A stretch of 26,621 bases of DNA from a virus. Position 1 is the first letter of the stretch. The number at the start of each line of letters is the position of its first letter. Location of the stretch: the IMG/VR virus record IMGVR_UViG_3300048587_000131, positions 1-26,621 of that record, one strand, 5' to 3'. Of the stretch, positions 1 to 26,621 are shown piece after piece. The notes under the pieces were generated by a model. That model saw nothing but the letters and a program-made list of their open reading frames with translations, did not search any database and was not told the DNA's origin. The position numbers and the translations under genes were made by a program.

Positions 1-153
1 GACGACTTTGATAATTTTGTGGCTGAACTAAAAGTAGAGGGTAGCAGCCAAGCACAAACCGTGTCTTTGCATGATATAGAACGTCTATACAATTTATTCT
101 GTTTTAAGATTATTAGCGAACAGACAGTATGGAATACGCCATACAACAGGTAG
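1..153 (+). CDS. C-terminal part of an unrecognised protein (5' end outside window)
   Basis: Frame 1 is open from the first base to a TAG at 151-153 and encodes 50 residues, starting DDFDNFVAELKVEG and ending TVWNTPYNR. The 3' end overlaps the next gene by 25 bp, which fits the compact rightward gene run here. No domain is recognisable in the fragment. It is mostly polar and probably helical. If the genome is circularly permuted, this gene and the next two could be the distal end of the rightward late operon, but the window cannot show that. Confidence 0.5.
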   Translation, partial: DDFDNFVAELKVEGSSQAQTVSLHDIERLYNLFCFKIISEQTVWNTPYNR

Positions 154-317
154 ACAACCAGTTAGCTGACCTTATGCCAGCACTCGGTAGACGAGCTTGT
201 ACTCCTAGAGTTATGGAGGAAGCTGATAGATTACTAGATACCCGTAACTACTTAATGGATATAATGAGAGAGATAGCTTACGATGACCTTGAAAGGATGA
301 TGACTAATGGAGATTAA
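129..317 (+). CDS. Small helical protein of unknown function (62 aa)
   Basis: A 62-residue acidic protein that looks all-helical, with leucine and methionine heptad-like spacing (for example LADLMPAL and YLMDIMREI). It has no cysteines, no membrane segment and no recognised domain. The start overlaps the end of the upstream partial gene, and its 3' end overlaps the next gene by 11 bp, so it is probably translated by coupling. There is no strong Shine-Dalgarno before the ATG, which makes the exact start less certain. Function is unknown. Confidence 0.55.
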   Translation: MEYAIQQVDNQLADLMPALGRRACTPRVMEEADRLLDTRNYLMDIMREIAYDDLERMMTNGD

Positions 318-594
318 GCCAGACTACAGTATAGGACTAGACTTTGGCGAGCAACACTTCTCCATAGATGCCGTCTATGACAATGTGCATCTATTTAGAC
401 CATTAGGCTTCTCGATTATGAAGATAGTAACCAATGAGGGCTTCTTGCAAATGGGTACTGATATAGAAGATGCGGAAAAGGTAGCTGAAGCAGCGGGAAT
501 AATACCCATAGAGCGTACCGATATAAGACAGAGTGAATATCAGTTCTATCTTAACTATCAAGAGATGACTCTAGACGATGACTGGCTAGAGTAA
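307..594 (+). CDS. Unrecognised acidic protein (95 aa), last rightward gene before the convergent junction
   Basis: A 95-residue protein with mixed strand/helix character and a strongly acidic C-terminus (LDDDWLE). The ATG is preceded by AAAGGA about nine bases upstream, and the gene overlaps its neighbour by 11 bp. It ends 24 bp before the stop codon of the leftward CHAP gene, so the two transcription units converge here. The short gap carries ACAATGTA twice, 11 bp apart (597-604 and 608-615), but no convincing terminator. No family is recognised. Confidence 0.6.
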   Translation: MEIKPDYSIGLDFGEQHFSIDAVYDNVHLFRPLGFSIMKIVTNEGFLQMGTDIEDAEKVAEAAGIIPIERTDIRQSEYQFYLNYQEMTLDDDWLE

Positions 595-618
595 TTACAA
601 TGTACATACAATGTATGC

Positions 619-1158
619 TTAGTATATATACTGAAAGTTAGAGGCAGGTTCAGTTCTTGTAGAAACCACGCCCCAACCCACATAGTTCATTTCACTAACT
701 GTTACCTGATTACCATTAACGGCTGTGACATAGCTCACATGACCAGACTCCCATGCTATAGCTCCTACTCTTGGAGTTGAGCCAGTAGCCCATCCATCTC
801 TACGAGCTTGCCATAGCCATTCACTAGCATTGTTCCATTGTCCTACAGACCTTTGAGTAGATACCCAATAGGTACACCAACCATACGGATACCATCCTGA
901 TGGTGCTTTAGACGCATTTACAGCCGTTCTAACTGGTCTTTGGGTGCTAGGTGGCGTATATACTGGTTTATCTAAACATTCTGCATTGTCGGCTCTTATA
1001 TACTGAATGTCCGTATTACAGTTGTTTACGTTAAGTTTAACTTTTTCTTCTATTGTGTATTCTTTTGGTTTTTCGACAGGTTCTTCGACCTTCAGTTCTA
1101 TTACAGTTTGTATTAAAGGGCTTGTTATTGGGGGCGTTTCCGCTGAAAATAAAAGCAT
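619..1158 (-). CDS. CHAP-domain peptidoglycan hydrolase (probable endolysin)
   Basis: The C-terminal half (about residues 85-179) is a CHAP amidase/peptidase domain. It has the catalytic cysteine in YPYGWCTYW (Cys95), the catalytic histidine in ESGHVSYV (His140) and the usual SEMNY segment supplying the acidic residue (Glu156). The first 80 residues are a proline/glutamate-rich linker with no recognised wall-binding repeat. CHAP enzymes cleave peptidoglycan peptides or the amide bond, and the two-membrane-segment protein just upstream suggests a holin/endolysin pair. The start is uncertain. The ATG at 1158 has no ribosome site, whereas an AAGGAG lies at 1196-1201 with the frame open up to it. 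A non-ATG start there (ATA at 1191 or CTG at 1182) would add 8-11 residues before a short hydrophobic stretch ending FSA, possibly a signal peptide. A structural lysin or host-interaction hydrolase is the alternative. Confidence 0.85.
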   Translation of the reverse strand: MLLFSAETPPITSPLIQTVIELKVEEPVEKPKEYTIEEKVKLNVNNCNTDIQYIRADNAECLDKPVYTPPSTQRPVRTAVNASKAPSGWYPYGWCTYWVSTQRSVGQWNNASEWLWQARRDGWATGSTPRVGAIAWESGHVSYVTAVNGNQVTVSEMNYVGWGVVSTRTEPASNFQYIY

Positions 1159-1245
1159 AACAGTGGCATCAGATTCGGACAGTTTGCCTATTGTACTCCT
1201 TGTTTAGTTGTTAAAAGCTTGAAAGCTAGTACATATTATAATGGA

Positions 1246-1521
1246 CTAAAGCAGATAATCCCCAGCTTTTTCGGTTTTCTTGTGCTTTAACTTCTTTAGT
1301 TTGGCTGTTTGTTTTTTACTACGGCCATCCCAATATAGTATTCCAGCAACCGCCAACAGAGTGACACCTATTACTACTGTGTAGTTAGATATGTTTACTA
1401 GTTGTTTGGCGATTAAGTTAATAAGTTCTACTAACCCATCACTCCATATTGCTACTGCTAGAGGATTGAACACTACTACTAGTACTCCACCTGCTATTGC
1501 TAATTTATTATATAGTTTCAT
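1246..1521 (-). CDS. Holin-like small membrane protein
   Basis: A 91-residue protein with two predicted membrane segments (about residues 6-26 and 48-66) joined by a short polar loop. A strongly basic tail follows (RSKKQTAKLKKLKHKK). That layout and its position directly upstream of the CHAP hydrolase, on the same strand, match a class II-type holin. Holins accumulate in the inner membrane and time lysis by releasing or activating the endolysin. The ATG has AAAGG six bases upstream. It lies beyond the intrinsic terminator of the preceding genes, so the lysis pair may be transcribed separately or by readthrough. No sequence family is recognised, so the call rests on topology and neighbourhood. 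Confidence 0.55.
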   Translation of the reverse strand: MKLYNKLAIAGGVLVVVFNPLAVAIWSDGLVELINLIAKQLVNISNYTVVIGVTLLAVAGILYWDGRSKKQTAKLKKLKHKKTEKAGDYLL

Positions 1522-1582
1522 GTTTACCTTTCATTAGTTAACTTTACCAGTATATCAAAGTCTGTAGTTATTGTCAATAGGT

Positions 1583-1619
1583 AAAAGAAAAGCCGACTCC
1601 AGGTGGGATAGAATCGGCT
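1583..1619 (-). terminator. Intrinsic terminator downstream of the glutaredoxin gene
   Basis: Read on the minus strand, AGCCGA (1619-1614) pairs with TCGGCT (1596-1591) across a 17-nt loop that can itself pair (TCC with GGA). A TTTCTTTT tract (1590-1583) follows immediately. It sits between the glutaredoxin gene and the holin-like gene, so it would separate the long leftward block from the lysis pair unless bypassed. Confidence 0.75.
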
Positions 1620-1632
1620 ATAGGGTTAAATG

Positions 1633-1646
1633 AAAGGTTAACCTTT
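1633..1646. promoter_or_regulatory. Perfect 14-bp palindrome AAAGGTTAACCTTT
   Basis: The sequence AAAGGTTAACCTTT is its own reverse complement. It lies two bases beyond the glutaredoxin stop codon and 14 bp before the terminator stem. It could be a protein-binding dyad. With no unpaired loop it is a poor RNA hairpin. No similar site was found elsewhere in the window. Confidence 0.3.
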
Positions 1647-1647
1647 A

Positions 1648-1878
1648 TTATTTTATCATAGCGAAGAACTTTGGCATATTCAAACCTACCATATATTCTC
1701 CATCTTCTCTTACTAGTATTGGGACTGTGGTGGCGTTATATTTCTGTTGTAGTTCTAGGCGTTTCTCTAAGTTATCGGTTACATCTATGGTTTCGTAGTC
1801 AATAGATTTGGCGCCTAATAACTTCTTTAATTGATGACAAAATGCACAGGTCTGAGTAGTAAACAGAGTAAACCCCAT
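1648..1878 (-). CDS. Glutaredoxin/NrdH-type thioredoxin-fold protein
   Basis: A 76-residue thioredoxin-fold protein with the redox motif CAFC at residues 11-14 (after TLFTTQT) and the cis-proline motif TVP at 51-53. Length and layout match phage glutaredoxins and NrdH proteins, which pass electrons to ribonucleotide reductase or reduce disulfides in the cytoplasm. No ribonucleotide reductase is in this window, so the partner is either host-encoded or elsewhere in the phage. AAGGA precedes the ATG. It is the last gene before a strong intrinsic terminator. The exact subclass (glutaredoxin versus NrdH) cannot be settled here. Confidence 0.85.
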   Translation of the reverse strand: MGFTLFTTQTCAFCHQLKKLLGAKSIDYETIDVTDNLEKRLELQQKYNATTVPILVREDGEYMVGLNMPKFFAMIK

Positions 1879-1921
1879 AGTAGTTCCTTTTTTTAGTTAG
1901 TATTCTAATGATATCACTGGA

Positions 1922-2185
1922 TTAGTTAGACGTGTCAAAATATTCTTTTAGCTTTAGACGGAGTTCAGACTTGAGTTTATTGCGAGTGGCATAGAAGTCC
2001 TCTGTTTCTAAGGGTTCTAAGCCTGTTATTTTGTGGTCGTCACCTATCAATTCTAATATATCTTTTTCTATGGCTTGAGTGGCTTGATTAACTCGTTCTT
2101 TGTTTTCTTTACTATAACCACTCCCATATTCGTGAAATGGGTAATAATCCTCGCCTAAATCTTCTAGTCTTTCTTGTAATGTCAT
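1922..2185 (-). CDS. Unrecognised acidic helical protein (87 aa)
   Basis: An 87-residue charged protein beginning MTLQERLEDLGEDYYPFHEYG, with a central helix (NQATQAIEKDILELIG) and a lysine/leucine-rich C-terminal helix (KLKSELRLKLKEYF). Its start overlaps the stop of the upstream gene as ATGA, so translation is probably coupled. No known domain is recognised. The two preceding genes are similarly small, charged and helical, typical of early phage accessory proteins. Confidence 0.65.
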   Translation of the reverse strand: MTLQERLEDLGEDYYPFHEYGSGYSKENKERVNQATQAIEKDILELIGDDHKITGLEPLETEDFYATRNKLKSELRLKLKEYFDTSN

Positions 2186-2451
2186 TCTATTTCCCTTAGT
2201 TCATTAAGTGCTTGGCGTAAAGCTTTTCTGGTCTTATACTTGAACGCTTTTTCTTTCGCTATCACAGGATTACCTAATTCTACATCATCTATGGCTTTTA
2301 TTGCCTTACTCTCAAGCAGTTGTAGGAGTTGGGCTTCGGCTCTATCCATAGCTTTTGGGTCGGGTTCGCCACTTACAGTTTCTTTGGCTGTTATTAAGAA
2401 GTGTTCTAATATACTTCTAATTGATATGCTGTCTGTATTTGGCAAGCTCAT
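2182..2451 (-). CDS. Unrecognised helical protein (89 aa)
   Basis: An 89-residue protein, mostly helical and charged. It has a central leucine-rich stretch (AEAQLLQLLESKAIKAI) and a basic segment before the C-terminus (KAFKYKTRKALRQAL). It is coupled to both neighbours by 4-bp ATGA overlaps and has no ribosome site of its own. This supports it as a true gene in a translationally coupled string. No function is assignable. Confidence 0.65.
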   Translation of the reverse strand: MSLPNTDSISIRSILEHFLITAKETVSGEPDPKAMDRAEAQLLQLLESKAIKAIDDVELGNPVIAKEKAFKYKTRKALRQALNELREIE

Positions 2452-2633
2452 AATTTGTCACTTAACTTTCCGCACCTACAAACAGAACCGATGTGTCCTG
2501 ATTTTTTACCTGTAAAGAACCACTCCCTTGTTTCATCTGTCCAGCTATATTTATGAACGTGTAGAACTTGTTTAAGTTTTTGTACTAATTTACTCATAGT
2601 CCCTCTTCCTTTAATTGATATGCTCTCTTTCAT
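2448..2633 (-). CDS. Small zinc-ribbon-like protein (HxH...CxC)
   Basis: A 61-residue protein with a basic N-terminal half. Its C-terminal half contains HVHKYSW, a spacer with WFFTGKKSGHIGS, and CRCGK. The His/Cys pairs are spaced as in small phage zinc-binding proteins that carry an HxH near the start and a CxCG near the end. The function of that group is unknown. Two starts are possible. The ATG at 2633 overlaps the upstream stop (ATGA) and has AGGAG behind it. An internal ATG at 2597 (residue 13, MSKLVQKL) has its own GAGGG site. The longer form is reported. Confidence 0.6.
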   Translation of the reverse strand: MKESISIKGRGTMSKLVQKLKQVLHVHKYSWTDETREWFFTGKKSGHIGSVCRCGKLSDKL

Positions 2634-2935
2634 AGGTTCTCCTCTTGGTGTTTTTTTATTCTAGCTGCCATATCCCATTGTCCTTGATGGTAGGCATGAC
2701 GTTCTGGTGAGCAGTCAGGCTCACAAGGTTCTACAAAGTCAAATGGGTCTATTCTTGCTTTAGTGATTAGGGCGTTAATTTGGCGTTTTAGCTTATCTTT
2801 GGCGTGATTTTCTAGTCTTGTTCTGGTTGATATTTCTACACCTTCAAAGTCCATAGGATTGCTTTGTACTCTAGTGGTGGTCATTAAATCAATATCTAGT
2901 ATCTCATCTAACTCATCACTAATAGATTTACTCAT
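2630..2935 (-). CDS. Unrecognised acidic protein with CxxxC pair (101 aa)
   Basis: A 101-residue protein beginning MSKSISDELDEILDIDLM. It ends in a segment with CEPDC followed by histidines and a tryptophan (ERHAYHQGQW). That part faintly resembles the C-terminus of the protein at 8455-8706 (PCDCDLDC followed by a tryptophan helix), so the two may be distant relatives. The similarity is too weak to be sure. AAAGGA lies ten bases before the ATG. It overlaps its upstream neighbour by 8 bp and its downstream neighbour by 4 bp. No function is assignable. Confidence 0.65.
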   Translation of the reverse strand: MSKSISDELDEILDIDLMTTTRVQSNPMDFEGVEISTRTRLENHAKDKLKRQINALITKARIDPFDFVEPCEPDCSPERHAYHQGQWDMAARIKKHQEENL

Positions 2936-3179
2936 TACTTAACATCCTTTCTAGTCTGTCCATTTGTTCTTCATTGACCCCCTTGTTTTCACTAGCCAGT
3001 CCATAATCTTCAAGTACTTCTATTGCCATTTCACCAGCACCCATAAAGTCGTGACCGTAGGGTTTGTTGCAATACTGAAAATACATAGAGGTTAGGGCGG
3101 ATAGGATTCTTTGTGTTTCTTTATCTAGCTTTGCAAAGTCGTATCCATCGTCATCTGGTAGTTTATCCGCTGTTACCAT
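2928..3179 (-). CDS. Unrecognised protein (83 aa) behind a long structured leader
   Basis: An 83-residue acidic protein starting MVTADKLPDDDGYDFAKL, with a central hydrophobic helix (RILSALTSMYFQYC) and an acidic C-terminal helix. I chose the ATG at 3179 because AGAGAGGA lies a few bases upstream. The ORF opens 16 codons earlier, but those codons fall inside the hairpin described for 3180-3492 and have no ribosome site. It is the first gene after a roughly 310-bp gap in an otherwise overlapping gene string. A separately controlled unit may therefore begin here. No family is recognised. Confidence 0.6.
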   Translation of the reverse strand: MVTADKLPDDDGYDFAKLDKETQRILSALTSMYFQYCNKPYGHDFMGAGEMAIEVLEDYGLASENKGVNEEQMDRLERMLSNE

Positions 3180-3492
3180 AATTGTCCTCTCTTTAATTTG
3201 GTGGGGGTCTAGCGAGGATATACCCAAGCTAGACGAAACCCCTATTGGTCTTACATAGCACCCGAATCCTCAGTTGCTAATGCCAAGTCTTGGCTGTTAC
3301 TCTAATCAGGCATCAATACAGTTCCGTCAAGAGTCATTTAACTTATTTAAGGGACTTACTCCACATAGCTCTAGAAGCATCGGGGTTGCCCAGCACCAAG
3401 TATTTAATTTGTTAATAGTTCTAACTCTGCTACAGTGTGAAAACTCATTATCCTACACTTCTTATGCTCAAGCTCACAATCACATTGGCAGT
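3180..3492 (-). other. Non-coding gap with candidate structured 5' leader RNA
   Basis: This is the only long gap in the leftward gene string, with no ORF longer than about 17 codons on the minus strand. Just before the ribosome site of the next gene there is a perfect 7-bp stem, GTCTAGC (3207-3213) with GCTAGAC (3228-3234). It is flanked by GGGG/CCCC tracts (3203-3206 and 3239-3242). The loop contains GAGGAT (3214-3219, plus-strand reading), which is complementary to ATCCTC at 3266-3271, so a pseudoknot or an alternative fold is possible. ATGCC/GGCAT pairing and the near-palindrome GCCAAGTCTTGGC (3282-3294) add further structure. Cis-regulation or an independent small RNA are both possible. 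No known riboswitch is recognised. Confidence 0.35.
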
Positions 3493-3714
3493 CTAGTTTG
3501 TAGCACGACTCTGTTTGTAAAGTCTCATCTTTGGTTTGTTGTATTGTTGGTCGAACCATGTCTCAACCCTTTCTCCTTTCTTGAACTCCTGTAGGGAGTC
3601 TATTACTTCTTTGTTGCCTAATTCATCTATTACTTCATAACTATATAGCTTGTATTCGGTGCCATCTGCTTTTTGGCGGGTTTGGTAGAATGTACGCCTA
3701 TTCACAGTTTTCAT
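3493..3714 (-). CDS. Unrecognised basic protein (73 aa) following the methyltransferase
   Basis: A 73-residue basic, strand-rich protein (RRTFYQTRQKADGTEYKLYSYEVID) that could be a small beta fold. The ATG lies 17 bp inside the 3' end of the cytosine methyltransferase gene and has GAGAGGG upstream, so the two are co-translated. No cysteines, membrane segments or catalytic motifs are visible. It may be an accessory to the methyltransferase or an unrelated small early protein; nothing in the sequence decides this. Confidence 0.6.
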   Translation of the reverse strand: MKTVNRRTFYQTRQKADGTEYKLYSYEVIDELGNKEVIDSLQEFKKGERVETWFDQQYNKPKMRLYKQSRATN

Positions 3715-4735
3715 ATAGCCCTCTCATCACTGCCTCTATTACGTTCGTGGTCACTGCATTACCACACATCTTGTAGCGTTGAGTGTCTGATATTGGTTCA
3801 TCGCCCACTCCATACTTAGTCCAGTCATCAGGGAAGCCTTGTAGGCGTTCACATTCTTTGGGTGTTAGGCGGCGTATTCGTGGTTCTGCTACTAGGTTAT
3901 CTTTAGCGACAGAGGTTATCGTATTTGTATTATCGTCAGGTCTTGGCTCGATTGTCTGTACAGGTGGATTACCTCTACCTCTTTGAGCGATTATCTTCGG
4001 CTCTGTGTTGCCACCCTGCATAGTTGGGATAGTTGGTGCTAGCCCTGCTTTGTTGTAAACACGGAATCTTTGACTTCCTCTGACATCATACCGAATATTC
4101 GCTCTTGTACCTTTGGTGATAGGTAGAACTTGTCGGCTACATTCTCCTCTAAGATGTCCGACAAAGTAGATACGCTCTCGGTTTTGGGGAACTCCGAAGT
4201 CTTTGCTGTTAAGTACCTGCCATTCAACTCGATACCCCAAGTCGGAGAGAACCCCAAGTATTGTCTGGAAAGTCTTTCCCTGGTCGTGACTAAGTAAGCC
4301 TTTAACATTTTCGAGTACCAAATGTCTGGGTCTTTTTTCTGAGAGAATCCTAGCGATGTCAAAAAAGAGTGTGCCTCTGGTGTCGTTAAATCCCTGTCTT
4401 TTTCCAGCCACGCTGAAAGCTTGGCAAGGGAATCCTCCAACAAGGAGGTCGAAGTCTGGGAGTTCTTTAGCATTGATTTTTGTTGCGTCTCCATAGTTGG
4501 TGTGTCCATTGAATTGCCTTTCGTAGACTTTAATTGCGTATTTATCGATTTCGGAGTAACCAATACAACTGGCTGATTGTCGCCGCTTTTGTAGTGTGTT
4601 GCCCGTATTGTCGGCACTATATCTAATAGTTGCATTGGCTTGTTGTGCCTCGGTATTGCCTTCAAGAGCATTTTGTATTCCAAGTTCAAATCCTCCTATT
4701 CCGCTAAACATACTAAAATATTTAATTGTCTTCAC
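3698..4735 (-). CDS. DNA (cytosine-5)-methyltransferase
   Basis: A 345-residue C5-cytosine methyltransferase. Visible motifs are I (FSGIGGFELGI, residues 10-20), IV with the catalytic cysteine in GGFPCQAFS (Cys104), VI (LENVKG, 141-146), VIII (QNRERIYFVG, 184-193), IX (RRLTPKECERLQGFP) and X (CGNAVTTNV). The protein transfers a methyl group from SAM to C5 of cytosine in a target sequence set by the 195-280 region. In a phage it typically protects the genome from host restriction. Start is GTG with GAGGGA upstream. Residues 22-57 form an Asn/Thr/Gln-rich insertion between motifs I and II that is unusual for the family. No cognate restriction enzyme is recognised nearby. A second long frame lies inside this gene (see 4039-4509). 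Confidence 0.95.
   Translation of the reverse strand: MKTIKYFSMFSGIGGFELGIQNALEGNTEAQQANATIRYSADNTGNTLQKRRQSASCIGYSEIDKYAIKVYERQFNGHTNYGDATKINAKELPDFDLLVGGFPCQAFSVAGKRQGFNDTRGTLFFDIARILSEKRPRHLVLENVKGLLSHDQGKTFQTILGVLSDLGYRVEWQVLNSKDFGVPQNRERIYFVGHLRGECSRQVLPITKGTRANIRYDVRGSQRFRVYNKAGLAPTIPTMQGGNTEPKIIAQRGRGNPPVQTIEPRPDDNTNTITSVAKDNLVAEPRIRRLTPKECERLQGFPDDWTKYGVGDEPISDTQRYKMCGNAVTTNVIEAVMRGLYENCE
4039..4509 (-). CDS. Possible alternative-frame gene nested in the cytosine methyltransferase gene
   Basis: A second minus-strand frame inside the methyltransferase gene stays open for 217 codons (4689-4039). Within it, an ATG at 4509 has AAAGG seven bases upstream and gives a 156-residue product. 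Around residues 110-145 it reads TSEFPKTESVSTLSDILEEN and then VADKFYLSPK. From memory this resembles a separate family of phage proteins carrying S-LS-ILE...KYYLS. Those codons overlap methyltransferase motif VIII, so conservation of the methyltransferase alone could carry the alternative reading along. Dual coding is therefore possible but unproven, and database entries of this type may themselves be misannotated shadows. Confidence 0.25.
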   Translation of the reverse strand: MDTPTMETQQKSMLKNSQTSTSLLEDSLAKLSAWLEKDRDLTTPEAHSFLTSLGFSQKKDPDIWYSKMLKAYLVTTRERLSRQYLGFSPTWGIELNGRYLTAKTSEFPKTESVSTLSDILEENVADKFYLSPKVQERIFGMMSEEVKDSVFTTKQG

Positions 4736-5132
4736 ACTCCCTCGCTTCCTTTAGTGATATTCTGCCTTCTAACACATCTTCTGCCAGAGCAATACGCTCC
4801 TCCCAATCTACCTGCTTACCAATAGACGAATCTCTACTTCGTTGGTACATTTGGTCGTAATATTCCTGCGCCCAAGTACTAGTAATGAATCTACTGAATT
4901 GGCGTGGGTGGTCAGTGAAATATCTGTGATGTGCAGCACAACCAGCAAATGCGTTTCTAAAATCGCACCTAGTAGCATTAAACTTTCTGCTTATTATGTG
5001 CATACATTGGAGTTGGGCGGAACATTTAACATCATCCCAGCCCTCTGCCTCACATCTACCAACCGACCTAATTGCCTTGCTAAATGTAGTGTCTGCCTTT
5101 GCCTTTAAACCCTTGTACCTTTTTACCGCCAC
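4722..5132 (-). CDS. HNH-type nuclease-like protein (NinG/Rap or DUF968-like)
   Basis: A 136-residue protein with a basic N-terminus and a Cys/His cluster: Cys27, Cys37, Cys43 and His45 (LQCMHIISR), then TRCDFRNAFAGCAAHHRYFTDHP (Arg55, Asp57, Asn60, Cys65, His68 and His69). This is the layout of treble-clef HNH proteins such as lambda NinG/Rap and DUF968, which cut branched or recombining DNA. Start is GTG with AGAGGG upstream. The 3' end overlaps the methyltransferase gene by 14 bp. A role in recombination or Holliday-junction cleavage is inferred from the family only. Confidence 0.65.
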   Translation of the reverse strand: MAVKRYKGLKAKADTTFSKAIRSVGRCEAEGWDDVKCSAQLQCMHIISRKFNATRCDFRNAFAGCAAHHRYFTDHPRQFSRFITSTWAQEYYDQMYQRSRDSSIGKQVDWEERIALAEDVLEGRISLKEARECEDN

Positions 5133-5136
5133 TTTG

Positions 5137-5331
5137 TTATCCCTCTTTCTTATATGTACCGTTTCTTATTGCTTTGGCGGCTTCTGGATTACCCTTTAGC
5201 CAAGGATTTGTATTTCCTTTATTGCCCTTAGAGCGTTTGCTCATCTCGGCTTTACCAAACTTAATTGCTTCATCGGGAGTCATATCTGCAAACTTTTCAA
5301 TCTGCATTTGCTCCCACCATGTATATTTCAT
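5137..5331 (-). CDS. Small unrecognised protein with GNPEAAKAIRNG motif (64 aa)
   Basis: A 64-residue basic protein starting MKYTWWEQMQIEKFADMTPDEAIKF. Its second half is glycine- and asparagine-rich (SKGNKGNTNPWLKGNPEAAKAIRNG). That half loosely recalls the NPEAARKAGAKGG segment of the protein at 8112-8306, so both may be KGG-like DNA-associated peptides. AAAGGA precedes the ATG. It lies between the ssDNA-binding-like gene and the HNH nuclease, in what may be a DNA-metabolism group. No defined function. Confidence 0.6.
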   Translation of the reverse strand: MKYTWWEQMQIEKFADMTPDEAIKFGKAEMSKRSKGNKGNTNPWLKGNPEAAKAIRNGTYKKEG

Positions 5332-5346
5332 AGTCAGTCCTTTCTC

Positions 5347-5775
5347 TTAGTTAAAATGGATTGAATCCATGTCCAGTGGGGCGTCATACTCACTATACTC
5401 TGGAGCTTCATCTGCAACTGGTGGATATGTGTCTTTAATCTTTGGGGCGTCTCTTACCACATTGAAGAAATATCTAATATCCATACCGGACTTACCGTTA
5501 CTTTTCACGTGAAAGGTTACACCGTTTATGTCTGCTACTCCAGCTTTGTAAACTCCCTCTAGTAAATTACCTAGTTGGCCAGCGCCTAAATCCATTCGAC
5601 CTTTATCGGTATCTATGGTATACATCTTCCTGTAACCCTCTGTCCACTTTTCTTCTGTTAGCATTCGGCGAGCTTCGTTATCCCATTTCTTGAATTGATA
5701 ACCACCAGCCTTAGTAATAGTGAAGTCTTTATCTACTAGTGCGCTTAATTTTGTATATTCTATCTTGTTGTCCAT
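5347..5775 (-). CDS. Possible single-stranded-DNA-binding protein
   Basis: A 142-residue protein whose first ~110 residues look like a beta-rich domain (GRMDLGAGQLGNLLEGVYK, then GVTFHVKSNGKSGMDIRYFF). The last ~30 residues are an acidic, proline-containing tail ending LDMDSIHFN. An OB-like core followed by a disordered acidic tail with a terminal hydrophobic patch is typical of phage and bacterial SSB proteins, whose tail recruits replication and repair partners. The neighbours are nuclease- and recombination-like. I cannot match it to a named SSB family, so this is an inference from architecture. AAGGAG precedes the ATG. Confidence 0.4.
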   Translation of the reverse strand: MDNKIEYTKLSALVDKDFTITKAGGYQFKKWDNEARRMLTEEKWTEGYRKMYTIDTDKGRMDLGAGQLGNLLEGVYKAGVADINGVTFHVKSNGKSGMDIRYFFNVVRDAPKIKDTYPPVADEAPEYSEYDAPLDMDSIHFN

Positions 5776-5788
5776 TGTTGTCTCCTTA

Positions 5789-6163
5789 TTATTTATCGTA
5801 ACACTCTAGTACTGCGGCACTAGCTATTGGGTCGTTATTTATGTCTAGGTTCTCAAACTGGTCATTAGTTAGGTGGCTGTCTAGGTAATCGTACATACAC
5901 TGGCAAGCACTTCTGTTTGCTTCCGTAGAACAACTATCTACAAACACCCTCTCCCAATTTGATGCCATACTGTCTGATATTGATGGTGCTAACTTTACTT
6001 GGGTGTCGTCTTTAATTGGTGCTGAATAGGTTGGTGCCGTTTGGTTGGGCGTATAACCAGTATCTTGACTGTCTGTTATTGCTACAACTACTACTAATAG
6101 TATGAATATCCCACCAAATATAGCTAGTGCTAGTACTACTGCGTTTGTTAATTTACTTTTCAT
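5789..6163 (-). CDS. Membrane-anchored protein with cysteine-bearing external domain
   Basis: A 124-residue protein with a basic N-terminus and one strong membrane segment (about residues 8-29, VVLALAIFGGIFILLVVVVAI). A Pro/Thr/Ser-rich linker follows, then a C-terminal domain with four cysteines (DSCSTEANRSACQCMYDYLD and ...LECYDK) that could form two disulfides outside the membrane. The topology suits an N-in, C-out anchor. Phage proteins of this build often act in superinfection exclusion or host-envelope modification, but nothing specific identifies that here. It has a strong GAGGAG ribosome site. The window does not otherwise encode secretion factors. Confidence 0.65.
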   Translation of the reverse strand: MKSKLTNAVVLALAIFGGIFILLVVVVAITDSQDTGYTPNQTAPTYSAPIKDDTQVKLAPSISDSMASNWERVFVDSCSTEANRSACQCMYDYLDSHLTNDQFENLDINNDPIASAAVLECYDK

Positions 6164-6175
6164 ATTATTCTCCTC

Positions 6176-6640
6176 TCATTTAATTTCGTTTAGTAAAGCA
6201 AAGTCCCCATGGTGAAGTCTTGCTAATTTATTGTATGCTTTGGCGGCTTCAACCTCAGTTTTATGCCGACTGCTATGGTATGTTGTACCGTGACTACTTA
6301 CAGAAGCCCTCCATGAGTTTTCGCTTCTCTGTGTAACGCCACGATATTTGCCACTCCTTTCCGTATCTTTATTAATTACATTCTGCCTCCTAGTTGCTAG
6401 CCTTAAATTAGTTCTCCTATTATCGAGTTTGTCTCTGTTAATATGGTCTACTTCTTTGCCTTCAGGAAAACCCATAATAAACCTAGCCAGAGAATATGTT
6501 GAGCCTTTGTTTGTAAATAGGGCGTAACCGTACTTATTAATGGTTAGCCTGTGCTTCGATACAGCAGGGAAATCATCCTCATCTACTAGAACAAATATTA
6601 TGCGTCCTTTACTCATAAGTGGTATTTTTATAGTACTCAT
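6176..6640 (-). CDS. HNH homing-type endonuclease with C-terminal AP2 DNA-binding domain
   Basis: A 154-residue protein with an HNH_3-type nuclease domain, EVDHINRDKLDNRRTNLRLA (residues 63-82; His66, Asn74) followed by TRRQNVINK. An AP2/ERF-type DNA-binding domain follows (98-152, starting KYRGVTQRSENSWRASV). HNH-AP2 proteins are free-standing homing endonucleases common in phages: they nick or cut cognate sites and spread by recombination. Here it is linked to its upstream neighbour by ATGA and has no ribosome site of its own. No intron or intein is visible around it, so it appears free-standing. Confidence 0.9.
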   Translation of the reverse strand: MSTIKIPLMSKGRIIFVLVDEDDFPAVSKHRLTINKYGYALFTNKGSTYSLARFIMGFPEGKEVDHINRDKLDNRRTNLRLATRRQNVINKDTERSGKYRGVTQRSENSWRASVSSHGTTYHSSRHKTEVEAAKAYNKLARLHHGDFALLNEIK

Positions 6641-6939
6641 AGTAGGGCCGCCTGATTATGAATACAGTTTTTTACACCTATAAATGGCTCTCGCTTACTA
6701 AGGCTAATTACATAAACCAGTATGCGTCCATTCTTTTGCAACTTCTGTCTTTGGGCGACTTTCTTCTCTATTACGAACCAGCCATATTCCTCAAATGGTT
6801 TCTGGTTAGCGAACCTAATCAACAAATACTCCTGTGCGTTATCTACTGTTTCCTGACTAATCAATATAGACTTGTCGTGATAACGTGGTTCTTTGACCTT
6901 AGTTATCGTGGTGTATGGGTCGTGTTCACAGAGTTTCAT
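6637..6939 (-). CDS. Unrecognised protein upstream of the AP2-HNH gene (100 aa)
   Basis: A 100-residue protein starting MKLCEHDPYTTITKVKEPRY, with strand-rich character (RILVYVISLSKREPFIGV). I use the ATG at 6939 because it forms an ATGA overlap with the upstream nuclease stop and has GGAAG behind it, although the frame opens 12 codons earlier. It contains two cysteines, too far apart for an obvious zinc site. No family is recognised. Coupling on both sides supports it as a real gene. Confidence 0.6.
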   Translation of the reverse strand: MKLCEHDPYTTITKVKEPRYHDKSILISQETVDNAQEYLLIRFANQKPFEEYGWFVIEKKVAQRQKLQKNGRILVYVISLSKREPFIGVKNCIHNQAALL

Positions 6940-7748
6940 TTCACTTCCAATACTTCGTGTTCGTAAGTTTTCCACTCGCCACCATTCCAGTGATGGATGC
7001 GTAAACCTTTTACTTTGTTACCGGCTGCCTCAACTATAGATGCGTAGAATGATAACTGTTTCCAGTAAGTGTCTAGCTTTTCTTTCTTTAGTTCGCCGTT
7101 AGTTTTGAAGTCCTCTATATAGTAGACGTCTTTTTCTTTAACTACTCTATCTATTTGGCCGGCGTATTTACGGGCATGGTCTACTACTAGGGCTTCGTAT
7201 AGAGCATCTTCTTTTCTGCCTTTATAGAAACTCAGTACGGCCTGTTTAATTACTGGGTGGTCATGTAGATGGTATTCTTTATCAAATACATCTGCATACT
7301 TCTCAAACTTTCCGTATAGTTCTAGTGCTGCGTGAATTGCAGTACCTAGTCCGTTAGATATATCTCTTTTCATATTCCACATCTTTACTATATCTTCGGC
7401 GGGGACTTTAAACTTCTTGGCCATCTTCTCGGTGATACCAGTCATGTCAAACTCTGGTTCTCCTAATTGGGCGTAAACACTACCAGATAAATACTTGTCG
7501 CCTTGTTCGTTAGTGTACATATGTGCGACATCATCATAGAGTATTGACCCTCCGACCCATGCTTTAAGCTTCTTGAAGTTGCCGTTACTTTTTTTAAGTG
7601 GCGCTTCACTATACTGTGACCATAATTCCTCAATTCGTGGCATGGCATAATCTCTTGCTTCCTCAAAGGTATCTGCTTCTAACTCAATACTTGGCTGTAT
7701 GTTTCCGTATTGTACGGTCGGTATAACGGCCGTAATAGTGTATTTCAT
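6936..7748 (-). CDS. PD-(D/E)XK-family nuclease (RecB/Cas4-like core)
   Basis: A 270-residue protein with the RecB-type nuclease core. It has a helix with GTAIHAALELYG (His139), then YAGQIDRVV with Asp200, the strand YYIEDFKT (Asp213, Lys215) and the helix motif QLSFY (Gln231, Tyr235). That set matches the RecB/Cas4/AddB nuclease branch, which cuts DNA ends using bound metal. Phage versions usually act as recombination exonucleases. A partner annealing protein is not recognised here, though the ssDNA-binding-like gene at 5347-5775 is close. Start at 7748 is supported by an ATGA overlap and AAAGGA. The N-terminal 110 residues match no known domain. Confidence 0.8.
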   Translation of the reverse strand: MKYTITAVIPTVQYGNIQPSIELEADTFEEARDYAMPRIEELWSQYSEAPLKKSNGNFKKLKAWVGGSILYDDVAHMYTNEQGDKYLSGSVYAQLGEPEFDMTGITEKMAKKFKVPAEDIVKMWNMKRDISNGLGTAIHAALELYGKFEKYADVFDKEYHLHDHPVIKQAVLSFYKGRKEDALYEALVVDHARKYAGQIDRVVKEKDVYYIEDFKTNGELKKEKLDTYWKQLSFYASIVEAAGNKVKGLRIHHWNGGEWKTYEHEVLEVK

Positions 7749-8122
7749 GATGCTATCCTTTCCGTTCTGTATTGTCTCATCCAATTTCTAGCACAGCTCT
7801 TACAACTCCTGTATGGTTTCTGGCCTTTTTTCTGTTTAATAGAAGTGTTTTCTTCGGTGAGTTTGTGGCCTCTTTTACATAAGTCACCATTATCCATCGT
7901 CCGATGACACGACCTGCATAGCTGCTTGTAGTCGTTTACTTCTCTTTTATATTCACCGCTGATGTTTGCCCAGTCAAATACTTTTGATTCATGAGTTATG
8001 TCGTTTTCACAGTGACTAGCCTTTCCGTAATTTCTATTTATCCATGCGTGTTTAGAGTTGTAATTTGCGTCCATTCCTTTCCAGTTATTTTTATTGCCTA
8101 TTCTCCAGTCTTTAGTTTTCAT
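7745..8122 (-). CDS. HNH-like protein with a second zinc-finger domain
   Basis: A 125-residue protein. The first half reads like a phage HNH fold: a tryptophan/asparagine-rich lead-in, Cys38 in ASHCEN, then DYKQLCRSCHRTMD (Cys69, Cys72, His73). The second half is a compact zinc finger, DLCKRGHKLTEENTS followed by CKSCARNW (Cys82, His86, Cys107, Cys110), seen in many phage HNH proteins. It may be a homing-type nuclease or a DNA-binding derivative. The ATG at 8122 follows GGAGAAG and overlaps the upstream gene by 11 bp. The longer frame from 8221 would double-read the KGG gene, so it was rejected. Confidence 0.7.
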   Translation of the reverse strand: MKTKDWRIGNKNNWKGMDANYNSKHAWINRNYGKASHCENDITHESKVFDWANISGEYKREVNDYKQLCRSCHRTMDNGDLCKRGHKLTEENTSIKQKKGQKPYRSCKSCARNWMRQYRTERIAS

Positions 8123-8306
8123 TCTTTCTTCTCCTACTGATTTGGCCACCTTTGGCGCCAGCTTTTCTAGCTGCTTCTGGGTTGTTATAGAATCCACCAG
8201 TTCTGCCGTTCTTTCCACCAACAGAACCTATCTTTGCGTAAAAATCAGTTCCATACTTCTTTATCATTGTTTGTTTGGCTTTTAAAGCACCTTCTGGTGT
8301 TTGCAT
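8112..8306 (-). CDS. KGG-motif small basic protein (64 aa)
   Basis: A 64-residue protein with glycine-rich KGG-type repeats: SVGGKNGRTGGFYNNPEAAR followed by KAGAKGGQISRRRK. The GF..NPE.A...G.KGG pattern is that of the KGG/stress-protein repeat (YciG-like), also common in small phage proteins thought to bind nucleic acid. The basic C-terminus supports that idea. Its ATG overlaps the upstream stop as TAATG, and AAGGAG lies behind it. Actual function is unknown. Confidence 0.7.
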   Translation of the reverse strand: MQTPEGALKAKQTMIKKYGTDFYAKIGSVGGKNGRTGGFYNNPEAARKAGAKGGQISRRRKNEN

Positions 8307-8458
8307 TATCTATTCTCCTTGACTATGGTAGTCATTATTTCTTCTAGTTCTTTACGCTGTATCTTTAGCTGTTCCAGGCTATCTAGTAGTCTGTCTTCTA
8401 ATATATCCATGTGGCGTTGCTGACTAGCTAGCGCCCGCATAGTATCAATGGTTATCAT
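8306..8458 (-). CDS. Small coiled-coil protein (50 aa)
   Basis: A short ORF encoding 50 residues, starting MITIDTMRALASQQRHMDIL. It continues as an uninterrupted leucine/isoleucine heptad helix (DRLLDSLEQLKIQRKELEEIM). It exactly fills what would otherwise be a gap. Its ATG overlaps the stop of the 8455-8706 gene as ATGA, and its TAA overlaps the next ATG as TAATG. That perfect tiling is strong evidence for a real gene in a coupled string. Probably dimeric; function unknown. Confidence 0.8.
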   Translation of the reverse strand: MITIDTMRALASQQRHMDILEDRLLDSLEQLKIQRKELEEIMTTIVKENR

Positions 8459-8706
8459 TTATGCCTCAATTCGTAGTACAAAGACAACCACTCTCTAAGA
8501 TTGTCTGTATTTGGGTGGCAGTCTAGGTCGCAGTCACAAGGTAATAGATTTACTGTGTCTATTTCTTCCATTAACTTGTCTATTATAGAATCGTTAATAT
8601 CTTCTTGTGCTTGGGCGTAATTATCTGAAGCTTCTTGTATTGGGTCGGTGTAGTTATTCATAAAGTCCATAAAGTCACCCATAGCTTGATTTAGTGTTTT
8701 ACTCAT
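8455..8706 (-). CDS. Unrecognised acidic helical protein with cysteine cluster (83 aa)
   Basis: An 83-residue acidic protein with a long N-terminal helix (MSKTLNQAMGDFMDFMNNY and on to KLMEEID) and a cysteine cluster, LLPCDCDLDCH. A C-terminal tryptophan helix (REWLSLYYELRHK) follows. The Cys/His cluster could bind a metal. It faintly resembles the protein at 2630-2935. It is coupled to both neighbours by 4-bp overlaps. As the second gene after the main leftward promoter, it should be made early. Confidence 0.65.
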   Translation of the reverse strand: MSKTLNQAMGDFMDFMNNYTDPIQEASDNYAQAQEDINDSIIDKLMEEIDTVNLLPCDCDLDCHPNTDNLREWLSLYYELRHK

Positions 8707-8963
8707 AGTGATTCCCCATCCTCTCTCATAGCATCTCTGATTGCTTCGGCTTTTTCATATTGTTCTTCGGTGCCAAATACATCATCATTTACTTGTTCTT
8801 GATATCTCAACCAGTTCTCTATCTCAGTAGAAAACATCTGTATATCATCTAGGTTCTCTCTAGCTATTGCGTCTAGTAAAGCATCCCCATAAGGTGTAGA
8901 AGTAGCTTCCTCGGCTAATTCCCTTGCTCTATCATAGATTAAGTCATTACTATTATTACTCAT
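8703..8963 (-). CDS. First gene of the leftward operon; unrecognised acidic protein (86 aa)
   Basis: An 86-residue, strongly acidic, helical protein (MSNNSNDLIYDRARELAEEA, later EIENWLRYQEQVNDDVFG). I place the start at the ATG at 8963, nine bases after AAAGGA; a GTG two codons upstream (8969) sits too close to that site. It is the first gene behind the promoter at 8998-9026. In phages, small acidic proteins at this position are often host-takeover factors or DNA mimics, but no evidence here goes beyond position and charge. Confidence 0.65.
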   Translation of the reverse strand: MSNNSNDLIYDRARELAEEATSTPYGDALLDAIARENLDDIQMFSTEIENWLRYQEQVNDDVFGTEEQYEKAEAIRDAMREDGESL

Positions 8964-8997
8964 TGTCACTTATCCTTTCATTTATTTAACTACTCTA

Positions 8998-9026
8998 ATA
9001 CTACAGTGTTTGTTAGAGATTGTCAA
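8998..9026 (-). promoter_or_regulatory. Main leftward promoter (TTGACA-N17-TAGTAT)
   Basis: On the minus strand, TTGACA (9026-9021) is followed after 17 bases by TAGTAT (9003-8998), a perfect -35 with a 4/6 -10. Transcription would start near 8991, giving a leader of about 28 bases before the ATG at 8963. The CRP-like dyad at 9037-9052 ends 10 bases upstream of the -35. It is the most likely driver of the whole leftward gene string. Confidence 0.7.
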
Positions 9027-9036
9027 TAAGAATAAG

Positions 9037-9052
9037 TGTGATATATGTCACA
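9037..9052. promoter_or_regulatory. CRP/FNR-type dyad TGTGATATATGTCACA
   Basis: TGTGA-N6-TCACA is the exact core consensus bound by CRP-family activators. The site is centred at 9044.5, roughly 53 bases upstream of the predicted start of the main leftward promoter. Related sites occur at 9976-9991, 9999-10014 and 11354-11369. No CRP-family gene is in this window, so the binder would be a host protein or a phage protein encoded elsewhere. Confidence 0.55.
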
Positions 9053-9053
9053 T

Positions 9054-9082
9054 AAAAGAAAAACCTCCTTGTTACAGGAGGT
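9054..9082 (-). terminator. Intrinsic terminator just inside the divergent control region
   Basis: On the minus strand, ACCTCCT (9082-9076) pairs with AGGAGGT (9069-9063) around a 6-nt loop. It is followed by TTTTCTTTT. It lies about 27 bases after the predicted start site of the promoter at 9116-9142 and before the promoter at 8998-9026. The stem arms are an anti-Shine-Dalgarno (CCTCC) and a Shine-Dalgarno (AGGAGG) sequence. It would end any leftward transcript from further right, or make a very short RNA. Confidence 0.85.
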
Positions 9083-9086
9083 CCAT

Positions 9087-9168
9087 CTTAACTCGTCTTG
9101 GTAATTACTAGATTTATTATAGCACATCGTGTATAGTGTCAAGTAATGACTTAACTCGTCAGGGTAAT
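9087..9168. repeat. Two 19-bp direct repeats bracketing a promoter, 63 bp apart
   Basis: CTTAACTCGTCTTGGTAAT (9087-9105) and CTTAACTCGTCAGGGTAAT (9150-9168) agree at 17 of 19 positions. They start 63 bp apart, six turns of B-DNA, and lie on either side of the -10/-35 pair at 9116-9142. That geometry fits two operators bound on one DNA face, possibly with looping. No further copy was found in the window. Confidence 0.7.
9116..9142 (-). promoter_or_regulatory. Second leftward promoter (TTGACA-N15-TATAAT)
   Basis: On the minus strand both hexamers are perfect: TTGACA (9142-9137) and TATAAT (9121-9116). The spacer is a short 15 bases. Transcription would start near 9109 and meet the intrinsic terminator at 9082-9054, so the product would be an RNA of about 55 nt unless termination is prevented. 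Direct repeats flank it on both sides (9087-9105 and 9150-9168). Confidence 0.7.
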
Positions 9169-9169
9169 A

Positions 9170-9508
9170 CTGGGTAAAGGTATTGCAAAAGCACCTTATA
9201 GTCACATCAACCAGCATTTACAGGATTGGTTATCCTGCCTAAACGGATAGCTATCGTAGCAGTACGATTTCTAGGTAGAGTAGGTTCACAGATTGGTTCG
9301 CAGCCCAACACTAAACAAAACTGCTTACAAGTGAACACTAGCCCATATCTCGGTAACATAACCCTACTTACTAAGTGCTGAACTTATAAAGAATCCGATT
9401 AGGGTAGCAGAAACCAACTGCGAGGATTACTTGGTAAGGACTATACCGTTATACAACATACGCCCCAACCGCAAGTAGTAGGGTAGAGAGGGATTATGCC
9501 AAAATATA
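9170..9508 (-). ncRNA. Candidate structured non-coding RNA region (orientation uncertain)
   Basis: No convincing ORF exists here, but many stems do. They are AGTAGG/CCTACT enclosing GTTCAC/GTGAAC and TTGG/CCAA; ATCGTA-CTGC-TACGAT; AGGAT-N5-ATCCT; GAATCC/GGATTC enclosing GCAG/CTGC; and AAGGT-N11-ACCTT. On the minus strand a TATAAT (9520-9515), 17 bases after a weak TTTGGA, could start a transcript near 9508. That transcript would run about 450 nt to the terminator at 9082-9054. Alternatively this is replication-origin DNA with cruciform potential. It matches no RNA family I recognise. Confidence 0.3.
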
Positions 9509-9523
9509 TGCTACATTATAAGC

Positions 9524-9667
9524 ATGAACACCATACCTCCAAATACAGACCTCACCAAACTATTCAATAAAGTAATAAAAGTACCAGTAATACCCGAACA
9601 TATTAAATGGAACGAATATAAAGACGACAAAGAAATTAAAAAGTATATGCTAAAATCTAAATATTAG
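9524..9667 (+). CDS. Possible small protein (47 aa) in the control region
   Basis: An ORF of 47 residues, starting MNTIPPNTDLTKLFNKVIKV and ending in a lysine-rich tail (KKYMLKSKY), lies alone on the plus strand between two leftward units. A terminator-like hairpin follows at 9758. Its composition looks protein-like. However, there is no Shine-Dalgarno before the ATG, so it would have to be leaderless or start differently. An overlapping 24-codon frame from 9496, which does have GAGAGGG upstream, is a competing reading. I treat it as possible only. Confidence 0.3.
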   Translation: MNTIPPNTDLTKLFNKVIKVPVIPEHIKWNEYKDDKEIKKYMLKSKY

Positions 9668-9757
9668 GACACCACCGACCTATGCACCTCCCACCTAACA
9701 GATTATAGAGAACTAAGCATAGACTCTCACATACACCTCTCCTAAAATAAACATTGA

Positions 9758-9795
9758 AGAACCTCATCGGTGGACGGGGTTCTATTCATTTTAAG
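9758..9795 (+). terminator. Terminator-like hairpin after the 47-codon ORF
   Basis: AGAACCTC (9758-9765) pairs with GGGGTTCT (9776-9783), eight pairs with one G-T wobble and a 10-nt loop. A TATTCATTTT tail follows. The loop segment TCGGTGG (9767-9773) is complementary to CCACCGA at 9672-9678, just after the ORF stop codon. A pseudoknot or a competing anti-terminator pairing is therefore possible. The A/T-rich flank on the left might let it act in both directions. Confidence 0.5.
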
Positions 9796-10041
9796 GCCAC
9801 CCTTTAGTGTAGCTAAAGCCACCCCCCCACTTTAACCTTTAAAAAAGTTGTCGTGGTCTAAAAACTTCCTCCGCCCACTGAACCAAATCTCTCCAGCTCT
9901 CAAGCCCACAGGCGGTCAGGCGTATGTGCGCGCGCGTGATTGATTTGGAGCGAATATTTCAAGGGAGTGCTAAAATGTGACCAAAATCACACCAAAATAG
10001 TGATATTCATCACAATTCCTTATAACTAACATAGAGCCTAT
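9784..10041. other. Non-coding control segment with Z-DNA-prone tract and paired CRP-like dyads
   Basis: No ORF is supported. The segment holds a hairpin CTTTAG-N5-CTAAAG (9802-9818) and a run of seven C (CCACCCCCCCAC). It also holds a perfect 18-bp alternating pyrimidine-purine tract (9921-9938, including GTGCGCGCGCGTG). Two CRP-like dyads follow: TGTGACCAAAATCACA (9976-9991) and AGTGATATTCATCACA (9999-10014), 23 bp apart. No good promoter lies beside this pair. A replication origin or a silencing site is as plausible as transcription control. Confidence 0.45.
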
Positions 10042-10326
10042 CTAACGGCTTTTATATATAGAACGATTTAACATACTACTATTATATAAAACACCGCCAA
10101 ATAAGCTTAAAATGGCTATAAATAACATAATTAATGCTGTACTAAAGCTTATACCGCTAGTTATGGCAATAGTAAACAGTATATTAAATATAAACATCAT
10201 TATAAGTAGATACACCACTAGAGCAGCAATTAACGCCGCCAAATACCCTATTATCTTAATGACTGGATATATAAATAGATAACAGAGTATACCTAAGCTA
10301 ATCAGATATACTCTATATTTATTCAT
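10042..10326 (-). CDS. Small membrane protein (94 aa)
   Basis: A 94-residue protein that is almost entirely hydrophobic, with two or three membrane segments. One is VIKIIGYLAALIAALVVYLL running into MMFIFNILFTIAI, and another is FSTALIMLFIAILSLFGGV. It has short basic ends (MNKYRVYL and RSIYKSR). Its ATG overlaps the upstream small gene's stop as ATGA, so it is translated by coupling. It lacks charged pore or catalytic motifs. Roles such as superinfection exclusion or an alternative holin are possible but unsupported. It is the last gene of the four-gene leftward operon. Confidence 0.65.
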   Translation of the reverse strand: MNKYRVYLISLGILCYLFIYPVIKIIGYLAALIAALVVYLLIMMFIFNILFTIAITSGISFSTALIMLFIAILSLFGGVLYNSSMLNRSIYKSR

Positions 10327-10493
10327 TTCAAGCTCTGTACTAGTGTTTTAAACTCTGAACAGTTATAGACACACTCCAGACCATTAACGCTGTTAGAATA
10401 GCTGTAATTGCTACCATTGTTTATTACTAGCCATGTTACAAGTACTATAATAACGCTTAATAGTACAATGCTAGCTATATCGTATTTATTCAC
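10323..10493 (-). CDS. Small single-span membrane protein (56 aa), GTG start
   Basis: A short ORF encoding 56 residues: MNKYDIASIVLLSVIIVLVT, a membrane segment ending near WLVI, then a polar tail with two cysteines (LECVYNCSEF). The GTG start has AAGGAG eight bases upstream and lies two bases after the upstream stop. Its TGA overlaps the next gene's ATG. This tiling and the ribosome site make it a confident gene. The CxxxC pair outside the membrane could form a disulfide or bind metal. Confidence 0.75.
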   Translation of the reverse strand: MNKYDIASIVLLSVIIVLVTWLVINNGSNYSYSNSVNGLECVYNCSEFKTLVQSLK

Positions 10494-10495
10494 AA

Positions 10496-10684
10496 TTAAA
10501 ACTCCTTTAATTCTAGTGCATTATCTGGTGTTGAGTGTACATTATACATGCTCACTAAATCCTCAATAGCATGTTTTAAAGCGTTCATATCTCCGTCTGA
10601 TACATGATGGCCATGAGCTATTTGCTCACAAGCTACTGTTACACTTTTAACTGTTGAATTGTATTGTTTATAGTCCTTGCTCAT
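10496..10684 (-). CDS. Unrecognised small protein (62 aa)
   Basis: A 62-residue protein, MSKDYKQYNSTVKSVTVACE followed by a histidine cluster (AHGHHVSDGD) and a helical C-terminal half (MNALKHAIEDLVSMYNV). AGGAG lies eight bases before the ATG. It is the second gene of the leftward four-gene operon, with the next gene starting two bases after its stop. The histidines could bind metal but do not match a known site. Function unknown. Confidence 0.65.
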   Translation of the reverse strand: MSKDYKQYNSTVKSVTVACEQIAHGHHVSDGDMNALKHAIEDLVSMYNVHSTPDNALELKEF

Positions 10685-10723
10685 CTTATTTACTCCTATT
10701 GTTATTTAATTATTTGGGCGAAT

Positions 10724-10987
10724 TTAAAGTGCTCTTATACTCTTAATTCTGCCTGCTTTAGTTAGTTCATGCTCTACTTCTACCACTTCAGGCATTTTTG
10801 AATATATCTTGTTTGGTATCTCGCCATAACTGTCACTCAAGTCATTAGATGTTTTTCTAGCCTCTAGCGTCCAGTCACCATTACTGTCAAATTCTCTAAC
10901 AGTCAATAGCCAGTTTGGATTACCATTTACACTGCCATTTGCTCGCTCACACTTTTGTACTTGTGCATATATTTTATTATTGCTCAT
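10724..10987 (-). CDS. Unrecognised basic/polar protein (87 aa), first gene of second leftward operon
   Basis: An 87-residue, probably strand-rich protein (MSNNKIYAQVQKCERANGSV, then WLLTVREFDSNGDWTLEARK). The ribosome site is weak (GGCGGG), and a leader of about 310 nt separates the ATG from the promoter at 11304-11332. Translation or readthrough may therefore be regulated. No domain is recognised. Confidence 0.6.
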   Translation of the reverse strand: MSNNKIYAQVQKCERANGSVNGNPNWLLTVREFDSNGDWTLEARKTSNDLSDSYGEIPNKIYSKMPEVVEVEHELTKAGRIKSIRAL

Positions 10988-11297
10988 AATTTCCCGCCTA
11001 TCTTATTAATTTATTATTATAATGATTGACTAACGCTAACACGGTACGTTATATAGCTATTTTTACTTTTAACCCACAGTTTACACAGTTGCCTAATAAA
11101 TAGGTCTTATAGTGTCGATTGTCGTTATATATGCTTTACGCTCTCGTGCTAGGGATAGCCAACCATTTAATCCCACCAGTCAATCAAGCTAATTATAGCG
11201 GTTATATCTACCTTGTAATGTAGCTGCTATGTTCACTTAATTGATTAGTAAGTATCTCAATTTGTTTATGTTCTGTAAGTTATATTGCTAACTTACT
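10988..11297 (-). other. Long untranslated leader of the second leftward operon
   Basis: About 310 bases with no supported ORF lie between the predicted start site (~11297) and the ATG at 10987. The transcript would begin with an 8-bp stem, GTAAGTTA (minus strand, 11296-11289) and TAACTTAC (11282-11275), around a 6-nt loop. Such a 5' hairpin can protect the RNA end. Further inside, GGGAT/ATCCC (around 11150-11180) and short CTAC/GTAG pairings are possible. No known riboswitch or terminator was recognised. Confidence 0.4.
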
Positions 11298-11303
11298 AAC
11301 TAC

Positions 11304-11332
11304 AGTATAGCAAACTCTACAGACTATGTCAA
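11304..11332 (-). promoter_or_regulatory. Leftward promoter of the second operon (TTGACA-N17-TATACT)
   Basis: On the minus strand, a perfect -35 TTGACA (11332-11327) and a 5/6 -10 TATACT (11309-11304) are separated by exactly 17 bases. This is the best sigma-70-type promoter in the window. The CRP-like dyad at 11354-11369 ends 21 bases upstream of the -35. That places its centre near -64, close to a class I activator position. Confidence 0.8.
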
Positions 11333-11353
11333 TACTATTATAATAATAATTAT

Positions 11354-11369
11354 AGTGATATTCATCACA
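11354..11369. promoter_or_regulatory. CRP/FNR-type dyad AGTGATATTCATCACA
   Basis: This 16-mer is identical to the one at 9999-10014 and matches TGTGA-N6-TCACA except for the first base. It sits upstream of the promoter at 11304-11332. The gap to the -35 is 11 bp longer than at the main leftward promoter, one helical turn, so both dyads would face RNA polymerase the same way. Confidence 0.55.
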
Positions 11370-11402
11370 TTCCACGCCTAATAACATATACATCTATATA
11401 AG

Positions 11403-11472
11403 TATCAATACATTAACAAAATATATCAATAGTTATTCAATAACATTACATAATGTATCAATAACGTATCAA
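11403..11472. repeat. Helically phased TATCAATA repeats (iteron-like)
   Basis: TATCAATA occurs at 11403-11410, 11424-11431 and 11456-11463, and TATCAA at 11467-11472. A degenerate TATTCAATA lies at 11434-11442. Start-to-start distances are 21, 32 and 11 bp, or two, three and one helical turns. All copies therefore lie on one face of the DNA. The surroundings are very AT-rich, with no ORF. This is what initiator or repressor iterons look like. It could be a replication origin or an operator array. Confidence 0.5.
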
Positions 11473-11497
11473 ACCCCGCCAAATCCATACCTATAGT

Positions 11498-11711
11498 CGT
11501 ATACTATACGTATAAGCATTACTAGCCTACCAATACCCCAATCCCACCCAATCTAAACCTAATCCCCGCCAAATAACACTTATTATAAGTAAATACACTA
11601 ATAGTACTTATACATTACATATAGCTTATATACACGTCTTTACGCCACAAATAGCACTATATACCACTCAAATCCCTTATATACCATGTCGTACAATACA
11701 TAATGTACGAC
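11498..11711. promoter_or_regulatory. Cluster of perfect inverted repeats in G-poor DNA
   Basis: Three perfect dyads lie in this ORF-free stretch: CGTATACTATACG (11498-11510), ACTTATTATAAGT (11578-11590) and GTCGTACA-N8-TGTACGAC (11688-11711). The last is followed by GTAG and TTTTT on the plus strand, so it might also act as a terminator of rightward transcripts. CCCCGCCAAAT occurs twice (11474-11484 and 11564-11574). The plus strand is strongly C-rich and G-poor. On the minus strand four G-runs at 11536-11567 could form a loose quadruplex. Confidence 0.4.
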
Positions 11712-11819
11712 GTAGTTTTTAACTAATTAACAGGGGTGGAGGAAGGGTAGGGAACCCTTAAAATAGACTAGGGGTGTCAGTCAGGGAGTGAGATAAACTC
11801 GCATTACAAAGACAGACCC

Positions 11820-11861
11820 TTGGCAGTTATAGCCCTTGATAATGTAATACGTTTGTAATAC
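11820..11861 (+). promoter_or_regulatory. Promoter with embedded tandem operator for the RHH gene
   Basis: TTGGCA (11820-11825) and TGTAAT (11843-11848) are 17 bases apart, each 5/6 to consensus. TGTAATAC is present at 11843-11850 and again at 11854-11861, 11 bp on. The first copy contains the -10 and the second covers the predicted start site. Tandem 8-bp repeats one turn apart are typical targets of ribbon-helix-helix proteins. The next gene encodes one, so autorepression is likely. Confidence 0.6.
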
Positions 11862-11870
11862 ACTACCGTT

Positions 11871-12197
11871 ATGAAAAGAGTTACTACCTTTAGACTTTCA
11901 GAGCAAGCTCTGGCGGTTTTAGATAAACAAGCTAATAAGTCACAGTTTATTGAAGAGTTGATACTCAACGGGTCCCCCGAAGCAGATTCTAAGTCCCCCA
12001 TTACGAAAGAGGACCTGGCGGATTTTATAAAAACCTTTAAGACACCATCAGCCCCAGCTACAGAATTTGTTCCTCAACCCCCAGGACCCAATGGGTACCT
12101 CTGCTGCGAAAAGAGTAGTCCATGTAAGCATTGGGTATGGTATGAATTTGATACAGTATGGAAGAACACTATTACAGGAAAGGAACGTGATGAATGA
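11871..12197 (+). CDS. Ribbon-helix-helix (CopG/Arc-type) transcription regulator
   Basis: Residues 1-35 are a classic RHH fold: a basic strand (KRVTTFRLS), helix 1 (EQALAVLDKQA) and helix 2 (KSQFIEELIL). RHH dimers insert the paired strands into the major groove. A Pro/Thr-rich linker leads to a C-terminal piece with CCEKSSPCKHW (Cys78, Cys79, Cys85, His87), possibly a zinc knuckle, which is unusual for CopG-like repressors. No Shine-Dalgarno is visible and the predicted mRNA leader is only about 16 nt, so initiation may be near-leaderless. Position at the head of the packaging/head operon suggests it controls late transcription. The operator candidate is the TGTAATAC pair just upstream. Confidence 0.8.
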   Translation: MKRVTTFRLSEQALAVLDKQANKSQFIEELILNGSPEADSKSPITKEDLADFIKTFKTPSAPATEFVPQPPGPNGYLCCEKSSPCKHWVWYEFDTVWKNTITGKERDE

Positions 12198-12687
12198 CCA
12201 GTTACAGAAACCAGGCGCTCTAGCCAGACCAGATACTAGTAAGTTAGCGCCTCTTAAATTAAATCGCAAACAACTCAAGTATGTGATGAATTATTATGAC
12301 CCCAATAGTGAGACCTTTGGTAATTCTTATGAATCTGCTAGGGCGGCGGGATTTGGTAAGGTTTATTCCCTACAGTTAGCCAGCCCTGCCAGAAATACCC
12401 AATGGGTGTTAGAAGCTAGAAAGAGAATGACTCATTACTCACCCGACCATATTTATCAAGCCCTACAGGATGTTGCTCAGAACGCTGCACCAAGAGAAAA
12501 ACTAAAAGCACTTGAATTGATGGGTAAATCTAAGGGTATGTTTGTTGATAGAACCCAGTCTGATATACACGTTACTTTCACTAACTCTGTACCAAGACCA
12601 GCTAACGAGGGTGAAGAACGAGTAATAGTTGAAGCAGAGGTGGTTGATGATTCAACACGGGTGGAGACCCCTGATGCCACAAATTAA
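12190..12687 (+). CDS. Terminase small subunit
   Basis: A 165-residue protein. I start it at the ATG at 12190 because AAAGGA precedes it and it overlaps the RHH gene by 8 bp; the longer frame from 12067 lies inside that gene. The N-terminal part has LNRKQLKYVMNYYDP and a helix-turn-helix-like AARAAGFGKVYSLQLAS. The middle has the family's KLKALELMGKSKGMFVDR helix pair. TerS recognises the packaging site on concatemeric DNA and loads the large subunit. The acidic, Val/Glu-rich C-terminus likely contacts TerL or the portal. It is directly followed, with a 14-bp overlap, by the large subunit. Confidence 0.85.
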   Translation: MNDQLQKPGALARPDTSKLAPLKLNRKQLKYVMNYYDPNSETFGNSYESARAAGFGKVYSLQLASPARNTQWVLEARKRMTHYSPDHIYQALQDVAQNAAPREKLKALELMGKSKGMFVDRTQSDIHVTFTNSVPRPANEGEERVIVEAEVVDDSTRVETPDATN

Positions 12688-14035
12688 AGTACCTGACTAC
12701 GACCCAAGCCCCCGCCAAATTAAATTTCATACTTCAGAAGCCTTTGAGACCCTGTATGGTGGAGCGGCTGGTGGAGGTAAGACTGCTGCTATTGTTGCAG
12801 AAGCTATAACCTATTCACTTAAATGGCCTAAGGCTAGAACTTATATCTTTAGAAAAACCATACCCGAACTTAAACAGTCTATTGTTCCTGAAATTTATAA
12901 ACAATGCGCCGACTATATAAACTTAGCCAAAGGTATGACCTATAATTCCCAAGATAGAACCTTTACTTTTACTAACGGAAGTATTATCCAGCTTGCCTAT
13001 TTGGAAACTACCGCCGATATGTACCGCTACCAGTCTGCTGAAATCCACTTATTGTGTGTCGATGAGCTTACTCACCTTACCAAAGAAGAATACGAGTTCT
13101 TAAAAACCCGTGTTCGTACCGCTGGCAATCAACCCTTAAAGGTAATGTGCGCCACCAACCCTGGAAACGTCGGACATGGCTGGGTAAAATCCTACTTTAT
13201 TGATATCGCCCAACCAGAAACTATTTATACTGATAAGTTTGGTAACACTCGAATGTTTGTACCCGCTAAGGTATCCGACCATCCAGATAAAAAGTTCCGT
13301 GATACCTATACTAGACAACTCTCCTCATTATCTGACCCTAATCTTAGACGAGCCTACCTTGACGGTGACTGGGACATCTTTGCTGGACAGGCTTTTGAAG
13401 AATGGCGCCGAGATACTGACGATGGTAAGCCTTGGCACGTTATTACGCCGTTTGAAATACCTAAACATTGGACTAAATGGTTTGCTTATGACTGGGGATA
13501 CAACTCTTATGCTGCTGGAGTTTGGCTCGCCAAAGAACCAAACACCGAAAGAATCTTCCTGTACAGAGAGTTCTATGAACACGCCCTAGCTGCGAGTAAA
13601 CAAGCCGAAAGAATAGGTATGTATTCTAGCGACGAGAACCTAACTATGCGACTTGCCGACCCTTCTTTATGGAAACATATCGGTTCAGCTGAAACTGGTG
13701 AAACTGTGGCGGCTATCTTTGAAAGAAACGGACTGGTTTTCCAGCCCGCCAACAACGATAGAAAAGCTGGTAAGAACGCCGTTCACGAAGCTCTAGCGAC
13801 TATGCCTGATGGACTACCAGGAATCCAAGTATTCTCTAACTGTGTTAATTTTATTCGCACTTTCCCTAACCTACCAGTAGACATTAACCGACCAGAAGAT
13901 ATTGACACTAGAAGCGAAGACCACCTATACGATGCTTTGCGATACGGACTAATGAATCAGCGCCCTGGAACGATTATAGAACCGATAATCCCACAGGAAG
14001 CATTGAACCGTAGAAACAAGTATGCTAGTTACTAG
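12674..14035 (+). CDS. terL: Terminase large subunit (packaging ATPase/nuclease)
   Basis: A 453-residue TerL, using the ATG at 12674 (GGAG upstream). The ATPase domain shows Walker A GGAAGGGKT (29-37), Walker B LLCVDE (126-131) and the coupling motif ATNPG (160-164). The C-terminal RNase H-like nuclease shows YDWGYNS with Asp273, then LADPSLW and EDHLYDALRYGL carrying the later acidic residues. It pumps DNA into the prohead through the portal and cuts the concatemer. The sequence is intact and of usual length. Adjacent small terminase and portal genes confirm the role. Confidence 0.96.
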   Translation: MPQIKVPDYDPSPRQIKFHTSEAFETLYGGAAGGGKTAAIVAEAITYSLKWPKARTYIFRKTIPELKQSIVPEIYKQCADYINLAKGMTYNSQDRTFTFTNGSIIQLAYLETTADMYRYQSAEIHLLCVDELTHLTKEEYEFLKTRVRTAGNQPLKVMCATNPGNVGHGWVKSYFIDIAQPETIYTDKFGNTRMFVPAKVSDHPDKKFRDTYTRQLSSLSDPNLRRAYLDGDWDIFAGQAFEEWRRDTDDGKPWHVITPFEIPKHWTKWFAYDWGYNSYAAGVWLAKEPNTERIFLYREFYEHALAASKQAERIGMYSSDENLTMRLADPSLWKHIGSAETGETVAAIFERNGLVFQPANNDRKAGKNAVHEALATMPDGLPGIQVFSNCVNFIRTFPNLPVDINRPEDIDTRSEDHLYDALRYGLMNQRPGTIIEPIIPQEALNRRNKYASY

Positions 14036-14071
14036 TATTATGATATATTTAACTTAACTGGGCTACAGGAC
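14034..14071 (+). promoter_or_regulatory. Conserved intergenic element before the portal gene (copy 1)
   Basis: Thirty-eight bases running from the TerL stop codon to just before the portal ATG match the 39-base element at 23626-23664 with only scattered differences. The shared core is TATTTAAC, then TAACTGGGC, then AGGAC. It includes TATTATGATA, which could be a -10 box, and its AGGAC end can act as a ribosome site. A weaker match (TAATATTTAAC) lies before the capsid gene at 17051-17061. It may be a late promoter or an mRNA processing/translation element. Confidence 0.55.
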
Positions 14072-14078
14072 TTATTTA

Positions 14079-15950
14079 ATGCCAACAAAGAAGAAATCTC
14101 AGAAGCCTCAAGACATCGTAGCCAAAATAGTAGGAGATTATCAGTCCTCATGGGATTATTGTGCATCTTCATGGCACAACCAATGGAAAGACTGGTATAA
14201 ACTTTATAACTCAGAACGTATCAACGTAGCCTACCAAGGTATCTCAGACACTTTTGTACCTATGGCATATTCGACCGTAGAAACCCTTGTGTCTGGTACA
14301 TCTGGCGACAAACCAGTCGTAGAATACATCCCGACCAAATACGAACAGAACCAAGAAACTGAAGTATTAAACGGGCTATTTTCCTATTACTGGGACCTAG
14401 ACAACTGGACTAACAAGTTAGTTATCCACAACCGCAACTATTTCCTATATGGAACTGGTGTTATGTTTGTTTACTGGGATATTGACCACCCAATCCTATC
14501 CAATATCGCTTTAAGAGACTTCTTTATTGACCCGACTGTATCTGCTATCTCTTACCAGAACGCCGCCTACATGGGACATCGTTTCCTAGCTTCTAAGACT
14601 AAACTAGCCGCCGAACAGATAATTGACCCTGAGTCTGGCGAACTCATACCTAAGTATAAGAACCTGGAAAAACTTACTGGCACCAACGACAATAATGAAG
14701 GCGACCAAACCGAAAAGCAAGAACAAGACAATATGATGGGTTCTACCGTTACTGGTAAAGCCTCTGAAGACCAAATTGAAGTAATCTGCTACTGGACATT
14801 AGATAAGGTCTATTACGTTGGTAATCGTCAGGAAATCATTTACGAATCAGACAACTTCTACAAACAGCGCCAGCAATTCCTTGGAGTACAAAATCCAACT
14901 GGAATGTATCCATATATCCTAGACGCCGCTGCTGCTACCGAATCTCAATTATATGGTCGCTCAGCTTTGCAGCCAATGGCAAAACCACAAGAACTCTTAA
15001 ATGACTTGACCAACCAGAACATTGACGCTGCAAGCTGGGCTTTGGACCCACTCATGGAACTTGACCCACAGTATCAGTCCTATATGGATAAGATTAAAAA
15101 CGTCACTGGCGCCGTCTATCCTTTCAAGCCTGGTTCCTTGCAAGCTGTTCAGAAACCAATTATTCCATCAGCTGTATTTAACGAACGGACCAATATTAAG
15201 AACGAAATCCGTGAAGCTACCGCTGTAGACCAGATTCTACGTGGAGTTGGCGCCCAGGGTGAAACTACCGCTACTGAAGTTAAGGCTCAGATAGCTTCAG
15301 CTGGTAAGAGATTTGATATGGTTATTTCTGAAATGGAAAATGGTGGATATTACCGCCTCGCCAAACTAGTATTCCAACTAACCAAGATGTATGTCACTAC
15401 TCCACAGATGATGAGAATTATTGGCAAGAACGGTGTAGACTGGAAAGAATTTGACCCAGAAATGTTCCAGGGTGACTACGAGCCAAGAGTTAAGCTAAAA
15501 TCTACAGTAGATGCTGACAAACAACGAACGATGCGCAACGTAAAAGAAATGTACACCGCATTACTTGGTAGTCCTTTCGTAGAGCAGTCACAACTTACTA
15601 GACTAGTTATTCAACGGGCATTTGACCTAGAACCAGATGAAATCGACAACTTGCTTATACCTAAAGAGAAACTTGCAGAAATGGCAGAAAAAGAAGGTGG
15701 CAAAGACGGAACCGACCCCAAAGAACTTCTAAACTACAAAGACGCTCCACCTGACATTAAAGCTCAAATGGAAATAGCTGCTGGCTATGAACCATCACCA
15801 ACCCACGAAGGGGAAATAGAAGTATTAGCCGCCACCCAATTTAGCGACGAAGTAACTGGCATAGAAACTGCATTACCAGGAGAAGGCTCACCAATGGGCA
15901 TGGCTCCAGCTCTACCACCACAGCCAATGGAGGCTCCTATAAATGGATGA
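14079..15950 (+). CDS. Portal protein (P22-type)
   Basis: A 623-residue portal. Family-like segments include the wing/stem region LRDFFIDPTVSA, MGHRFLASK, and the long-helix part around TATEVKAQIASAGKRFDMVI and YRLAKLVFQLTKMYVT. These resemble portals of P22-like and related phages. Twelve copies form the ring at the head vertex through which TerL packages DNA. The acidic, proline-rich C-terminal tail (residues ~540-623) is probably disordered or internal. AGGAC of the conserved upstream element is the probable ribosome site. No frameshift or truncation is seen. Confidence 0.9.
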   Translation: MPTKKKSQKPQDIVAKIVGDYQSSWDYCASSWHNQWKDWYKLYNSERINVAYQGISDTFVPMAYSTVETLVSGTSGDKPVVEYIPTKYEQNQETEVLNGLFSYYWDLDNWTNKLVIHNRNYFLYGTGVMFVYWDIDHPILSNIALRDFFIDPTVSAISYQNAAYMGHRFLASKTKLAAEQIIDPESGELIPKYKNLEKLTGTNDNNEGDQTEKQEQDNMMGSTVTGKASEDQIEVICYWTLDKVYYVGNRQEIIYESDNFYKQRQQFLGVQNPTGMYPYILDAAAATESQLYGRSALQPMAKPQELLNDLTNQNIDAASWALDPLMELDPQYQSYMDKIKNVTGAVYPFKPGSLQAVQKPIIPSAVFNERTNIKNEIREATAVDQILRGVGAQGETTATEVKAQIASAGKRFDMVISEMENGGYYRLAKLVFQLTKMYVTTPQMMRIIGKNGVDWKEFDPEMFQGDYEPRVKLKSTVDADKQRTMRNVKEMYTALLGSPFVEQSQLTRLVIQRAFDLEPDEIDNLLIPKEKLAEMAEKEGGKDGTDPKELLNYKDAPPDIKAQMEIAAGYEPSPTHEGEIEVLAATQFSDEVTGIETALPGEGSPMGMAPALPPQPMEAPING

Positions 15951-16173
15951 CTGGGCGCCAGAGTTCAAGGGCTTCTTTAATTCACCGCTTGGTAAAGAGT
16001 TAATTCGCTCACTCAAAGAAGATTTGCACGACACCAAAGTAAGCGAAGCACAGAAAGCGGAAAATGCTGATAATGCTTTTGGCTTGCTAAAAGAATCAAG
16101 GGGTGTTATGTTAGCAATAGAACATATGATGTTCCTCTCAGCTGTACCTATAGTTGAGGATAGCAAGGTTTAA
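15943..16173 (+). CDS. Small protein between portal and scaffold (76 aa)
   Basis: A 76-residue helical protein, MDDWAPEFKGFFNSPLGKEL continuing as charged helices to a more hydrophobic C-terminus (MLAIEHMMFLSAVPIVE). It overlaps the portal stop by 8 bp, and GGAGG lies upstream within the portal gene. The location between portal and scaffold suggests a head-assembly or minor virion role, but no family is recognised. Confidence 0.7.
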   Translation: MDDWAPEFKGFFNSPLGKELIRSLKEDLHDTKVSEAQKAENADNAFGLLKESRGVMLAIEHMMFLSAVPIVEDSKV

Positions 16174-16231
16174 CCGCCCAGAACGCCTTGCTCCCTCGCC
16201 TATGGGCATACATTAACAATAAGGAGATACG

Positions 16232-17053
16232 ATGGACACCACAACTTCAGAGGAAGGCGCAGTAGTAGCTGCACAACCTACAACCAATGAAGCGGGAGCA
16301 GACGACGGAGCGATGGTAATAACAACTGACGAGCAAGGGACACCAACAATGGTGCCAGCAGACCAGGTTACTACCGAAGAACCGAACGCCGCATCAACGC
16401 AAGACGAATCGACAGAAGCCGTAGAAACTACTGAGCCGACAGAGGCTACAGCAGAGACATCTACACAAGCTGATAATACGGACAGTGAAATAGTTGAATG
16501 GGCTAAAAAGAAAGGTTTAGAAATAAACCCCAATAACCCAAACGAGGTAAAACTCGCCAAACTTCAACTAGAGAATGACCGTAGATTCCACGAACAGCAA
16601 CAGAAAATCAAAGTACTACCACCAGAGTTACTTGCAGAAACAGAAGACCCAACGCTTAATGCGATAGTCGAGAGACAAAACAACGTAGAACTCAAAACGT
16701 ATGTACGAGATTGGTTTGATGCTAACCCAGAGATGAAAGAACACAGAGACACTCTTATGCAGATTGCTGCCGAACGACCTTATCTACAAGATATGGACGA
16801 TGTCGCAGCTCATCTATATAGGAACCCAGACTTTGTTTCTAACATCAAAAAGGACGCTGGACGTCAGGCGCTAGAGAATCTCGCCCAGAAACAATCAGCC
16901 CGCCCGCCCGAAGCAAGTGCTTCAAATACTGCGGTCTACGCTTCTGATAGTGTTATTACGCCTCAAAACGTATATGACCTAGTAGAAACACACGACCAAG
17001 ACTGGTTTGAAAAAAACCACGACAAGATTTCCAGGGCGATGCAGGGCAAATAA
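16232..17053 (+). CDS. Probable capsid scaffolding protein
   Basis: A 273-residue protein with a very acidic, Thr/Glu/Ala-rich N-terminal third (residues 1-95) that is likely disordered. Helical, charged segments follow (KLAKLQLENDRRFHEQQQK; DWFDANPEMKEHRDTL) and a basic C-terminal region ends SRAMQGK. Low-complexity acidic N-terminus, helical rod and basic C-terminus, placed directly between portal and capsid, is the standard scaffold layout. Scaffolds guide coat assembly into a prohead and then exit. No protease gene is visible in the head block, so exit without cleavage is likely. GGAG is six bases before the ATG. Confidence 0.75.
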   Translation: MDTTTSEEGAVVAAQPTTNEAGADDGAMVITTDEQGTPTMVPADQVTTEEPNAASTQDESTEAVETTEPTEATAETSTQADNTDSEIVEWAKKKGLEINPNNPNEVKLAKLQLENDRRFHEQQQKIKVLPPELLAETEDPTLNAIVERQNNVELKTYVRDWFDANPEMKEHRDTLMQIAAERPYLQDMDDVAAHLYRNPDFVSNIKKDAGRQALENLAQKQSARPPEASASNTAVYASDSVITPQNVYDLVETHDQDWFEKNHDKISRAMQGK

Positions 17054-17081
17054 TATTTAACCCCGAAGGAAATTTAATAAA

Positions 17082-17957
17082 ATGGCTACTACAGGCGCAT
17101 TTAACAGCGGTAATGTGAACGTCGGCGTAACAGCTGGCAACGTATTCCGCCCTAACGTGTGGTCAAAAGAAGTCTTGATGTTCGTAAAGAGCAACTTGGT
17201 ACTTTTACCACTCATCAAACACTATGACGCAGACGTAAAAGGTTCTGGTCAGACACTAGAAATCCCTAACACCAGCACAATCTCAGCTAACCTAAAAGCT
17301 CAGAACACTGTTGTTACATTGAACTACAACACAGACACTAAAACTACAATTACACTAAACCGACACTACGAATCTTCATTCTTAGTAGAAGACATCCTAG
17401 CTACACAATCTAACTACTCAACTCGAAGCGACTACACACAAGCTGCTGCTTATGCAATCGCTGAGAAAATTGATAGCGACCTTGCTACAGCTATGACTAC
17501 TACTTGGAAAACTGCTTCTCAGGCTTACGGTGCTTACGGTACTGCAATAAGTGACACTGTCATTCTTGCTGTAAACCGATACCTAAGCGAGAACAAAGCT
17601 CCTCGTACAGACCGTGTATTAGTTGTTCATCCTAAAGGTGAATCAGAACTTCTTAACATTGACAAGTACGTTCGTTACGACGCACTTGGAACTGGTGAAG
17701 CTATCAAAAGCGGTAAACTTGGTACCATTTATGGTGTCGAAGTATTCATGTCTCAGAACCTTGTCTACCTAGATACAGCTACTGACGAATACAACCACTT
17801 GATGTTCCACAAAGAAGCTTGGGCAATTGCTATGCAAATGAGTCCTCGTACTCAAGCACAGTACAAGCAAGAACACTTAGGTTGGTTAGTAACAGTTGAT
17901 GTTCTTTACGGACACACTGCACTACGAAGCAACTTCGGTTTCGTCGTAAAAAGCTAG
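17082..17957 (+). CDS. Major capsid protein (HK97-fold)
   Basis: A 291-residue coat protein. Its N-terminal arm (NVNVGVTAGNVFRPNVWSKE) leads into a spine helix region (YTQAAAYAIAEKIDSDLATA). The C-terminal domain has the typical LVVHPKGESELLNI and GKLGTIYGVEVFMSQNL strands. This pattern is that of HK97-fold coat proteins of short-tailed and related phages. Codon usage shifts toward fewer, favoured codons than in the neighbours, as expected for the most abundant virion protein. It is directly preceded by a scaffold candidate and followed by an intrinsic terminator, so head genes form a closed transcript. AAGGA lies about ten bases upstream of the ATG. Confidence 0.93.
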   Translation: MATTGAFNSGNVNVGVTAGNVFRPNVWSKEVLMFVKSNLVLLPLIKHYDADVKGSGQTLEIPNTSTISANLKAQNTVVTLNYNTDTKTTITLNRHYESSFLVEDILATQSNYSTRSDYTQAAAYAIAEKIDSDLATAMTTTWKTASQAYGAYGTAISDTVILAVNRYLSENKAPRTDRVLVVHPKGESELLNIDKYVRYDALGTGEAIKSGKLGTIYGVEVFMSQNLVYLDTATDEYNHLMFHKEAWAIAMQMSPRTQAQYKQEHLGWLVTVDVLYGHTALRSNFGFVVKS

Positions 17958-17980
17958 TTTTACACAGCTTTTACAGAGAG

Positions 17981-18008
17981 AGCCACCTTTCGGGGTGGTT
18001 TTTTCTTT
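17981..18008 (+). terminator. Intrinsic terminator after the capsid gene
   Basis: GCCACC (17982-17987) pairs with GGTGGT (17994-17999) around TTTCGG, followed by a run of T (TTTTTTCTTT). It closes the head-gene transcript 24 bp after the capsid stop. The T-run overlaps the -35 of the promoter at 18007-18034, so termination and re-initiation are adjacent. Confidence 0.88.
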
Positions 18009-18034
18009 GCTTATAAATAAATACTTGTTATGAT
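18007..18034 (+). promoter_or_regulatory. Promoter for the post-capsid genes (extended -10)
   Basis: TTGCTT (18007-18012), a 16-base spacer and TATGAT (18029-18034) with an upstream TG one base before it give an extended -10 promoter. Transcription would start near 18041, giving a 30-base leader that ends in TAAGGAG before the ATG at 18071. It follows the capsid terminator directly and is the likely source of the glycan and fibre transcripts. Confidence 0.6.
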
Positions 18035-18070
18035 AAAAATGTAATAAAAAAAGCGACAATAAGGAGCATA

Positions 18071-18394
18071 ATGAAATCACCACTACAAACAATAGAAGCA
18101 GTAAGCAAGAAGTACGGAATCACAGACGAGATAGATGTACCGCCAGTAATGAAGTTGTCCTACCTAGAATCACAGTACCAAGAAATTCAACACACTCTTT
18201 GGCGCTCATTAGTAGACTCGGTCCACGCTACACGACTAGCTGAATCAGATAACGAAGTCTTAAAAGCTAAGGGCAATAATAACTATGCTCAACACGTTAA
18301 TGAAGTCCAGCAGTTTGTTGGCGCCCTAAAGATGCTGAACGTATTTATGGCTGAATTAAAAGAAAAGTATCCAGAACTAAAAGCTGAGGACTAA
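18071..18394 (+). CDS. Unrecognised helical protein after the capsid gene (107 aa)
   Basis: A 107-residue protein that appears all-helical and acidic (SYLESQYQEIQHTLWRSLVD; VQQFVGALKMLNVFMAELKE). It has a strong TAAGGAG site and is the first gene behind the new promoter. In phages, small helical proteins right after the capsid are often head-completion or head-tail joining proteins. Nothing more specific can be read. The next gene starts immediately after its stop codon. Confidence 0.7.
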   Translation: MKSPLQTIEAVSKKYGITDEIDVPPVMKLSYLESQYQEIQHTLWRSLVDSVHATRLAESDNEVLKAKGNNNYAQHVNEVQQFVGALKMLNVFMAELKEKYPELKAED

Positions 18395-18616
18395 GTGGAA
18401 AACCCTGGCTCATTAAGACAATCTCTGGACAAGTATCCAGACCTTTCCCGTGACGAAGTAATGAAGATTTGGTCTGGCGAATTATGCAAGTGGAGAGAGT
18501 ATGTCAAGCTACCAGTAGAAGTGGTGCCAGCAATAGATACGCCACAGACAATAGGCCAACTAGTTTTATTTGAGGAGACAGACGATGGACAAACTCGCAG
18601 TCATAGTACCATCTAG
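18395..18616 (+). CDS. Unrecognised small protein (73 aa), GTG start
   Basis: A 73-residue protein starting at a GTG directly after the upstream TAA, with GAGG six bases before it. It contains a helix-rich start (LRQSLDKYPDLSRDEVMKIW) and a proline/valine-rich middle (LPVEVVPAIDTP). The 3' end overlaps the first glycosyltransferase-like gene by 32 bp. It may be a further small virion or assembly protein. No family is recognised. Confidence 0.6.
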   Translation: MENPGSLRQSLDKYPDLSRDEVMKIWSGELCKWREYVKLPVEVVPAIDTPQTIGQLVLFEETDDGQTRSHSTI

Positions 18617-19385
18617 GGGATTGATGTTCTCTGAGACATTTGCAGAGCTTCTAGGCGAGCTAGAGGGTATTAAGCATGAGTTTTACTGGGCGCATGAAAA
18701 AGGGCTTCCAGAGTGCTTTAATGAGCCTACAGAACGTGCTTTAGCCGACCCAGAAGTATTTGCTGTGCTTATATGCGAAGATGATATGATGCTACCCAGG
18801 GGCATACTACGCAAGATGTTTGAAAAGAACTATCCTGTAGTAGCGCTAGACTATCCATTTCAGCAAGACGGCGACTCTACTTGCCTACATGACCCTAAAG
18901 GCTACGCCTACTGGACTGGTACTGGATTTATACTAATAGCTCGTCAAGTATTAGAGAATATGGAGAAACCTATCTGGCGCACCGACACTACCTTTGACCC
19001 ACTAATAGATAAGGATACTATTCACTTTTGGCCACGTAAGCTAGATAGAATTTTCTACGGGTTACACGACCTGAGATTTGGATTATTACTGTATTCGGCG
19101 GGCGTACCAGTTCTACCAATGAAACAGACAGCAGGACAACGTAAGCTGCTTAAATTAGGCGAGGCACATACAAACGACGGGGCGCACGAAATATATCACC
19201 TAACGAAAGTCGGCAGAGATTTAGTCAGTGGCATGATTACCCCCGAAAACTCCGAGATGTTCTTGGGGGCGATGAATCGTGTCCAGAATGTCAAGATATG
19301 GGAAAAGAAACCACCATTTATCTCATACGATGAAAACGACCAGCCATATCTAAATGACGGCAGAAAGTTTGAGACCGTACTATGA
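18585..19385 (+). CDS. Glycosyltransferase-like protein, GT-A fold (tandem paralogue 1)
   Basis: A 266-residue protein. Its N-terminal Rossmann-like strand (MDKLAVIVPSRGLMFS) and the acidic motif ICEDDMML (Glu65-Asp-Asp67, in the place of a metal-binding DxD) point to a GT-A glycosyltransferase. Later features are YWTGTGFILIARQVL, GLHDLRFG and the near-C-terminal QRKLLKLGEAHTNDGAHEI. It is clearly homologous to the next gene. It should use a nucleotide sugar to glycosylate an acceptor that cannot be identified here. I chose the ATG at 18585 (residue 6 of the open frame), which has GGAG upstream. It opens a six-gene sugar cassette. Confidence 0.7.
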   Translation: MDKLAVIVPSRGLMFSETFAELLGELEGIKHEFYWAHEKGLPECFNEPTERALADPEVFAVLICEDDMMLPRGILRKMFEKNYPVVALDYPFQQDGDSTCLHDPKGYAYWTGTGFILIARQVLENMEKPIWRTDTTFDPLIDKDTIHFWPRKLDRIFYGLHDLRFGLLLYSAGVPVLPMKQTAGQRKLLKLGEAHTNDGAHEIYHLTKVGRDLVSGMITPENSEMFLGAMNRVQNVKIWEKKPPFISYDENDQPYLNDGRKFETVL

Positions 19386-20218
19386 AAATCGGAGTTATTT
19401 TTCCAAGTCGTGGACTTGTCTTTAGCCGAACGGCTGACGAGTTACTGCAGAACCTAAAGAAGTATGATTACAAAATTTTCTTCTCACACAGACGCCCAAT
19501 TCCCGAATGTTTTAATGAACCACTAGAAGAAGCCTTAAGAGACAATACTATTACTCATATTTGGTTCGTAGAAGATGATATGGTGATGTCTACTCGTACC
19601 CTCACTAGATTACTAGAAGTAGACAAAGCTGTAGTTACTGCTGATTATCCAGTAAATAAGAGTGGTAGGGGTGCAGTATTTAAACTAAAGAATCAGATTA
19701 TCTATACAGGAACAGGCTGTCTACTAGTCAAGCGAGAAGTGTTTGACGAACTAAAACGCCCGTTCTTTAGAGTAGATGTTAGGTGGCGATTTAAGAACTA
19801 TGAAGACCAGATTAAACTATCGTCATATCACGTAGAAGATAAAGGTTACGGACTGCACGATATAACTTTCTGTATGGCACTCTATGAGAGAAGTATTCCT
19901 ATTCACGCCATTAAACAAAGTTTATCTCAACGTAAACTTGTATCACTTGGAAAAGCTGGTACTAATGACGGCGCCCACAACATAGAAATCTGGAAAGACA
20001 TAGAAAAAGACCAACTACTAAAAGACATTAAAAGCTGGCCAATAGAAAAGGCTGGCAGTCTAATAGTAGTGGAAACTGAATACGGACAAATGAACGTAAC
20101 TGAGTCACACGCCAAAAAACTTATTAAGTTAGGCATGGCAACTAAAGTACCTAAAAGACCCTTAGTGGTAGATTGGAGTGGGTTCAATGAATCTCCTAAT
20201 AGCAGTAATCACCTATAA
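19382..20218 (+). CDS. Glycosyltransferase-like protein, GT-A fold (tandem paralogue 2)
   Basis: A 278-residue paralogue of the preceding gene. They share PSRGL.FS near the start, PECFNEP, the VEDDM acidic motif (Glu64-Asp66), DYP, YTGTG, YGLHD and the QRKLVSLGKAGTNDGAHNIE segment. It has about 50 extra residues at the C-terminus. The start forms an ATGA overlap with the upstream gene. Divergence is large enough to suggest an old duplication with different acceptors or sugars, rather than a recent copy. Function is inferred from fold only. Confidence 0.7.
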   Translation: MKIGVIFPSRGLVFSRTADELLQNLKKYDYKIFFSHRRPIPECFNEPLEEALRDNTITHIWFVEDDMVMSTRTLTRLLEVDKAVVTADYPVNKSGRGAVFKLKNQIIYTGTGCLLVKREVFDELKRPFFRVDVRWRFKNYEDQIKLSSYHVEDKGYGLHDITFCMALYERSIPIHAIKQSLSQRKLVSLGKAGTNDGAHNIEIWKDIEKDQLLKDIKSWPIEKAGSLIVVETEYGQMNVTESHAKKLIKLGMATKVPKRPLVVDWSGFNESPNSSNHL

Positions 20219-20909
20219 CAGACTGGACTATACAAAGAAGACCCTACGGATGTTGTGGGACACAATCGAAGTTCCACACTATATCGTAGTGGTAGACAAC
20301 AACTCCACAGACGGCACCCAAGAATACCTACAAAAACTACTTAGTAGAAACCATATAGACAAAGTTATCCTCAACCCAGAAAATTATTATCCAGGTAAAG
20401 CAACTAATATAGCTTGGCGGGATGGACTACAGGAGTTTGACGCCACCCACCTAATGCGACTAGATAACGATATGCACTTATCTAAGGGCTGGGATTTAGC
20501 GGCTGAACAGTATTTTAAGAAGATACCTACGCTTGGGCAACTAGGCATAGACAACGACGCCATAGATACACCCAAAGCTAAATTACGAGAAATGTCGCTT
20601 AACGGTATGACGATAAATCCTTATCCTGGCTGTGTTGGCGGTCCCTGTATTATCAGGCGTAAGCTATGGGATATGGGTATCAGATACGACGAAGATAGAT
20701 GGGAGGGTAGCAACTCCCCACTACAAGAGGATTCTCGCCTATCTAAGAAGATACGAGACACTGGCTATATACACGGCCACATGACAGATGGTTTATGCTG
20801 GACTTTTGCCAATAAGGATAACTGGCATGAGCATAAAGATTATTATATTAAAACTATGGGCGACAGGGGCTACATTGAAAATGTGCAGTTCCTAGAAGGG
20901 TTGAAGTGA
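20187..20909 (+). CDS. GT2-family glycosyltransferase
   Basis: A 240-residue family 2 glycosyltransferase: MNLLIAVITYNRLDYTKKTL, then VDNNSTDGTQ (37-46) for nucleotide binding and the DxD-type LDND (92-95). A C-terminal part with DSRLSKKIRDTGYIHGHM follows. GT2 enzymes are inverting transferases using UDP-, dTDP- or GDP-sugars. The ATG at 20187 has GGAG upstream and lies 32 bp inside the previous gene. No membrane segment is present, so it acts in the cytoplasm. Confidence 0.85.
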   Translation: MNLLIAVITYNRLDYTKKTLRMLWDTIEVPHYIVVVDNNSTDGTQEYLQKLLSRNHIDKVILNPENYYPGKATNIAWRDGLQEFDATHLMRLDNDMHLSKGWDLAAEQYFKKIPTLGQLGIDNDAIDTPKAKLREMSLNGMTINPYPGCVGGPCIIRRKLWDMGIRYDEDRWEGSNSPLQEDSRLSKKIRDTGYIHGHMTDGLCWTFANKDNWHEHKDYYIKTMGDRGYIENVQFLEGLK

Positions 20910-21790
20910 AGTCATTTATTACAGGTGGAGCTGGATTTGTCGGCAAACACCTAAAAGAACTGTTAGAAGCAGAGGGGCAAGAAGTAATTGTGTACGACCT
21001 AGTAGACGGCTGGGATATACTATCACACGAACTATATGACGCACTTAAAAGACACAAGCCCGACTATATTTATCATTTGGCGGCTATGGCGTCTGTACCA
21101 CAATCTTTCGCCGAACCAAGAGAATGTATCACGACTAATATAGAGGGAAGTGTAGCCTTACTGGAAGCTGTTAGAGAGTTAAATTTTGTCACCAATATCT
21201 TACTAGCCTCTAGTACCGAAGTCTACTCACCAGCACTTGACGACACACCACTAGATGTAGGGAGCGCAATCCACCCAAGGACACCATACGGAGTATCTAA
21301 ACTAGCTATGGAACAAATGGCTGGAATCTACGCATCTGCTTACGGAATGAATATAGTTGTCACTCGCACCACTAACCACACTGGACCAGGTCAAGACGGC
21401 CCATACGCTGTCACAAGTTTTGCCAAACAAATAGTAGCCATAGAGCGTGGTGAACAGGATGAACTGAAACATGGAGATTTGACTAGCTTTAAGAGCTACT
21501 TAGACGTCAGGGACGTAGTTAAGGCTTATAGATTAGCGATAGATATGCAACCATACGTCTACAATATTGCTTCAGATGAAACCTATGAGATGCAGGGACT
21601 ATTAGACCGACTTGTTGCCAACGCTAAAGTACCTGTTAAAACATCTAAAGATACCGCTTTAATTCGCCCATACGCTCCTGATAAAACTCGCTACCTAACC
21701 AGTAGCAAACTGAAGGATGCTGGATGGAAACCAGAATATAACATAGAAAGAACATTAAATGACGTACTTGAGTACTGGAGGACAAAATGA
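20906..21790 (+). CDS. NAD-dependent nucleotide-sugar epimerase/reductase (GDP-4-keto-6-deoxymannose reductase-like)
   Basis: A 294-residue extended short-chain dehydrogenase. It shows TGGAGFVG (6-13) for NAD(P) binding, the SSTEVY catalytic segment (102-107), YGVSK (Tyr128, Lys132) and NHTGPGQ (157-163). The last is typical of GDP-mannose dehydratases and GDP-4-keto-6-deoxymannose reductases. FKSYLDVRDVVKAY also favours the reductase branch, which would make GDP-6-deoxysugar (for example GDP-rhamnose). The 4,6-dehydratase needed upstream is not in the window. Start is GTG within a GTGA overlap. It supplies sugar donor for the neighbouring transferases. Confidence 0.8.
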   Translation: MKSFITGGAGFVGKHLKELLEAEGQEVIVYDLVDGWDILSHELYDALKRHKPDYIYHLAAMASVPQSFAEPRECITTNIEGSVALLEAVRELNFVTNILLASSTEVYSPALDDTPLDVGSAIHPRTPYGVSKLAMEQMAGIYASAYGMNIVVTRTTNHTGPGQDGPYAVTSFAKQIVAIERGEQDELKHGDLTSFKSYLDVRDVVKAYRLAIDMQPYVYNIASDETYEMQGLLDRLVANAKVPVKTSKDTALIRPYAPDKTRYLTSSKLKDAGWKPEYNIERTLNDVLEYWRTK

Positions 21791-22983
21791 GAACAATTAC
21801 TAACTGTAGAAGCTGTAACGGAGAGATAAAAGAGTTCCTTGATTTGGGTGTTCAATTCACTTCAGACTTCAGAGAAGATAACTCTGACACACCAGCCTAT
21901 CCTATAGTGGCTGTTAAATGTGTGGATTGCCACCTAGTTCAACTACGAGATACTACACCTAGCCATGAAATGTACCATGATAACTACGGTTTCAAATCGG
22001 GTGTGTCTAACTCTATTAAAGACGACCTTAAAGATAACGTAGAAAACGCCTTAGAGTTTATTCCAAAACCCGAAAACTGGTTAGACATAGCTAGTAATGA
22101 CGGCACCCTACTAAGTTATGTGCCAAAATCTGTTTACAGGGTGGGAATCGACCCAATCACTAAATACTGTAAAATGGCAGAAGAACACGCAGACTATATA
22201 GTAAATGACTTCTTTAACTACGATAAACTAGAACACTTCAAATTTGACGTAATTACATCTATTAGTTGTTTCTATGATATGGACGACCCAAATGGATTTG
22301 TAGAGGGTGTGGCGAAAGTTCTCGCCAAAGACGGAATCTGGATAGTACAACAAAACTACCTACTACCTACAATGGAACTAAACGCCGTAGATAACTTCTG
22401 CCACGAACACCTCGAATACTACACCCTACTATCTATGGAACCACTATTAGAACGGCACGGACTAGAAGTAATAGACTTGTCTACAAGCATGGTAAACGGT
22501 GGAAGTCTGCGAACTGTAATTGCTCACAAAGACAGGTGGGGCGTATCTAAGATGGTAGAACAACAGCGCCAAATAGAGGCTGACTTCAAACTAGATACAG
22601 ACGAACCGTATGAAAGATTTGCTAGTGATGTTTGGAAGAATCTACGAGAATTAAAATTATTCATAACTGACGCAAACTCCAAAGGCAAAACAGTTGCTAT
22701 TCTGGCCGCTTCTACTAGGGGAGCTACAATTTGGCAAGCTGCGGGAATTGGTCCAGATGATGTGCTGTTCGCAGTCGAGCGTAATCCCGAAAAGGTCGGC
22801 AAATACTTTAACGCTATCCACGTACCAATTGTAAGTGAAGAAGAAGCAAGAGAGCGCAAGCCTGATTATATGATAGTGGGGCCTTGGTTCTTTGCTGACG
22901 AAATCATAGACAGAGAAAGAGAATATGTAGCCAATGGAGGAACTTTAGTAATACCACTACCTAAACTAGAGATTATCCAATGA
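21787..22983 (+). CDS. Nucleotide-sugar C-methyltransferase (SAM-dependent, zinc-binding)
   Basis: A 398-residue protein with the three-part layout of deoxysugar C-methyltransferases. An N-terminal zinc site has Cys7, Cys10, Cys45 and Cys48. A SAM domain has WLDIASNDGTLLSY (98-111) and the conserved NFCHEHLEYYTLL segment that holds catalytic residues. A C-terminal Rossmann-like domain has ILAASTRGATIW and ends in YVANGGTLVIPLPKL. These enzymes add a methyl group to a keto-sugar carbon, making branched sugars in antibiotics and surface glycans. The start overlaps the previous stop (ATGA). With the reductase-like neighbour, it predicts a branched deoxysugar. Confidence 0.88.
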   Translation: MRTITNCRSCNGEIKEFLDLGVQFTSDFREDNSDTPAYPIVAVKCVDCHLVQLRDTTPSHEMYHDNYGFKSGVSNSIKDDLKDNVENALEFIPKPENWLDIASNDGTLLSYVPKSVYRVGIDPITKYCKMAEEHADYIVNDFFNYDKLEHFKFDVITSISCFYDMDDPNGFVEGVAKVLAKDGIWIVQQNYLLPTMELNAVDNFCHEHLEYYTLLSMEPLLERHGLEVIDLSTSMVNGGSLRTVIAHKDRWGVSKMVEQQRQIEADFKLDTDEPYERFASDVWKNLRELKLFITDANSKGKTVAILAASTRGATIWQAAGIGPDDVLFAVERNPEKVGKYFNAIHVPIVSEEEARERKPDYMIVGPWFFADEIIDREREYVANGGTLVIPLPKLEIIQ

Positions 22984-23630
22984 CGCTAGGTATATACATA
23001 CCGACATTTGGCAGGGCAGACAAGCTACAAGCTGTCGCCGATAATCTAAAAGAAAACACCAAATCTGACTATAACCTTTACTGGTGTGTTGAAGAACATG
23101 ACACCGAAAGCATAGACAAGGCTCTGGCTACTGGCGCCACAATAGTAATTAACACTAGAAAGCCAACCTATTCAGACGCCCTACAATGTATCTACGAAGT
23201 TACAGATGAGGAGATATTCCTTTGGGGTAATGACGACTTCTATTTTCTACCTAATTGGGACGAGCAACCAATGGAGATGATGAAAGACGAAAACATCGGT
23301 GTGCTTGGACTACATGACGGCAACCCAAAAACAAGATACTGGTCCATCTCACTAGTTAGGCGCAAATATATAACCGAGCAGTCTGGAGTAGTAGATATGC
23401 CTAATCGTGTGCTATATCCCTATCACCACAACTTTGTTGATGACGAACTAACAGCTACAGCTATTAAAAGAGGTGTGTGGTCGCATTGTGAAGCGCCTTG
23501 TATCCTACACCAGCACCACAGCTTTAAGTGGTTGGGTGATTTTCCCCACGATGAAACCTACGCCAAAAACGATAAGCACGTAGCAATAGACGCCGAAACT
23601 TACAATAACAGAATACATTTGTGGCAGTAA
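22980..23630 (+). CDS. GT2-like glycosyltransferase
   Basis: A 216-residue GT-A/GT2-like protein: GIYIPTFGRADKLQAVADNL at the start and WGNDDFYFLPNWDE (Asn84-Asp-Asp86) as the DxD-like metal site. A C-terminal half with HHNFVDDELTATAIKRG and clustered histidines follows (ILHQHHSFKWLGDF). It overlaps the methyltransferase stop by ATGA. It probably transfers the sugar made by the two preceding enzymes, but the acceptor is unknown. It is the last gene of the sugar cassette; a conserved intergenic element and the fibre-like genes follow. Confidence 0.75.
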   Translation: MTLGIYIPTFGRADKLQAVADNLKENTKSDYNLYWCVEEHDTESIDKALATGATIVINTRKPTYSDALQCIYEVTDEEIFLWGNDDFYFLPNWDEQPMEMMKDENIGVLGLHDGNPKTRYWSISLVRRKYITEQSGVVDMPNRVLYPYHHNFVDDELTATAIKRGVWSHCEAPCILHQHHSFKWLGDFPHDETYAKNDKHVAIDAETYNNRIHLWQ

Positions 23631-23664
23631 TATGGTAGTATTTAACTAACTGGGCCTATAGGAC
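23626..23664 (+). promoter_or_regulatory. Conserved intergenic element before the fibre-type gene (copy 2)
   Basis: Thirty-nine bases starting at the end of the last sugar gene match the 38-base element at 14034-14071, base for base over most of the length with small indels. Both start at the preceding stop codon and end AGGAC a few bases before an ATG. Because the two downstream proteins are unrelated, conservation must be for DNA or RNA function. Confidence 0.55.
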
Positions 23665-23668
23665 ACCA

Positions 23669-24577
23669 ATGGATTTTGACCGAATAAATCAGCTTAACCA
23701 ACAGAAAAAGCAAGAAGCTGAAAAAGCCCAACTACTACAGACGATTGAAACTGCTGGCGATAAGGTGGCTAGTGCTGTAATTCAGACCGAACGCAACACT
23801 AAAAAGGTTACTATTACTAATGACCTCGCCAAACCACAAGACATCAATAAGGTCGTAGAGGCAGTTAATAAATTAGGTGGCGAACTAAAGCCCAAAGACC
23901 TCAAGCCAGTAACAGACGCACTCGACCAAGTTAGTCAAGCTATTGCCAAACTTCCTACCAAATACCCAGACTTCCCTGAATTCCCTGATTATCCAGAAGC
24001 TAAAGAAGATATTAAAGTTACTAACCTGTCTGAACTAAAGAGTTACTTTGAAGATGTAGTTACTGCTGTCGGTAAACTAAAGACCGATATTAAATTTGAC
24101 CCAAAGATAGAAATCAAACCAGCAGACGTTAAGGTAACAGAAAAAAACATAGATTTAACGCCAATTACTAAGGGACTAGCTAATTTAGAAAAAGCCCTTA
24201 AGTCTATTGAGACGCCAAACTTTGATACCACGGAACTGTCTATAGGACTTACACAGGTAAAAGAGAGTATCCAGAATCTTACATTTCCAGCATCTAATTT
24301 CATGCTTCCCTTTGTAGATGAAGAAGGTAGTGGCGCCCAAATACAACTAAGTTCTGGTAAACTACCAGTAGAAGCAACCCTAACCCCTGCACCTATCTTT
24401 GACATACGAAACATTGAAGAAGATGCAACTTATAAATACTTTGGCTTTGAAGAACGTGGTGGCACTAACTGGCGTATTATGCGTAAGACTTTGGCAACAA
24501 GTGCCTTTCTATACGCTACTGGTACGTCAGACTATGCAACTAACTGGACTGGAAAGGCAGGTTTAACCTATGCGTAA
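23669..24577 (+). CDS. Tail fibre/stalk-like protein with coiled-coil repeats
   Basis: A 302-residue protein. The first ~200 residues are rich in short heptad helices and degenerate lysine-rich segments (NQQKKQEAEKAQLLQTIETA; ALDQVSQAIAKL; GLANLEKALKSIET), as in trimeric fibre stalks. A glutamate/proline turn (YPDFPEFPDYPEAKED) interrupts them. The C-terminal ~60 residues (YKYFGFEERGGTNWRIMRKT and GTSDYATNWTGKAGLTYA) form a compact motif seen in phage small fibre or virion proteins. It starts the tail/fibre block, with AGGAC of the conserved element as ribosome site. Trimeric attachment to the tail is inferred, not shown. Confidence 0.65.
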   Translation: MDFDRINQLNQQKKQEAEKAQLLQTIETAGDKVASAVIQTERNTKKVTITNDLAKPQDINKVVEAVNKLGGELKPKDLKPVTDALDQVSQAIAKLPTKYPDFPEFPDYPEAKEDIKVTNLSELKSYFEDVVTAVGKLKTDIKFDPKIEIKPADVKVTEKNIDLTPITKGLANLEKALKSIETPNFDTTELSIGLTQVKESIQNLTFPASNFMLPFVDEEGSGAQIQLSSGKLPVEATLTPAPIFDIRNIEEDATYKYFGFEERGGTNWRIMRKTLATSAFLYATGTSDYATNWTGKAGLTYA

Positions 24578-24598
24578 AATAATAACTAAGGAGAAATA

Positions 24599-25006
24599 AT
24601 GTCAAAAGGAAACACAACCGAGAACGACTTTGTAAAGTTCGTTTTCAACGCAACAGCTATGCCTTCATACGGCTCTAACCTATATGTATCACTACATACA
24701 GCAGACCCAGGTGAAGCAGGCGACCAAACTACATCAGAAGCAACCTATACAGACTATGCAAGAGTACTAGTATCAAGAGACGGTGCTGGCTGGACTGTAT
24801 CAGGAAACGAAGCAGAAAACACAGCAGAGATAACCTTCCCTGAATGTACTGGTGGAACAAACACGATTACACACGTAGCAGTAGGTACAGCAGCTTCAGG
24901 TGCAGGTCAAATACTATACTCAGGAGCATTAACAGCCTCTATAGCAGTATCTAACCTCATCACACCAAGATTTCCTGCTGGCACACTAATAATGCAGGAG
25001 GACTAA
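24599..25006 (+). CDS. Phage virion protein of tail-fibre type (135 aa)
   Basis: A 135-residue beta-rich protein. Segments SNLYVSLHTADPGEAGDQTT, YARVLVSRDGAGWTVSG and THVAVGTAASGAGQILYSGA match the layout of a widespread small phage protein found beside fibre genes (VALHTADPG near the N-terminus, YARV..., then THVAIG...). It is probably a structural component of fibre or baseplate. TAAGGAG precedes the ATG. Glycine, alanine, serine and threonine dominate, as in virion proteins. Confidence 0.75.
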   Translation: MSKGNTTENDFVKFVFNATAMPSYGSNLYVSLHTADPGEAGDQTTSEATYTDYARVLVSRDGAGWTVSGNEAENTAEITFPECTGGTNTITHVAVGTAASGAGQILYSGALTASIAVSNLITPRFPAGTLIMQED

Positions 25007-25008
25007 TA

Positions 25009-25629
25009 ATGGCTGAATCATATACCCAACTACCACCAAACTCTACAGGTAACAAAATTAGAACCAGAACTAAAGTTATTGGTGCAAACACCGTACACGA
25101 ACAAGCTGTATACCAAGCTGCACTTCCTACCTATTACGCTTTAGCAGATGCAACAGCTTTCGCAGCTAACAAACATCTTATTTCAATTCTAAACGCTACT
25201 GGTTCAGGTAAAGTAGTATCTATTAAAAAGATGTTTATGATAAACACTCAACTTTCTTCCGTGACTGGTGTTGCAGTCCGAGCTGATGTTAAGCGTATGA
25301 CTGCTCACTCTGCTGGTACAGCAATAACTCCACAGTCTTGTGACAGCTTAAACGCTGCTTTACCTGCTGAAATTACCGTTAGAACAGGTGCAACCGTAAC
25401 AGAAGGTGCATTACTCTTTCCATTGACTTTCACAAACGATGAAGCTGGTGCAACTCAGGCTTTTCCAAGTACTCAGTTAATGGCTGGATTAAACTGGATG
25501 CCAGAAGGTGTTGAAACTCAAGAAACAAGATTACGACCTGGCGAAGGGCTAACGGTTAAGCAGATTACTTCTTCAACTGTCGGTCAATTTGCGTGGCTAA
25601 TTGTCTTTACGGTAGATGACGAGGTATAG
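25009..25629 (+). CDS. Probable virion/fibre-associated protein (tandem paralogue 1)
   Basis: A 206-residue beta-rich protein beginning MAESYTQLPPNSTGNKIRTR. Shared with the following gene are the N-terminal motif, ISILNATGSGKVVSIKKMFM, ATVTEGALLFPL, GLNWMPEGVE and the C-terminal EGLTVKQITSSTVGQFAWL. No catalytic motif is visible. In context it is likely a structural or receptor-contacting protein. AGGAGG precedes the ATG and only two bases separate it from the upstream stop. I know no named family. Confidence 0.65.
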   Translation: MAESYTQLPPNSTGNKIRTRTKVIGANTVHEQAVYQAALPTYYALADATAFAANKHLISILNATGSGKVVSIKKMFMINTQLSSVTGVAVRADVKRMTAHSAGTAITPQSCDSLNAALPAEITVRTGATVTEGALLFPLTFTNDEAGATQAFPSTQLMAGLNWMPEGVETQETRLRPGEGLTVKQITSSTVGQFAWLIVFTVDDEV

Positions 25630-25632
25630 ACT

Positions 25633-26250
25633 ATGGCTGAAAGCTATACTCAACTAAGTCCAAACTCAACAGGCAACAAGATACGAGAACGAGAACGTAC
25701 TATTGGTGCTGATGATGTGAGAGAACAGGCAGTCTTTCAAAGTGCTAGACAATCTTATGTTGCTCTTGTAGCAGATAGTGTATTCGCTAACTCCAAACAG
25801 CACTTCTCTATATTCAACGGCAGTGGTAGTGGTGTAATCGTTAGAGTGCAAAAACTCTACATTACTAATATGGTAGAAACTGCTGTCGCTGGTGGTATAA
25901 GACGACTTGATGTGAAGAAGATAAGTGCTTGCTCATCTGGTACAGATATAACTCCCCTTAAACAAGACAGTACAAACGATGATTTGCCAGCTCAAGTGTT
26001 AGTCAAAACTACTGCAACTGTGACTGAGGGTGCAATATTGTTTCCGTTAGTATTCCCTGATGATGAAATGCTACTCACTCAGAACTCAATGTCACAACAG
26101 CTATATTCAGGTATTAACTGGATACCAGAAGGCTTTGAACTACAAGAGTACACACTTAACGAAGACGAAGGAATTACTATTAAACAGATAACAAACTCAA
26201 CTGCTGGTACAGTTAGTTGGATTGTAGTCTTTAGCGTGGAGGAAGCGTAA
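25633..26250 (+). CDS. Probable virion/fibre-associated protein (tandem paralogue 2)
   Basis: A 205-residue paralogue of the preceding protein, with matching length and the same ordered motifs (MAESYTQLSPNSTGNKIRER; FSIFNGSGSGVIVRVQKLYI; ATVTEGAILFPL; GINWIPEGFE; EGITIKQITNSTAGTVSWIV). Nearly all differences lie in the middle and at surface-like positions. The pair probably arose by tandem duplication and then diverged, as happens for receptor-binding or decorating proteins. GAGG precedes the ATG; its stop overlaps the next ATG (TAATG). Confidence 0.65.
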   Translation: MAESYTQLSPNSTGNKIRERERTIGADDVREQAVFQSARQSYVALVADSVFANSKQHFSIFNGSGSGVIVRVQKLYITNMVETAVAGGIRRLDVKKISACSSGTDITPLKQDSTNDDLPAQVLVKTTATVTEGAILFPLVFPDDEMLLTQNSMSQQLYSGINWIPEGFELQEYTLNEDEGITIKQITNSTAGTVSWIVVFSVEEA

Positions 26251-26621
26251 TGCCACTTGCAACCTATTTCAATAATATGTGGTATGGCTCTGCTTCTGGT
26301 GCTACCTTTGGAGACGATAACGCTACGACTGTAGTTGCAGATATTCAGGGCTATGCTCAACCAGATAGTACAATTACTTCTACAGGAATTGTATTTGACG
26401 CAGATGCTACAAGACTAGTAAACAGTCCTGCAACTATTGAATCAATAGGAATAATAGCAACAGCTTCACCAAAGATGAGAGCTAGACCTACTGCAACCAT
26501 ATCTATAGGTTCACGACCAACAGCAGAAGATATTGCACAGGCTGTATGGGGTTCTGTCGCTGCTTCACTCAATACATCAGGCACAATGGGTGAGAAACTT
26601 AACGGTGCTGGTAGTGCTGGT
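26250..26621 (+). CDS. Tail fibre/spike-type protein, 3' end outside window
   Basis: The frame is open from the ATG at 26250 to the window edge (124 codons, incomplete). It begins MPLATYFNNMWYGSASGATF and later has TAEDIAQAVWGSVAASLNTS followed by GTMGEKLNGAGSAG. The DIA.AVW...GT.GE.LN pattern is common in phage fibre and baseplate proteins. Ribosome site GGAGG lies upstream inside the previous gene. The remaining part of the protein lies outside the window, so length and receptor domain are unknown. Confidence 0.75.
   Translation, partial: MPLATYFNNMWYGSASGATFGDDNATTVVADIQGYAQPDSTITSTGIVFDADATRLVNSPATIESIGIIATASPKMRARPTATISIGSRPTAEDIAQAVWGSVAASLNTSGTMGEKLNGAGSAG

Follow-up and report, generated by a model that had tools for sequence, protein, structure and literature searches.

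Why does a phage encode six glycan genes between its capsid gene and its fibre genes? Could they serve the particle itself, which in phages is commonly imagined as bare protein? We analysed a viral DNA stretch of 26,621 nucleotides (the window), in which six complete open reading frames, A to F, occupy positions 18585-23630 on the plus strand, the strand of all features given below. All six are intact and overlapping, bordered by a capsid gene upstream and a podophage fibre protein gene downstream. An initial annotation had read them as a six-gene cassette inserted between capsid and fibre genes. Judged against 67 related alleles, where each count uses the alleles with enough sequence, the six genes and their position stand, and insertion as a single unit is rejected: A, B and C form the core of the lineage, and only D, E and F vary, occupying a hypervariable slot ahead of the fibre genes. 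We consider it probable that this is a virion glycosylation locus with a constant A-C part and an exchangeable slot for outer sugars.

Genomic setting and the core glycosyltransferases

The HK97-type major capsid protein (17082..17957; PHROG 267 major head protein, 1.9e-44) has relatives in 46 viral contigs; its cultured relatives in phage records are distant only, below 35% among the records listed. Three capsid relatives from genome collections sit in Saccharibacteria-order MAGs. The phage lineage is podovirus-like and probably infects Saccharibacteria, very small parasitic bacteria whose role as host we infer from MAG binning. An integrase was found in one of 19 viral relatives, a lower bound because the contigs of the search collection are mostly fragments.

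The capsid gene is separated from the glycan operon by an intrinsic-terminator-like hairpin (17975..18006; 14-pair stem, T tail), followed by the gene for a small conserved protein (18071..18394; relatives at 24-63% identity). Of 63 alleles, 49 have a similar hairpin no more than 80 nt past the capsid stop, against 0-4 behind any one of six other genes, and a sigma-70 scan returned 24 sites against a shuffle mean of 28.4, hence no excess. On these features a promoter common to the virion genes and A-F, as originally supposed, appears doubtful. The translational coupling claimed for the six genes is plausible, because stop and start overlap by 4 nt at A/B, C/D, D/E and E/F and by 32-41 nt at B/C. 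Beyond F, a structural protein gene closes the slot (23669..24577; relatives at 23-48% downstream of the slot). It contains a recombination breakpoint at 24363, from which point the sequence is 98.5% identical to the related allele L109, and is followed by the podophage fibre protein (24599..25006; GP4 fibre I gp80 family, PF23140, 1.2e-23).

What do the core genes encode? A (18585..19385), with 46-79% identity across the lineage, and B (19382..20218), which carries a small C-terminal domain, are paralogues (profile-profile E 5.9e-70, 36% identity). The AF2 model of B is confident (pLDDT 91.7), and its top PDB match is STIV A197 (E 4.6e-8, TM 0.66 by target); in Foldseek it also matches many other GT-A enzymes, and mimivirus R699 ranks with the best structural matches as well. 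The model of A is of low confidence (pLDDT 63), yet has the same top match. Sequence similarity of A197 to the GT-A proteins of the window is not significant (E 0.29). An acidic, DXD-like metal-binding motif, E-[DE]-D-M, is present in 18 of 18 A sequences, where EDDM is invariant, and in 28 of 28 B sequences, where it comes after strand 59-63. Both proteins are predicted to adopt a GT-A fold and to transfer sugar, in line with their first description as two paralogous GT-A-like proteins.

C (20187..20909; alternative start 20178 GTG) is a GT2 glycosyltransferase above the Pfam cut-off (PF00535, 8.5e-12), with 52-72% identity in most relatives. F (22980..23630), a GT2-like protein of the slot, falls slightly below it (8.6e-5; 23.0 bits against a cut-off of 23.3); both had originally been annotated as GT2-like transferases. 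Neither A nor B has a close relative among 50,697 phage records. A-F gave no match to defence-system models, and no membrane segments are predicted in them. The C-terminal domain of B was also considered as a virion-binding domain and rejected as such; it has no copy in the other proteins of these phages and no Pfam match.

The hypervariable slot downstream of the core

How constant is the core, and how variable is the slot? The capsid gene lies at most 3 kb upstream of B in 53 of 53 alleles, A adjoins B in 55 of 64, and C adjoins in 45 of 54. Slot types, assigned with Pfam and NCBIfam, include in the relatives an RmlB-like gene; FnlA, WecB and a cupin; RmlB with WecB; a UDP-sugar dehydrogenase; and a glycosyltransferase with an Fcl-like gene. 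Nucleotide-sugar enzymes were found in 23 of 33 slots; the other 10, some of which hold glycosyltransferases only, contain none recognised with a small local reference set. On the tree of capsid and A the slot type switches at least 14 times, the least possible number being 6.

Capsid and core of the window are nearer to those of L071 than to those of L084 (capsid 78 versus 66% identity, A 79 versus 64, B 65 versus 46, C 72 versus 59), whereas D (82 versus 68%) and E (81 versus 76) are nearer to those of L084. D and E are closest to those of a phage with a more distant capsid and A-C, and therefore the module moves. Between L058 and L062 the RmlB gene is 94% identical in DNA, compared with 72-79% for neighbouring genes. 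F accompanies E in L071, L084, L085, L086 and L087. One relative has the complete set of six in unchanged order, with amino-acid identities of 65-79%, and dN/dS against it is 0.05-0.12 where dS is measurable (C and F are saturated); because the order is kept and dN/dS lies in this range, we regard the six as working genes. Identities of A and capsid correlate at 0.81, those of capsid and portal at 0.36; the former correlation can arise from linkage of neighbouring genes.

Sugar enzymes of the slot and their candidate donor

D (20906..21790; PF16363, 1.1e-50) is an extended SDR resembling nucleotide-sugar 4-ketoreductases, with YxxxK present. Its nearest solved relatives, 2pk3 (5.7e-49) and 6x3b (1.2e-42), are both GDP-6-deoxy-hexulose reductases, the next standing at 3.4e-31, in keeping with its annotation as a GDP-deoxysugar reductase-like enzyme. 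It scores above no equivalog cut-off, and its active site, S-T-E, may leave room for a dehydratase role.

E (21787..22983) is a TylC3/TcaB9-type sugar C-methyltransferase. Its zinc-binding N-terminal, SAM-binding methyltransferase and C-terminal domains (PF08421, PF13489, PF08484) all score above cut-off, it matches D-mycarose 3-C-methyltransferase at 4.9e-49, and Cys7, Cys45, Cys48 and Glu207/His208 are invariant among its relatives; domains and cysteines alike agree with the zinc-containing sugar C-methyltransferase first proposed. Compared with the residues that we take to form the TcaB9 active site (Tyr76, His181, Tyr222, Glu224, His225), the phage proteins keep Tyr67, Glu207 and His208 and carry Asp164 in place of His181 and Cys205 in place of Tyr222. 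Because these two residues are replaced, the substrate of E may differ from that of TcaB9.

Which nucleotide carries the sugar? The family matches of D and E fit the C-methylated deoxysugar pathway that had been placed beside the virion genes. Its own dehydratase had been noted as missing, and a search of the window, of 19 viral relatives and of G001 gave no GMD above cut-off. L084, however, has the same D-E-F module with a dTDP-glucose 4,6-dehydratase (RmlB) gene between D and E, an arrangement that favours a dTDP-linked C-methylated deoxysugar over a GDP-linked one. The initial annotation had suggested searching the host for GMD; in the MAG carrying the close relative L071 none scored above cut-off, and a dTDP-glucose dehydratase is present there in two fragments. 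The donor may yet be GDP-linked, in that D is nearest, among solved enzymes, to GDP-using ones, and a GMD-like gene adjoins the E homologue of L085. A pathway using GDP alone is weakened by the RmlB of L084 and by the GMD searches, and judging from gene content a dTDP-linked donor is the more likely.

Function of the locus and its relation to known systems

We propose that A, B and C would work in the cytoplasm, initiating and lengthening a glycan carried by a virion protein, with the capsid protein as the most likely one, and that the slot genes after C would make and attach a variable outer sugar. E would act at C3, methylating an NDP-4-keto-6-deoxyhexose (probably dTDP-4-keto-6-deoxyglucose that host RmlB supplies); D would reduce the 4-keto group; and F, perhaps with C, would transfer the 6-deoxy-3-C-methyl hexose. 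Sugar identity, order of transfer and benefit to the phage are what we infer from the genes. As slot genes are traded between phages, the identity of the sugar would change while capsid and A-C persist, and since different viruses swap in different sugar enzymes, the sugar coat probably differs from virus to virus. More tentatively, with chances a little short of even, these would be phages with a 'glycotype' system: epibiont phages that keep capsid and core glycosyltransferases and trade donor-sugar cassettes at one site, altering the coat of the particle.

We favour a virion protein as the presumed acceptor. Could the target instead be the host surface, remodelled late in infection or in a carrier state so as to block superinfection or alter adhesion? 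The donor types match those of bacterial surface glycans, and PMC12911398, in its available text, reads nucleotide-sugar genes of Patescibacteriota phages as host surface modifiers. Yet the locus is fixed between capsid and fibre genes wherever sequence suffices, and because A-F have no transmembrane segment it holds no flippase, polymerase or lipid-linked initiating transferase. Integrases are nearly absent as well, so that neither the membrane flippase/GtrB nor the temperate lifestyle of lysogenic gtr-type conversion is seen here. We regard this reading as unlikely. Glycosylation of a host protein in the cytoplasm, or of some other target outside the virion, to aid takeover we hold to be quite improbable: GT-A enzymes are able to use many acceptors, but the late position speaks against it, and slot diversity at constant capsid type is easier to reconcile with exposure at the surface than with a host target that is conserved.

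Some phages glycosylate modified DNA bases, and the window encodes a C5 cytosine methyltransferase, while F weakly matches TET-associated glycosyltransferases (E 0.002, under cut-off). Against such a role in DNA hypermodification, which we reject as very improbable, no member of the thymidylate-synthase/hydroxymethylase family was found in the window or 15 relatives in searches whose controls worked, and the genes sit in the structural operon. A search for Tet_JBP gave no match but had no positive control, and is hence uninformative. It is very improbable, too, that the slot genes are transient cargo of no use to the phage, as their high turnover might suggest: dN/dS is 0.04-0.26 wherever dS is measurable, indicating purifying selection, overlaps are tight, frames are intact (none was broken in the loci examined closely), and distant phages retain the pairs E-F or RMD-E.

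If virion glycosylation is the correct reading, diversifying selection would act on the surface of the particle in soil and water, where antibodies play no part; what, then, recognises it? Because sequence reveals the slot type, sugar chemistry can be predicted from it and tested directly.

Virion glycosylation in phages is already known as a phenomenon. In mycobacteriophages of the Che8 and Rita type, capsid and tail-tube proteins are considered targets of phage-encoded glycosyltransferases (PMC11256854, PMC12619734, citing Freeman et al. 2023). Those of our locus would likewise act on virion proteins; phages and hosts differ, the glycosyltransferase genes described in PMC11256854 lie near the genome 3' end and ours beside the capsid gene, and the available descriptions mention no exchangeable donor-sugar slot. 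STIV A197, the viral GT-A enzyme that is the top structural match of A and B, is described as essential and as a glycosyltransferase whose substrate may be the STIV capsid protein (PMC10551542). Unlike our locus, it is a single enzyme of an archaeal virus (Turriviridae), with no donor genes described. The 46 nucleotide-sugar genes (rmlB, rmlD, gmd, rmd and others) reported from groundwater Patescibacteriota phages (PMC12911398) share the rmlB, rmlD, gmd and rmd classes and the host phylum, but these O-antigen 'AMGs' are presented in the available text as separate host-envelope metabolic genes, with no capsid-linked locus, glycosyltransferase core or slot exchange described. Should our reading hold, such genes in Patescibacteria phages, reported as host metabolic, would largely be virion-coat genes.

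In bacterial O-antigen and capsule loci, constant genes flank swapped sugar pathways, and recombination gives diversity. The phage locus shares this combination of constant genes and exchanged sugar pathways; unlike those loci, it sits in a structural operon, spans a few kilobases and is without polymerase or export genes. If virion glycosylation is its function, the sugar coat of the particle would change by recombination, much as O-antigens do in bacteria.

Gene layout and protein assignments

The window, a virus record of 26,621 bases in IMG/VR, is probably a fragment of a virus genome. On its plus strand lie, in order, terminase, portal, scaffold and capsid protein genes, a small gene, six genes termed A to F, and fibre genes, one of them assigned to PF23140, a family of podophage fibre proteins. 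The coordinates assigned to the six-gene stretch in the initial annotation are correct: A (18585-19385), B (19382-20218), C (20187-20909), D (20906-21790), E (21787-22983) and F (22980-23630), all on the plus strand, are complete and overlap their neighbours. A small open reading frame between the small conserved gene and A (18395-18616), with a near-identical contig (L002) as its sole match, is possibly spurious. Elsewhere, the window holds a minus-strand early region (3698-8221) with a C5 cytosine methyltransferase, an HNH/AP2 protein and a PD-(D/E)XK nuclease; a CHAP-domain protein that looks secreted (619-1158), likely a lysis or entry enzyme; and two structural proteins (25009-26250), tandem paralogues that both begin MAESYTQL.PNSTGNKIR.

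Neither Pfam nor NCBIfam gives a match for the paralogues A and B; the PHROG match of B is marginal and to a family of unknown function. Among solved structures, the B model (pLDDT 91.7, built with 28 relatives) is closest to A197, a GT-A protein of STIV (E 4.6e-8); mimivirus R699 and collagen/lysyl glycosyltransferases come next. A197 is also the top match of the A model, which is weak (pLDDT 63), and an E-[DE]-D-M motif is kept in every A and every B sequence. Residues 222-270 of B form a small C-terminal domain of two strands, a helix and two strands; it is of no recognised kind and has no copy elsewhere in these phages. C belongs to the GT2 glycosyltransferases, and F resembles them. The nearest solved relatives of D, an extended SDR, are GDP-6-deoxy-hexulose reductases, and E is a sugar C-methyltransferase with three domains. 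The four phage C-methyltransferases aligned, E included, carry Asp and Cys at two active-site positions of TcaB9, His181 and Tyr222 in that enzyme; this suggests that the substrate of E may differ from that of TcaB9.

A conserved core and an exchangeable slot

How constant is this arrangement? Relatives of the capsid protein, A, B and E were gathered from viral contigs (L-numbers), and their gene orders were aligned. In a set of 67 distinct B alleles, the capsid gene lies upstream of B in all 53 with at least 3 kb of upstream sequence, A adjoins B in 55/64, and C is adjacent in 45/54. Gene content after C differs among relatives. This slot holds D, E and F in the window and L071; a gene resembling RmlB (dTDP-glucose 4,6-dehydratase) with a glycosyltransferase and an Fcl-like SDR in L058 and L062; FnlA and WecB, with or without a cupin and a methyltransferase, in L063, L061, L011, L072 and L073; RmlB-like and WecB genes in L056, L022 and L036; a UDP-sugar dehydrogenase in L067, L109 and L114; and only a glycosyltransferase and an Fcl-like gene in L028, L029 and L032. 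On a tree of A and the capsid protein, slot type requires 14 changes, against a minimum of 6. Support is good for 16 of the 30 inner branches, and on these alone several changes are needed in the three slot types that move most.

Pairwise comparisons show where exchange has occurred. L071 is the nearest relative of the window across most virion genes read, the capsid protein excepted (other contigs are closer). For the capsid protein, A, B and C, L071 is more similar to the window than L084, whereas D and E are closer to L084 (82% versus 68%, and 81% versus 76%). The RmlB genes of L058 and L062 share 94% DNA identity, against 72-79% for the neighbouring genes. L109 (contig 3300048833_000084) is 98.5% identical to the window in DNA from 24363 to the end (26621). 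Over capsid and A-C, identity is about 67-75%, and L109 has a different slot; the fibre region thus recombines too, and its exchange between these two phages is recent. The breakpoint falls inside the slot-closing gene (23669-24577).

A terminator-like, T-tailed hairpin (17975-18006) follows the capsid stop. Such a hairpin occurs there in 49/63 alleles, its position kept and its sequences unrelated; comparable counts after each of six other genes are 0-4. Transcription of the glycan genes therefore probably depends on read-through or on a promoter of their own, and their expression would lie below that of the capsid.

Host and nucleotide of the sugar donor

A capsid profile scanned against 84,980 species genomes returned three relatives. 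One Candidatus Saccharibacteria MAG holds two of them, and the third is in a MAG placed in the same order by genome search. The link to Saccharibacteria rests on MAG binning, which is evidence rather than proof. L071 and L073, divergent phages of the lineage with different slots, both reside in one Saccharibacteria MAG.

Which nucleotide carries the sugar? The first-step dehydratase, already reported missing, was not detected: the window has no GDP-mannose 4,6-dehydratase (GMD) over cut-off, and D scores far under all 4,6-dehydratase equivalog cut-offs. The donor may still be GDP-linked, given that in L085 a GMD-like gene adjoins an E homologue. L084 has the D-E-F set of the window and, between D and E, a dTDP-glucose 4,6-dehydratase-like gene (TIGR01181, E 5.2e-80, short of the strict equivalog cut-off), whose ten best solved matches are all dTDP-glucose dehydratases. 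In the Saccharibacteria MAG holding L071, a dTDP-glucose dehydratase gene is split between two contigs, its pieces covering positions 1-203 and 211-321, and no GMD scores above the cut-off. Among 17 genomes of its order, five have a dTDP-glucose dehydratase over cut-off and three a GMD. On this gene content we favour a donor that would be dTDP-linked.

Acceptor and known systems

No membrane segments were found in A-F, and integrases are nearly absent among the viral relatives. Conservation of A tracks that of the capsid protein (Spearman 0.81, versus 0.36 for capsid and portal), a correlation that linkage can partly explain. Together with gene position and the A197 fold match, these observations lead us to favour a virion protein as acceptor of the putative glycan. 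In searches of open-access papers, we came across no account of a glycosyltransferase core linked to the capsid gene and paired with a donor slot whose content is exchanged. In Patescibacteriota phages, nucleotide-sugar genes have been reported as modifiers of the host envelope (PMC12911398). Virion glycosylation is known in mycobacteriophages (PMC11256854, PMC12619734), and is suspected in STIV through A197, the fold match of A and B, a viral enzyme suspected to act on a capsid protein (PMC10551542).
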